51,480 nucleotides of DNA from an uncultured Flavobacteriales bacterium (GTDB taxonomy: Bacteria > Bacteroidota > Bacteroidia > Flavobacteriales > Crocinitomicaceae): NCBI GenBank assembly GCA_946480085.1, contig CAMLHZ010000020.1:1-51480 (forward strand), read 5' to 3'. Positions 1-51,480 of this stretch are shown here, piece after piece. A program made the translations under genes and the position numbers. Numbering within the stretch: the stretch's first letter is position 1; the number at the start of each line of letters is the position of its first letter. The notes below the pieces were generated by a model. It worked only from the letters and a program-made list of their open reading frames with translations. It searched no databases and was not told the DNA's origin.

Positions 1-115
1 GCACTCTTTTTACTTTCGCAACACTTTAAACAATCTTTTTTTTGAAGTTTTTTGGAATCAGAACTGATACATCAGTATAACAGTTAGTTAGCCCTTAAAG
101 ATTTTTTAATAAAAG

Positions 116-715
116 CTAAACATTTACTAAATCGTTGAAGCCTTTTAGGGTGTTCAGAAGGTTTTCAGGGAGATTGGACACATCTTCAAAACGATTGATT
201 TTTTCCAATTCCTGCTCAATCGTTTTGAAATCGACCATTAAAACCGGGCTTTTACCCTGCATAAACATTTTCAACTCCGGATAAATAGTGAAAACAACTA
301 TTTTATTTTTCTGAGATTTCACCTCTTCCTTATATATAAGGATAGAGAATAATGCAGCAAAAGCCAATCCCTCATCACGAGAAACCAATCCTTCCCGCTC
401 ACAGTCGAAATCAAATTCAGCCAAAACTCTTGTTAAGGTTCTTAGAAATTCCTTTTTCTCTTTCCCTTCTAATGAACGAAACAACGGTGAATGCGCATCG
501 AGATAGAATTTATCATTCGCATTCAACTTCACTTCTGCAACCCTAGGCTTGATCTTTCCTGTCTTATATAACCAATAACGTAACGAGACCGAAATTCCCA
601 CAACGACAACAACACCTGCAACTTTAGCCCAAAGCACATTGTTGGAATTCATTAATAACGGAATAGCAGTAAGTAAAACCGCAAAACCTAAAAGCTGGAC
701 AATGTAACTTCTCAT
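116..715 (-). CDS. Small membrane protein with MtfA-like domain lacking the peptidase motif
   Basis: The 199-residue protein starts with two hydrophobic stretches (about residues 5-22 and 29-48), followed by a soluble domain. The pattern of that domain (an 'FxRSLxxxEKKxFLRxLxRVL' start, a later 'GLAFAALFSILIY' helix and an 'IYPE' strand) resembles the N-terminal part of MtfA/M90 zinc peptidases, which bind the Mlc repressor in enterobacteria. The HExxH zinc site that follows in MtfA is absent and the protein ends soon after, so I expect no peptidase activity. It begins 4 nt after the stop codon of the POT transporter upstream, so the two are probably co-transcribed. The family assignment is by eye and tentative; a lineage-specific membrane protein is the alternative. 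Confidence 0.6.
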   Translation of the reverse strand: MRSYIVQLLGFAVLLTAIPLLMNSNNVLWAKVAGVVVVVGISVSLRYWLYKTGKIKPRVAEVKLNANDKFYLDAHSPLFRSLEGKEKKEFLRTLTRVLAEFDFDCEREGLVSRDEGLAFAALFSILIYKEEVKSQKNKIVVFTIYPELKMFMQGKSPVLMVDFKTIEQELEKINRFEDVSNLPENLLNTLKGFNDLVNV

Positions 716-719
716 AATT

Positions 720-2387
720 CTACTTACCTACATTTTGTTCTCTGAACACTTTCAATAGCCACGGCAATAACATAACTAACAGCAGGGTTGCTCCCATCAT
801 TAAATAGAAGTTCAACATGAAGAATGACGCCTTGTTATCGTACCCATCCCACAACGATGCAATGACCCCGCTCAATTTGTTTCCTATTGACGTTGAAATA
901 AACCAAGCCCCCATTAACAAGGCTGTTAATCGAGCCGGTGCCAATTTCGAAACCATTGACAATCCTATAGGTGATAAGCACAATTCTCCAACTGTGATTA
1001 CGCCATACGCTCCGAAGAACCACCAATAACTTGTTTTTATTTCACCATTCATGGACGCATTTGCCGCAGCAACCATTACCAAACAAGATAATCCGGTAAT
1101 GAATAATCCTATCACAAACTTGATTGGAATAGAAGGTTCTCTTTTCTTAGATCGCATGAAACGGAAAATCCCAACCACTAACGGTGTAAGAACGATTACC
1201 CAAAACGGATTAACAGACTGAAAAATGTTCGTATTGAATACATGCACTTGCTCACCCTCTTTTCTCACCTTCGGATCATTCTTAAAATACGAGGGATACT
1301 GAACTGCTGTCTTGCCTTCAACTTTCCGGAAATGCTCATCAGTTACCTGTTCTGGTTCTAATGATTTTTCATATTTCACAGTATCCGCCAAATACATTGA
1401 ACTTAATCCACCTTGGATAGAAGCAGGAACTTCTCTATCTGTATAATTCTTTGCCCAAGTATTCAGTACTGTTCCATTTTGTTTAAAGATTGCCCAAAAC
1501 GGTGTGACCGCTAAACAAACGACTAGAATTGCACTTACAACCCTGCGTTCATTCTTCGGTGAAGAGAACAATACGTATGCAAAGAAGAAAATCACAGGAA
1601 CACACGCAAACAAAAAGGCATCTGTCACATCGTCTTTAATAATAAAGGAGTTTGGATTTGCATCTGAAGGCACACCATTAATAAAGTAACCAAGCGCTGC
1701 AAATATGATTGCCGGAATAACAACTATTGCCAAATCAATCCACCAAGGCTTCTCTCCAGGAACAGCGACTTTCTTTACATCGCCACCTTCATAGTGCTTA
1801 CTCCCCATCAAAAAGACAACAATTCCAATGAACATTCCTACTCCTGCACCAATAAACGCCATGGAATATCCATACTTATTTATCAAAATAGCCGAAACGA
1901 TATTGCAAACGAAAGCCCCAATGTTAATTCCCATATAGAAGATGTTGTAACCTTCATCTTTCTGAGCCTTGAACTCTTCCTTATTATATAGGTTACCTAA
2001 TAAAGTCGAAATATTAGGTTTGAACAATCCGTTTCCACAAATAACCAACACCATTCCTGTATACAACATCGAATAGGAATGAATGCCCATTAAGCAATAA
2101 CCAACTCCCATCAAAATTCCACCAAGAACAATAGGAAGCTTGTATCCGAGAACACGATCGGCCAGCAAACCACCAATAAACGGAGTGAAAAACACCAAGG
2201 CGATAAACGTACCATACAATCCAGCCGACTCAGTAGTTGTCATTTCGAAACCACCTTTCAGCGCAATGTCTTCCAAATACAAAGTGAAAATTCCGATCAT
2301 CAAGTAATAACCGAATCGCTCCCACATTTCTGACATAAAAAGAAATGGTAATGCTTTTGGATGTTTGCGAATTTTGTCTGCTGCCAT
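720..2387 (-). CDS. POT/PTR2-family proton-coupled peptide transporter (copy 1)
   Basis: This 555-residue inner-membrane protein is a member of the major facilitator superfamily that imports di- and tripeptides with protons. The N-terminus carries the POT ExxERF motif (E20, E23, R24), and the PTR2 signature 'FYMGINIGAF' lies near residue 150. A roughly 90-residue soluble stretch rich in charged and Tyr residues lies between transmembrane segments at about residues 310-400, a loop more extensive than in short bacterial POTs. I chose the ATG at 2387. A longer reading from a TTG at 2420 would begin inside the terminator of the preceding gene and adds residues with no family match. It is the last of three tandem paralogues, followed after 4 nt by the MtfA-like membrane protein. 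Confidence 0.93.
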   Translation of the reverse strand: MAADKIRKHPKALPFLFMSEMWERFGYYLMIGIFTLYLEDIALKGGFEMTTTESAGLYGTFIALVFFTPFIGGLLADRVLGYKLPIVLGGILMGVGYCLMGIHSYSMLYTGMVLVICGNGLFKPNISTLLGNLYNKEEFKAQKDEGYNIFYMGINIGAFVCNIVSAILINKYGYSMAFIGAGVGMFIGIVVFLMGSKHYEGGDVKKVAVPGEKPWWIDLAIVVIPAIIFAALGYFINGVPSDANPNSFIIKDDVTDAFLFACVPVIFFFAYVLFSSPKNERRVVSAILVVCLAVTPFWAIFKQNGTVLNTWAKNYTDREVPASIQGGLSSMYLADTVKYEKSLEPEQVTDEHFRKVEGKTAVQYPSYFKNDPKVRKEGEQVHVFNTNIFQSVNPFWVIVLTPLVVGIFRFMRSKKREPSIPIKFVIGLFITGLSCLVMVAAANASMNGEIKTSYWWFFGAYGVITVGELCLSPIGLSMVSKLAPARLTALLMGAWFISTSIGNKLSGVIASLWDGYDNKASFFMLNFYLMMGATLLLVMLLPWLLKVFREQNVGK

Positions 2388-2402
2388 AGTGTACAAATAA
2401 AA

Positions 2403-2438
2403 AGTCCCGCTAATGTTCAATTAGATCACAGCGGGACT
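2403..2438 (-). terminator. Intrinsic terminator after POT copy 2
   Basis: On the minus strand, AGTCCCGCT and AGCGGGACT form a perfect 9-bp stem around an 18-nt loop, followed by TTTTTATTT. It lies just after the stop codon of the second POT gene and before the ATG of the first, so each transporter is probably its own transcription unit. Confidence 0.85.
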
Positions 2439-2456
2439 CAAAGATAAAAGATTTTG

Positions 2457-3992
2457 TTATTTAACTTCCTGCATAAGCTTTCTAACCAAAGGAGAAATTA
2501 CCAACAAGGCAACTCCTGCAATTAGCGCATATATTGCCAATTGATAATATCCGTCTGTATACGATTGCATTTTTACAGAAGCGCTTGCGTTCTCATCTGC
2601 ACTGGCCATATTCGCACCTAAAATTCCTGCAACATATTGTCCATACGCAGATGCCAAAAACCAAAGTCCCATCATTGCACCGTGCAAACGAGCCGGAGAA
2701 AGTTTGGTCATTAACGACAATCCAATTGGAGACAAGAACAATTCCCCAAACGTAATTACCAAATACGCCAGAGTAAAAACAACCAATGATGATTTGTCAC
2801 CTGAAATAAAGAAGCGCAATGAATAAAATACATAGAATGCCATTGCAAGAAATAAGAATGCTATACCAAACTTCACAACAGAATTCGGTTCTATTCTTTT
2901 TCTAGCCATCCACAAAAACAGCAACCCTACAATCGGACTGAAAATAATAATGAACAAAGAGTTCGCAGAATTATTAACTACGTTCGGATCGATTTTCATT
3001 CCAAGAAGATCATTATTCAGGTTGTTTTTCGCGAAAAGGGAAAGCGAACCTCCACTTTGTTCGAAAAACGCCCAAAAGAAAATGGAAAAAACGATAAAGA
3101 CCAACGCCCCCATTAGCTTTCGCTTACCTGACGAATCTAATTTCATCAATTCATAAATCGCATACAAGAGAGCAATCGGTCCCACGATATACATAAACAA
3201 ATCTGTATACTCAGGTGTTGAAACCAAAATAAGAATTAATGGAATTACCAAAAGAGATCCGGCATATACTGCGTAACGAACAAATCTTGCTTTATCTTCA
3301 GACAAAGCAGCAATTTTAGGAGAAATTCCAATTGGACCTAGAGTTCTTTGAGTGAAGGAAAAAACCAACAATCCCAATGTCATAAAAATCCCTGATAAAC
3401 CGAATGCCAAATTCCATCCGTAGGCTCCCGCAACCCAAATACATGCTGCTCCACCCAGCAATGCTCCTATATTGATTCCGGAATAGAACAATGAAAAACC
3501 TGCATCTCTTCGCTCATCACCATCTCGATAGAGTTGCCCCACCATCGATGAGATATTCGGCTTGAAAAAACCTGTTCCAATAATTGTAAAGCTTATTCCG
3601 ATGTAAAACAATTCCTTCGGTGCAATGGCCAATATGGCACTACCTGTAATCATCAATAATCCGCCCCAAAAAATCGACTTTCTAAAGCCAAGAATCTTGT
3701 CAGCAAACATCCCCCCCACAAAAGCGAACGTATAAACAAATGCCTGAATGGCGCCGTACTGCAGATTTGCTGTTTTTTCCGAAATCCCCAGACCAAGAGT
3801 CATATCCACCATGAAAAGCGTAAGCATTCCTCGCATTCCGTAAAACGAGAATCTTTCCCACATTTCGGCAAGGAACAAATACCACAATTGTTTCGGGTAT
3901 TTTCCTTTGAAATCTTGAATGGCTGCCAATTCAGCGGAAACCGCCGGCGAATGCGTTCCTTCGTTAAGTTGGTCTAATGGTTCCTGAGTCAT
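2457..3992 (-). CDS. POT/PTR2-family proton-coupled peptide transporter (copy 2)
   Basis: A 511-residue polytopic inner-membrane transporter with the ExxERF motif at E43/E46/R47 and the PTR2 signature 'FYSGINIGAL'. It has an extended, hydrophilic N-terminus of about 35 residues before the first membrane helix, and no large internal insertion, so it is the most compact of the three copies. The expected role is uptake of small peptides driven by the proton gradient. The start is an ATG; a terminator follows the stop and another precedes the gene, so it is probably transcribed alone. Confidence 0.94.
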   Translation of the reverse strand: MTQEPLDQLNEGTHSPAVSAELAAIQDFKGKYPKQLWYLFLAEMWERFSFYGMRGMLTLFMVDMTLGLGISEKTANLQYGAIQAFVYTFAFVGGMFADKILGFRKSIFWGGLLMITGSAILAIAPKELFYIGISFTIIGTGFFKPNISSMVGQLYRDGDERRDAGFSLFYSGINIGALLGGAACIWVAGAYGWNLAFGLSGIFMTLGLLVFSFTQRTLGPIGISPKIAALSEDKARFVRYAVYAGSLLVIPLILILVSTPEYTDLFMYIVGPIALLYAIYELMKLDSSGKRKLMGALVFIVFSIFFWAFFEQSGGSLSLFAKNNLNNDLLGMKIDPNVVNNSANSLFIIIFSPIVGLLFLWMARKRIEPNSVVKFGIAFLFLAMAFYVFYSLRFFISGDKSSLVVFTLAYLVITFGELFLSPIGLSLMTKLSPARLHGAMMGLWFLASAYGQYVAGILGANMASADENASASVKMQSYTDGYYQLAIYALIAGVALLVISPLVRKLMQEVK

Positions 3993-4032
3993 ATAATTAA
4001 AGTATGTTACCGGTAAAAGTCGGGAAATTAAT

Positions 4033-4070
4033 TCAAAAAAAATCCCTCTGTAATTTTACAAAGGGGTTTT
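4033..4070 (-). terminator. Intrinsic terminator after POT copy 3
   Basis: Read on the minus strand, CCCCTTTGTAA and TTACAGAGGG form a hairpin with a wobble or mismatch and an AA loop, followed directly by a run of eight T. It lies about 20 nt after the stop of the 594-residue POT gene. Confidence 0.8.
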
Positions 4071-4090
4071 AAGAGTCAAATCAATCGTGA

Positions 4091-5875
4091 TTATCGAATT
4101 CCATGCATTAATTTCTCCACTCGTTTATGTAGAACAAATAACAATAAACTCGTTATTCCAGACATGATAATGAAGATAATAAAGAATGCATATAGCGTAT
4201 TGATCTTAAATCCGAAAAGTGAATTCTCAGTATTTTCAAAAACTATTGATCCAACATGCTTACCATCGACAGATAAATTTCTTACAATAACATTTTTATT
4301 TCCTTGGTACTTCGCAACCAGGCTATTATTGATTGCTACATCAGAAAGACTATCCTTAAATGTCCCTCTATCCGCAAACACTACTGACTTCATATCTTTA
4401 ATGTCTCCGGAAACATAAGTTGCATACTTCTTATATAAAGTGTCAGCTGCAGCTAATTTTTCACGATTCATCTTCTTCCCTTCTGCTTTCAACTGCTCCT
4501 CGTATTTACCGATTACAGCTGCCTCCATTGGGTTTTCAGATTTATTCATCAAGAACGCGGCTGATTCAATTACTTGCTTTTCTGTCATTCCAGACTCTTT
4601 TGCAACCAATACCTCTTTTACCATTGGTTGAGGGATCAATCCTGAAAATAGACCAGCAGTAAAATTTCCAACTACTGAAGACAAAAAGAAAACAGCCATC
4701 ATCATTGAAGCAAAACGTCTTGGTGACAGTTTATTCACAACTGATAATCCCACAGGAGAAATAGCCAGCTCACCACAAGTATGTAAGAAATACATACCAA
4801 TTAAAAAGAACATGGAAATCTTTTCTTCCATTCCCATTCCTTTTACGCTGAAAGCGATTAACACATATCCCACAGCAAGAATAGCAAGACCCCAAACCAT
4901 TTTCATTGGTGAACTAGGTTCTCTTTTTCGGCTGCTCAGCGTAGACCACATAACAGAGAAAAGAGGTGCAAGAATAATAATGAAGATTGGGTTTATCGAT
5001 TGAAAAAACGATGCCGGAACGGTCCATCCAAACAATCCTCGGTCCGTATTTTGATCAGCAAAAATTGTTAATGATGCACCAGCCTGCTCAAATGCCGCCC
5101 AAAAGGCTATAACGAATGCTGTAATGATGAAGATTGCAAAAATTCGATCTTTCTCAACTTTTGTCAAACCAGCCTGAACTTCTTCAGCAATACCAGCATT
5201 TTCTCTTTCCTTCTTATAAAAAGATGGTTTCATACCAATTGGCTCACCTTCAGGAGTAATCAAATATTTTTTCTGTAACATCAACATGGTAATTGTTCCC
5301 AATACCATTCCTATCCCAGCAGATAAAAATCCATATTTAAAATCTGCGGCACTTCCTGTATCACCAAATCCTCCACAAACTAAAGGAGCTACTAATGCTC
5401 CTGCATTAATACCCATATAGAAAATGGTGTACGCAGAATCAATTCTAGAATCTCCTTTTGGATACAAAGACCCAACCATTGAAGAAATATTCGGTTTGAA
5501 AAAACCATTTCCTAAAATCAAGAACCCTAAAGCAACATACATGATCGGAATCGCTGAAGCAGTGTGATCATACATACTTGCACTAAAGAACATTAAGAAT
5601 TGAGCGATAGCCATTAAGATTCCACCAACAAAAATGGATCTACGATTTCCCCAATATCTATCTGCAATAAACCCACCTAAAAGTGGAGTAGCATAAACCA
5701 AAGAAGTATAAGTCCCAAAAATCCCACCAGCTGCCTTCGCATCAATTAATAGCGCTTTTGTTAAGTACAAAATGAAAATGGCACGCATTCCATAGTACGA
5801 GAAACGTTCCCACATTTCAACCGTAAACAATAGATAAAGTCCTTTCGGATGCCCTTTTGGAGTTGAATTTTCCAT
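4091..5875 (-). CDS. POT/PTR2-family peptide transporter with large insertion (copy 3)
   Basis: A 594-residue polytopic transporter with the ExxERF motif (E20, E23, R24), then 'SYYGMRAIF', and the signature 'FYMGINAGAL'. It carries a hydrophilic insertion of about 145 residues (roughly 413-558) just before the final transmembrane helix. The insertion is rich in Lys and Glu with helical character, then turns strand-like. Such a segment is absent from the second copy and from compact bacterial POTs. From its place before the last helix it is probably extracytoplasmic. Function is inferred as proton-coupled di/tripeptide uptake; the insertion might contact a periplasmic or outer-membrane partner. 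It is divergent from the TatD-type gene, with 92 nt between the start codons. Confidence 0.93.
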   Translation of the reverse strand: MENSTPKGHPKGLYLLFTVEMWERFSYYGMRAIFILYLTKALLIDAKAAGGIFGTYTSLVYATPLLGGFIADRYWGNRRSIFVGGILMAIAQFLMFFSASMYDHTASAIPIMYVALGFLILGNGFFKPNISSMVGSLYPKGDSRIDSAYTIFYMGINAGALVAPLVCGGFGDTGSAADFKYGFLSAGIGMVLGTITMLMLQKKYLITPEGEPIGMKPSFYKKERENAGIAEEVQAGLTKVEKDRIFAIFIITAFVIAFWAAFEQAGASLTIFADQNTDRGLFGWTVPASFFQSINPIFIIILAPLFSVMWSTLSSRKREPSSPMKMVWGLAILAVGYVLIAFSVKGMGMEEKISMFFLIGMYFLHTCGELAISPVGLSVVNKLSPRRFASMMMAVFFLSSVVGNFTAGLFSGLIPQPMVKEVLVAKESGMTEKQVIESAAFLMNKSENPMEAAVIGKYEEQLKAEGKKMNREKLAAADTLYKKYATYVSGDIKDMKSVVFADRGTFKDSLSDVAINNSLVAKYQGNKNVIVRNLSVDGKHVGSIVFENTENSLFGFKINTLYAFFIIFIIMSGITSLLLFVLHKRVEKLMHGIR

Positions 5876-5920
5876 ATATAAGATATAATTTTTAGCGTCG
5901 TGAAAATAGACAAAAAACTA

Positions 5921-5948
5921 TTGATTCGTTCAGAATGTTTTAATTTTA
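5921..5948 (+). promoter_or_regulatory. Candidate Bacteroidota-type promoter for the TatD/tcdA pair
   Basis: TTG at 5921-5923, a 17-nt spacer, then TAATTTTA at 5941-5948, close to the Bacteroidota consensus TTG...TAnnTTTG. The ATG of the TatD-like gene lies 20 nt downstream. The match is imperfect (final A for G). Confidence 0.35.
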
Positions 5949-5967
5949 ACGTAACAACAAATTAGCA

Positions 5968-6615
5968 ATGTCTGCTTTCGAATACTTTTTCAATTCTCAT
6001 TCACATCAATCGCTCAAAAGCGAACAGGCTGTTGTTCAGTTAAATCCGTTCCAAAAGACAGATTTTCCCGCTTTTTTCTCAGCTGGAATTCATCCACAAG
6101 AGGCAACTGATAATGGACAAGAAATCGACGAGTGGTTAGCAACAATTGGACCGAAAACCAACTGCCTTGCTATTGGTGAAATCGGACTGGATAATCGCTT
6201 CGGAAATGTGGAAAAACAAGAAGACATTTATATTCAACAACTTCAGTTTGCAGAAAAATTAAACAAACCTGTGATTCTTCATTGTGTTAATTCATGGGAC
6301 AGATGTAAATTCTTGCATTCTAAAAACGCACCAAGCACCTATTTGATTTATCACGGCTTTAATAAAGCTGGAATTCTCCAAGATGTGCTGAACTATACAA
6401 AATCAGTAGTTTCGATTGGTGCTTCTATTCTATCAAATCAAAGTCTCATGGATAAAATCAATAAAATTCCATTAGATAAATTGTTGGTTGAAACAGACGA
6501 CAAACTCATATCGATCGTCGAAATTTATCAAAAATTAGCTGACTTAAAATCACTAACTTTGCGCGATTTTAAAGATCAAATTGACAACAACGCAAAACGA
6601 ATATTTAGGTTATGA
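5968..6615 (+). CDS. TatD-family metal-dependent hydrolase, short form
   Basis: A 215-residue protein with the full set of TatD metal ligands: H11-x-H13 at the start, E71 in 'IGEIGLD', H105 in 'PVILHC', H129 in 'YHGF' and D177 in 'LLVETDD'. TatD enzymes are TIM-barrel nucleases or hydrolases acting in the cytoplasm. Members are usually near 260 residues, so this is a shortened form, and its N-terminus reads NSHSH rather than the usual DTHCH. The stop codon overlaps the start of tcdA by four bases (ATGA), which indicates translational coupling. The exact substrate is not visible; DNA or an unknown phosphoester is possible. Confidence 0.85.
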   Translation: MSAFEYFFNSHSHQSLKSEQAVVQLNPFQKTDFPAFFSAGIHPQEATDNGQEIDEWLATIGPKTNCLAIGEIGLDNRFGNVEKQEDIYIQQLQFAEKLNKPVILHCVNSWDRCKFLHSKNAPSTYLIYHGFNKAGILQDVLNYTKSVVSIGASILSNQSLMDKINKIPLDKLLVETDDKLISIVEIYQKLADLKSLTLRDFKDQIDNNAKRIFRL

Positions 6616-7352
6616 GTAACTGGCTTGAACGCACAGAATTAATTTTAGGAAAAGAAGAAATCAATCGATTGAAAAATGCACACGTGCTGATTGTTGGTTT
6701 AGGTGGGATTGGATCATTTGCAGGAGAATTTATTGCAAGAGCTGGTGTTGGAACAATGACAATTATTGATGGTGATGTTTTCGATATCTCAAATAAAAAC
6801 CGTCAGTTGACAGCTCTCGATTCTACAATCGGACGTAACAAGGCTGTTGTTTTGGCAGAAAGAATTCGTGAGATCAATCCTGAAATTAAACTGAATATTG
6901 TTGAAGAATTTGTGCTTCCAGAACGCGTTTGGGAAATTTTGGACGAATACAAACCGGATTACGTGATGGATTGTATCGATAGCCTTACTCCTAAAATTGA
7001 ATGGATCGCCGCTTGTAAAAAACGAAACGTGAAATGTATTTCTCATTTGGGAGCAGGTGGAAAAACAGATCCGAGCCGTGTGAAAGTTGCGGAATTATCA
7101 AATAGCTTCAATTGTCAATTGGGACATCATGTGAAAAAGCGTCTGAAAAAACGTGGAATTGGATACAAAGGCGTTCGCTGTGTTTTCTCCGAAGAAGTTC
7201 AGCAAAAACAATCTTTAAAAATGACCGATGGATCCAATTTTAAAGCATCTTTCTACGGAACAGTGAGTTATATGCCGGCATTGTTCGGACTATACGGTGC
7301 AGCTGAGGTCATTGACTATATATCGAAAAATAGAAGCGGAAAATTCAATTAG
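6612..7352 (+). CDS. tcdA: tRNA threonylcarbamoyladenosine dehydratase
   Basis: A 246-residue E1-like (ThiF/MoeB fold) protein. The nucleotide-binding loop 'GLGGIGSFAGE' lies at residues 29-39, followed by 'IDGDVFDISNKNRQ'. The downstream 'CIDSLTPKIEWIAAC', 'GAGGKTDPSRVKVAEL' and 'VKKRLKKRGI' segments are typical of TcdA (CsdL), which uses ATP to cyclise t6A at position 37 of ANN-decoding tRNAs to ct6A. Length matches the family. It overlaps the TatD-like gene by 4 nt, so the two are co-translated. Confidence 0.92.
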   Translation: MSNWLERTELILGKEEINRLKNAHVLIVGLGGIGSFAGEFIARAGVGTMTIIDGDVFDISNKNRQLTALDSTIGRNKAVVLAERIREINPEIKLNIVEEFVLPERVWEILDEYKPDYVMDCIDSLTPKIEWIAACKKRNVKCISHLGAGGKTDPSRVKVAELSNSFNCQLGHHVKKRLKKRGIGYKGVRCVFSEEVQQKQSLKMTDGSNFKASFYGTVSYMPALFGLYGAAEVIDYISKNRSGKFN

Positions 7353-7415
7353 AATATTTCTGACAAACACTTTAAACTTTAGAAATTGTATATTCGTGTC
7401 CCCAAAACCCATTGG

Positions 7416-9362
7416 ATGAAATTTACCCATATACTCATCGGACTTATTTCCACAAGTCTTCTTATATCATCATGTGGCGATAGCGCTGCTGATTCTGCGA
7501 CTGACAAGCCGACAGTTTCTGGCGTTGTAAATAATGATGATCAACATACTTATTCCAATACTGACGAAATTCGTACAACACACATTGACCTTGAATTGGA
7601 CGTAAATTTCGAGAATAAACGTATTTACGGTGTTGCTCGTCACGAAATGCAACGAATTAAAGATACAGACACGGCCATTTTCGATATCAACGGTCCAAAG
7701 ATTCAAAAAGTAACCATTGGAAGCAAAAAAGGTGAAGAGGTTGACGCGGATATTTTCATTGGAAAAATGAAAGAATACATTGGTCAGCCATTGTGCGTAA
7801 AGATCGAAAAGGACACTCGTTTCATTAACATTTACTATGAAACAACGGATAGCGCAGCAGCATTAGATTGGTTGGAACCAAGTTTAACTGCAGGAAAAGA
7901 AAAACCATACTTATACACGCAAGGTCAGGCCATCTTAACAAGAACCTGGATACCGGTTCAGGGAACACCAGCAAATAGAATTACTTATTCAGCTGATGTT
8001 ACAGTTCCGAAAGATTTGATGGCTTTAATGAGTGCTGATAATCCACAAAAACGTTCCGAAACAGGGAAATATCACTTTGAGATGAAACAGCCTATTCCTG
8101 TTTATCTAATTGCTTTGGCAGTTGGAAATCTGGAATATAAATCGCTAGGGAAAAACTGTGGTGTTTACACCGAACCTGAAATGCTAGATGATGTTGCCTG
8201 GGAATTTGCGGATCTTCCGAAAATGATCACTGCGGCAGAAAGTCTTTATGGACCTTATAAATGGGGCCAATACGATGTTATTGTTCTTCCGTATTCCTTC
8301 CCTTTCGGCGGAATGGAGAATCCGAAATTGACTTTTGCTAACCCAACATTGATTGCTGGTGATAGAAGTGCTGTTTCTGTAATTGCACATGAATTAGCGC
8401 ATTCCTGGTCGGGTAATCTCGTTACAAATGCTACATGGAATGACTTCTGGCTGAACGAAGGATTCACCGTTTATTTCGAAAACCGAATCATGGAGAAACT
8501 CTATGGTAAAGAAACCGCAGACATGCTTTCTATCATCGAATTCCAGGAATTAGAAACGGAGATCAAAGAATTCACCGAAGCTGGTTTAGAAGAAGACACG
8601 CATTTGAAATTAGATTTGAAAGGAAGAAACCCTGATGATGGTTTAACTCAAATTGCTTATGTAAAGGGTGCGTTCTTCCTGAAAACATTGGAAAAAACTG
8701 TCGGAAGAGAGCGATTCGATGAATTCCTGAATGGATATTTCAACGACCACCAATTCCAAACGCTTACAACAGAACAGTTCAAAGCTTATTTGGAGAAGAA
8801 ATTGTTGAAACCAAATAACATTAAGTTCAACTGTGACGAGTGGTTCTACAAAGGCGGTTTACCGAAAAACTGTATTCGTTTGACTTCTCCTCGTTTCGAG
8901 AAAGTTCAGAAATACGCTGACGATTTCATTTCAGGAAAAGATATCTTCAAACAACCTAAGAAGAAAAAAGGCAAGAAACGTGAACCAGCGCTTTCTCGTG
9001 ATTTGTACACTCCTCAGGAATGGCAAGCATTCATTCGTCAGTTACCTGATGTGTTGACCGCCGAACAAATGAGAAAGCTGGATGCAAAACTTGATTTCAA
9101 GAACTGGGGGAATGCTGAAGTAGCTTGTGAGTGGTTTGTTTTGGGTATCAATTCAAATTACGAAGATATCAAGCCACAGTTGAAAGCATTCTTACTTCGA
9201 ACTGGTAGACGCAAGTTCCTGGTTCCAATTTACGAAGCGTTGAATAAAAATAAGGCTTGGAAAGATTGGGGATATCAGGTGTACAAGGAATCGAGAAATA
9301 ATTATCATCCGGTTTCTATCCAAACGCTCGACGCTTTACTTTCCTATAAAAAAGGGAAATAA
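7416..9362 (+). CDS. M1 zinc aminopeptidase lipoprotein, leukotriene-A4-hydrolase type
   Basis: A 648-residue exported peptidase. From the ATG at 7416 it begins with a lipoprotein signal ending 'LLISSCG'; a longer TTG reading from 7386 would put ten non-signal residues in front. The substrate-binding GGMEN motif is at 298-302 and the zinc site HELAH at 325-329, with the third ligand E348 in 'NEGF'. The segment 'QGQAILTRTWIPVQ' and the C-terminal helical domain match the leukotriene A4 hydrolase branch of M1, which in bacteria acts as an aminopeptidase. A Lys-rich linker 'KQPKKKKGKKRE' sits before the C-terminal domain. Being lipid-anchored, it would trim peptides at the envelope, which fits the POT transporters upstream. 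The next gene follows after 11 nt. Confidence 0.93.
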   Translation: MKFTHILIGLISTSLLISSCGDSAADSATDKPTVSGVVNNDDQHTYSNTDEIRTTHIDLELDVNFENKRIYGVARHEMQRIKDTDTAIFDINGPKIQKVTIGSKKGEEVDADIFIGKMKEYIGQPLCVKIEKDTRFINIYYETTDSAAALDWLEPSLTAGKEKPYLYTQGQAILTRTWIPVQGTPANRITYSADVTVPKDLMALMSADNPQKRSETGKYHFEMKQPIPVYLIALAVGNLEYKSLGKNCGVYTEPEMLDDVAWEFADLPKMITAAESLYGPYKWGQYDVIVLPYSFPFGGMENPKLTFANPTLIAGDRSAVSVIAHELAHSWSGNLVTNATWNDFWLNEGFTVYFENRIMEKLYGKETADMLSIIEFQELETEIKEFTEAGLEEDTHLKLDLKGRNPDDGLTQIAYVKGAFFLKTLEKTVGRERFDEFLNGYFNDHQFQTLTTEQFKAYLEKKLLKPNNIKFNCDEWFYKGGLPKNCIRLTSPRFEKVQKYADDFISGKDIFKQPKKKKGKKREPALSRDLYTPQEWQAFIRQLPDVLTAEQMRKLDAKLDFKNWGNAEVACEWFVLGINSNYEDIKPQLKAFLLRTGRRKFLVPIYEALNKNKAWKDWGYQVYKESRNNYHPVSIQTLDALLSYKKGK

Positions 9363-9373
9363 CCTGTTAGCTT

Positions 9374-10474
9374 ATGCAAAATCGCCTTGCTTATTTGTGC
9401 AGCTCAACCAGTTGGGGCGGTTTAGAGATGAATCAATTGCGAAACGCTCGCTGGATGAAGGGGCGTGGACACGAGGTTTTTATCTTCTGTAAAGCCAATT
9501 CGCCCATTGAAGAAGCGGCAAAAGCTGAAGGTATCTCAATTGCTACCATTTCTGGTCACAAAAAGTATTACGATTTCAAAGCTGGAAAACTGCTTGCAAA
9601 GGCATTGAACGAAAATCAAATTACGCATTTGATTCTTCGTGACACACGTGACATGAGCGTAGGCGTAATTGCCAAGCGTAAATCAAAAACACCAATTCAT
9701 CTTTCGTACTTCTTGGAAATGCAATTGGGTGTTTCAAAACGAAACCTACTGCATACCATTCGATTCAAAGGTTTAGATGTTTGGTCTTGCCCATTGAATC
9801 ATTTGGCAGATCAGGTGCGAAAATTAACGCGATTCGACCAGAGTAAATTGCATGTTATTCCATCAGCGCTGGATTTAAGTCAATTCAGATCAACTATATC
9901 TAAAAAGGAAGCACGCGACATTCTTCAATTGCCACAAGATCAAAAGATCATTGGTTTAAGTGGTCGCTTCGATCCATTCAAAGGTCATTTGTTGCTTTTG
10001 GAAGCACTTCATAAACTGAACTGCGAAGACGTTAGTATTTGCTTTTTGGGTGAGCCAACACGTGAATCCGGTCCGGAATATGTCAACCAAATTATGGAGA
10101 CCATTGCTTCTTATGGTTTGAAAGATCGTGTATTCATTCGTCCGTTCCGCAAAGACATTGAAATCTTCTATAAAGCAATTGATTACTTCGTAATGGCATC
10201 CACTGCTGAAACATTTGGAATGGTAACGATTGAAGCTATGACAAGCGGTTTGCCCGTAATTGCAAGTAACAGTGGAGGAAGTCCTGAGATTCTAGAGTTC
10301 GGAAAATGTGGCTATTTGTTTGAACCTGGAAATACAGATAGTCTGAAAGAAAAACTGGAAGAAGCTTTATCCAAGCCCGACTTCCCAAATGCAATTGATC
10401 TTCAAAACTCTGTCGAGAAATACGATTACCGAAAGGTTTGTGAGTCTGTAGAAAATGCTTTAGGCTTAAACTAA
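9374..10474 (+). CDS. Glycosyltransferase, GT4-like (GT-B fold)
   Basis: A 366-residue cytoplasmic protein. The N-terminal half begins 'SSTSWGGLEMNQLRNARWM', the acceptor-side pattern of GT-B enzymes. The C-terminal half has 'GLSGRFDPFKGHLLLLEAL' and the donor-binding 'ETFGMVTIEAMTSGLPVIA' followed by 'GGSPEIL', the EX7E-type motif of GT4 enzymes. It probably adds a sugar from a nucleotide donor to a cell-surface glycan or lipid; the acceptor cannot be read from sequence. It follows the M1 aminopeptidase by 11 nt and may share its transcript. The convergent neighbour is an FkbM methyltransferase, which could act on the same glycan. Confidence 0.88.
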   Translation: MQNRLAYLCSSTSWGGLEMNQLRNARWMKGRGHEVFIFCKANSPIEEAAKAEGISIATISGHKKYYDFKAGKLLAKALNENQITHLILRDTRDMSVGVIAKRKSKTPIHLSYFLEMQLGVSKRNLLHTIRFKGLDVWSCPLNHLADQVRKLTRFDQSKLHVIPSALDLSQFRSTISKKEARDILQLPQDQKIIGLSGRFDPFKGHLLLLEALHKLNCEDVSICFLGEPTRESGPEYVNQIMETIASYGLKDRVFIRPFRKDIEIFYKAIDYFVMASTAETFGMVTIEAMTSGLPVIASNSGGSPEILEFGKCGYLFEPGNTDSLKEKLEEALSKPDFPNAIDLQNSVEKYDYRKVCESVENALGLN

Positions 10475-10485
10475 GCCAAACATTC

Positions 10486-10644
10486 CCGCAAAAATATCCC
10501 GCAAAGACGCAAATGTTTCCGCCTGCGGAAACTGCTCGCCTAACGGACTCGCTATGAGAATTGGGCATTCTGGCGGTCATCGAGCGGAGTCGAGATGTAA
10601 GCGCCCTACTAATTTGTGTCCGCCGCGGCGGACGGGAAAAGAAA
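10486..10644. repeat. Intergenic mosaic of short inverted repeats
   Basis: Between two convergent genes, this region is much more GC-rich than its surroundings. It holds GTTTCCGC-CT-GCGGAAAC (10515-10532, perfect 8-bp arms), the imperfect palindrome CATCGAGCGGAGTCGAGATG (10578-10597) and the perfect 14-bp palindrome TCCGCCGCGGCGGA (10619-10632). The last one recurs at 34362. No convincing protein is encoded. It looks like a collection of dispersed intergenic repeat units. Confidence 0.6.
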
Positions 10645-10667
10645 AACGTCGGCTAGTAGCCGACGTT
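10645..10667 (-). terminator. Intrinsic terminator after the FkbM gene
   Basis: AACGTCGGCTA and TAGCCGACGTT form a perfect 11-bp inverted repeat with a single central base. On the minus strand it is followed by TTTCTTTT, just past the FkbM stop codon. Confidence 0.85.
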
Positions 10668-10677
10668 ATAATATCTG

Positions 10678-11520
10678 TTATGCGTTTTCCAACTTATCCT
10701 TATGAATCGCCAGCATCTCAAAGTGCTTTTGGTCATTCATCTGGTGTTTTCCAATTGGAACTTGCTTCCCGTCCGTTTCAAAATTCTCCAGGTAGAATAA
10801 CTGATAACCGTAATTATCAACAACGTCATACAGTTCATCACGCTCCTGTGGTGTCAATTTCTTGTAACACTCAATCATCAAGTTCGGACGGTATTTCGTC
10901 AAAATATCCGGTAACGTTTTTAAAATCTCTTTGTCATAACCTTCCGCATCAATTTTGATTAGATCAATCGTCTCTACTCTATCAGCGTAATTCTTGAATA
11001 AGAAATCCTGTAAATTCTTACCAGTTACTTCCAATTCAAACATATGATTGTGTTTCTGATTTTCAATTTCAGATAAAAATCCTCCATTACAAAAAGACGC
11101 ATCCGAATAATTGAAAACGAAATTTCCTTCATCCTTGGTCGCAGCAAAACAGTAAGCATCAATATTTGTTTGTGCTTTGTTCAATCCTGCATTCACTTCC
11201 AAAATCTTGAAAACGTATTTGTTTGGCTCTAAACCAATCACCAAGCCTTCTTTTCCAACTGCCAAAGCCATAGGAACAGTTGTATCACCTGTATGGGTTC
11301 CAATATCAACGATTGTACTTCCCGGTTTCGCTAGTTTCTTGTAAAAATCAATGTGCGATTTAGAAAGGATTACCGGTTTTTCAGAAGGATGCAGCCATTG
11401 TGCAAACTCCACTTTTCCATAACCTTCAATTTCAAAAGTTCTGATTTCACTTCCATACTCCACAACACCATGCTTAGCTTGTTTGCGTTGCGCTAATTTC
11501 TTCTTTATATAATGTATCAT
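10678..11520 (-). CDS. FkbM-family SAM-dependent methyltransferase
   Basis: A 280-residue cytoplasmic protein with the SAM-binding loop 'VDIGTHTGDTTVPMAL', an acidic ribose-binding position in 'GLEPNK', and the FkbM segment 'IDLIKIDAEGYDKEILK' followed by 'IMIECY'-like 'NLMIECY'. FkbM enzymes O-methylate small molecules or sugars, often on surface glycans. I chose the ATG at 11520; a TTG reading from 11559 adds 13 residues without family support. It converges on the glycosyltransferase gene, so a role in the same surface glycan is possible but unproven. Confidence 0.87.
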   Translation of the reverse strand: MIHYIKKKLAQRKQAKHGVVEYGSEIRTFEIEGYGKVEFAQWLHPSEKPVILSKSHIDFYKKLAKPGSTIVDIGTHTGDTTVPMALAVGKEGLVIGLEPNKYVFKILEVNAGLNKAQTNIDAYCFAATKDEGNFVFNYSDASFCNGGFLSEIENQKHNHMFELEVTGKNLQDFLFKNYADRVETIDLIKIDAEGYDKEILKTLPDILTKYRPNLMIECYKKLTPQERDELYDVVDNYGYQLFYLENFETDGKQVPIGKHQMNDQKHFEMLAIHKDKLENA

Positions 11521-11599
11521 AATCGCTATTTCTCGAGAAATCAAAGCAAGACATTTCAATCTCTGAACAGATTTCCTGCGGCAAAGTTAATGAATTCGC

Positions 11600-12220
11600 C
11601 TATTGTGGAACAGGAATAGTGTAATTGAAATTGATATTGTTAGCAAACATCGGAGTATTATCTATCATTAAACTATCAACGCTTCCAGTAATTTGGATCG
11701 ATTGTGTTCCAATAGCCGTTGCATGTACCTGTGGGTTTGTAATTACGAAATCGTTTCCACCGTACATCCCTGTCCAATATTCACCATGATGAACGAACAT
11801 ACTCAACATCTTCATTTCTTCATCATCATTCCATTCAAAGTCACCATTATTAATTGCTGCTGCCAATTTTGAAGCTGTCAATTCAGGCATTTCTCCATCA
11901 TTGTCCAATTCAGAATAACTGTACTGAACAACCACTTCAATATTAAATGCGTAAGCGTCAGTCGCAACCGAATCCACATCAAACTTGTCACCGGCAGTCC
12001 AAACACGAACATTTACCCAGCGGTATAGAAAATCGTCAATAATGTAAGATTTGAAAATGATCGGGGAAGTGGAATTGGTGTCCAGAGAATACGGAACACC
12101 GTCTATTAAACCTGAATGAATTAATTGGTAGTCCACAACTGGTTCTGGTGGCGGAAGCGGATTATCCTTTTTACAGGAAATCAAAAGAACTGGTATTATT
12201 AGGAGGAAGAAATATTTCAT
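11600..12220 (-). CDS. Hypothetical lipoprotein
   Basis: A 206-residue protein with a lipoprotein signal (MKYFFLLIIPVLLISC, Cys at 16) followed by a Pro-rich linker. The mature part looks beta-rich and has no motif I recognise. I chose the ATG at 12220 because it places the lipobox correctly; a longer non-ATG reading would bury it. It is divergent from the A2M gene, with about 148 nt between start codons. The candidate LytTR repeats at 12262-12291 lie in that gap, so it could share regulation with A2M. Confidence 0.75.
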   Translation of the reverse strand: MKYFFLLIIPVLLISCKKDNPLPPPEPVVDYQLIHSGLIDGVPYSLDTNSTSPIIFKSYIIDDFLYRWVNVRVWTAGDKFDVDSVATDAYAFNIEVVVQYSYSELDNDGEMPELTASKLAAAINNGDFEWNDDEEMKMLSMFVHHGEYWTGMYGGNDFVITNPQVHATAIGTQSIQITGSVDSLMIDNTPMFANNINFNYTIPVPQ

Positions 12221-12261
12221 AAGTTGTAATTGAAACAATACTACGAAATACAAGCGAAAAA

Positions 12262-12291
12262 TCAAATAATTTCCATTCGACCACGAATAAT
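12262..12291. promoter_or_regulatory. Candidate LytTR operator: 9-bp direct repeats at 21-bp period
   Basis: TCAAATAAT (12262-12270) and ACGAATAAT (12283-12291) are direct repeats exactly 21 bp apart. The second is preceded by TTCGA at 12276. The same 9-mer, with the same period and a preceding TTCGA, occurs upstream of pbpC at 22008-22058. LytTR regulators are known to bind two roughly 9-bp direct repeats about two helical turns apart. The site ends 78 nt before the A2M start codon. Confidence 0.5.
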
Positions 12292-12368
12292 CAAAACCTG
12301 ATTTCGACTCCTAAAACAACACGCTTTATTCTTCAGCATTGCTACACCTTTGATTCAAACTCAAAGTC

Positions 12369-15300
12369 ATGTATCGTATTATCTTATTAATCATTTGCGT
12401 TTCCGCTACTCTCTTTTACAGCTGCAAGCAGAATCAAACACTCGTTTCTGTTGATCCGAAGTACCAAAAATGGGTTGCTGGCTACACTTACGGTGTTATT
12501 TCAAATGTCGAAAACATCACCATTGAATTGAGGGATGAAATGGATTCTAGCCTTATTGATGAATTGGAGCTTAAATCCAATATGGACAATAAGATCCTGA
12601 ACGAGATTCTGGAAATAAGTCCTGCCATTGAAGGAAAAGCGAGTTGGACAGATGAACGCACTATTACTTTTGAACCGAAGAACCGACTTCAATCCGGACA
12701 ATTGTATACTGTTACTATGGATTTAGAAAAGGTAGCAAAAGTAGAAAGTGGCTATGAAGAGTTTGTATTTCAGTTTGCTACAATTCCACAAAAAATCACT
12801 GTAGATGACGTTTATGCTATGGAATACGATTCGTACAACACCGAATGGTATTACGTAGACGGAACCATTTCATTGAGTGATTATTGTGACACATCCAAGT
12901 TAAAAGATGTTCTAAAGGCAAAATACCAGGGAAAATCACAAGCCATTACGATTAACGAAGGTTACAATGGTAATTCCTATTCATTTAGAATTGATAGTCT
13001 AAAACGTGGACAGAAATCAAGAACATTGGAACTTTCCTGGAATGGAGAACCTATCAATTCAGCTTCAAAGGGTTCAAAACATATAGAAATTGCTTCTCTT
13101 CATGATTTCAGTTTGGTGAGTTTTGATGTGAAGAACGAAAAAGAACAATCCGTTGTACTCACCTTTTCTGAAGCACTTCAAGTCAATCAGGATTTGAAAG
13201 GTTTGATTGACATCGAAGGAATTGAAGGCGAAACGTTTTCGGTTTATTACAATCAGGTTACCGTTTATCTTCCTCACAATATCGAAGGAACAAAACCTCT
13301 ACACATTCACACTGGAGTTCGAAATCATAAAGGCATTAAAGCGGAGAATGCTGTCACTAAAAACATCACCTTCATGCTCCCTGGTCCGCAATTGCGAATG
13401 CTGGGGGAAGGGAGTATCCTCCCCGACTCTAAAGGCTTGATCTTTCCTTTTGAAAGCTTGGGATTAAAATCTGTAACCGTTCGGGTAATTAAAGTCTACG
13501 AAGAAAATGTGCATCACTTTCTTCAAGTGAACGACTTGGATGGTTCTGACGCCATCTTCCGTTTTGGGAAGAAGATCTATGAGAAGAATATTGACCTCGA
13601 TATTCCAAAAAAAGATAAAGCCAATTGGACCACAAACGTTCTGAATCTGGAACATTTCATTAAACCGGAACCGGGAGCGATATATCGAATTTCACTCAAG
13701 TTCGATAAAAAAGACACCTATTGTGATTGTCCTTTAGAAACTGAAAACTCTGAACAATCCGAAGAGGACGAAGAATGGAGCGAATACACCTGGCACATGG
13801 ACGATTGGGACGACGGTTACGCTTCTTGGGGTGGTTACGACAATGAAGATTCTCCGTGCAGTGACGATTATTACTACGGAAAAGCAATTTCGACCAATAT
13901 TCTGGCTTCAAACCTCGGAATCATCTTTAAAATGGATAGCTTCAAAACGGGACACACCTTCATTACAGATATGAATACAACTGTTCCCATTTCCGATGTG
14001 AATGTGACATTCTACGATTTCCAAAAGCAAGTAATCTCATCTGGAAATACTGATTCTCAAGGAATGCTCCAAACCAATTTTTCACGCAAACCATTTTTGA
14101 TGGTAGCAAAACATGGGAGACAGCGAGGTTACCTGAAAGTAAGTAATATGCACGCTAATTCCACCAGTGAGTTTGATGTAGAAGGTGAAGCAAACGAAGC
14201 AGGAATTCAGGGTTTTCTCTATGGCGAAAGAGGTGTTTGGCGACCGGGAGATTCCATTTTTGTCAACTTCATTTTACGCGATTTGGAAAAGAAGCTTCCA
14301 GCAAATCATCCTGTAACATTTAGTCTCACCAACGAATCGGGAACTGAAGTTTCAACACTTACAACTACAAAATCCCTTAATGGTCACTATTTGTTCAGAA
14401 CAGCTACCGAGGTTTACGCTCCAACAGGAATGTATACAGTTACCGCTACTGTCGGATCAAGAGAATTCACAAAATCGCTGCGAATAGAAACCATTAAACC
14501 GAATCGATTGAAGATCGATCTGAAACTTCCAAAAAGTGCTTTTGCAGATAGTAATGCAGTTTTGAAATCGAGATGGCTGCATGGAGCGCCCGCAAGGGAA
14601 CTGGAAGCGAAGGTTGAAGTGGAATTACACGCACAAAAAACAGTAATCGATGGCTTCAAAGATTATGTTTTCGATTCGCCGATCAAACAATTGTCCAGTA
14701 TGCCAACGGTTCTCTTCGATTCAAAACTCGACTCAGAAGGTAAAACAGATTTCGAATGTATGATTCCCAATATCAGCAATGCTCCCGGAATCCTGAAAGC
14801 AACTTACACCACTCGCATTTTTGAAAAAAGTGGCAACTACTCTATTGATCGTTTCACGGAAAATTATTCGCCGTATAACCATTACGTGGGAATCAAAATA
14901 CCGAAGAAAGAAGCAGACAACAGTTTGATCTCTGGTCAAAAACATGCCTTTCCATTGGTTATTACCGATGTGAACGGAAAAATCTGTACTCAACAGAAAA
15001 AACTCAAAGTTCGCATTTACAGAATGGAATGGCGCTGGTGGTATGAAGCTGGTGAAGATGATTTCACGGATTTCATTTCCAGAAACGGGAACATGGTGGT
15101 TTTCGATTCAACAATCATCACTTCCACTGGAAAGAGTGCTTTCAACTTCGGCATTCCCGAAGAACAATATGGACGTTTCCTGATTACTGTAACAGATGAA
15201 CGTGGTCAACACCAAACAGGTGAAACCATCGTCATCGACCAACCATATTGGAGTCGTGGAAACCAGAGTAACAACTCTTTTGCTTCGATGTTGAACTTTT

Positions 15301-17939
15301 CAACAGATAAGAAAGTGTATCAAAAAGGAGAAGAAGTGAAAGTAAGTATGCCCACAGCTTCATCAGGAAGAGCATTGGTTTCCATCGAATCGCAAAAGAA
15401 AATCCTGAAGAAATTCTGGATAGAAACACAAAAAGGAGAAACGGTGTTTACCTTCAATACAACTGCAGAAATGACTCCGAATGTGTACATACATATTTCA
15501 TTACTACAGCCGCACAGTTCAACAGTAAACGACTTGCCAATTCGTATGTACGGAATTATGCCAATCATGGTGGATGATCCCGAAACACATTTGGAACCAA
15601 AAATCACGACCGATAAAACCTGGAAACCAGAGACGACAGAAAAAATAACCGTTTCGGAATCAACTGGAAAAGCAATGACATACACTGTTGCCATTGTTGA
15701 TGATGGACTGCTCGATTTAACGCGATTCAAAACACCGAATCCATGGAGTAAATTCTATTCGAAAGAAGCACTTGGAGTAGAAACCTGGGATATGTATGAC
15801 GATGTAATTGGCGCTTTTGGTGGACAACTGAACAAAATGATCAGTATTGGTGGTGATGGTTCTGCCAACGATGGTGCCGGACCAAAAGCCAATCGTTTCA
15901 AGCCAATGGTTCACTTCATCGGACCTTTCTATTTGCCAGCTGGTAGCACACAAACACATGAAATCGCTCTTCCAACTTACATTGGCTCCGTTCGTGTAAT
16001 GGTGGTTGCTCACAACGATGATTGCTTCGGTTCTGCAGAAAGTACCGTTCAAATTAAAAAGCCTTTGATGATTCTTGGAACCTTGCCTCGTGTATTGGGA
16101 CCAACAGAAACCATTCAATTGCCCATTGATGTTTTTGCAATGGAGAAGAATGTCAAAAATGTAAAAGTTACGGTTACTACAAATGATTTCCTTCAAATCA
16201 AGGGTGGAAATAGTCAGCAACTCTCCTTTGTAGAAATTGGTGACGAGTTGGTGAACTTTGAACTGAAGGTTGCTGATAAATTAGGAATAGCTAAGATCAA
16301 AATTGTTGCAGAATCTGGTTCGGAAAGAGCAGTTCAGGAATTTGAAGTAGATGTGCGATCTGCGAATCCCGTTGTTCGCGAGACAACAATGAAAAAATTA
16401 CGACCAGGAGAAAGTGTGAATATGTCTGTGGTTGCGGATGGTTATGCCGGAACCCACAAATTCCTGATAGAAGCCAGTTCGGTTGAACCTATCAATTTTG
16501 CGCAGCGAATGGATGAACTGATTTGTTATCCTCATGGTTGTATTGAACAAACCACTTCTGCCGTTTTCCCACAATTACTGGCGCAAGATGTAATGAATTT
16601 ACCAGCGAAGGATCAGGAACAAATGGTTAAAAACATCAATATCGCTTTGAACAGATATAGAAGTTTCCAGAATTATCAAGGAGGATTTGCCTATTGGCCA
16701 GGAAAAACAGATGAAAGTGAATGGGGAACAAACTACGCTGGACATTTTATGATCGAAGCTGAATTAAGAGGCTACTCCGTTTCCAGTGAGATGAAAAGCA
16801 AATGGCTTGCATTCCAAAAAGATATGGCGAATAACTGGAGCAGTACAAAAGGAACTGTTCACGATTACGACGAAGCAACGAATGAATTGACACAAGCTTA
16901 TCGTTTGTACACCTTAGCTTTAGCAGGTTCTCCGGAATTAGGCGCAATGAACCGAATGAAGGAAATTGACAACTTATCGAACGTCGCAAAATGGCGTTTG
17001 GCAGGTGCATATCATTTAGCGGGACAAAAAGACATTGCGAAGAAACTGGTTTCAGGAACTTCTACAACTGTCAATAAGTACAGAGAATTCTCCTACAGCT
17101 TTGGCTCCGATTTCAGAGATGAATGCATGATTTTGGAAATGACGAACCTCATCCAACCTGGTAAATCAGCAACTCTTCGCAAAAAAGTATCTGAAGTCTT
17201 GTCTTCCAAAAATTGGTTGAGCACGCAGGAAACCTCTTACGGATTGATTGCGATGACATCTAGTTCATCAAAATTGTCTGGACTTCAACTGAAGGTGAAC
17301 GGCGAAAACATCGATTCGAAGAAACCTGTCATCAACAAACAATATGGAGAATCCGATTGGGGTAAAAAGAAAAAAGTAACCATTCAAAATACCTCATCAA
17401 ACACCATTTATGTTTCCCTTACCACTTCAAAGATTCCAAGAATTGGAAAGGAAAAGAAACTGGATAAAAAACTAAAGATGTTCGTTTACTACAAGAACAT
17501 GAATGGCTCAAAACTGAACCCAGCCGAGATTGTTCAGGGGACCGATTTCTACATTACAGTTCAATTGACAAACCCAAGTAAGTTGATGTACAAAGAAATG
17601 GCCTTGAGTCAAATTCTGCCCTCAGGTTGGGAAATCATGAGTGCAAATGTCTCAGATGAAAATTCAGGAAGTACTGCAGAATACCAAGACATTCGTGACG
17701 ACAGGGTTTACTCCTATTTCAACCTCAATCCCGGACAAAGCAAGAATTTCAATATTCAAGTGAATGCTTCTTACTTGGGAACTTACTATCTGCCTGGAAT
17801 TTACGCAGAAGCCATGTACGACAATTCTGTTCGATCACAATCCAAAGGAAGTTGGGTGAAAGTGGTCAAGGGCGGAGACTTACTCATGAAGAAATCAAAG
17901 AAATTGTTCAATCCCCAATCAACCAGAACTAAGAAGTAA
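12369..17939 (+). CDS. Alpha-2-macroglobulin family lipoprotein with thioester
   Basis: A 1856-residue envelope protein. A lipoprotein signal ends 'LFYSC' (Cys 19), so it is membrane-anchored. The long N-terminal part is a chain of beta-sandwich (MG-type) domains, including 'GERGVWRPGDSIFVNFILRD' typical of the MG2 region. The thioester motif C1391-I-E-Q1394 in 'YPHGCIEQTTS' is intact, so the protein should trap attacking proteases covalently, as bacterial A2Ms of the YfhM type do in the periplasm. The thioester-domain helices follow, and the protein ends in a receptor-binding-like beta domain. An unusual acidic stretch at about residues 450-505, rich in Asp, Glu, Trp, Tyr and Cys, interrupts an MG domain. 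Bacterial A2M genes are often next to pbpC; here pbpC is 4.2 kb downstream, after a two-component system. Confidence 0.94.
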   Translation: MYRIILLIICVSATLFYSCKQNQTLVSVDPKYQKWVAGYTYGVISNVENITIELRDEMDSSLIDELELKSNMDNKILNEILEISPAIEGKASWTDERTITFEPKNRLQSGQLYTVTMDLEKVAKVESGYEEFVFQFATIPQKITVDDVYAMEYDSYNTEWYYVDGTISLSDYCDTSKLKDVLKAKYQGKSQAITINEGYNGNSYSFRIDSLKRGQKSRTLELSWNGEPINSASKGSKHIEIASLHDFSLVSFDVKNEKEQSVVLTFSEALQVNQDLKGLIDIEGIEGETFSVYYNQVTVYLPHNIEGTKPLHIHTGVRNHKGIKAENAVTKNITFMLPGPQLRMLGEGSILPDSKGLIFPFESLGLKSVTVRVIKVYEENVHHFLQVNDLDGSDAIFRFGKKIYEKNIDLDIPKKDKANWTTNVLNLEHFIKPEPGAIYRISLKFDKKDTYCDCPLETENSEQSEEDEEWSEYTWHMDDWDDGYASWGGYDNEDSPCSDDYYYGKAISTNILASNLGIIFKMDSFKTGHTFITDMNTTVPISDVNVTFYDFQKQVISSGNTDSQGMLQTNFSRKPFLMVAKHGRQRGYLKVSNMHANSTSEFDVEGEANEAGIQGFLYGERGVWRPGDSIFVNFILRDLEKKLPANHPVTFSLTNESGTEVSTLTTTKSLNGHYLFRTATEVYAPTGMYTVTATVGSREFTKSLRIETIKPNRLKIDLKLPKSAFADSNAVLKSRWLHGAPARELEAKVEVELHAQKTVIDGFKDYVFDSPIKQLSSMPTVLFDSKLDSEGKTDFECMIPNISNAPGILKATYTTRIFEKSGNYSIDRFTENYSPYNHYVGIKIPKKEADNSLISGQKHAFPLVITDVNGKICTQQKKLKVRIYRMEWRWWYEAGEDDFTDFISRNGNMVVFDSTIITSTGKSAFNFGIPEEQYGRFLITVTDERGQHQTGETIVIDQPYWSRGNQSNNSFASMLNFSTDKKVYQKGEEVKVSMPTASSGRALVSIESQKKILKKFWIETQKGETVFTFNTTAEMTPNVYIHISLLQPHSSTVNDLPIRMYGIMPIMVDDPETHLEPKITTDKTWKPETTEKITVSESTGKAMTYTVAIVDDGLLDLTRFKTPNPWSKFYSKEALGVETWDMYDDVIGAFGGQLNKMISIGGDGSANDGAGPKANRFKPMVHFIGPFYLPAGSTQTHEIALPTYIGSVRVMVVAHNDDCFGSAESTVQIKKPLMILGTLPRVLGPTETIQLPIDVFAMEKNVKNVKVTVTTNDFLQIKGGNSQQLSFVEIGDELVNFELKVADKLGIAKIKIVAESGSERAVQEFEVDVRSANPVVRETTMKKLRPGESVNMSVVADGYAGTHKFLIEASSVEPINFAQRMDELICYPHGCIEQTTSAVFPQLLAQDVMNLPAKDQEQMVKNINIALNRYRSFQNYQGGFAYWPGKTDESEWGTNYAGHFMIEAELRGYSVSSEMKSKWLAFQKDMANNWSSTKGTVHDYDEATNELTQAYRLYTLALAGSPELGAMNRMKEIDNLSNVAKWRLAGAYHLAGQKDIAKKLVSGTSTTVNKYREFSYSFGSDFRDECMILEMTNLIQPGKSATLRKKVSEVLSSKNWLSTQETSYGLIAMTSSSSKLSGLQLKVNGENIDSKKPVINKQYGESDWGKKKKVTIQNTSSNTIYVSLTTSKIPRIGKEKKLDKKLKMFVYYKNMNGSKLNPAEIVQGTDFYITVQLTNPSKLMYKEMALSQILPSGWEIMSANVSDENSGSTAEYQDIRDDRVYSYFNLNPGQSKNFNIQVNASYLGTYYLPGIYAEAMYDNSVRSQSKGSWVKVVKGGDLLMKKSKKLFNPQSTRTKK

Positions 17940-17970
17940 AATAACCAAACACCTACTTTGAGTTTTAGGT

Positions 17971-18008
17971 ACTGCGCTGATTTTTCGGAGTCGGCGCAGT
18001 TTTTTTTT
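17971..18008 (+). terminator. Intrinsic terminator after the A2M gene
   Basis: ACTGCGC (17971-17977) and GCGCAGT (17994-18000) pair across a 16-nt loop, followed by eight T. It lies 31 nt past the A2M stop codon. Confidence 0.88.
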
Positions 18009-18040
18009 ACAAAAACGGAAACAGGAAACATGAACTAATC

Positions 18041-18128
18041 CTCCTTTGAGGGAGGACGGAGGAGGGTGGTAAAATAATGAATTGTATAACGAAGAACACC
18101 ACCCCTCTTAATCTCCCCTCAAGGGGAG
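18041..18128. repeat. Imperfect inverted repeat element in the A2M/LytTR intergenic gap
   Basis: A left arm at 18041-18070 (starting CTCCTTTGAGGGAGG and ending GGGTGGT) matches the reverse complement of the right arm at 18098-18128 (starting ACCACCCCTC and ending AAGGGGAG) with some mismatches. The spacer is about 27 nt. Each arm also contains its own small hairpin (CTCCTTTGAGGGAG, CTCCCCTCAAGGGGAG). It resembles a miniature dispersed intergenic element and encodes nothing. Confidence 0.6.
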
Positions 18129-18176
18129 AGACTGAAGCCTACTTCTTCCTCTTTTAACTTTTCGCTTTTAACTTAT

Positions 18177-18920
18177 TTATAGCGTCTCCAACATCTTCAC
18201 CACATCAGCGCGCTTTCTTGTAGAAACGGGAATCATTTTTCCATCGGTCATAATCAAATGCCCGCCTTCTGTTTTCACAAACTCCTGGATCATTTTGGTA
18301 TTCACCAAATGTGATTGATGTACACGGTAAAATCCTTGATCGGAAAGAATATCTTCGAAATCTTTCAATGTTCTGGAAACAAGAATACGTTTTGCATTCT
18401 TGAAGAAGAATTCGGTATAGTTCACGCTGCTTTCACAGCGAATAATATCTGAAATCTGAACAATGTGAATCTTGTCCTGTGCATGTAAAGCCAAGCGCTC
18501 TTGTTTCAAGCTTCCTTGCTTCAATGATTCATTCAACAACTTGTAATTGTCGGTTTCGTTCTTGTCTTCTTTTCTAAATTTATCCAAAGCCTGAACCAAT
18601 TCATCCGGATCTACAGGTTTTACCAAATAATCAATAGCAGCATAACGGAATGCCTTTATTGCATGCGCATCACTTGCCGTAATGAAAATGATCTTGAACG
18701 GAATTTCCGTGAGAATATCCAGTAAATCGAAACCTGTTCCATCTTGCATTTGAATGTCCAGAAATACAATATCCGGTTGAACTTGTTTCAACAACTTAGC
18801 ACCTTCTACCACACCAGATGCTTCTCCGATTACTTCAATGTCGGGAGCATAAACTTCCAGATCTTTTTTGAAGGTTACTCGTGCTTGTTCTATATCGTCA
18901 ATCAATACCGCTTTTATCAT
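18177..18920 (-). CDS. LytTR-family response regulator
   Basis: A 247-residue cytoplasmic DNA-binding regulator. The receiver domain (about 1-120) has the acidic pair D8/D9, the phosphoacceptor D55 in 'VFLDIQM', and the Thr/Lys switch positions in 'FITAS' and 'LVKPVD'. A LytTR DNA-binding domain fills about residues 145-245, with 'IIRCESSVNYTEFFF' and 'FYRVHQSHLVN' as its typical segments. It starts 1 nt after the kinase stop codon, so kinase and regulator are co-translated. The matching repeats upstream of A2M and pbpC are its most likely targets. Confidence 0.94.
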   Translation of the reverse strand: MIKAVLIDDIEQARVTFKKDLEVYAPDIEVIGEASGVVEGAKLLKQVQPDIVFLDIQMQDGTGFDLLDILTEIPFKIIFITASDAHAIKAFRYAAIDYLVKPVDPDELVQALDKFRKEDKNETDNYKLLNESLKQGSLKQERLALHAQDKIHIVQISDIIRCESSVNYTEFFFKNAKRILVSRTLKDFEDILSDQGFYRVHQSHLVNTKMIQEFVKTEGGHLIMTDGKMIPVSTRKRADVVKMLETL

Positions 18921-18921
18921 T

Positions 18922-21900
18922 TCAGAAAGGTATAAACAGGTTTATTTGTGTTCCACAGCCTTCATTTTCGCTGTTGAACAAATCAATTATTTCAATTCGC
19001 TGACCATCGCCCAATAAATGAAGTCGCTCCTCCGTTACAGTCAATCCTTTCGACTCGTGTTTCGGTGTTTCTTCAAATGTCTTCAATTGTCCTGAAGCTT
19101 TTCTTCCAATTCCATTATCTGCAATTGTGCACTGAATTCCATCTTGCTGCTCTTCAAAATGAACAGTGATCTTTCCTTTTCGTTGTTCTTCAGGTGAAAA
19201 GCGGAATCCGTGCTTAATGGCGTTTTCAACAAAAGGTTGAACGAGCATTGGTGGAATTTCCACGTAATTGGCTTCCGTCATTAAGTTGGTCGTGATTTCA
19301 TATTCAAAACGATCACCGGTACAGAATTGTTCCACTAACAGGTAATTTTCCAAAGTGGCAATTTCTTCTTCCAACGTAATTACGGACTTACGCGAGTTAT
19401 CCAGAATTTGTCGCATTAATCTGGAAAACTTCGCAAGGTAATAACGTGCTTTGGTTTCGTTCTCTGTTCCAATTAATCCTTGAATGGAATTCAATGCGTT
19501 GAAAATGAAATGCGGATTCATTTGTAATCGAAGCGCTTTTTGTTCTAATTCCACTAAGTTCTTCTCCAACTCAGCTTGTTCTTGTGCTTTTCTGGCTTTC
19601 TCCTTAAATCGTTTTGATTGAACTCTAAATGCCAGAATAATGATCGTCAAAACACCAATCACCAATAGAACATAAAACCAAGTCGTACGCCAATACGGAG
19701 TCGAAACCGTGATTTCAAAGCGCAAAGGCTCTTTGGAATAAACACCATCCTCATTTCGCGATCTTACCAAAAAGGAAAACGTTCCGGAAGGTAAATTGGA
19801 ATACGTAATACGTTGATCCTTTGTCCATGGTGACCATGATTCATCAAACCCTTCCATTTTCCAGGAATATTCCACCGCTTCCGGATTACGGAGATTGATT
19901 CCTTTGAAAACAAAACTCAAATGATTCTGATCATACGGCAAATCCAAACCTTCAAAAACTCCCCACGGAAGAACATGATCCTTATATCCAGTTTTTCGAA
20001 GCGATTGGTAGAACAATTGCACATCCACCAAATTCAGGATCGGAGAAATTTTGTTCACTTGTCTGTTTTCGGAGTTGTAAGCCGTAACTCCATTTACAGT
20101 TCCAATCCAAATTTTACCGTCTGGGTCTTTCCAAATACTATTTTGACACGTTTCCACGCCCAGAAAACCTTCGCCTCTATTATAATTTACAGCGCGTTTT
20201 ACATTCAGGTTCTTGTCGAAAGTCAATTGATTCAATCCTGATTCCGTTCCAACCAACAAATTGTTTTTCTGGTCGAAAATCATACAATAGATATTTGAGG
20301 AATGAAGTCCGTCTTTGATCGTAATGTTCTTTAAAACTTTGAAGGTTTTCGCATCAATTGCCATAATTCCAAAACCGGCAGTTCCTACCCAAATTCTCCC
20401 TGAATGGTCACTTGTTATTGTTCGGATAGTATTGGAGACCAAACCTTTTTCCTGAGTAATCCAAACGTGTTTCTCCGTTTGAGGACTGTAACAACCAACT
20501 CCCTTCGTTTCTGATCCGTACCAAATCATTCCTCTTGAATCAACGTGAACGGTTGTCAAACGGGTGTCCAGACAACCTTGTCTGGTCATAATTTGTGTCA
20601 TTTGCTCTTCAGGAACTTTCGAATCGATTCGCAATAAACCGTTTCCTACAGAAGCCACCCAGATAATTCCGTTCTTATCACGAACCATTTGCTTTATATA
20701 GAAACGTGTTGTTCCTTTCATCCAGTGAAATTTTCCGTCCTCCAGAATTCCAATTCCCTGACCTTCTGTTCCGAAATACATTTTTCCATTCTCACCTTCA
20801 ACAATGGCTTTCACTTTTATGGCTTCAAATCCGTTTTCCTTGTTGAATTGCCGAATGATTCCATTTTGCATTACACTGACACCGTTTTGCGCAGTTCCCA
20901 TCCACAACTGGTTTTTGGAATCGCGATAAATGGAATAAACAAAATTTCCTCCCAAGCCAGAAGTTGTAGTGTAATGTGAGAACAGCTTTTTAGAAAGTTG
21001 ACTTAATCCACCACCGGAAGTTCCAAGCCACAAATCACCGCATCGGTCTTTGATAATTGCGCGAACATGATTATTTGCTAATCCGTTAGCTTGTGAGTAC
21101 GTTGTAAATTTCCCGGTTGTGGTATTGTATTCCACCAACCCCTGAGCCAGAGTGGCTATCCAAATCTTATCTCCTTCACAATAAAAATCGAAAACGGTTT
21201 CCTTGTACAATTCCAAATGCAAATCCAAACGATAGTACATTTTCCAGTCATAGCAATACATTCCATCGCCATAGGTTCCGATCAACAATCTTCCCTTTTG
21301 GTCTTTCTCAATTTTGGTAATGGCGTTTTTCATCACTTTGGCTTTGGCCCCGTGATAAATGGTTGATTTTGTTTTGAAATGGTATTCATACAAACCTTCG
21401 CCTGTCCCTAAAAACAAGGAATTAGACGAGTAATAGATCGCATAAATGGAGATGTCTTTATTAATCTTCGGAAGTGTCTTTTGTTGTAATTTCCCATCAA
21501 CCAATTCATACAACCCGTGATTCGTTGCGCAAAACAACTGCTCATTTTTTCCTTGAGTAATTCCCGTAATTGCCAGATTAGAGCGTCGATCTGCTGTTGG
21601 GATTTTCTTGAATTTAGACCCGTTATAAACCGTTAATCCATTAGCCGTTCCAATCCAAATATTGTGTTGCTCATCCTGAAAAAGCGACGAGATGTAATTA
21701 CTGCTTATTCCCTGTTGTTCTGAAAACGTATAAAAAGTTCGTCCATCAAAACGAGATAAACCGCCGCCACGTGTTCCTAACCACAAATAACCTTTATGAT
21801 CCTGAAGAACGGCATAAATCTGTGACTGCGCGAGTCCATCATCTATCGAAAAATTACGGAAACTGGCCGACTGAGAAAAAGAAGCAGAAGCTCCCAAAGT

Positions 21901-21942
21901 CAGAAAAAGCAGTAAACAAATAAGTCGATAAATCCGTTGCAT
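18922..21942 (-). CDS. Sensor histidine kinase with reg_prop propeller sensor, LytS-type kinase core
   Basis: A 1006-residue membrane kinase. A signal peptide ending 'ASFSQ' is followed by a periplasmic seven-blade-type propeller built of reg_prop repeats, for example 'DHKGYLWLGTRGGGLSRFDG' and 'IWVGTANGL'-like units, to about residue 640. A Y_Y_Y domain ('YSWKMEGFDESWSPW') precedes one transmembrane helix near residue 760. A short coiled coil then leads to a His_kinase (PF06580) core with 'MNPHFIFNALNS' and phosphoacceptor H811, the N box 'VENAIKHG' and the G1 box 'ADNGIGRKAS'. In Bacteroidota such propellers sense extracellular ligands, often glycans. The ligand here is unknown. Its position between A2M and pbpC suggests it monitors peptidoglycan or envelope damage. 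Confidence 0.94.
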   Translation of the reverse strand: MQRIYRLICLLLFLTLGASASFSQSASFRNFSIDDGLAQSQIYAVLQDHKGYLWLGTRGGGLSRFDGRTFYTFSEQQGISSNYISSLFQDEQHNIWIGTANGLTVYNGSKFKKIPTADRRSNLAITGITQGKNEQLFCATNHGLYELVDGKLQQKTLPKINKDISIYAIYYSSNSLFLGTGEGLYEYHFKTKSTIYHGAKAKVMKNAITKIEKDQKGRLLIGTYGDGMYCYDWKMYYRLDLHLELYKETVFDFYCEGDKIWIATLAQGLVEYNTTTGKFTTYSQANGLANNHVRAIIKDRCGDLWLGTSGGGLSQLSKKLFSHYTTTSGLGGNFVYSIYRDSKNQLWMGTAQNGVSVMQNGIIRQFNKENGFEAIKVKAIVEGENGKMYFGTEGQGIGILEDGKFHWMKGTTRFYIKQMVRDKNGIIWVASVGNGLLRIDSKVPEEQMTQIMTRQGCLDTRLTTVHVDSRGMIWYGSETKGVGCYSPQTEKHVWITQEKGLVSNTIRTITSDHSGRIWVGTAGFGIMAIDAKTFKVLKNITIKDGLHSSNIYCMIFDQKNNLLVGTESGLNQLTFDKNLNVKRAVNYNRGEGFLGVETCQNSIWKDPDGKIWIGTVNGVTAYNSENRQVNKISPILNLVDVQLFYQSLRKTGYKDHVLPWGVFEGLDLPYDQNHLSFVFKGINLRNPEAVEYSWKMEGFDESWSPWTKDQRITYSNLPSGTFSFLVRSRNEDGVYSKEPLRFEITVSTPYWRTTWFYVLLVIGVLTIIILAFRVQSKRFKEKARKAQEQAELEKNLVELEQKALRLQMNPHFIFNALNSIQGLIGTENETKARYYLAKFSRLMRQILDNSRKSVITLEEEIATLENYLLVEQFCTGDRFEYEITTNLMTEANYVEIPPMLVQPFVENAIKHGFRFSPEEQRKGKITVHFEEQQDGIQCTIADNGIGRKASGQLKTFEETPKHESKGLTVTEERLHLLGDGQRIEIIDLFNSENEGCGTQINLFIPF

Positions 21943-22007
21943 TTTGTCCGTTTATTGAACTAAACGAAAGTAATGAAAAGCATAGATTTAGCGCCAAAAT
22001 TCCGGTT

Positions 22008-22058
22008 TTGAATAATAATTCGAATGGAACGAATAATTGCTTCGAACTAACGAATAAT
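22008..22058. promoter_or_regulatory. Candidate LytTR operator: three 9-bp repeats at exact 21-bp period
   Basis: TTGAATAAT (22008-22016), ACGAATAAT (22029-22037) and ACGAATAAT (22050-22058) are direct repeats spaced exactly 21 bp apart. TTCGAA precedes two of them (22019 and 22041). The group lies between the divergent kinase and pbpC start codons, ending 58 nt before pbpC and starting 66 nt before the kinase. It could control both. The same 9-mer and period appear upstream of A2M. Confidence 0.6.
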
Positions 22059-22115
22059 AATTCTTGTAAAAACTGACCAAAATCTCGGCTTAGATTTCAT
22101 CTAAAATGAACGGAA

Positions 22116-24440
22116 ATGATTAGCAAACGTTGGGCATTTTATAAGAGAAACAAGAAGATGATCCGCAAATGGCTTTTCCTATTTGTCTTTGTGTGGTATA
22201 TTTTTTCCTTGCCCGAAAAACCGTTCGATGAAAATTACTCCACCATCTTGATGAGCAGTGAGAATGAATTATTGGGTGCACATATTGCCAGTGACGGACA
22301 ATGGCGTTTTCCACCAAGCGGGAATACACCTTATAAATTGCGCGTTTGCATCACACGTTTTGAAGACAAGCAATTCAGAACGCATATTGGATTTAGCACA
22401 AAAGGAATCTTACGTGCATTTAAACTCAACATCAGCAGTGGCGAGATCAAATCAGGCGGAAGTACAATTACCCAGCAAGTTGTTCGCTTAATGCGGAAAA
22501 ATCCTCCAAGAACTTACTTCGAAAAGATGAGTGAATTGGTAATGGCTACGCGGGTCGAATTGCATTATAGCAAAGACGAAATCATGAACATGTACAGCGC
22601 GCATGCGCCGTTTGGGAATAATGTAGTAGGAATTGAAGCCGCGTCATGGCGCTATTTTGGCAGAAGTCCTGAAAAACTGAGCTGGGCAGAGAGTGCCACC
22701 CTGGCTGTGCTACCGAATGCTCCGGGGTTAATCTATCCGGGGAAGAATCATGATAAATTATTGGCAAAACGCAATCGACTATTAAAAGACTTGTTTGAAA
22801 ATGAGTTCATAGATAAGATCACTTATCTCACGTCTATTGAAGAAACATTACCTAACAAACCGCTACCACTGCCACAAAAGGCTCCACATCTTTTGCAACG
22901 CTGTATCAAATATGAGAAGGATCAACGCATTCAAAGCACCTTGGTTTCAGAATATCAGGACATGGCCAATGAAGAGTTGAACAATTACATCTCCAATCTC
23001 GACGAACAAGGAATCCATAACGGTTCCATTTTGATTAGCTCGGTAGAAACAGGAGAGGTTTTGGCGTACGTTGCTAACATTGAAAATGAGGACGATTCGC
23101 AGGCGGCAGATGTAGACTGTATTCAAGCAGCTCGGAGTCCGGGAAGCGTTTTGAAACCTTTACTTTACATGAAAGCCATGGAACAGGGAATTATTACTCC
23201 AGAGCAATTGCTTCCGGATGTCCCCTCCAAATTCGGGAATTTTAGTCCAAACAACTTTAGCAGACAGTACCAGGGAGCAATTTCAGCAAATAAAGCACTT
23301 TGCAAGAGCTTAAATATTCCAATGGTTTACTTACTCAGAGAATACGGACTTTCAAAATTCCACAACGATCTAAAACGATTGGGCTTTCATAAAATGAATA
23401 AAAACGCTCAGCATTACGGCCTTTCATTGATTTTAGGCGGTGGTGAAGCAAGTAGCTGGGAAATCAATTCATGTTACAATTCTTTGGCTTCATCAACCCT
23501 GAACAAGCAGCCCATTCAGCTTCATTTCAATAAGGAAACGAATGGAAAGAAATTAGCGACATATGAAAATGCAGCTTGTGCTTATTCCATGTTCAACTCA
23601 TTAACCGAAGTTTCTCGTCCGGACGAAGATAACAATTGGAAAGCATTCGAATCGGCTGAAAAAATTGCATGGAAAACAGGAACCAGTTTTGGTTTAAGAG
23701 ATGCGTGGGCTGTTGGTATAACGCCAAAATATGTAGTCAGTATTTGGGTTGGAAATGCGAGCGGAGAAGGACAACCAGGTTTAACAGGGGTGAAAGCAGC
23801 TGCTCCTCTGCTCTTTTCCATTTTTCGAAAGTTGACTAAAAGCAATCGCTGGTTCACAGCACCTGAAAACCAAATGGTTAAAGCAGATGTTTGTTCCATA
23901 AGTGGGAATATTGCATCACGGTTTTGTGAGAAGACAAAAAAACAACGCATTCCACGAAATTGTCTGGGAGCACCAGTTTGTTCATTTCATCAAATGATTC
24001 ATATGAATAGGGATAACAGTTTTAGAGTAAACTCTTCCATTCTTTCACCGAATGAAATGAAACATGTTTCATGGTTTATGCTTCCACCTTTAATGGAAAG
24101 GTACTATAAAGCATCACATCCGGAATATGTTTCGCCACCACCATTCGACCCAAGATGTGTTGGAAACTCGGAAAGGCAAATGGGCTTCATTTATCCAAAG
24201 CCAAATACTCAAATTCACATTCCAAAGGAAATCAATGGATTACGTGGAAAAACGATTTTCGAAGTTTCTCATAGAAATGGAAACTCCACATTATTTTGGC
24301 ATTTAGATGATGTGTTTTTAGGTACAACAGTAGAGATCCATCAGATGGGAATTCTTACCAGTAAAGGGATTCACACAATTACTATTGTAGATGAACAAGG
24401 TAGGTCGATCAGTGAAAAATTTGAAGTAGTTTCAGAATAG
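22116..24440 (+). CDS. pbpC: Penicillin-binding protein 1C (bifunctional class A PBP)
   Basis: A 774-residue inner-membrane peptidoglycan synthase. One N-terminal anchor helix (about 16-31) is followed by a GT51 transglycosylase domain with E83-D84 in 'RFEDKQFRTH', 'GGSTITQQ' at 114-121 and a second acidic motif in 'HYSKDEIMNMY'. The transpeptidase domain has the SxxK nucleophile S344-V-L-K347, SxN at S398-L-N400 and K520-T-G-T523. The last 85 residues match the BiPBP_C domain typical of PBP1C. Length fits the family. In other bacteria PBP1C is paired with an alpha-2-macroglobulin, proposed to protect the periplasm when the wall is breached, and the A2M gene is upstream here. The stop codon touches the convergent gene's stop codon, with no intervening base. 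A second in-frame ATG 42 nt downstream is an alternative start. Confidence 0.95.
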   Translation: MISKRWAFYKRNKKMIRKWLFLFVFVWYIFSLPEKPFDENYSTILMSSENELLGAHIASDGQWRFPPSGNTPYKLRVCITRFEDKQFRTHIGFSTKGILRAFKLNISSGEIKSGGSTITQQVVRLMRKNPPRTYFEKMSELVMATRVELHYSKDEIMNMYSAHAPFGNNVVGIEAASWRYFGRSPEKLSWAESATLAVLPNAPGLIYPGKNHDKLLAKRNRLLKDLFENEFIDKITYLTSIEETLPNKPLPLPQKAPHLLQRCIKYEKDQRIQSTLVSEYQDMANEELNNYISNLDEQGIHNGSILISSVETGEVLAYVANIENEDDSQAADVDCIQAARSPGSVLKPLLYMKAMEQGIITPEQLLPDVPSKFGNFSPNNFSRQYQGAISANKALCKSLNIPMVYLLREYGLSKFHNDLKRLGFHKMNKNAQHYGLSLILGGGEASSWEINSCYNSLASSTLNKQPIQLHFNKETNGKKLATYENAACAYSMFNSLTEVSRPDEDNNWKAFESAEKIAWKTGTSFGLRDAWAVGITPKYVVSIWVGNASGEGQPGLTGVKAAAPLLFSIFRKLTKSNRWFTAPENQMVKADVCSISGNIASRFCEKTKKQRIPRNCLGAPVCSFHQMIHMNRDNSFRVNSSILSPNEMKHVSWFMLPPLMERYYKASHPEYVSPPPFDPRCVGNSERQMGFIYPKPNTQIHIPKEINGLRGKTIFEVSHRNGNSTLFWHLDDVFLGTTVEIHQMGILTSKGIHTITIVDEQGRSISEKFEVVSE

Positions 24441-25964
24441 CTAAAAACTCCAATAAGCAAAACGGTAGTTTCGATAAGTTGAAAATTGCAAGAGCATTTT
24501 ATTCGTGTCAATCGTTTTCCAGAAAATAGGAGCTGCAGTTAATTCAAAAACTGTTCTGTCAAAGAGCATTTTACGTTCGTAACTTTTGTTGTCTAAATTA
24601 TACCTGACTTCAATCACTCCAAATGCTGGTTTAATTAGTCGATCTCTTTTCAGCTTTGGACTATCTGAAACGTATTCTCCTGCAGCAGTATATAAATCAG
24701 TGTAATCATTGAAATAAAAGACCAATTCATTTTCCTTAGATTGTCTTACAGAACTCATAATATTCTGTGCATTACCGAAATTGGACGTAGTACTTTTAGG
24801 AAGTACCACACAGCTGATAATCGAATCATTATGCACTTTTACAAGTAATAAATCTGTAGACAAGTACGATTCAGTATTTTTATGAACGATTGTTGCAACT
24901 CGTTCCCACACATAAATAAGAGAATCTTTGTGATAAAACGTTTCCAACAACTTCATATCCTTGCAAACGTACTTTTTACTTTTAATTGTTTTTTGATGCC
25001 TATTCGAAAAGCGCAAATCAAGTTCGGTCAACTCAACCGATTGTTCACGAGGCAAAAGTTTTACAACAACGTCACTTGAAATGGTATCTGACACCGAAAA
25101 AGAAAACAGTCCGCTAAAATGATCCTTCTCTGTGCAGTAAACACCAAGTCCAGAAATTGAATGATCATCAAATACGCACTTGATTTTAGTTAAATATTCA
25201 TTTCCTGGCGGTAGAAGCGTTATTACATTTGAAGCGTTCTTTTGAATAACATGTAATCGAACGGCATCCATTCGACGATTACTTTTTCGTTCATTTAGTA
25301 CTTTATCAAGTAGAACATACTCAGAAACTATAATTTTTCCATTGTTAGTGAGCCAAACGTCTTCAAAACTGACATCGGTTGCTTTTTTGACTCCTTGTAT
25401 CTCCCCATCAGAAATTAGCGCATTTGAGCCAGAAAACTGCATATAGCTTAATGATTTGATCTGAGAACCTTGCTCAGTAAACAACTGATAAATAATGTAG
25501 TTTGATCCATCAGGAGAAACCAGAACATTTCCGTTTTCCCAGCTTTTGTTTGAAAATCGTGGGACGGAGACAATCAATTTTGCATCATCAACCGCCAGGC
25601 AAAGTGAATCGTATTGTTGAACATAATAATCAAACGTTTCTGTATTTCGCACGCAAAAGAATACCGACAAGGTATCACTGATAAATGCAAAACTTTTGTA
25701 ATCAATCCAATTCTCATTGAATTTATCCGGAAGTCGCTGCTTTGCCAATAATGTCAACTGCGAATAGCTTTTTAGAAAACGGTACTCTTTCACACCTTGT
25801 AACTCAGTTGTAACTATGACAAATCGACTAGAATCCTTGATCAAAACATTTTGAAGAATTCCTTTGTCAGCCTCCAATTCACTTATTTGCAGGTTCTGTG
25901 AGAACAAACAAATTGAACTCAAAAAAAACATAACAAAACAGAATATGTACTTATAGAAAATCAT
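24441..25964 (-). CDS. Secreted protein of unknown function, tandem paralogue 1
   Basis: A 507-residue protein with a signal peptide (MIFYKYIFCFVMFFLSSICLFSQ). The mature part is all strand-like with no cysteine-rich or enzymatic motif that I recognise. It is the most diverged of four related proteins on this strand. Shared features are the 'VFYFNDYTDLY...EYV' segment near residue 415, where the others have FFND, and an ending of the type 'LLQFSTYRNYRFAYWSF'. The spacing of strands suggests a propeller-like fold, which is an inference. It converges on pbpC with the stop codons touching. A 200-nt gap and the plus-strand small gene separate it from its paralogues. Confidence 0.78.
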   Translation of the reverse strand: MIFYKYIFCFVMFFLSSICLFSQNLQISELEADKGILQNVLIKDSSRFVIVTTELQGVKEYRFLKSYSQLTLLAKQRLPDKFNENWIDYKSFAFISDTLSVFFCVRNTETFDYYVQQYDSLCLAVDDAKLIVSVPRFSNKSWENGNVLVSPDGSNYIIYQLFTEQGSQIKSLSYMQFSGSNALISDGEIQGVKKATDVSFEDVWLTNNGKIIVSEYVLLDKVLNERKSNRRMDAVRLHVIQKNASNVITLLPPGNEYLTKIKCVFDDHSISGLGVYCTEKDHFSGLFSFSVSDTISSDVVVKLLPREQSVELTELDLRFSNRHQKTIKSKKYVCKDMKLLETFYHKDSLIYVWERVATIVHKNTESYLSTDLLLVKVHNDSIISCVVLPKSTTSNFGNAQNIMSSVRQSKENELVFYFNDYTDLYTAAGEYVSDSPKLKRDRLIKPAFGVIEVRYNLDNKSYERKMLFDRTVFELTAAPIFWKTIDTNKMLLQFSTYRNYRFAYWSF

Positions 25965-26164
25965 TTGAACGTCTGTAAATAGTCAATAATACAACAAAAA
26001 ATGGACTTGACTTTGTGCAACAGAAATACAGCAAATGCTAAAAAATTACCATTCAATCTATAAAAGCTACAGTTTAAATTTTAGTCGGTTTTTAATTACA
26101 ACTTTCAAGTTTTTGTAGCGTTATTGAGGAAAGAAACGAATAGTAAATATCAAATACACTCACC

Positions 26165-26491
26165 ATGAACAGCGTTAGCGAAAACACACTAAATACCTAT
26201 CGAAGAATCGAAGCTATTTGTATCCAGAATCATGATGTTTGGGAAAATGTTCCCGAGTTTAGAGGAGCGTTTTCAAGGTTCTCATTAAAAGTGGCGCAAT
26301 TAGATTTACTGGCAAACAATCATAACGCATTAAATCATTTTTTAAGCCATCCGTTGCACAGCTTAGAAAAGATCTTAAAAGATATTGAACACATATTATT
26401 AATGAGTTTTGATCGCTATTTCGATTACTTAAGAAAGCGCAATCAACAATTCTATAACATGTATTCATCTGTCCGTGTAATTGCGGACTAA
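26165..26491 (+). CDS. Small protein of unknown function (108 residues)
   Basis: A 108-residue, mainly helical, soluble protein without a signal peptide. It is rich in aromatic and His residues ('NNHNALNHFLSHPLHSLEKI'). I accept it as a gene because it starts with ATG, is the only long reading of this stretch, lies between two minus-strand genes and is followed 27 nt later by a strong hairpin terminator. I do not recognise a family. It interrupts the row of four secreted paralogues on the other strand. Confidence 0.6.
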   Translation: MNSVSENTLNTYRRIEAICIQNHDVWENVPEFRGAFSRFSLKVAQLDLLANNHNALNHFLSHPLHSLEKILKDIEHILLMSFDRYFDYLRKRNQQFYNMYSSVRVIAD

Positions 26492-26518
26492 CTTTCCATA
26501 ATAGTAGTAGTGTTAGGT

Positions 26519-26552
26519 AAAACGTCCATCCCGCATGCGAGATGGACGTTTT
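26519..26552. terminator. Bidirectional intrinsic terminator
   Basis: AAAACGTCCATC and GATGGACGTTTT form a perfect 12-bp stem around CCGCATGCGA, with T tracts on both strands. It lies between the convergent 108-residue gene (plus) and secreted paralogue 2 (minus) and can serve both. Confidence 0.9.
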
Positions 26553-26572
26553 TAATTTCAATCAAAAGGCTT

Positions 26573-28096
26573 CTAGAACTTTAAGGTTCCAAAACTTTCC
26601 ATTCCAATCTTATACAAGTGAATCATAATTTCTTCGGTTTCGTAATTCACGAGAGTAGAACCAGGAATGAAACAAATTTTATCCTGTTTCTCTTCACCCA
26701 AAACAACTAACCGGTTTCGTTTGATTTCACCTGTCTTCAAGTTTACACTAGCTCTAGCCACAGCATTTTTCGGAATAACCCCATATGCAACTTCACCATC
26801 AGTTTTGTTGTATTCATTGTTAGGTGTGTAATTTTGTTCCTGATCGTTGAAGAAGAATACAAACTCCTTTTCCGTATGGTATGAGGCAACACCTCCAGCA
26901 TATTTATCACCTGGTTCAACCGGTAGAAATTTGTCTGCACTTGACGCCCAGGAAACATCACCGTTCTCATTAATCAGATAAATAATCAGGTCCGAAAAGT
27001 AGTGCACAGGAGTATCAATTGAGATCGCCAGCTCTTGCTGTTCAAGAACAAAACATAAACCTTTATCCGCTGTTTCAAAAACATCAACCGTGTGAAAAAA
27101 ATGCTGATAATTATGGTTACGACTAAATTGATGGATTCCCATATCAACCCATCTCGAGTCGAAAGCTCCAGGTTGAAGATCATGACAGGTTTGTTTCATC
27201 ACTGTTTGTGAATCAAAATCAAATTGGAAGAAGAAAAGTCCAGCCTGCTCTTTAACACCATAAACACCCGAACAAATTAATTCATTTCTCAAATCAGCAT
27301 TCAATTCCATGTCAGCGATCATTCTACCGTTAAGGTCTAAATTCATATCCTTCAAACTAAGTGTAGTGTTACCGGTTGAACTAAACTTCGTAATACATGT
27401 TTCCTTTAAAGATTCCCGATAAAGATCTCTACCACTGTCTCTAACATTGTAAACATTGGTTCCCTGATAGTATTCTCCAGAATTCGATAAATGGCGTGAA
27501 ATAATTTTGAACTCGTTCGGAATGTACTGTGTTAAATGCATTGATCTGGAGACAACCTTCAAATTACTGTCAAGAATCACAACGCCAACTCTGGCCTTTC
27601 CAGAACCGGCATCAGCATCCTCAAATTCAACCGCTATAAATTCATTGTTTTTAGATTGAGTAATATTAAACGTATGTATGCCTGATGCATCTTCGTTAGT
27701 TTCGTACTCGGCAATTGGAGTTTCACTGTCGGTTGGCACATGTGCTTCATTATAAGTTCTGATAAACAACTTTCTGGCTTTACCTTTAGCCACGTACATA
27801 AACATTGTGAGCCTGCCGTTCAATACCAATGTTTGATTAATACTCGCATCGTTTTTCCCAACCTTTGGTTCACATGCAACTTCTGCGTCCTGAATCAGAT
27901 TGGTGTAGTGATAGACATATCTTTTCCCAAAACGGTCACGCGTAACCGTGTAAGCACTGTTTTCATTAACAGTATATAATACTGGATATCCTTTTGATTC
28001 GGTTTTTGCAAATGGCATTGCTTTGACCTCCTGCGCATTTACTTTTCCAAAAGCAATCAAGGTTAAACAAACTGTCAATTTAGATATTGTATTCAT
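26573..28096 (-). CDS. Secreted protein of unknown function, tandem paralogue 2
   Basis: A 507-residue exported protein with a signal peptide ending 'KVNAQ'. It shares with paralogues 3 and 4 the motifs 'LSNSGEYY' near the middle, 'YYFSDLIIYLINENGDVSW', 'FVFFFNDQEQNY' and an ending 'GMESFGTLKF'. These place it in one family by eye. No catalytic motif, T9SS sorting domain or lipobox is visible, so it is probably periplasmic or released. The repeated strand-turn pattern with conserved Asp-Gly/Asn turns suggests a beta-propeller-like fold (inference). The gene is 89 nt downstream of paralogue 3, with a terminator between them. Confidence 0.8.
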   Translation of the reverse strand: MNTISKLTVCLTLIAFGKVNAQEVKAMPFAKTESKGYPVLYTVNENSAYTVTRDRFGKRYVYHYTNLIQDAEVACEPKVGKNDASINQTLVLNGRLTMFMYVAKGKARKLFIRTYNEAHVPTDSETPIAEYETNEDASGIHTFNITQSKNNEFIAVEFEDADAGSGKARVGVVILDSNLKVVSRSMHLTQYIPNEFKIISRHLSNSGEYYQGTNVYNVRDSGRDLYRESLKETCITKFSSTGNTTLSLKDMNLDLNGRMIADMELNADLRNELICSGVYGVKEQAGLFFFQFDFDSQTVMKQTCHDLQPGAFDSRWVDMGIHQFSRNHNYQHFFHTVDVFETADKGLCFVLEQQELAISIDTPVHYFSDLIIYLINENGDVSWASSADKFLPVEPGDKYAGGVASYHTEKEFVFFFNDQEQNYTPNNEYNKTDGEVAYGVIPKNAVARASVNLKTGEIKRNRLVVLGEEKQDKICFIPGSTLVNYETEEIMIHLYKIGMESFGTLKF

Positions 28097-28135
28097 TCGT
28101 TAGATTTTTTCAATTGCACTTATCCTGAAAGTAAA

Positions 28136-28163
28136 ACACCCTTGACTATTTTATCAAGGGCGT
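28136..28163 (-). terminator. Intrinsic terminator after secreted paralogue 3
   Basis: On the minus strand ACGCCCTTGA pairs with TCAAGGGTGT (one wobble) around an 8-nt loop, followed by TTTTAC. It lies 22 nt past the stop codon of paralogue 3. Confidence 0.75.
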
Positions 28164-28185
28164 TCATTTTTCACGATAATTTTTA

Positions 28186-29766
28186 TTAATATCTCAATAA
28201 ACCGAATTTCTCTTTCTTTCTTGTTTGGAAATAAAGTAAAAGTGTTTTATTCACTTCGTCATTCGCAAATCTTTTTGGAATACAGTAAGCGTCTGTTTCC
28301 TCACGAGTGGTAAACATCACACGTTCCTGATTTCCGTTACTCAAATCAATAGTTGCTTTGGCAACACAATTCTTACTTTTCGATGATCTTGTAGAGTTCA
28401 ATTTTTCAGAATCTTCCACCATATACTGTCCTGATTCATCGTAGTTCTCCTGGTTATCATTAAAGAAAACTACATATTGATCATCTGTAAAGTATCCGCC
28501 GATTCCAAGAATGTATCCACCGTCATTTGTAGAATGCTGGAACTTACGAATACGTTGTACCCATTCAAATTCATTATCCTTAGTTACTTTGTAAACAATT
28601 ACGTCATTGTAGTAGTAATGTGTTGTTGTATGCGTAACTCCTTTAGAATCTGTATATGAAGTAACACGAATAAAAAACTGCTCCAAGGCAACTAACACAC
28701 TTCCATCAGACAAACATTTCAACTCACGCATTTCATAGTTGTAGAACTCAGGAGAACCTTTCCCTTTGTCCTCCTTTTTCTGAGCTTTCTTTTTTTGTTT
28801 ATCCGTCCAGGTTGCTGTAATAAAATCTTTCTCAAACGTGTTGAATACTTCAGAAACCAACTCTTTACTTTCCATGTTGATCTTCATACAGAAAGCACCT
28901 TCAACTCCTCTTTCGGAACCTGTACCCCATAATCCTGAGAACACCAATAGTCCATTTGGATCTTCAGCAAAATTCAACTCAGTAACTCCTTTATCAAAGA
29001 TCTCTGTTCGCAAATCCATTAAACTCAGTTCCACCATATCATTTCCGTCCATTTGACAAATGACATAATTGGTGATAGCGTTCCCAATGATTCGTCCTTT
29101 TTCTGTTGTATTGTGAATGCTTAATCCAAGGTAATATTCTCCCGAATTAGAAATAAATGATGTGCTGATACTTGCCTGAGCATTTGTATAAGGAAGTTCA
29201 AAAAGTCCTTCGTTAATAACGTTCAATGATTCATCCAGAATTTTATATCCGAAAGACTCTGTGTCTGTTTTCTTTCCGGGAATACTGTAACGCACACAAA
29301 TAAACTTGCGATTCGCTGATTGAAAAACATTAAAACTGGTATATCGATTGCTACCTTTTTCGTTGGAATATTCAGCAAAGTAAACTGGTGCAATCTGTGG
29401 TTGGCAGCTTTTATCAAACTTTTGATAATACAGTTTTTGAATATCGTTTTGTTCCTGAGACATGAATACTACCATTTCATCACCAACCAAACAGGTTCCT
29501 TCGTTTCTGGATTTCTTTCCTTCCACTTTAAACTCTACGTTCTCCTCAGCATCAACCATGAAATCAGAATAATGTTTTATTCCAAATGATCTGGCTAAGG
29601 CACCACTGGCAACTGTACTATAGAAGTTCTTACCTCCAGTATAATAGAATTCTGGATAATAACCATTTTTCTTCATTAGATCGCTCCATTCAACTTGTTG
29701 TGAAAAACCGTGAAAAGAAGATAAAAACAGGGCTAAGGTTAAAGCTGTAATCTTGATAAATCTCAT
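28186..29766 (-). CDS. Secreted protein of unknown function, tandem paralogue 3
   Basis: A 526-residue exported protein with a signal peptide ending 'FHGFSQ'. The conserved family motifs are 'ISNSGEYYLG' in the middle, 'YYYNDVIVYKVTKDNEFEW', 'YVVFFNDNQENY' and the ending 'KEKFGLLRY'. A Lys-rich loop 'TDKQKKKAQKKEDKGKGS' near residue 325 is specific to this copy. I do not recognise a known domain. Its place in the tandem row suggests a lineage-specific duplication. Confidence 0.8.
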   Translation of the reverse strand: MRFIKITALTLALFLSSFHGFSQQVEWSDLMKKNGYYPEFYYTGGKNFYSTVASGALARSFGIKHYSDFMVDAEENVEFKVEGKKSRNEGTCLVGDEMVVFMSQEQNDIQKLYYQKFDKSCQPQIAPVYFAEYSNEKGSNRYTSFNVFQSANRKFICVRYSIPGKKTDTESFGYKILDESLNVINEGLFELPYTNAQASISTSFISNSGEYYLGLSIHNTTEKGRIIGNAITNYVICQMDGNDMVELSLMDLRTEIFDKGVTELNFAEDPNGLLVFSGLWGTGSERGVEGAFCMKINMESKELVSEVFNTFEKDFITATWTDKQKKKAQKKEDKGKGSPEFYNYEMRELKCLSDGSVLVALEQFFIRVTSYTDSKGVTHTTTHYYYNDVIVYKVTKDNEFEWVQRIRKFQHSTNDGGYILGIGGYFTDDQYVVFFNDNQENYDESGQYMVEDSEKLNSTRSSKSKNCVAKATIDLSNGNQERVMFTTREETDAYCIPKRFANDEVNKTLLLYFQTRKKEKFGLLRY

Positions 29767-29791
29767 AATTTGTTAATTGCAATAAATAAAA

Positions 29792-29808
29792 GTAAAACCG
29801 GGTTTTAC
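29792..29808 (-). terminator. Possible intrinsic terminator after secreted paralogue 4
   Basis: GTAAAAC-CCG-GTTTTAC (minus strand) is a 7-bp hairpin followed by TTTTATTT. It lies between paralogues 4 and 3. The stem is short and AT-rich, so I call it only likely. Confidence 0.45.
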
Positions 29809-29872
29809 CCTTCAATGTGCGAAAATAGGAAAGGTAAACAGGAAAAATTAGTAAATTGTTCGAATGAAGGAA

Positions 29873-31423
29873 TTAATACTTCAAGAAACCAACTCTCTTG
29901 TTTGTTCTTATTTCTAACATAATCATAAGCTCATGATCTGAGTAATTCGTGCGACATTCACTTGGTAACAAATACATCCCTTCGGCTTGAACATCCTTTA
30001 ATCTACTTCTGGTCGATTTACCAGTTTCTGAATTTATTTTAACGACTGCAACACAATTTTCATTAATAGTATGAACAATATCGGAGACATTACTGGTAGA
30101 AACGTAAAGTTCATCCGGATTGGTAAATTCAAACGATTCGTCGCTATAGTTTTTAGTGTGATCGTTAAACAAAAGTAAAAGCTCACCTGAAGCAGATAAA
30201 AAACTGTAAAATCCAAGGTATGGACTCCCAGTTGACCACTGTTTCTTATCAGTTTTATTCAACCATTCAATCTTTCCTGCGCTATTCACCTTATAGGCCA
30301 AAATATTGCTGAAATAATATGAATAACCTGAACCTGAAACACCATGTAAATGGTATTCTTCAAACAAAAAGATCATCTCGTTATTTTCAAGTAGTTCCTT
30401 TTTCCTAAGCACATATTCTTCAACACCCCATGAGTCCGTTGTATATGTTTCCATAAACGCGTAATCTAATCCCCCTTCTTTATGCTTCTTGGTCCAACTT
30501 GACATTATTTGTTCTTCTGACAAAGTCATATAATCTTCACTAAGAATTTTATCTTCTCGAAAATCAATATTCATATAGTATACTCCTTTGTTAAATTCAT
30601 CCTCTTTATTTTCAAAATCATACATTCCTACAACTTCTATCGCATTTTCATTGCTGGAAACAATATTGAAATTGAGTAATCCTTTAAACGAAATTGAGCC
30701 TATTTCCTGCGTTTCAGTTCCATTTAAATAAACGCCTTTGAAATAATTATAAACACCCGGATTTTTCTTTTTTGCTTCTGCTGAAGGTGCAATCCTCATG
30801 GTTAAAAAGAATTGCCCGGAATTCGATAAATAATGCCCTGCCAAATGAGTAATTGATTTAACATAGTTCAACTTGCACATTCCTTCAGAGGAAATTTGAA
30901 AATTTTCATTGAAAATCATATAACCGTAATTCGAATCGTCATATGATAAATTCGGGATACAATACTCCACACAAAAGAATTTTCCATTCTCTGATTTAAG
31001 TACCTGAGAAACCCGCGGCTTACGCTTATCGAATTCATAGCCTCCACAAGGAATAACTTCACCTGATGTCTTTCCAAACGAATCATATATTTGTAAATAA
31101 AGGGCAATGTTTTTACCTTTTGAAACTTGATAAATAATGACAAAATTGTCTCCGAAAGTAAACCTTTTAATCGCGACACCTTTCTTGATCCCAGCTACTT
31201 CTGTGGTCCACATGAGTTTTTCACCATTAAATTTTTGAAGCTGGCGTCCTTTATCTCCAAGACAGAAATAATCACCATTATTTCCATTGAAGTACTTAAT
31301 GCCATAATCCCGATTTTTATAAACTTCTCCCCATTCAATTTCCTGGGCAGAAAGGTGGTTACAATTTACCATCGCCATAAAGCAAACAACAGCAGTTAGT
31401 AGCATTGATTTCATAAGATTCAT
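29873..31423 (-). CDS. Secreted protein of unknown function, tandem paralogue 4
   Basis: A 516-residue exported protein with a signal peptide ending 'NHLSAQ' (the ATG three codons in is an equally good start). It shares 'LSNSGQFF', 'YYFSNILAYKVNSAGKIEW', 'LLLLFNDHTKNY' and the ending 'NKRVGFLKY' with the other copies. No enzyme motif is visible. It is the first of the row in transcription order, 97 nt after valS, with valS's strong terminator between. Confidence 0.8.
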   Translation of the reverse strand: MNLMKSMLLTAVVCFMAMVNCNHLSAQEIEWGEVYKNRDYGIKYFNGNNGDYFCLGDKGRQLQKFNGEKLMWTTEVAGIKKGVAIKRFTFGDNFVIIYQVSKGKNIALYLQIYDSFGKTSGEVIPCGGYEFDKRKPRVSQVLKSENGKFFCVEYCIPNLSYDDSNYGYMIFNENFQISSEGMCKLNYVKSITHLAGHYLSNSGQFFLTMRIAPSAEAKKKNPGVYNYFKGVYLNGTETQEIGSISFKGLLNFNIVSSNENAIEVVGMYDFENKEDEFNKGVYYMNIDFREDKILSEDYMTLSEEQIMSSWTKKHKEGGLDYAFMETYTTDSWGVEEYVLRKKELLENNEMIFLFEEYHLHGVSGSGYSYYFSNILAYKVNSAGKIEWLNKTDKKQWSTGSPYLGFYSFLSASGELLLLFNDHTKNYSDESFEFTNPDELYVSTSNVSDIVHTINENCVAVVKINSETGKSTRSRLKDVQAEGMYLLPSECRTNYSDHELMIMLEIRTNKRVGFLKY

Positions 31424-31473
31424 TTTTAAGAAGTGGTATCTATTTAGTTTTTAGCGAGAAAAATACAAAAAAA

Positions 31474-31497
31474 AGGCGTCCACCTCAGTGAACGCCT
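31474..31497 (-). terminator. Intrinsic terminator after valS
   Basis: On the minus strand AGGCGTTCAC pairs with GTGGACGCCT (one wobble) around the tetraloop TGAG, followed by eight T. It lies 24 nt past the valS stop codon. Confidence 0.92.
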
Positions 31498-31520
31498 CTT
31501 CATTATTCTTTAACTAAAGA

Positions 31521-34232
31521 TCAATTCAAACTTGCCAGTTTTTCTTCCAAAACGGCAATCTTTTGAAGTGCATCTGCTTCTTTTTTGCGTTCGTTTTCCA
31601 AAACTTGCGCTGGAGCGCCACCAACGAATTTCTCGTTGCTTAGTTTTCCTTGTACGCTTTTCAGGAAGCCTTTCGTGTAAGTCAGTTCTTCTTCCATTTT
31701 TGCTTTTTCAGCGGTAAGATCAATTGAATCTCCAAAAGGAACGAAGTACTCATTCGAGTTCACCAGGAAGCCATTCGCATTCACTACTTTTTCGTCCACA
31801 TAATCTAAATGAGAAAGGTTCCCCATTTTCACAATTACTGAATCAAAAACGGTATCCATTTCGTTGTTCTTTTTAATGAACAACTCAATTCGAACTTTAT
31901 TGGCTATGTTGTTTTGCTTACGGATGTTACGAAGATTTGTAATTACCTCCTCTGCAGTAGCAAATTGTTTCAAAATATTCTGATCTACTATCTCAACTGT
32001 AGGCCATTTCGCGATAATAATATCGTCGCCATCTTTACGCTCACGCAACAAATGCCACAATTCTTCTGCGACAAACGGTGTGAAAGGTTGAACCAAACAC
32101 AACAATTTTTCAAAGAAAACAATTGTCTGCTCCAAAGTTGCAGCGTCAATTGGTTGCTCGTAACCTGGTTTTACCATTTCTAAATACCACGCACAGAAAT
32201 CATCCCAAACCAATTTGTAAATGGCCATTAACGCTTCGGAGATCTTGAACTTCGCCATCAAATCGTTGATGTTCGCCAATTCCTGATTGAAACGGGAGTT
32301 GAACCACTCGATCGCAACTTTTGAAGATTTTGGCTGATCGATCGTTTTTACTTCCCAACCTTTGACTAAGCGTGAAGCATTCCAAAGCTTGTTTGTAAAA
32401 TTTCGTCCTTGCTCACATTGACTAGAATCGAAAGGTAAATCGTTTCCTGCGGGAGAAGAAAGCAACATTCCTAAACGAACACCATCTGCTCCATACTTCT
32501 CAATCAATTCAATTGGATCTGGAGAGTTACCAAGCGATTTAGACATCTTACGACCTAATTTATCGCGAACAATTCCAGTGTAATATACATTCTTGAACGG
32601 CAATTCACCCATGTACTCGTACCCTGCAATGATCATACGCGCAACCCAGAAGAACATAATTTCAGGAGCTGTTACCAAATCATTTGTTGGATAGTAATAT
32701 TTGATTTCTTTATTCCCTGGTTCTGTCAATCCTTTGAAAACAGAAATTGGCCATAACCATGATGAAAACCATGTATCTAGTACATCTTCATCTTGAACTA
32801 AATCATCAGCAGTGAAGCCATCGTATATTTCCTGTACTCTCAACTTTTCATGATAATCAAACACATTGTGCTTTATGATATAATCATTGATATATTCAGC
32901 CTTTGCACTCTCCAAATAAATTTTATATGCTTCTCCTCTTGTTTTGGCAATCATAGGCCTACCTCCAAATTGTTCTGTAGCTACATACCAAGCTGGTATT
33001 CGGTGTCCCCACCATAATTGACGAGAAACACACCAATCTTTTACATTTTCCATCCAATGACGGTATGTATTCTTGAATTTATCTGGATGAAAAGCAATGT
33101 TTCCATTCATTACGTTATCCAAAGCGGGCTGCGCCAATTCTTTCATGGCAACAAACCATTGCAACGACAAACGTGGCTCAATAACACAATCTGTACGCTC
33201 AGAGAATCCAATTTTGTTGATATGATCTTCAACTTTTACCAAATAACCTTTAGCATCCAATTCCTTCGCTATTTCCTTACGAACTTCGAAACGATCTTTC
33301 CCGTTGTAATGCAAACCATTTTCGTTTACAATTCCGTTATCATGGAAAATATCAATCGTCTCTAAATTGTATTTTTTTCCTAGTTCGTAATCATTTACGT
33401 CGTGTGCAGGAGTAACCTTCAAACATCCAGTCCCGAAATCCATCTCAACATATTCATCGGCAATGATTGGAATAGATCTGTTCGCGATTGGAACAATAAC
33501 TTGTTTTCCGTGCAAGTGTTTATAACGCTCATCATCCGGGTGAACACAAACTGCGCTATCGCCTAAAATTGTTTCAGGACGCGTAGTTGCAATAGTAATC
33601 CACTCATCATCAGATCCCGCAATCTTGTAACGTAAATGATACAATTTTGAATTCACTTCCTTGTGAATTACCTCTTCATCAGAAAGTGCCGTGCGTGCTT
33701 CCGGATCCCAGTTGATCATTCGTACTCCACGGTAGATTTTTCCTTTATTGAAAAGGTCGATGAAAATATTGATAACGGAATCAGAATAATCCGGATCCAT
33801 TGTAAATGCTGTACGTTCCCAGTCGCAAGATGCACCTAGTTTTTTCAATTGTTGAAGGATAATTCCCCCATACTGGTCTTTCCATTCGAAAGCATGGTTC
33901 AAGAATTCTTCACGAGAAAGATCAGATTTCTTTATTCCCTTCTCTCTCAATCGCTGAACAACTTTTGCTTCAGTTGCAATTGATGCGTGATCAGTTCCTG
34001 GAACCCAACATGCATTTTTACCTTCCATACGTGCTTTTCGAACCAACACGTCCTGAATGGTATTGTTGAGCATGTGCCCCATATGTAAAACTCCAGTAAC
34101 GTTTGGCGGAGGAATGACGACGGTAAATGGCTCACGATCATCTGGTTCTGAATGAAAGTAACCCTTAGCCATCCAGTGGCTATACCATCGCTCTTCAGCC
34201 GAGCGGGGCTCATACGTTTTTGGAATTTCCAT
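31521..34232 (-). CDS. valS: Valyl-tRNA synthetase
   Basis: A 903-residue cytoplasmic class I aminoacyl-tRNA synthetase that charges tRNA-Val. The HIGH motif is H50-M-G-H53 in '[13 protein letters not shown]', and KMSKS is at 562-566. The editing domain and the C-terminal anticodon-binding and coiled-coil arm ('[20 protein letters not shown]') are present. The segment between 'GHRIPAW' and '[12 protein letters not shown]' is about 64 residues, roughly 30 longer than I recall for the E. coli enzyme. It is probably transcribed alone. Confidence 0.97.
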
Positions 34233-34290
34233 GTTTAATTTTTATTTGAAACGCAAAGATAGAAAGACTAGCGGAAAGAGGAAAGCGAAA

Positions 34291-34325
34291 AGAGGAAAGT
34301 TAGATATACGTCCGAACTTTCCTCT
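34291..34325 (-). terminator. Intrinsic terminator after the dienelactone-hydrolase-like gene
   Basis: AGAGGAAAGTT and AACTTTCCTCT form a perfect 11-bp inverted repeat with a 13-nt loop. The minus strand continues TTTTCGCTTT. The plus strand also has a T run, so it could work both ways. Confidence 0.7.
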
Positions 34326-34361
34326 CTTTTTGACTTTGTGCTTTATGTCTTTGTAACTGAG

Positions 34362-34375
34362 TCCGCCGCGGCGGA
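34362..34375. repeat. 14-bp palindrome, second copy
   Basis: TCCGCCGCGGCGGA is a perfect palindrome just past the stop codon of the dienelactone-hydrolase-like gene. The identical 14-mer lies at 10619-10632. Both sit in intergenic DNA and stand out as GC islands. Confidence 0.65.
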
Positions 34376-34378
34376 AAG

Positions 34379-35218
34379 TCACATTTTCAATTTATCTAAA
34401 AACGTCATAAAGTCTTTCCAGGAGTCTTCATCTGCTTTTTTGTTGTAAGCAATTGGTAAACCGAATTTCTTACCGTTCGCAGTAGCATCTGGATTGGTAA
34501 ATGCATGTGTAGCATTTGGATAAGATTTGAATGCATAATCAGCACCAGCCGCGTCCATTTCTTTTTTAAATGTTGACACCTCATCAGCAGAAACAAATTG
34601 ATCGGATGCACCATGACAAACAAGAACTTTCGCTTTTAGTTTGTCTTTCTCAGGTTTCACACCAGCCAATCCGCCATGAAAACTGACGACTCCTTTAAAA
34701 TCCATTCCGGATTTAGCAGCATTCAATACCATCGATCCGCCAAAGCAATAACCAATGGCTACCACATTCTTTAAATCTGCTTGCGGATAAGAAGCTTTGA
34801 TCTTTTTCAAAGCCGCTTCAATTCGCGCATTCGCCATTGCAGGATTTGCGTAAAACGGGCCTGCACTTGCTCCTGCCTCATCCGGATTGTTTGCAATTTT
34901 TCCGTCTCCATAGATGTCAACTGCAAAAGCAAAATAACCCAACTTAGAAAGTTGTTTTGCTCTGCTTTTAGCATAATCGTTCAATCCCCACCATTCGGGA
35001 ACGATTAAGATTACTGGTGCATCTTTTAAATTCTTGTCATAAGCTGCAAAGCCAATCAGATTTGTTGAATCATCAGCATAATTTACAGATTCAGAAATCC
35101 ATTCAACCTCTTGCTCATCTTCATCTTTCTCCTTAGTACTTGCGGAAGAACCACATGACAATACGAGGAACATAAATATTATCCCCAATCCACTGCTTAA
35201 AATCAATTGCTTTTTCAT
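34379..35218 (-). CDS. Dienelactone-hydrolase-family lipoprotein
   Basis: A 279-residue alpha/beta hydrolase. From the ATG at 35218 it has a lipoprotein signal ending 'LVLSC' (Cys 22), then an acidic linker (KEKDEDEQEVEW). The Cys-Asp-His triad of the family is complete: C158 in 'IGYCFGG', D206 in 'GASDQF' and H238 in 'ATHAF'. 'PEWWGLNDYAKSRAKQLSKL' is the typical DLH segment. It hydrolyses esters or lactones in the envelope; the substrate is unknown. It is divergent from the bestrophin-like gene with 53 nt between start codons. Confidence 0.9.
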   Translation of the reverse strand: MKKQLILSSGLGIIFMFLVLSCGSSASTKEKDEDEQEVEWISESVNYADDSTNLIGFAAYDKNLKDAPVILIVPEWWGLNDYAKSRAKQLSKLGYFAFAVDIYGDGKIANNPDEAGASAGPFYANPAMANARIEAALKKIKASYPQADLKNVVAIGYCFGGSMVLNAAKSGMDFKGVVSFHGGLAGVKPEKDKLKAKVLVCHGASDQFVSADEVSTFKKEMDAAGADYAFKSYPNATHAFTNPDATANGKKFGLPIAYNKKADEDSWKDFMTFLDKLKM

Positions 35219-35271
35219 CTCACTTGTTTTAATAAAGATACCTATTTTCAAATTCTGAAAAGATATAAGAT

Positions 35272-36291
35272 ATGTTCACCGAGTTCAGAAATCCAGTTCG
35301 ATTATCGTTAAGTTTTTCCCGAAATCAAATTCTTGTCTATTTGATTTGGAGTTCAATTATTGTTTGTACCTATTATTTTTCGAAATGGGAATTGATTTCG
35401 ATTCCATTCCTTCCGGTTTCCTTAATTGGTACGGCACTGGCATTTTTTCTTGGTTTCAAAAGCAACGCCTCATATGATCGTCTTTACGAAGCAAGAAAAA
35501 ATTATGGAAGCATGGTTAATGATAGTCGTGCGTTTGCTATTATGTTGAATTCTTACATCACGAATCTTACTGACAACACTATCACTTCCGAACAAATTGA
35601 AACCGCAAAACGCGACATCGTCAACAGGCACATTGCCTGGATGTATGCACATAAATTCTATCTACGACATAAACGTCAGCCATGGGAACGCGATGCTGAT
35701 TACCACAACAACTTCCGTGAAAGAATGCAGCAGGAATTTTCGATCGATACTAATCTTGAAGAAAATCTTTCACGCTTTCTTAGCAAAGACGAAGTGACTC
35801 AGGTAATAAACGCTGCGAATCCGGCAACTCAGTTACTCGGGAATCAAGGTAAGAAACTAGCGGAACTACGTTCGAATAATTTCATTGAAGATTTCCGTTT
35901 ATTTGAACTTCAAAATCAAATCAATAAACTATTAGATGACCAGGGAAAGAATGAGCGAATCAAAAACTTCCCGTATCCATTACAGTTTTCGTTTATGCTG
36001 AAGATTTCACTCCGTATTTTCAGCTTTCTGCTTCCGTTTGCACTTATAACAGAGTTGACAAAACAAGGCGAAAATTTTATCTGGTTAACGATTCCGTTTT
36101 CTGCAATTATCAACTGGATCTTCTATTTCTCGGAAAGAAACAGTGAGTACTCCGAAAATCCGTTTCAAGGATTGGTTTATGATGTTCCGATTACAAATAT
36201 CACGAGAGCTATCGAAATTGATATGCTTCAGATCATTGGAGCGAATGACATTCCAGAACCAGTAACTCCGAAGAACGGAATACTGATGTAA
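35272..36291 (+). CDS. Bestrophin-family (UPF0187) channel
   Basis: A 339-residue membrane protein. The segment 'AFFLGFKSNASYDRLYEARKNYG' is the hallmark of the bestrophin/UPF0187 family, which forms pentameric chloride or cation channels in the inner membrane. Hydrophobic helices lie near residues 22-60 and 235-285. Length is typical of bacterial members (about 300-340). It is followed after 28 nt by the DUF2459 gene, so the two may form an operon. Confidence 0.9.
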   Translation: MFTEFRNPVRLSLSFSRNQILVYLIWSSIIVCTYYFSKWELISIPFLPVSLIGTALAFFLGFKSNASYDRLYEARKNYGSMVNDSRAFAIMLNSYITNLTDNTITSEQIETAKRDIVNRHIAWMYAHKFYLRHKRQPWERDADYHNNFRERMQQEFSIDTNLEENLSRFLSKDEVTQVINAANPATQLLGNQGKKLAELRSNNFIEDFRLFELQNQINKLLDDQGKNERIKNFPYPLQFSFMLKISLRIFSFLLPFALITELTKQGENFIWLTIPFSAIINWIFYFSERNSEYSENPFQGLVYDVPITNITRAIEIDMLQIIGANDIPEPVTPKNGILM

Positions 36292-36319
36292 CTATTCAAT
36301 TTCTTTCTATTTTAGAACT

Positions 36320-37009
36320 ATGCTCCAGAAAACGCTTCGACTTACAATTATTGGATTCGGCAGGTTTATTGAATGCTTTATTGCTTTGATTATCTTGTAT
36401 CTCCTCACGTACTGGATTTTGTCAAGAATTCCTGTATCGGGAGAACCAGCTTCAAATCCAACAATTACGGTTTATGTCACGTCGAATGGTGTGCATTCTG
36501 ATTTCGTAGTTCCAATTGTTAACGCTCAAAAAGACTGGGGAAAAACGTTAAAGCTGACAAATGAATTCAAACAAGACAGCACCCGAAATTGGGTGGCTAT
36601 TGGTTGGGGCGATAAAAACTTCTTCTTGAAAACAAAAAATTGGGATGATCTAACCATTGGAACCGCATTGAAAGCCACTTTTGGTTTAGGAACCGGGGCA
36701 GTTCATATTGTTCAGCTTCCCGAACCGGATGAAAAGGACCCCAATACCATTAAACTGAAAATCACAAAAAAGGAATACGCCAAACTATGTGCTTATGTTG
36801 ATGGTAATTTTCAGAAAAATGGTGTCGCCTTAAGCCGAATTAGAAAACACCCTTATAGTCAATACGATTTCTTTTTTGATGCCAATTCAACGTACAGCAT
36901 GTGGTACACATGTAATTCCTGGACAAACAGCGGATTGAAAGCTGCCAATCAGAAGGCGTGTTTGTGGACACCATTTAAGGATGGGATTTTTGAAAAGTAC
37001 GGAAAATGA
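36320..37009 (+). CDS. DUF2459 (TIGR02117-type) membrane-anchored protein
   Basis: A 229-residue protein with one N-terminal membrane helix (about 12-33) and a soluble extracytoplasmic domain. 'VYVTSNGVHSDFVVP' and 'WVAIGWGDKNFF' are the landmarks of DUF2459, and 'YTCNSWTNSGLKAA' carries a conserved Cys-Asn near the end. The family is uncharacterised; the NGVHSD and CN positions could suggest a Cys-His hydrolase fold, which is inference. It follows the bestrophin gene by 28 nt. Confidence 0.85.
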   Translation: MLQKTLRLTIIGFGRFIECFIALIILYLLTYWILSRIPVSGEPASNPTITVYVTSNGVHSDFVVPIVNAQKDWGKTLKLTNEFKQDSTRNWVAIGWGDKNFFLKTKNWDDLTIGTALKATFGLGTGAVHIVQLPEPDEKDPNTIKLKITKKEYAKLCAYVDGNFQKNGVALSRIRKHPYSQYDFFFDANSTYSMWYTCNSWTNSGLKAANQKACLWTPFKDGIFEKYGK

Positions 37010-37049
37010 AAAACTGATCAAAGAGTTCAAAGATGTCTAAATGCAAAAT

Positions 37050-37091
37050 CTTTTGACTTTTGACTTTTGACTTTTGACTTTTGACTTTTGA
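37050..37091. repeat. Heptamer tandem repeat, six copies of CTTTTGA
   Basis: Six uninterrupted copies of the 7-bp unit CTTTTGA lie between convergent genes, immediately before the terminator of the 171-residue gene. The unit is prone to slippage, so copy number may vary between strains. Confidence 0.9.
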
Positions 37092-37099
37092 AACAAAAA

Positions 37100-37121
37100 A
37101 AGAGGAACTCTCGCTCCTCTT
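37100..37121 (-). terminator. Intrinsic terminator of the tex operon
   Basis: On the minus strand AAGAGGA pairs with TCCTCTT around an 8-nt loop, followed by a T run. It lies 24 nt past the stop codon of the 171-residue gene. Confidence 0.8.
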
Positions 37122-37145
37122 AAACATTAAATCTTATAAAGATTT

Positions 37146-37661
37146 TTACTTCTTCTTACCGTTTCCATTACCATTCGACTTACCATTCCCATTAGATTTT
37201 GGAGTGGTTTTAGCCGGAGTGGATTTTGCCGGAGTTGATTTTTTCTTATTCACTTTATCCTTGTTCTTTCCACAAGAAGCCTTCATGGCATGAAACTCCT
37301 TTGAACCTGGTTTAATGCCCAACTCTTTAGCCATTGCACCCCAACCTTTCGTTTTACTCACTTTGTAAACACGAATTACTTCTGTAATTGGCTTTTTAGT
37401 CAGTTTGATGATTTCAAACGAAATAACAACATCTCCCGCTGTCATTCCCACGGAAAAAAGTGAATTCACATTTGTAAGCGATGTGCCGTAAGTGGTTACA
37501 ACATTGGCTTTAAATGTCACCAAATCCTTATTGGCTTCAATTGTGATACTTTTTAGATTCGCGTCCAAAGTGGCATCACCCGACTTGTAAGTTTGTGCGT
37601 TAAGCGAAATACTTAGCACCAAACCCAATAAACTTAAAATTGCTTTATACATTGTTTTCAT
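37146..37661 (-). CDS. Exported protein with Lys/Asn/Gly-rich C-terminal tail
   Basis: A 171-residue protein with a signal peptide ending 'SLNAQ'. The mature domain has 'GWGAMAKELGIKPGSKEFHAMK', a short helix motif I associate with uncharacterised exported Bacteroidota proteins. The last 38 residues are low complexity: KKKSTPAKSTPAKTTPK followed by SNGNGKSNGNGNGKKK. The tail is strongly basic and could bind a polyanion or the cell wall (inference). It is the last gene of a probable operon with tex and a lipoprotein, 25 nt after the latter. Confidence 0.75.
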   Translation of the reverse strand: MKTMYKAILSLLGLVLSISLNAQTYKSGDATLDANLKSITIEANKDLVTFKANVVTTYGTSLTNVNSLFSVGMTAGDVVISFEIIKLTKKPITEVIRVYKVSKTKGWGAMAKELGIKPGSKEFHAMKASCGKNKDKVNKKKSTPAKSTPAKTTPKSNGNGKSNGNGNGKKK

Positions 37662-37686
37662 ATTAATTCTTTTAAATATAATGAAT

Positions 37687-38169
37687 TCAATCGTTCTTCT
37701 GCTTTTTAAGTTCTATCTTCAATGTTCCATCTACGAATTCCAGCACATCTTCCTTCACTTTAAAAGTGTATTCCAACCTTCGCTTATCAGCTTCTAAAAG
37801 AAGTTTATGATTTTCTTCATCAATCTCATACTTCCATTCCTCAACCAGGGGTTCTCCCATCGATTCGTCGGTAATAACAAGAGTTGAATCGGATTTAAAC
37901 TCAAAATAAACCTTTAATCGCTGGTCCATTTCATTCATGGCATTCTCTCGAAATCGGGCAACTACTTTTATGTACTCCAGATTCTCCCGAACATGTTTGT
38001 CGATAATGCGTTTTGCTTCAACCGGATCAGAACTCAAAAATGGCTTTCCATCTTGTTCTAAACGTGCATATTTCCATTTACCCGTGATTAACTCCTGAGT
38101 GGAAGGTTCGCAAGACATAAACCCTGCAGCAATCACAAACAGCAACAGATACTTCATTTTTGTTTTCAT
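37687..38169 (-). CDS. Lipocalin-like lipoprotein
   Basis: A 160-residue protein with a lipobox ('AAGFMSC', Cys 20). The mature part starts 'LITGKWKYARLEQDGKPF', the usual opening of lipocalin-like domains in Bacteroidota lipoproteins, and continues with alternating strands. Its ATG overlaps the tex stop codon (TAATG), so it is translationally coupled to tex, which supports this start over the ATG four codons later. The function is unknown. Confidence 0.75.
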   Translation of the reverse strand: MKTKMKYLLLFVIAAGFMSCEPSTQELITGKWKYARLEQDGKPFLSSDPVEAKRIIDKHVRENLEYIKVVARFRENAMNEMDQRLKVYFEFKSDSTLVITDESMGEPLVEEWKYEIDEENHKLLLEADKRRLEYTFKVKEDVLEFVDGTLKIELKKQKND

Positions 38170-40280
38170 TAGTTCATTCGTTTTAATCCAACACGTTTTC
38201 TAGGCACGTCAATTTCTACCACCTGAACTTCAACATGCTCATGAAGAGAAATAAACTGCGACGGATCTTCAACATAAACATCAGCCAGCTGCGATTTATG
38301 GATCAGTCCATTCTCCTTAATGCCAATATTTACAAAAGCACCAAAATTGGTCACATTTGTTACAATTCCATTCAATAACATTCCCTCTTTCAAGTCGTCG
38401 ATCGTTCTAATTCTACTGTCGAATTCAAGTACTTTAGCCGTTTTTCTGGGATCACGACTAGGTTTCTTCAACTCTTTGATAATGTCGTTAAACGTGTAAT
38501 CATCTACTTCAGGAAAATCGGTTCTTTGAATTTCTTTTAATACAGCTTCGTTTCCAATCAATTCTTTCAACTGTAAGTTCAGTTTCTTGGCAATCTTTTC
38601 CACCAGTTTATAACTCTCCGGATGAACTGCAGAATTATCCAGCGGATGTTCACCATCTCGTACACGCAAGAATCCCGCAGCCTGTTCAAAAGCCTTATCT
38701 CCCAAACGCTTCACTTTCTTCAAATCTGCACGCGATTTTATTCCACCGTTTTCCGTTCTGAACGCCACAATGTTTTCTGCGAGCCCCATTCCTAATCCGG
38801 AAACATAACTTAATAAATAAGGTGAAGCAGTATTTAGATCTACTCCGACCGCATTTACAGCAGAAACCACCACATCATCCAGCGCATCTTTCAGTTGTGT
38901 TTGATTGACTTCGTGCTGATATTGTCCAACCCCAACCGATTTAGGATCTATCTTCACCAACTCTGCCAACGGATCCATCAATCGACGTCCAATGGAAACC
39001 GAACCACGCACGGTTACATCGTAATCTGGGAATTCCTTTCTCGCTATTGGACTTGCTGAATAAATAGAAGCACCATCTTCACGAACTACAAACACTTCCA
39101 AGTCTCTATCAAAACGAATGTGCTTAATGAAATTCTCTGTTTCACGTCCAGCAGTTCCATCACCAATGGCAATAGCCTCAATTTTATATGCCTGAACCAA
39201 CTGTGCAATTTTTGCAGCGGCTTTATCTCGTTCATTTTGCGGCGGGTGCGGATAAATAGTAACATTCGTCTTCAAATCACCATTTTCATCCAGACAGACC
39301 ACTTTACATCCGGTTCTAAATCCAGGATCGAGTGCCAAAACACGCTTACTTCCAATGGGTGGTGCAAGCAATAATTGTCTCAAATTGGTTGAGAACACCT
39401 TGATCGCCTCTTTATCTGCTTTTTCTTTAGCTTCATTCAATACCTCGTTTTCCAAGCTTGGACACATCAATCGTGTGTAAGATTCCTTACAAGCCTGTGC
39501 TACAACATCACCACAGCCATCATCACTTTTCACAAAGAAACGCTCCAACTGTTCCAATGCCTCTTCTTTGTCAGGTTGCGCTTTCAACGAAATAATTCCT
39601 TCCCGCTCGGCACGGTACAACGCTAAAAAACGATGAGATGCCGTTCTATAAAGTGGTTCAGAGAAATCAAAATAATCTCTATACTTCGCACCCTCCTCTT
39701 CTTTTCCTTTCGATAATTTGGATGCCAAAACAGCCTTTCGTTGGAACAAGGTTCTCATTCGAGCCCTCGCAACAGCATTTTCATTGATCCATTCAGCAAT
39801 AATATCTGTGGCTCCCTGAATTGCCATATCTTCATCAAGAACATCACCTTTCACAAAACGCTCAGCCATTTGCTCAGGATCACCTCCACGTTGTGACATG
39901 ATCATCTTTGCCAACGGTTCTAACCCTAGTTTCTTGGCTTTATCTCCTTTTGTTTGACGTTTCTGCTTGTAAGGCAAATAAATATCTTCCAATACATTCG
40001 AATCGAAACACTCCAAAACTTTAGCTTTCAGCTCAGGTGTTAGTTTTCCCTGCTCTTCAATTGACCCGAGAATGGTTTCTTGTCTGGCAATAAGTTCATC
40101 ATACTTTTTAGAAGCATCTCGAATTGCCGCAATTTCAACTTCGTCTAATCCACCGGTTAGTTCTTTTCTATATCTGGAAATGAAAGGAACAGTTGCACCT
40201 TCATTCAACAAGTTAATGGTATTTACAATCGACTTTTCTGACTTAGCAGTAAGGTTTTTTACAAAATCATTTTTCAGCAT
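38169..40280 (-). CDS. tex: Tex-family RNA-binding protein (YhgF-like)
   Basis: A 703-residue cytoplasmic protein. The N-terminal Tex domain opens 'INLLNEGATVPFISRYRKE'. A YqgF/RNase H-like domain follows ('GSKRVLALDPGFRTGCKVVC', about 325-450), then HhH motifs ('LNTASPYLLSYVSGLG') and a C-terminal S1 domain (about 630-703, 'GIVTNVTNFGAFVNIG'). Tex proteins bind RNA and act in transcription and RNA processing. The stop codon overlaps the start of the downstream lipoprotein gene, so they form an operon. Confidence 0.95.
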   Translation of the reverse strand: MLKNDFVKNLTAKSEKSIVNTINLLNEGATVPFISRYRKELTGGLDEVEIAAIRDASKKYDELIARQETILGSIEEQGKLTPELKAKVLECFDSNVLEDIYLPYKQKRQTKGDKAKKLGLEPLAKMIMSQRGGDPEQMAERFVKGDVLDEDMAIQGATDIIAEWINENAVARARMRTLFQRKAVLASKLSKGKEEEGAKYRDYFDFSEPLYRTASHRFLALYRAEREGIISLKAQPDKEEALEQLERFFVKSDDGCGDVVAQACKESYTRLMCPSLENEVLNEAKEKADKEAIKVFSTNLRQLLLAPPIGSKRVLALDPGFRTGCKVVCLDENGDLKTNVTIYPHPPQNERDKAAAKIAQLVQAYKIEAIAIGDGTAGRETENFIKHIRFDRDLEVFVVREDGASIYSASPIARKEFPDYDVTVRGSVSIGRRLMDPLAELVKIDPKSVGVGQYQHEVNQTQLKDALDDVVVSAVNAVGVDLNTASPYLLSYVSGLGMGLAENIVAFRTENGGIKSRADLKKVKRLGDKAFEQAAGFLRVRDGEHPLDNSAVHPESYKLVEKIAKKLNLQLKELIGNEAVLKEIQRTDFPEVDDYTFNDIIKELKKPSRDPRKTAKVLEFDSRIRTIDDLKEGMLLNGIVTNVTNFGAFVNIGIKENGLIHKSQLADVYVEDPSQFISLHEHVEVQVVEIDVPRKRVGLKRMN

Positions 40281-40402
40281 TCGACAAATATAATGTACTG
40301 TTTATGGTAGTTTACACAATGTTGATAAACAATTTTGATTTTTTTTCCAGAGCTCAGACAACCAATCGATAACTAGAATTGTCTTTAAATCAAATTGATA
40401 CT

Positions 40403-42100
40403 ATGAAAAAGATATTTACACTTCTTACTCTGTCATTTGCAGCTCTATTCCAGCATGCCAATGCACAGATCCAAGACTATTATGTTTACGGAGATTCTAT
40501 CATTGGATGTCAAAACAATCTATCAGGTTACATTATGAACGGACCGATTGCTGAAAACGCAATTATAGAGATCAACTGGGGTGATGGCAACACAGATAAT
40601 ATTCCAGCAACAATTGGTGCAAACACTTACGTCTCATTCAATCAGAATCACACTTACGCAGTTCCCGGAACCTATGCAGTTGATGTTCAGTTTTACAGCA
40701 CTGTGAATTCAGCGTACTTTGGAACAGGAGAGCAACTTAGCCTAATGGGATTAAGTCAAAACTCTTGTGGATTCTTTAATGCTTATGTTTATCAGGTGAA
40801 TCCTTCAGTTGGATATTACGATGTTCCGATGGATTGTACGGGAGCCGATGGAATTGTTACCACGATTACACCAAACTCGAGCTTCTACGGAAATTACATG
40901 GGACTTGACCCGGGAAATGCTCCTTACACAGTTAGTATTAATGATGCATGGTTAGCAACCAATGGTTACGTTCAAGCAACACCTGACCAAACGATTACAG
41001 GATTCAATGCTGACGGATTGGCAAACAATTCGCAAATGACATTTACTGTTACTTGTAGCGTTCCAGCTCAGAACCCTGATTTTGCTGTTAATTACATTTG
41101 GCCAAGTAACTTTGTCGCGCCACTTCAAACAGGAAATCTATATGTATACGTTTGTAACAATGCATGTTCAGACACATCGAATGCCGCGATGACATTAAAT
41201 TTCCCGGCAGGATTTACTCCAAACACTACTGGTTTATCAAATGCAGTTGTAACTGGCAGCACATTAACATTTGACATTCTGGGATTAACGAACTGTACTC
41301 AATTCACAATTCCTTTCACTTTCCCAGGCGGAACTCCGGCAGGAACTCCAATTTGTTTTGATTTGACAGCTGCTCATCCGAATGATTCTGACTTATCTAA
41401 CAACACAGATTCAACATGTTCAGTTGTATTCAATTCATACGACCCGAACGCGAAAGAAGTTGATCACGCTGAGCAAATCAATCCTGCAGTTCAGGAAAAA
41501 TTGGAGTACATGATCCATTTTCAAAATGACGGAAACTTCAGCGCTGTGAATGTTGAGTTAATTGATACTATCTCTACAAATTTAGATCTATCAACTTTCA
41601 GATTGATTGGTTCAAAACACGGAGTTGCTGTAAATATTGATCCTGCAACACGAATTGTGAAATTCATATTCAACGGAATTTATCTTTCACCAAGCTCACA
41701 AGACTTAGCTGCTTCTCAAGGATATGTTATCTACGAAATTGAAGAAGTTGCCGGACTAGGGGAAGGAGACGAAATTGAAAACACAGCTTACATTTATTTC
41801 GACTACAATTCTCCAATTGTAACAAACACAGCTTACAACATCAATTCAAGTTTGGGAATGTCGGATTTAACAACAGCTTCTATCCTACTTTATCCCAATC
41901 CAACAAGCTCGAAATTCCAGGTTTCGGGTTCAGATTTAGAGGAAATTCGCGTTTTCGACATGACTGGGAAGGAAGTTCACACATCTAAACTTACTAACAC
42001 AAATTTAGTGGATGTTGAAAACCTTTCAAATGGAATTTACACTTGCGTAATCACTAGCAAAACAGGTGTTTACCAACAAAAGCTTACCATCAAAAAGTAA
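40403..42100 (+). CDS. Secreted T9SS cargo protein with DUF11-like domains
   Basis: A 565-residue protein. From the ATG at 40403 there is a signal peptide ending 'QHANAQ'; a TTG reading eight codons upstream is less likely. The middle is a series of beta-sandwich domains, including one that opens 'YDPNAKEVDHAEQINPA' and is typical of large T9SS-secreted adhesins. The C-terminus ('LLYPNPTSSKFQV' ... 'DMTGKEV' ... 'LSNGIYTCVI' ... 'KLTIKK') is a type A T9SS sorting domain, so the protein is exported through the type IX secretion system and anchored to, or released from, the cell surface. A terminator follows. Confidence 0.92.
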   Translation: MKKIFTLLTLSFAALFQHANAQIQDYYVYGDSIIGCQNNLSGYIMNGPIAENAIIEINWGDGNTDNIPATIGANTYVSFNQNHTYAVPGTYAVDVQFYSTVNSAYFGTGEQLSLMGLSQNSCGFFNAYVYQVNPSVGYYDVPMDCTGADGIVTTITPNSSFYGNYMGLDPGNAPYTVSINDAWLATNGYVQATPDQTITGFNADGLANNSQMTFTVTCSVPAQNPDFAVNYIWPSNFVAPLQTGNLYVYVCNNACSDTSNAAMTLNFPAGFTPNTTGLSNAVVTGSTLTFDILGLTNCTQFTIPFTFPGGTPAGTPICFDLTAAHPNDSDLSNNTDSTCSVVFNSYDPNAKEVDHAEQINPAVQEKLEYMIHFQNDGNFSAVNVELIDTISTNLDLSTFRLIGSKHGVAVNIDPATRIVKFIFNGIYLSPSSQDLAASQGYVIYEIEEVAGLGEGDEIENTAYIYFDYNSPIVTNTAYNINSSLGMSDLTTASILLYPNPTSSKFQVSGSDLEEIRVFDMTGKEVHTSKLTNTNLVDVENLSNGIYTCVITSKTGVYQQKLTIKK

Positions 42101-42120
42101 GTAGAAATACATCAAAATGC

Positions 42121-42153
42121 AAAGCCGAATTCGTTAAAAACGGGTTCGGCTTT
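42121..42153 (+). terminator. Intrinsic terminator after the T9SS cargo gene
   Basis: AAAGCCGAA (42121-42129) pairs with TTCGGCTTT (42145-42153), followed by further T. It lies 20 nt past the stop codon. Confidence 0.88.
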
Positions 42154-42227
42154 TTTGTTAACGAATTCTAAATCTTTGGATTATACTTCGATAATGGCCT
42201 ATCTTAGCCCCCCCAAAACGAAGTAAG

Positions 42228-42710
42228 ATGAATACACTTATCAGTTTAATGCTTTTCGGAACCTTATTTGGCGCATTTGCGGTCAAAAATTCTGATAGCA
42301 CCAAAGCAGCTCATTCGGCAACAAAATCATTTCAAGGTCAATTTTGGAATGAGCGTCTTGAGCAAAAAAACACAAAGCTTTTCGAACAAAACGGAACTGC
42401 AAGCTATTACGCGAACAGTTTGAATGGACGAAGAACTGCATCAGGTAAAACATACTATAAAGACAGTTTAGTTTGTGCACACAAAACAATCAAACTTGGA
42501 ACTGTTCTGAAAGTCACAAATCTAAGCAACGACTCTGTAGTATTTGTAACTGTTATTGATCGAATGGGTAGAAATACACCTCACATCATTGATTTAAGTA
42601 TGGCTGGAGCCAAGCAATTGAATTTCTGGGGTAAAGGAATCGCAAAAGTTCGTGTGGAAGAATTCATGCTTCCTGTTCAAGTAGCAGATACAGTTAAAAA
42701 AACGATGTAA
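42228..42710 (+). CDS. RlpA-like double-psi beta-barrel protein, catalytic Glu replaced
   Basis: A 160-residue exported protein with an N-terminal hydrophobic segment. The RlpA domain spans about residues 55-150 ('NGTASYYANSLNGRRTASGK', 'CAHKTIKLGTVLKVTNL', 'VIDRMGRNTPHIIDLSMAGA'). RlpA is a septal lytic transglycosylase in Pseudomonas, where E120, H131 and D157 matter. Here the spacing is conserved exactly (11 and 26 residues), with His and Asp present but Lys in place of Glu. Activity may therefore be lost or altered. There is no SPOR domain. It is probably a monocistronic gene. Confidence 0.88.
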   Translation: MNTLISLMLFGTLFGAFAVKNSDSTKAAHSATKSFQGQFWNERLEQKNTKLFEQNGTASYYANSLNGRRTASGKTYYKDSLVCAHKTIKLGTVLKVTNLSNDSVVFVTVIDRMGRNTPHIIDLSMAGAKQLNFWGKGIAKVRVEEFMLPVQVADTVKKTM

Positions 42711-42887
42711 TTGATCATTTCTTAACTCAAAGAAATTTCCCGGAAAATAATAAACCACAGAGAAATAGAGTACATAGAGATTCTTCATCTCGGCGCTCTC
42801 CTTCTCTTTGCGGTTCATTAAAAAACTATCGTTTCTTCGTTTTTTCAATTCAAATCGGCATGCGGGAATATTTCCTACATTTGATTC

Positions 42888-43946
42888 ATGTTGAATCATT
42901 TGACGGTTATTGATTGCTCTACAGTACTTGCAGGACCTTCTGTCGGAACATTTTTCGCGGAATTAGGAGCAAAGGTTATCAAAATTGAAAACCCTGCTGT
43001 TCCTGATGTCACACGTTCGTGGAAATTGGCATCTGAAGATAAATCAAGTAATATTTCCGCTTACTTTTCTTCCGTTAATTACGGAAAGGAATTCAGAACA
43101 CTCGATCTGAAACTGGATAATGATCGTGAAAAACTGTTTGATGTTCTTGAAAAAGCAGATGTATTCCTGAGTAATTTCAAATTTGGTGACGACGAAAAGT
43201 TGGGGATTTCAGATCATATTCTTCGAAATAAATTTCCAAAACTTATTATTGGGAAGATCAATGGATTCGGTGAAGACAGTGATCGCGTTGCCTACGATTT
43301 GATCCTGCAGGCTGAAACCGGTTTTATGGCAATGAATGGATCACAAGATTCTGGTCCCACAAAAATGCCTGTTGCACTTATAGATGTTCTTGCAGCTCAT
43401 CATTTGAAAGAAGGAATTCTTGCTGCGCTTTTGGAGAGAACAAGCACAAATCAGGGAAAAGTGGTCACGGTTTCTTTGTATGATGCTGCTTTATCTTCTT
43501 TAGCGAATCAGGCTTCAAATTATTTGATGCAGAATCACGTACCAAAGCCAATTGGAAGTTTACATCCTAACATTGCACCATACGGAGAATTGTTCCAAAC
43601 CGCTGACAATAAAACGATAACGTTCGCCATTGGAAGCAATAAACACTTCTCGATTTTATGTGATTTCTTAGGATTGAATGACCTTCCGTCAAATGAAAAA
43701 TATGCTGTGAATGTCAACCGGGTTCAAAACCGATTAGAACTCAGAGAACTGCTTCAAACTAAAATTCAACACTTATCATCAAACGTGATTACTGAATTCA
43801 TGCACAAAGAACATGTTCCTGTTGGTGTAATTCAAACGTTGGATGAAGTATTTTCAAAGGAAACTGCACAAAATTTAATTCGGGAAGAACTGATTGAAGA
43901 TCAATTAACAAAACGAGTTACCCAAATCGCATTTAAAACGAAGTAA
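42888..43946 (+). CDS. Family III CoA-transferase (CaiB/BaiF)
   Basis: A 352-residue cytoplasmic enzyme. It opens 'VIDCSTVLAGPSVGTFFAELGAKVIKIE', the usual start of the family, and has the catalytic Asp at D137 in 'VAYDLILQAETGFM'. Family III enzymes move CoA between carboxylic acids, or racemise 2-methylacyl-CoA (AMACR). The length fits the racemase-like, single-domain members. The GNAT gene begins 2 nt after its stop codon, and an acyl-CoA dehydrogenase follows. The substrate cannot be read from sequence. Confidence 0.88.
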   Translation: MLNHLTVIDCSTVLAGPSVGTFFAELGAKVIKIENPAVPDVTRSWKLASEDKSSNISAYFSSVNYGKEFRTLDLKLDNDREKLFDVLEKADVFLSNFKFGDDEKLGISDHILRNKFPKLIIGKINGFGEDSDRVAYDLILQAETGFMAMNGSQDSGPTKMPVALIDVLAAHHLKEGILAALLERTSTNQGKVVTVSLYDAALSSLANQASNYLMQNHVPKPIGSLHPNIAPYGELFQTADNKTITFAIGSNKHFSILCDFLGLNDLPSNEKYAVNVNRVQNRLELRELLQTKIQHLSSNVITEFMHKEHVPVGVIQTLDEVFSKETAQNLIREELIEDQLTKRVTQIAFKTK

Positions 43947-43948
43947 TT

Positions 43949-44380
43949 ATGGAGATCAGAAATCCCGTAACCCAGGAAGAATGGGATGAATATTACGATC
44001 TGCGTTACCGCGTTTTACGTGAACCGCTTGGAAAAGAGCGTGGATCGGAACGAAACGAAGGAGATGAAGCCGGAACGCATTTCGCTCTTTTTGAAGGATC
44101 TTCCATTTTCGGAATTGCGCGTTTAGATCATGTGGATGACACAAATTGTCAGGTTCGTTTTGTAGCTATCGACTCCAATATGCAGGGTCGTGGGTTAGGA
44201 ACCCTCATTATGGAAGCTGTTGAACGCGAAGCAAAACGGACAGGTTACAACAAAATGATCCTTCATGCACGCGATTATGCTCTGCCGTTTTACCTAAATT
44301 TAGGATATGAAAATCATGGTGAATCATACAAGCTTTTTGATGTACTTCAGCATTTTGAAATGAGTAAAGAATTGAAATAA
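43949..44380 (+). CDS. GNAT-family N-acetyltransferase
   Basis: A 143-residue cytoplasmic protein with the acetyl-CoA binding motif 'NMQGRGLGTLIMEAVE' (Q/RxxGxG/A) and the motif 'ALPFYLNLGYENHGESYKL' that closes the fold. It begins 2 nt after the CoA-transferase stop codon, so the two are co-transcribed and probably translationally coupled. The acceptor is unknown. Confidence 0.87.
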   Translation: MEIRNPVTQEEWDEYYDLRYRVLREPLGKERGSERNEGDEAGTHFALFEGSSIFGIARLDHVDDTNCQVRFVAIDSNMQGRGLGTLIMEAVEREAKRTGYNKMILHARDYALPFYLNLGYENHGESYKLFDVLQHFEMSKELK

Positions 44381-44468
44381 TGGAAAATTCCAAATTTAAA
44401 ATGGAGAAGGCATAATTCTTGTTTCACGGCATTCGATCTTTTTCAATTTTGAATTGATTTTACTATGC

Positions 44469-44499
44469 TTGCATAATAATATTAAACTTATTATATTTA
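44469..44499 (+). promoter_or_regulatory. Candidate promoter and operator of the acyl-CoA dehydrogenase gene
   Basis: TTG (44469-44471), a 20-nt spacer and TATATTTA (44492-44499, 7 of 8 to TAnnTTTG) form a Bacteroidota-type promoter 22 nt before the ATG. Inside it lies ATAATAA-N8-TTATTAT (44473-44494), an inverted repeat that overlaps the -7 element and looks like a repressor site. Confidence 0.45.
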
Positions 44500-44521
44500 C
44501 TACGTATCAAAAACTAAGAAA

Positions 44522-46297
44522 ATGTCAACTGCTATAAAAGGAGGAGAATTCCTCATCAAAGACGTTACTCCAAACGAAATTTTCACTCCAGAAGAATGGA
44601 ATGAAGAGCAGCGAATGATTGCTCAAACCTGTGATGATTTCATTGCTCAGGAAATTGTTCCCGTAATCGAACGAATTGATAAAATGGAAGAAGGATTAAT
44701 GCCTTCATTAATGAATAAAGCTGGCGAATTAGGTTTGCTTGGTCTATCAGTTCCTGAAGATTTGGGTGGAATGGGCGTTGACTTTAAAACGTCTTTAATG
44801 GCAACTGAACACCTTGGAAAAGGCTATTCATTCAGCGTTGCATTTGGCGCACACACCGGAATTGGTACTTTGCCGCTTTTGTATTATGGAACACAAGCTC
44901 AAAAAGAAAAATACATTCCGAAATTGGCAACCGGAGAATGGAAAGCAGCTTATTGTTTGACAGAACCAAATTCTGGTTCAGATGCGAATTCTGGTTCAAC
45001 AAAAGCTGTTCTTTCAGAAGATGGAAAACACTATATCCTTAATGGACAAAAAATGTGGATCACCAACGGTGGTTTCGCGAACTTGTTTACCGTTTTTGCT
45101 AAAATAGACGATGATAAAAACCTAAGTGCTTTTCTTGTAGAAGCCGATAGTGAAGGAATTTCGCTGAATCCCGAAGAAAAGAAAATGGGAATCAAAGGCT
45201 CGTCAACACGACAAATTTTCTTCAACAACGTAAAAGTTCCGGTTGAAAACCAACTTTCAGAACGCGACAATGGATTTAAGATTGCCTTGAATATTCTGAA
45301 CATTGGTCGAATTAAACTGGCTGGTGGAGTTCTTGGAAGTTCAAAACAAATCATTACAGAATCTGTTCAATACGCCAACGAACGTCAGCAGTTCGAACGC
45401 GCTATTTCTAAATACGGAGCAATTCGTTTTAAGTTGGCGGAACAGTCTATTCGAACATTTGCTGTTGAATCTGCAACCTACAGAGCAGCCCAAAACATTG
45501 AAGATACAATTGAAGATTTGATCGCGTCAGGAATGTCGAAAGAAGAAGCAACTTTGAAAGGAATTGAAGAGTTTGCTGCGGAATGCGCCATTTTGAAAGT
45601 GGCCGGTTCCGAATGTTTGGATTATGTTGCCGACGAAGGAGTACAGATATTTGGTGGAATGGGGTATTCTGCTGAATCAACAGTTGAACGTGCTTATCGT
45701 GACGCCAGAATCAACCGTATTTTCGAAGGAACAAACGAGATCAACAGAATGCTTATCGTTGACATGATCTTACGTCGCGCAATGAAAGGAAAACTGGATT
45801 TGATGGGACCAGCAATGAAAGTTGCCTCAGAACTAATGAGTATTCCTGAATTTAAGGATCTTCCAGAAGGTGAATTGGCTTTCGAACGTGAAGCATTGGG
45901 GCAATTCAAAAAAGTGATTCTGATGGTGGCTGGATCGGCAGTTCAGAAACTGATGCAAACTCTAGCAAAAGAGCAGGAAGTATTAATGAACATTGCTGAT
46001 ATTGCTATTTGGGTTTATCAGGCTGAATCAGTGCTTTTACGAGTAGAAAAAATGCTTCAAACGAAAAGTGCATCAGAAATTCAACGCGAAATTGCGATAG
46101 CAAAAATCTACTTCTACGATGTGGCAGATAAGATTGAAAAAGCAGCAAAAGATGCCATTTTCAGCTTTGCGGAAGGCGACGAAGCACGAATGATGTTGAG
46201 CGGTTTAAAACGATTCACAAAAACGGATGCTATCAACCCGAAGGCGTTACGTCAATTGATTGCAGAAGATTTGATTAATAAGAATAAATACGAATAA
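44522..46297 (+). CDS. Acyl-CoA dehydrogenase with C-terminal extension
   Basis: A 591-residue flavoenzyme that oxidises acyl-CoA to enoyl-CoA in fatty-acid or branched-chain oxidation. The FAD-binding signatures 'AYCLTEPNSGSDANSGSTKA' and 'GSTRQIFF' are present, with the base E402 in 'IFEGTNEIN'. About 180 residues of helical C-terminal extension follow the canonical 400-residue core, as in the VLCAD/ACAD9-like long forms common in Bacteroidota. The chain-length preference is not visible. It follows the CoA-transferase/GNAT pair but has its own promoter. Confidence 0.95.
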   Translation: MSTAIKGGEFLIKDVTPNEIFTPEEWNEEQRMIAQTCDDFIAQEIVPVIERIDKMEEGLMPSLMNKAGELGLLGLSVPEDLGGMGVDFKTSLMATEHLGKGYSFSVAFGAHTGIGTLPLLYYGTQAQKEKYIPKLATGEWKAAYCLTEPNSGSDANSGSTKAVLSEDGKHYILNGQKMWITNGGFANLFTVFAKIDDDKNLSAFLVEADSEGISLNPEEKKMGIKGSSTRQIFFNNVKVPVENQLSERDNGFKIALNILNIGRIKLAGGVLGSSKQIITESVQYANERQQFERAISKYGAIRFKLAEQSIRTFAVESATYRAAQNIEDTIEDLIASGMSKEEATLKGIEEFAAECAILKVAGSECLDYVADEGVQIFGGMGYSAESTVERAYRDARINRIFEGTNEINRMLIVDMILRRAMKGKLDLMGPAMKVASELMSIPEFKDLPEGELAFEREALGQFKKVILMVAGSAVQKLMQTLAKEQEVLMNIADIAIWVYQAESVLLRVEKMLQTKSASEIQREIAIAKIYFYDVADKIEKAAKDAIFSFAEGDEARMMLSGLKRFTKTDAINPKALRQLIAEDLINKNKYE

Positions 46298-46317
46298 GAA
46301 AATAGAAACGAGAGATT

Positions 46318-46359
46318 AGAGAATAGGAATGTCTACTGCGATTATTCTTCCTATTCTCT
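46318..46359. repeat. Inverted repeat downstream of the acyl-CoA dehydrogenase gene
   Basis: AGAGAATAGGAA and TTCCTATTCTCT form a perfect 12-bp stem with an 18-nt loop. Purine-rich and pyrimidine-rich flanks (to about 46298 and 46385) are partly complementary and may lengthen it. It could act as a terminator, but there is no clean T run, so I call it a repeat. The rest of this 170-nt gap shows nothing else. Confidence 0.6.
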
Positions 46360-46467
46360 ACTTTCTGTTTTCTACTCTCTATTTGCCTAACACACCTTCA
46401 ACATAACCCTGTTCAATAGTTTCCCAGCCATGCAAAAAAGGGACTGCCTCATGTTCTATTTTTGAAT

Positions 46468-48621
46468 ATGTTGAATAAATCGCTCCTTTCGTTTTTAGGA
46501 ATTGCAGCTCTGGCTTGGATTTTCTATGTTGCTATCACAATTGGCACCAACGGAATTGCTCCTTCACCGTCTATTGTCTTTAGTGATGTTGATACCTCCG
46601 TTTTGGTCGTTCACAAACCAAAGGAATTGCAATACAACAATCCGGAATATGGGTTTGTACAAACTGAACCTTTCTACATTCAGGTTCTTGCTCAACCAGA
46701 ACGTGTTCAACATTTCTATTTTTCCTCTTCCAGAAAATTATTCGTTTTAGAAAGAAGTAAGCCTTGGACAATTCAAAGAATCAAAGCCTATTTCTCAAAA
46801 ATGGGTTACGGAGTTACACAGCAGGGCGGAAAAGATATTCGCATTTCAAATGGCTGGAAAGGCAGATTTCAGGACAACTTTTTAGCGCTTAGTCTAACTG
46901 ATCTGAGCGAGAACGAAACATCTATTGTAGATTGGAATTTTATCGACAGAAAAAGTTCGGCCAGCCTGGTTAAGCGCAGTAATTCGAAAGATCCGAAAAG
47001 TTATATCATTGAAAACGCTTATACCTTAAGTAATAGTAAGGTAAAATACGTTTCGCAACAATCTATTGGGGCACTCCCACTTGTAGATGATCAAGAGTTT
47101 TTCCAAAGTTTCATTCCAATGGATTTCGATAGTTACACCTTCTATCAAAAAGACTATCTAAAAACTATCGATGGAGCATCTCCCCTTCTCGAATCAATGA
47201 ATTCCGGAATGGTTGTGATTGAACAAAAAGGTGAAAAATGTATTATCATGGATTTTACACTTGGGAAAGATCCTATTTCTGTGCTGGAAAGTAAAATAGA
47301 GCTGGTTGCCGGAAGCGAAACCAAGGGCGAATTGAATGCGCAAATTCCACTTCAATTGTTCAATGGGAAATGTAACATCGAAATCTTCAACGGCTATGCG
47401 CTAATTTCCGATTCAAAATCCATTATCAATTCCTTGCTTGGAAACTACGAAACAGGAAATACCCTGGAACAATCGGAACGCCGGAAGCTGGAAATTTTCA
47501 GAAATACACCACGAAAAGTTTCTTATCGTTATTTCGACAACAAAACACATGTTACAAAAAGTTGTTTGACCAAAACACTGCACACCGTAATTGATCAATT
47601 GGCAGATGATGAAACAAACGAAAATGAGGAAATTGAGAAAATTGCACCGATTCGTTTGGATGGTAGAATCACTAGTATTCTGGCAATTGAAAACACTTCT
47701 TTGGTCTATGCCACTACAGATGCCAATTCTATTCACTTAACAAATAGCGATCAACTGCGTTGGACAAAAACGTTCGACAATCCAATTGTTGGTGTACCAA
47801 TTCTGGTTCCCGGAACGCAGAGCGTTTGTATTCCAACGGAAACCGAATTACACTTCCTGAACAGCGGTGGTGCAGAAATGGCTGGATTCCCTATTCAATT
47901 CAATCACATACAATCTTCAGCTTCCATCTTTTCGGCGAACGGACAAACCATGATTGCAATTGTTGCGGATGGGCAAATTCATGCCTACAACACAACCGGA
48001 AAGAAAATCGCGAACTTATCAATTGGGACCAACTCCAATGCGGTGCTAAACATTTCTGTTGACAGAAGAGGTTGGCTTGCCCATGCTATTGCGGATAATA
48101 CCTGGTTTACGTTCAACATGAAAAAGAAAACCAAACTGAGAAGCTTTGCTTTGGGCGAAGGAGATTGGTACCTCGCGCATTTCAATCAGAACATTCTTCC
48201 TGTTGGAGTTCAAAACAACAAATTCGTTCGTTATGGGGAAAATGGAAGATCAACTGTGCTCATTGGCAATATCAATAAAATGGTTCGCTATAAAGCCGGA
48301 CAAAGTCAGGAACTCTTCTTTTTGACACAAAACCAGCATATTTATGTAGTAGACGGTTTAGGCAATATGATTACTCAATTCAACTCTCCGCTGCGAAATA
48401 TACAGGACGCTTATCTGATTCGCTCAAATAAAGGACAAACCTTTGTGGGAATTTTGGACGGAATTTCAAATAACAGTTATATTTACACCATAAATGGTAA
48501 CGAAGCTTACAAACAAGTCTTTGAGGGTTCTGAAAAATTGGTCTTCCAAAACAATGAAAATGGTCGACTTTCTTTAATAACAGGCTCCAATGGCTATTTG
48601 TTCCGTTATCAATTACATTAA
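46468..48621 (+). CDS. Membrane-anchored protein with C-terminal propeller-like region, unknown function
   Basis: A 717-residue protein with an N-terminal membrane anchor (about 4-27) and no lipobox, so it should face the periplasm. I chose the ATG at 46468. The middle part (about 30-380) is of mixed strands and helices, without a motif I know. The C-terminal half (about 395-717) consists of strand repeats such as 'SLVYATTDANSIHLTNSDQLRW', 'QIHAYNTTGKKIANL' and 'HIYVVDGLGNMITQF', which look like blades of a PQQ- or WD40-like propeller. It is 12 nt upstream of the DUF5723/OmpA gene, so they form a two-gene operon and may act together at the envelope. Confidence 0.75.
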   Translation: MLNKSLLSFLGIAALAWIFYVAITIGTNGIAPSPSIVFSDVDTSVLVVHKPKELQYNNPEYGFVQTEPFYIQVLAQPERVQHFYFSSSRKLFVLERSKPWTIQRIKAYFSKMGYGVTQQGGKDIRISNGWKGRFQDNFLALSLTDLSENETSIVDWNFIDRKSSASLVKRSNSKDPKSYIIENAYTLSNSKVKYVSQQSIGALPLVDDQEFFQSFIPMDFDSYTFYQKDYLKTIDGASPLLESMNSGMVVIEQKGEKCIIMDFTLGKDPISVLESKIELVAGSETKGELNAQIPLQLFNGKCNIEIFNGYALISDSKSIINSLLGNYETGNTLEQSERRKLEIFRNTPRKVSYRYFDNKTHVTKSCLTKTLHTVIDQLADDETNENEEIEKIAPIRLDGRITSILAIENTSLVYATTDANSIHLTNSDQLRWTKTFDNPIVGVPILVPGTQSVCIPTETELHFLNSGGAEMAGFPIQFNHIQSSASIFSANGQTMIAIVADGQIHAYNTTGKKIANLSIGTNSNAVLNISVDRRGWLAHAIADNTWFTFNMKKKTKLRSFALGEGDWYLAHFNQNILPVGVQNNKFVRYGENGRSTVLIGNINKMVRYKAGQSQELFFLTQNQHIYVVDGLGNMITQFNSPLRNIQDAYLIRSNKGQTFVGILDGISNNSYIYTINGNEAYKQVFEGSEKLVFQNNENGRLSLITGSNGYLFRYQLH

Positions 48622-48633
48622 AAACTACTCTTT

Positions 48634-51141
48634 ATGAAAAAACAATTACTAAGGTGGATTGCGCCACTATTTCTAATTGCTTTCGTTAATCTCGCACATG
48701 CACAAAATTATTTGGGTGTTCACAGCAGTAACTATGCTGGTGTAATGGCACTGGATAATCAACCTGCAAGTTTCGTTGATGGTCGATTTAAGTTCGATTT
48801 GAACTTAGCAAGTGTAAACGTTGGTGCTTGGCAAAACGTGAAGTATTTTGATGCTTCTGTTTTACCAGCATGGTGGAAAAAGTCATTCACAACAGACACA
48901 ACGTGGATGGCTCCGGATTCAACACTGTACGACAGAACAGTTTTCAATTATGAAGATTACAATTCGAATGCAAGATCAAGAGGAATGTATTTCAATACAC
49001 AAATCGACATCTTAAATTTCGCATTCCATATCAATCCTAAAATCGCAGTTGGGTTTTCTTACAAGGTAAGATCAATTACCAACCTTGATGATATGGATAT
49101 GAAATTGTTGACTTTAGCTGAAAATGGTTTAAAGTTCACTGATCTATGGAATATTGATATCGATGATAAAATTGTCAACGGGAACATGATGATCTGGAAC
49201 GAATACGGTTTCAACTATGGTCAGGTTATTAAAGACGATGGCGAACATTTCTTCAAAGCCGGTGGACGTTTAAAATTCCTTCAAGGAATTGCTTCTGCTT
49301 ATGTTTATACGGATGAAATGAAATACAACCTTTCAAGTGAGGATACAGCTGTATACTTGCAAGGAAGTTTCCAATATGGTTATTCAAACAACCTCGACAA
49401 CTTAGGTGAGTCAGGATCTTTCAAACCAGCTTCTCGTTTGGGTCTTGGTTTAGATCTAGGATTCGTTTACGAATGGCGTCCAAAATGGAAAGAATACAAA
49501 TATGACATGGATAATCAAACTGATCTTTGGATGCGTTCGAAAGAGAAGTATGAATTACGTTTAGGAGCCTCTATCGTTGACATTGGTGGAATGCGCTTTA
49601 CAAAAGGTGAATTGACACGTAACTTCAACGTAAGCGCAAGTCAGTTAGATTTGAACATCTTTGATCAGGTAAACTCCCTTGCAGCACTTGACACGTTAAT
49701 TGACAGCTTGGTAACAAGCCCTGGAACAGGTTGGTCAAGAGCTGAAGAAGGTGGACAAAAATACTTCATGAATACGCCAACTGCGGTTAGCTTACAGGCT
49801 GATTACCACATTTGGAAATGGTTCTATGTGAATGCTACAGGAATGATCAACGTGATCGGAAAGAAAAATGCTGATCGTGTAAAAATTCCAACTCAGTTTG
49901 TACTGACTCCAAGTTTTGATCATGCCTGGTTCGGTATTCATGTTCCAATATCGGTCAATCAATATTCCGGCTGGAAAGCTGGTATGGCAGCCCGACTTGG
50001 ACCTTTAACAGTTGGAGTTGTTGATTTCAATTCTTTATTTGCTCGTGGAAAAGTTCACGGAACAGAATTCTTCGCTGGATTAAGAGTTCCTATTCTTTAC
50101 ATGGAGCCAGAAGATAGAGACGGTGATAAAATCTCTGACAAAATTGACGAGTGTAAAGAAACACCAGGAGTTTGGGCATTCAAAGGTTGTCCGGATAGAG
50201 ATGGTGACGGAATTCAGGATACTGAAGATATTTGTCCAGACGATGCTGGATTAGCAGAATTCAAAGGATGTCCGGATAGAGATGGCGATAAGATCATTGA
50301 CAAAGATGATGCTTGTCCAGACTTAGCTGGTTTAGCAGCATTCAAAGGTTGTCCGGATAGAGATAATGACAGTATTATTGACCCGAACGACGATTGTCCG
50401 GATGAAGCAGGTTTAGCGGCATTCAACGGTTGTCCGGATAAAGATGGTGACGGAATCAAAGATTCTGATGATGCTTGTCCTGAAAATCCAGGTCCGATTG
50501 CTAACCAAGGTTGTCCTGATACAGATAATGACGGATTGTTCGACTTCGTTGATAACTGTCCTACTGAATTTGGTCCTAAAGAGAACAACGGTTGTCCATG
50601 GCCTGATACAGATAAGGATGGATTGATCGACAAAGACGATGATTGTCCTTACTTGGCTGGACCATTGAACAACAAAGGATGTCCATTCCAGGATACGGAT
50701 GGTGACGGAATTCTTGACAAGGATGATGATTGTCCTACTGTTAAAGGAGTTATCGAAAACAAAGGTTGTCCTAAGATTGCGGTTGAAGAGGCAGAGATCT
50801 TAAAAACTGCATTCGAAAACTTAGAGTTCAACACTGGTAATGCAATTATCAAAGATGTGTCTTTCGCATCATTGAATGAATTGGCAGCGTTGTTGATCAA
50901 GAAGAAAGAATGGAAACTTCAGATTGCTGGTCACACGGATAACGTTGGTGATGCACAGAAAAACTTAGTATTGTCTAAGCAACGTGCTGAAGCGGTGAAA
51001 GCTTACTTAGTGAGCAAAGGAGTTGACGCAGCTCGATTGAACACATTGTTCTTCGGTGAAACGCAACCAATCGCAACTAATGAGACACCAGAAGGTCGTC
51101 AGAAAAACAGACGTGTAGAAATGACAGTTGTATTCCAATAG
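48634..51141 (+). CDS. Outer-membrane DUF5723/TSP3/OmpA-domain protein
   Basis: An 835-residue outer-membrane protein. A signal peptide ends 'LAHAQ'. An N-terminal barrel-like domain of the DUF5723 type (about 25-490) is followed by eight thrombospondin type 3 repeats ('DxDxDGxxDxxDxCP...GCP', about 494-713), which bind Ca2+ and give a stiff linker. The C-terminal OmpA domain (about 720-835) has 'LEFNTGNA', 'AGHTDNVGDAQKNLVLSKQRA' and 'GRQKNRRVEM', with the Asp and Arg that bind diaminopimelate in peptidoglycan. It should tether the outer membrane to the wall. The operon partner is the propeller-like protein just upstream. Confidence 0.93.
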   Translation: MKKQLLRWIAPLFLIAFVNLAHAQNYLGVHSSNYAGVMALDNQPASFVDGRFKFDLNLASVNVGAWQNVKYFDASVLPAWWKKSFTTDTTWMAPDSTLYDRTVFNYEDYNSNARSRGMYFNTQIDILNFAFHINPKIAVGFSYKVRSITNLDDMDMKLLTLAENGLKFTDLWNIDIDDKIVNGNMMIWNEYGFNYGQVIKDDGEHFFKAGGRLKFLQGIASAYVYTDEMKYNLSSEDTAVYLQGSFQYGYSNNLDNLGESGSFKPASRLGLGLDLGFVYEWRPKWKEYKYDMDNQTDLWMRSKEKYELRLGASIVDIGGMRFTKGELTRNFNVSASQLDLNIFDQVNSLAALDTLIDSLVTSPGTGWSRAEEGGQKYFMNTPTAVSLQADYHIWKWFYVNATGMINVIGKKNADRVKIPTQFVLTPSFDHAWFGIHVPISVNQYSGWKAGMAARLGPLTVGVVDFNSLFARGKVHGTEFFAGLRVPILYMEPEDRDGDKISDKIDECKETPGVWAFKGCPDRDGDGIQDTEDICPDDAGLAEFKGCPDRDGDKIIDKDDACPDLAGLAAFKGCPDRDNDSIIDPNDDCPDEAGLAAFNGCPDKDGDGIKDSDDACPENPGPIANQGCPDTDNDGLFDFVDNCPTEFGPKENNGCPWPDTDKDGLIDKDDDCPYLAGPLNNKGCPFQDTDGDGILDKDDDCPTVKGVIENKGCPKIAVEEAEILKTAFENLEFNTGNAIIKDVSFASLNELAALLIKKKEWKLQIAGHTDNVGDAQKNLVLSKQRAEAVKAYLVSKGVDAARLNTLFFGETQPIATNETPEGRQKNRRVEMTVVFQ
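50113..50772 (+). repeat. Eight thrombospondin type 3 repeats inside the OmpA gene
   Basis: Eight in-frame repeats, six of 27 residues and two of 29, cover 660 bases. Each has Asp-rich calcium-binding positions and ends in GCP. The DNA copies are similar, so copy number could change by recombination. Confidence 0.95.
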
Positions 51142-51164
51142 TCAACACACAATAAAATAAAGAA

Positions 51165-51195
51165 ACGGGTTGTTCGAAAGAGCAGCCCGTTTTTT
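51165..51195 (+). terminator. Intrinsic terminator after the OmpA gene
   Basis: ACGGGTTGTTC and GAGCAGCCCGT pair with two wobble pairs around a GAAA tetraloop, followed by a T run. Confidence 0.9.
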
Positions 51196-51284
51196 GTTTC
51201 TCCCGCAGACGAGCACAGAGGAACGCAGAAGCTATATGACATAAACCCAATGAGTACTCATTTTTATTTCGATGAGTTTCCAAG

Positions 51285-51480
51285 ACCTTTCAACGGACTT
51301 GGAAGTACCTCACAACGCTTTGGATTTTGTTTCACATCCTTTGGATTTGGTTTACGACGGACATGGAAGCAGTGGCATGTTTGTTCGCACTACCTTTCAA
51401 CGGACATGGAAGTACCTCACAACGTTTTGGATTTTGTTTCACATCCTTTGGATTTGGTTTACAACGGACATGGAAGTGGT
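51285..51480. repeat. 107-bp tandem direct repeat at the window edge
   Basis: A first copy (51285-51391) is followed directly by a second (51392 to the window end, 89 bases seen), differing at a few positions. Each unit holds the 13-mer ACGGACATGGAAG (or one-base variant) twice, at 51293, 51357, 51400 and 51464, with spacings 64, 43, 64. The unit is not a multiple of 3, so a repeated protein is unlikely. The stretch 51196-51284 before it has no gene; it holds a CGCAGACGAGCACAGAGG-type intergenic motif. Confidence 0.9.

Follow-up and report, generated by a model that had tools for sequence, protein, structure and literature searches.

The 9-bp direct repeats that lie upstream of a bacterial alpha-2-macroglobulin gene (A2M) and of a penicillin-binding protein 1C gene (pbpC) in an uncultured Flavobacteriales bacterium are likely operator half-sites for the LytTR response regulator (REG) encoded between the two genes, which would activate both together. 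We infer binding by REG and the direction of control from the DNA sequence and from its comparison among relatives. A2M, REG, a propeller histidine kinase (KIN) and pbpC are found in one window, that is, the whole stretch of 51,480 nucleotides that was analysed, with REG and KIN encoded between A2M and pbpC:

12262..12270, + strand: A2M half-site S1, TCAAATAAT; C2 in 19/19 aligned A2M promoters
12283..12291, + strand: A2M half-site S2, ACGAATAAT, 21 bp from S1; C2 in 19/19 and TAAT in 18/19 aligned promoters
12304..12312, + strand: weak A2M half-site S3, TCGACTCCT, 21 bp from S2; C2 in 19/19 and G3 in 17/19 aligned promoters, and information profile
12345..12352, + strand: putative -7 box of the A2M promoter, CACCTTTG, TTTG 45 nt from the S3 start; TTTG columns kept in the A2M alignment
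12369..17939, + strand: A2M, 1856 aa; Pfam MG2, bMG3, bMG5, bMG6, A2M_BRD, A2M, TED_complement and bMG10
18177..18920, - strand: LytTR response regulator REG, 247 aa; Pfam Response_reg and LytTR
18922..21942, - strand: propeller histidine kinase KIN, 1006 aa; Pfam Reg_prop, Y_Y_Y, His_kinase and HATPase_c
22008..22016, + strand: third reported pbpC copy, TTGAATAAT; C2 in 2/27 and TAAT in 26/27 aligned pbpC promoters
22029..22037, + strand: pbpC half-site S2, ACGAATAAT; C2 in 27/27 aligned promoters
22050..22058, + strand: pbpC half-site S3, ACGAATAAT; C2 and TAAT in 27/27 aligned promoters
22091..22098, + strand: putative -7 box of the pbpC promoter, TAGATTTC, TTTC 45 nt from the S3 start; sequence and alignment
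22116..24440, + strand: pbpC, 774 aa; NCBIfam TIGR02073 PBP_1c, Pfam Transgly, Transpeptidase and BiPBP_C

The A2M product has the MG domains, bait region and thioester domain of bacterial alpha-2-macroglobulins, and a motif scan revealed a lipobox-like N-terminus and a thioester-like GCIEQ motif whose cysteine is residue 1391. REG classifies as a LytTR response regulator, with matches to Response_reg (64.4 bits) and LytTR (69 bits) that both exceed the Pfam cut-off; its best NCBIfam match, BtsR, is below the cut-off (136.6 vs 246 bits). A search of solved structures with REG matched mostly the receiver part (60 of 74 rows listed) and was not used. KIN precedes REG with 1 bp between them, in the same orientation, as the adjacent sensor kinase of a two-component system. 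The pbpC product scores 647.6 bits against the TIGR02073 equivalog (cut-off 494.2), which assigns it to PBP1C. KIN and pbpC are divergent, and the pbpC repeats sit in their common intergenic region. Pfam domains and gene order bear out the original prediction that a LytTR regulator and its kinase are encoded between the two targets.

The copies predicted at 12262, 12283, 22008, 22029 and 22050 were read directly at these positions, and neighbouring copies in both arrays follow a 21-bp period made up of 9 bp and a 12-bp gap. In the available text of PMC6193735, a LytTR site is described as a pair of direct repeats of 9 bp, separated by a 12-bp gap and located about 10 bp in front of the -35 element. 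The LytTR-type shape proposed for the repeats agrees with this repeat geometry: the rule asks for a period of about 21-22 bp upstream of the target promoter, and 9-bp direct repeats 21 bp apart precede the putative promoters of both genes. Concerning the three copies reported at pbpC, those at 22029 and 22050 hold, while the one at 22008 is probably not a functional half-site, since the conserved C2 is missing. Three equal half-sites at pbpC are ruled out, as the first copy is without C2 in 25/27 rows. The pentamer TTCGA, which was said to precede several copies, is indeed present at 12276, 12303, 22019 and 22041, but it is not conserved in relatives, where it appears in the spacer in 2/26 cases at pbpC and 0/18 at A2M, and it was ruled out as a part of the motif. 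On the other hand, the weak A2M half-site at 12304 had been missed in the original prediction. So had the location of the pbpC sites between divergent genes and, for both promoters, a -7-like box at a distance of 45 nt from the third site.

The window by itself is weak evidence, since its excess of pairs over chance is modest. Allowing up to two mismatches to ACGAATAAT, we counted four pairs at spacing 21 on both strands, three of which are the reported ones; 100 first-order Markov simulations averaged 0.58 such pairs and never exceeded 4. The same count yielded 5 pairs at spacing 19 and 4 pairs at spacing 29. A position matrix placed three pairs of the window above a score of 12 on both strands, all of them reported (28.7 at 22029, 24.9 at 12262 and 18.3 at 22008); these scores are not independent, as both the close clade and the window's own sites went into the training of the matrix.

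In aligned relatives, the proximal half-site lies 44-46 nt before the TTTG of a putative -7 box of the Bacteroidota type at both promoters, and half-site orientation and distance to this box are equal at pbpC and A2M. Given a 19-bp spacer, the proximal half-site would be about 9 nt upstream of the expected -33 element, the -7 boxes being putative and their score having been devised after the rows had been seen. A clear -33 box was sought in these promoters and none was identified. At A2M, S1 and S2 are the strongest copies, which shifts the pair upstream by one register relative to pbpC. Moreover, the reverse complement of TATCTTTG or TATATTTG is present in the first spacer of the pbpC array in 15/26 relatives and absent in the window; it is likely the -7 box of the divergent kinase gene.

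REG, KIN and pbpC occur together in 27/32 close loci, and A2M lies within the fetched stretch in 23. In the close clade, the half-sites are kept head to tail with a 21-bp period at both promoters. Strong copies read AC[GA]nnTAAT and weaker ones, for example, AC[GA]CTTTTC, with C2 always kept in the aligned rows (the promoter alignments omit L082, L094 and loci where no A2M start or kinase-pbpC intergenic region could be used). In letters and spacing, the half-sites and the TTTG are better kept than most of the intervening sequence. The array also stays with A2M when this gene is located elsewhere in the genome, as in G505 and G614, where A2M is ~17-30 kb from REG. We read genome G457 as a natural loss case: neither REG nor KIN is found near its genes, and C2 is lost in both A2M half-sites, with the downstream leader largely kept. 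The pbpC S3 copy is still present in G457 despite the loss of REG. When genome contigs were scanned with pbpC, all the loci recovered were from remote relatives (20 of Bacteroidales type and one spirochaete), which served as stepping stones.

We built two profiles, R1 from 18 A2M promoters (17 of 33 genomes supplied training rows; L090 was left out) and R2 from 27 pbpC promoters (26 of 33 genomes). Matches with E<=1.3e-8 for R1 were found in 25/33 genomes and with E<=7.5e-9 for R2 in 27/33; the remaining genomes had weaker best matches. The best R1 match is directly upstream of A2M in 14/16 untrained genomes, those with A2M elsewhere included and several being close kin of training genomes. 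In some, the A2M match is barely ahead of the runner-up, as in G583 (0.0019 vs 0.0023) and G747 (0.0128 vs 0.0162). R2 had its best match at pbpC in 4/7 unused genomes. Both the R1 misses (G590 and G773) and the three R2 misses (G747, G648 and G783) have their best matches on stretches without A2M or pbpC. Across 399 genomes of the order, R1 gave 28 matches with E<=1e-4; the 33 genomes with a close REG account for 27 of these, and 10 of the 27 did not come from training. Cross-tested on pbpC promoters, R1 was at noise level (E 0.07-0.26 in 5/33 genomes among the matches listed).

The comparison supports the common LytTR control of A2M and pbpC that had been predicted from the sequence. Random occurrence, when checked in relatives, is not the pattern seen, as strong R1 and R2 matches come one per genome and fall at A2M or pbpC among the matches listed; conservation, checked likewise, holds in the close clade, also where A2M is elsewhere. 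A gene pair that includes a GDSL hydrolase may belong to the regulon as well in part of this clade. Further candidate targets, in G448 (L174) and G481 (L175), were unconvincing and were dropped. Genome G604 was set aside: it has a stretch resembling an A2M promoter, but neither A2M nor pbpC was found in it at E<=1e-60 and its REG is at only 42%, which probably reflects an assembly gap.

In distant genomes, 16/44 A2M promoters score at least 15, each above all its 60-100 shuffles. The A2M pair is present in 14/21 REG-bearing versus 2/23 REG-lacking genomes (Fisher p 1e-4, kinship not corrected). A strong A2M pair is missing from 7/21 REG-bearing genomes, and the two REG-lacking exceptions, G480 and G489, have no REG of at least 50% identity. 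Genomes without a close REG were rejected as negative controls, as 12/18 such A2M promoters have the pair; REG at 52-58% identity is present in all 12 of these pair-bearing genomes. Left out were L198 and L202 from panel 1, L270, L272, L285 and L290 from panel 2, and five genomes that had a match to A2M but lacked a locus. Beyond the close clade, the pbpC pair exceeds all 100 shuffles in 4/11 genomes having the A2M pair, and the pbpC part of the regulon appears weaker there. The pbpC gene directly follows A2M in 14/44 distant genomes, and the A2M pair occurs in 0/14 of these versus 16/30 without such adjacency (Fisher p 5e-4, kinship not corrected). An exchange of operon for regulon within the order is conceivable, if somewhat doubtful: A2M and PBP1C would stay coupled either as an A2M-pbpC gene pair or, when separated, through LytTR arrays in front of each gene, with the regulator and propeller kinase between the targets in the window's clade. 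The direction of such a change is unrooted.

In the mechanism that we propose, KIN would use its propeller and Y_Y_Y domains to sense the state of the periplasm or envelope, and would phosphorylate REG. A REG dimer would then bind a half-site pair head-to-tail and activate A2M and pbpC together; activation is suggested by the position of the array just upstream of the expected -33 region. REG at the pbpC array may also feed back on the kinase-regulator operon, given the likely kinase -7 box in the first pbpC spacer (15/26 relatives).

The arrays could instead be real operators bound by another LytTR paralogue, with REG controlling something else. Many of these genomes have several LytTR response regulators, the inspected neighbours of REG orthologues in the wider group are mostly not kinases, and G480 and G489 carry the A2M pair without a REG of at least 50% identity, in assemblies that are possibly incomplete. 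However, the tight linkage of REG to its targets in the close clade, the co-occurrence of pair and REG in the distant panels and the decay of both A2M half-sites in G457 make a paralogue quite unlikely. It is also rather unlikely that REG represses A2M and pbpC, or that the pbpC array serves mainly for autoregulation of the divergent kinase-regulator operon. Such a role would suit an array placed between KIN and pbpC, with the reverse complement of a TATCTTTG-like box in its first spacer in 15/26 relatives, but the same orientation and -7 distance are found at A2M, which has no divergent regulator gene, and the position resembles that of LytTR activators in the available text of PMC6193735.

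Chance in AT-rich intergenic sequence, or recent shared ancestry, would be compatible with the modest excess of the window alone (4 pairs, against 0.58 on average and at most 4 in 100 simulations). This explanation is very improbable in view of the half-sites and TTTG being better kept than most sequence between them, of the A2M promoter being the best match in 14/16 unused genomes, and of the 16/44 distant A2M promoters that score at least 15 and above all 60-100 shuffles. Joint activation of A2M and pbpC by REG is the reading that we favour.

In the YfhM-PbpC type, the A2M and pbpC genes are adjacent and expected to be co-expressed; the same two protein families are involved here, with the genes apart and each with its own array. 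To our knowledge, little has been described of how bacterial alpha-2-macroglobulin and PBP1C, its partner, are controlled. AgrA, ComE, AlgR and BtsR are LytTR-family regulators. HdrR and BrsR of Streptococcus mutans also belong to this family (PMC6193735). As far as the available text of that paper goes, our sites resemble the HdrR/BrsR type in the 21-bp period and in the AC start of many listed examples, and differ in the AC[GA]nnTAAT half-sites, the A2M and PBP1C targets, the three half-sites at A2M, the Bacteroidota-type -7 box and the partner, a propeller kinase and not a membrane inhibitor. The same text describes LRS-like LytTR operons of Bacteroides, in which a promoter that has a TATCTTTG box is preceded, at a distance of 11 bp, by direct repeats (PMC6193735). 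A LytTR regulator and direct repeats upstream of a promoter are common to these operons and our locus; unlike here, they have 11-bp repeats with 11-bp gaps, a regulator with membrane segments and a proposed autoregulation, and neither A2M nor PBP1C is named for them in the text available (PMC6193735). In its accessible part, a paper on a LytTR mutation in Flavobacterium johnsoniae makes no link to these genes (PMC10197871). Our search of openly licensed papers returned none on LytTR regulators and alpha-2-macroglobulin in Bacteroidetes, on response regulators with both macroglobulin and PBP1C, or on bacterial alpha-2-macroglobulin with pbpC. The mechanism is already known, and the regulon itself is most likely undescribed.

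The locus offers a regulator, a sensor and exact testable bases, in a group that has a cultured type strain. The label of envelope defence given to the regulon is one that we infer from the two gene families. If our reading is true, protease trapping and peptidoglycan synthesis would both be under an envelope sensor, and the locus would give a clean example of a regulator that evolves together with its two sites.

The original prediction, which put forward a LytTR regulon, placed ACGAATAAT-like 9-mers at 21-bp steps, two before the alpha-2-macroglobulin gene (A2M) and three before pbpC, and both coordinates and letters proved exact on direct reading. These genes, and those of a response regulator (REG) and a propeller histidine kinase (KIN), are arranged as follows:

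12369-17939, plus strand: A2M, bacterial alpha-2-macroglobulin
18177-18920, minus strand: REG, receiver-LytTR regulator
18922-21942, minus strand: KIN, Reg_prop/Y_Y_Y/His_kinase/HATPase sensor
22116-24440, plus strand: pbpC, PBP1C

A2M and REG are convergent, and KIN and pbpC divergent; the intergenic region holding the pbpC sites is therefore flanked by KIN as well. Elsewhere, the minus strand carries a row of three POT-family peptide transporter genes (720-5875; mutual identity about 29-33%) and four same-strand genes for mutually distant paralogues of 507-526 aa (24441-31423; pairwise identity about 19-26% in the matches found), with no Pfam match for the three scanned. With up to two mismatches, the window holds four spacing-21 pairs, against a mean of 0.58 and a maximum of 4 in 100 simulations. 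Judged from the window alone, the 21-bp repeats are modest evidence.

Comparison of both intergenic regions across relatives revealed one common array plan. When 27 pbpC and 19 A2M promoters, the window counted in each, were aligned on their half-sites (S1, S2 and S3), these fell at 0, 21 and 42, with TTTG near position 87. The C at half-site position 2 (C2) is kept in 19/19 rows at each of A2M S1, S2 and S3, and in 27/27 rows at both pbpC S2 and S3. At pbpC S1, C2 occurs in only 2/27 rows, though TAAT is present in 26/27. All three pbpC copies are present as placed, but, with C2 so rare there, the one at 22008 is probably not bound like the other half-sites. The spacer after pbpC S1 contains CAAA[GT]ATA in 15/26 relatives (absent from the window); its opposite strand, TAT[CA]TTTG, is likely the -7 box of KIN. 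Boxes were located with a simple TAnnTTTG score, chosen after the rows had been inspected, and the S3-to-TTTG distance is 44-46 nt, within the two best-scoring positions, in 24/27 pbpC and 19/19 A2M promoters. Among 12 distant A2M promoters, the box lies 44-45 nt from the proximal half-site in six and 65-66 nt, one register further, in six; six further candidate sites have it at 44-45 nt (two best or tied positions throughout). LytTR repeats are described as 9 bp long, with gaps mostly of 12 bp, and in many cases situated 10 bp before the -35 (PMC6193735).

REG is matched at E<=1e-85 in 47/399 genomes of one order, 33 of which form a close set (REG identity 67% or more); stretches were taken from 40 genomes. 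REG, KIN and pbpC share one stretch in 27/32 close loci (L064-L095, except L075, L080, L082, L083 and L095). A2M falls within the fetched stretch in 23/32, and its position varies, being downstream of pbpC in L072 and L073 and elsewhere in several genomes. No propeller kinase match was found in the fetched stretch beside the REG orthologues of L080 and L082 (G747 and G648), where A2M is still nearby. At several wider-group loci, the inspected neighbours of REG were not kinases.

Sequence profiles were trained on 18 A2M promoters (R1) and 27 pbpC promoters (R2). Among the matches listed, R1 matched 25/33 close genomes at E<=1.3e-8 (17 of the 33 supplied training rows) and R2 27/33 at E<=7.5e-9 (26 of the 33 supplied training rows). 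Outside R1 training, the top match lay directly upstream of A2M in 14/16 genomes (G505, G614, G664, G740, G571, G674, G703, G481, G469, G648, G710, G583, G549 and G747), with E-values of 2e-17 (G481), 3e-11 (G505) and up to 0.013 (G747); G747 was judged by the A2M position at its locus and G740 by an A2M-like reading frame after the match. The strength of this test varies, since several successes come from genomes closely related to the training set, and the runner-up is nearly equal in G583 and G747. In G590 and G773, the top R1 match fell on a stretch without A2M. R2 pointed to pbpC in 4/7 genomes outside its training (G664, G703, G469 and G773), and away from it in G747, G648 and G783. On pbpC promoters, R1 gave noise-level matches (E 0.07-0.26 in 5/33 genomes, among those listed). 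Across the 399 genomes, under stricter filters, R1 reached E<=1e-4 in 28, namely 27 of the close set (10 outside training) and G604.

Beyond the close set, two panels were examined: 33 genomes (A2M in 20, its N-terminus in 18) and 80 genomes (A2M in 35; 30 loci obtained, 26 usable). In the first, 12 A2M promoters carry a pair scoring 17.6-25.7, and all 12 genomes encode REG at 52-58% identity; genomes without a close REG were accordingly rejected as negative controls. In the second, four genomes have a pair scoring 15 or more. With REG presence set at 50% identity or more, the A2M pair occurs in 14/21 REG-bearing vs 2/23 REG-lacking distant genomes (Fisher p 1e-4, kinship ignored), the latter being G480 and G489. 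Seven REG-bearing genomes have no strong pair (G561, G494, G458, G405, G423, G470 and G427). A midpoint-rooted tree built from 90 REG homologues has the close set as one side of a branch (support 100/99), and a 58-row group (100/99) unites it with 24/25 rows of 50-63% identity; G494, G405, G423, G458 and G470 share a single subclade, and G427 lies outside these 58 rows. The pbpC pair is weaker at this distance, exceeding all 100 shuffles in 4/11 A2M-pair genomes (G704, G399, G579 and G514).

G457 represents a natural loss. The promoters of its A2M and pbpC are similar to their counterparts in G517 and G703, and neither REG nor KIN occurs in the 19.5 kb surrounding these two genes (L250); at E<=1e-50, the only REG homologue has 42% identity. 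The A2M upstream region is still alignable, with most of the leader preserved and an almost intact -7 box (TCATCTTTA in place of TCATCTTTG). C2 is lost from both A2M half-sites, and the pbpC S3 copy is retained.

The second-best R1 matches in G502, G526, G538 and G523 lie upstream of apparently the same gene pair:

L173 2343-5172, also L176, L179 and L180 (Fluviicola-like genomes): 491-aa protein, then GDSL hydrolase, with phased half-sites

Domains were scanned in G502 only, where the 491-aa protein has no Pfam match. The sites read TCAAATAAT N12 [GA]C[AG]GATAAT, with the box at 44 nt, and the four E-values (3e-4 to 0.015) are each weak singly. From these sites, the pair may be a third REG target. 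A 208-aa lipoprotein-like gene in G614 and the gene of an SH3-domain protein in G740 each have one candidate site upstream.

In 14/44 distant genomes, pbpC directly follows A2M, and the A2M pair occurs in 0/14 of these vs 16/30 others (p 5e-4, kinship ignored). Adjacency was taken from coordinates in G561, G484 and G795, and from a pbpC match in the 1.5-kb A2M flank in 11 genomes of panel 2; the others include G457 (where pbpC precedes A2M by about 1 kb) and G732 (pbpC not found), and for the rest of panel 2 the pbpC search covered that flank. This pattern, with kinship ignored and polarity unrooted, is only suggestive of an alternation between operon and regulon.

In the openly licensed literature, we found no paper tying LytTR to alpha-2-macroglobulin in Bacteroidetes, or on macroglobulin with PBP1C and a response regulator, bacterial alpha-2-macroglobulin with pbpC, or a LytTR regulon in Flavobacteri- taxa. 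A head-to-tail REG dimer would occupy S2-S3 and, at A2M, also S1-S2. Binding, phosphorylation and direction are those we infer from families and geometry, and the best reading is that the REG dimer, controlled by KIN, would activate both A2M and pbpC.
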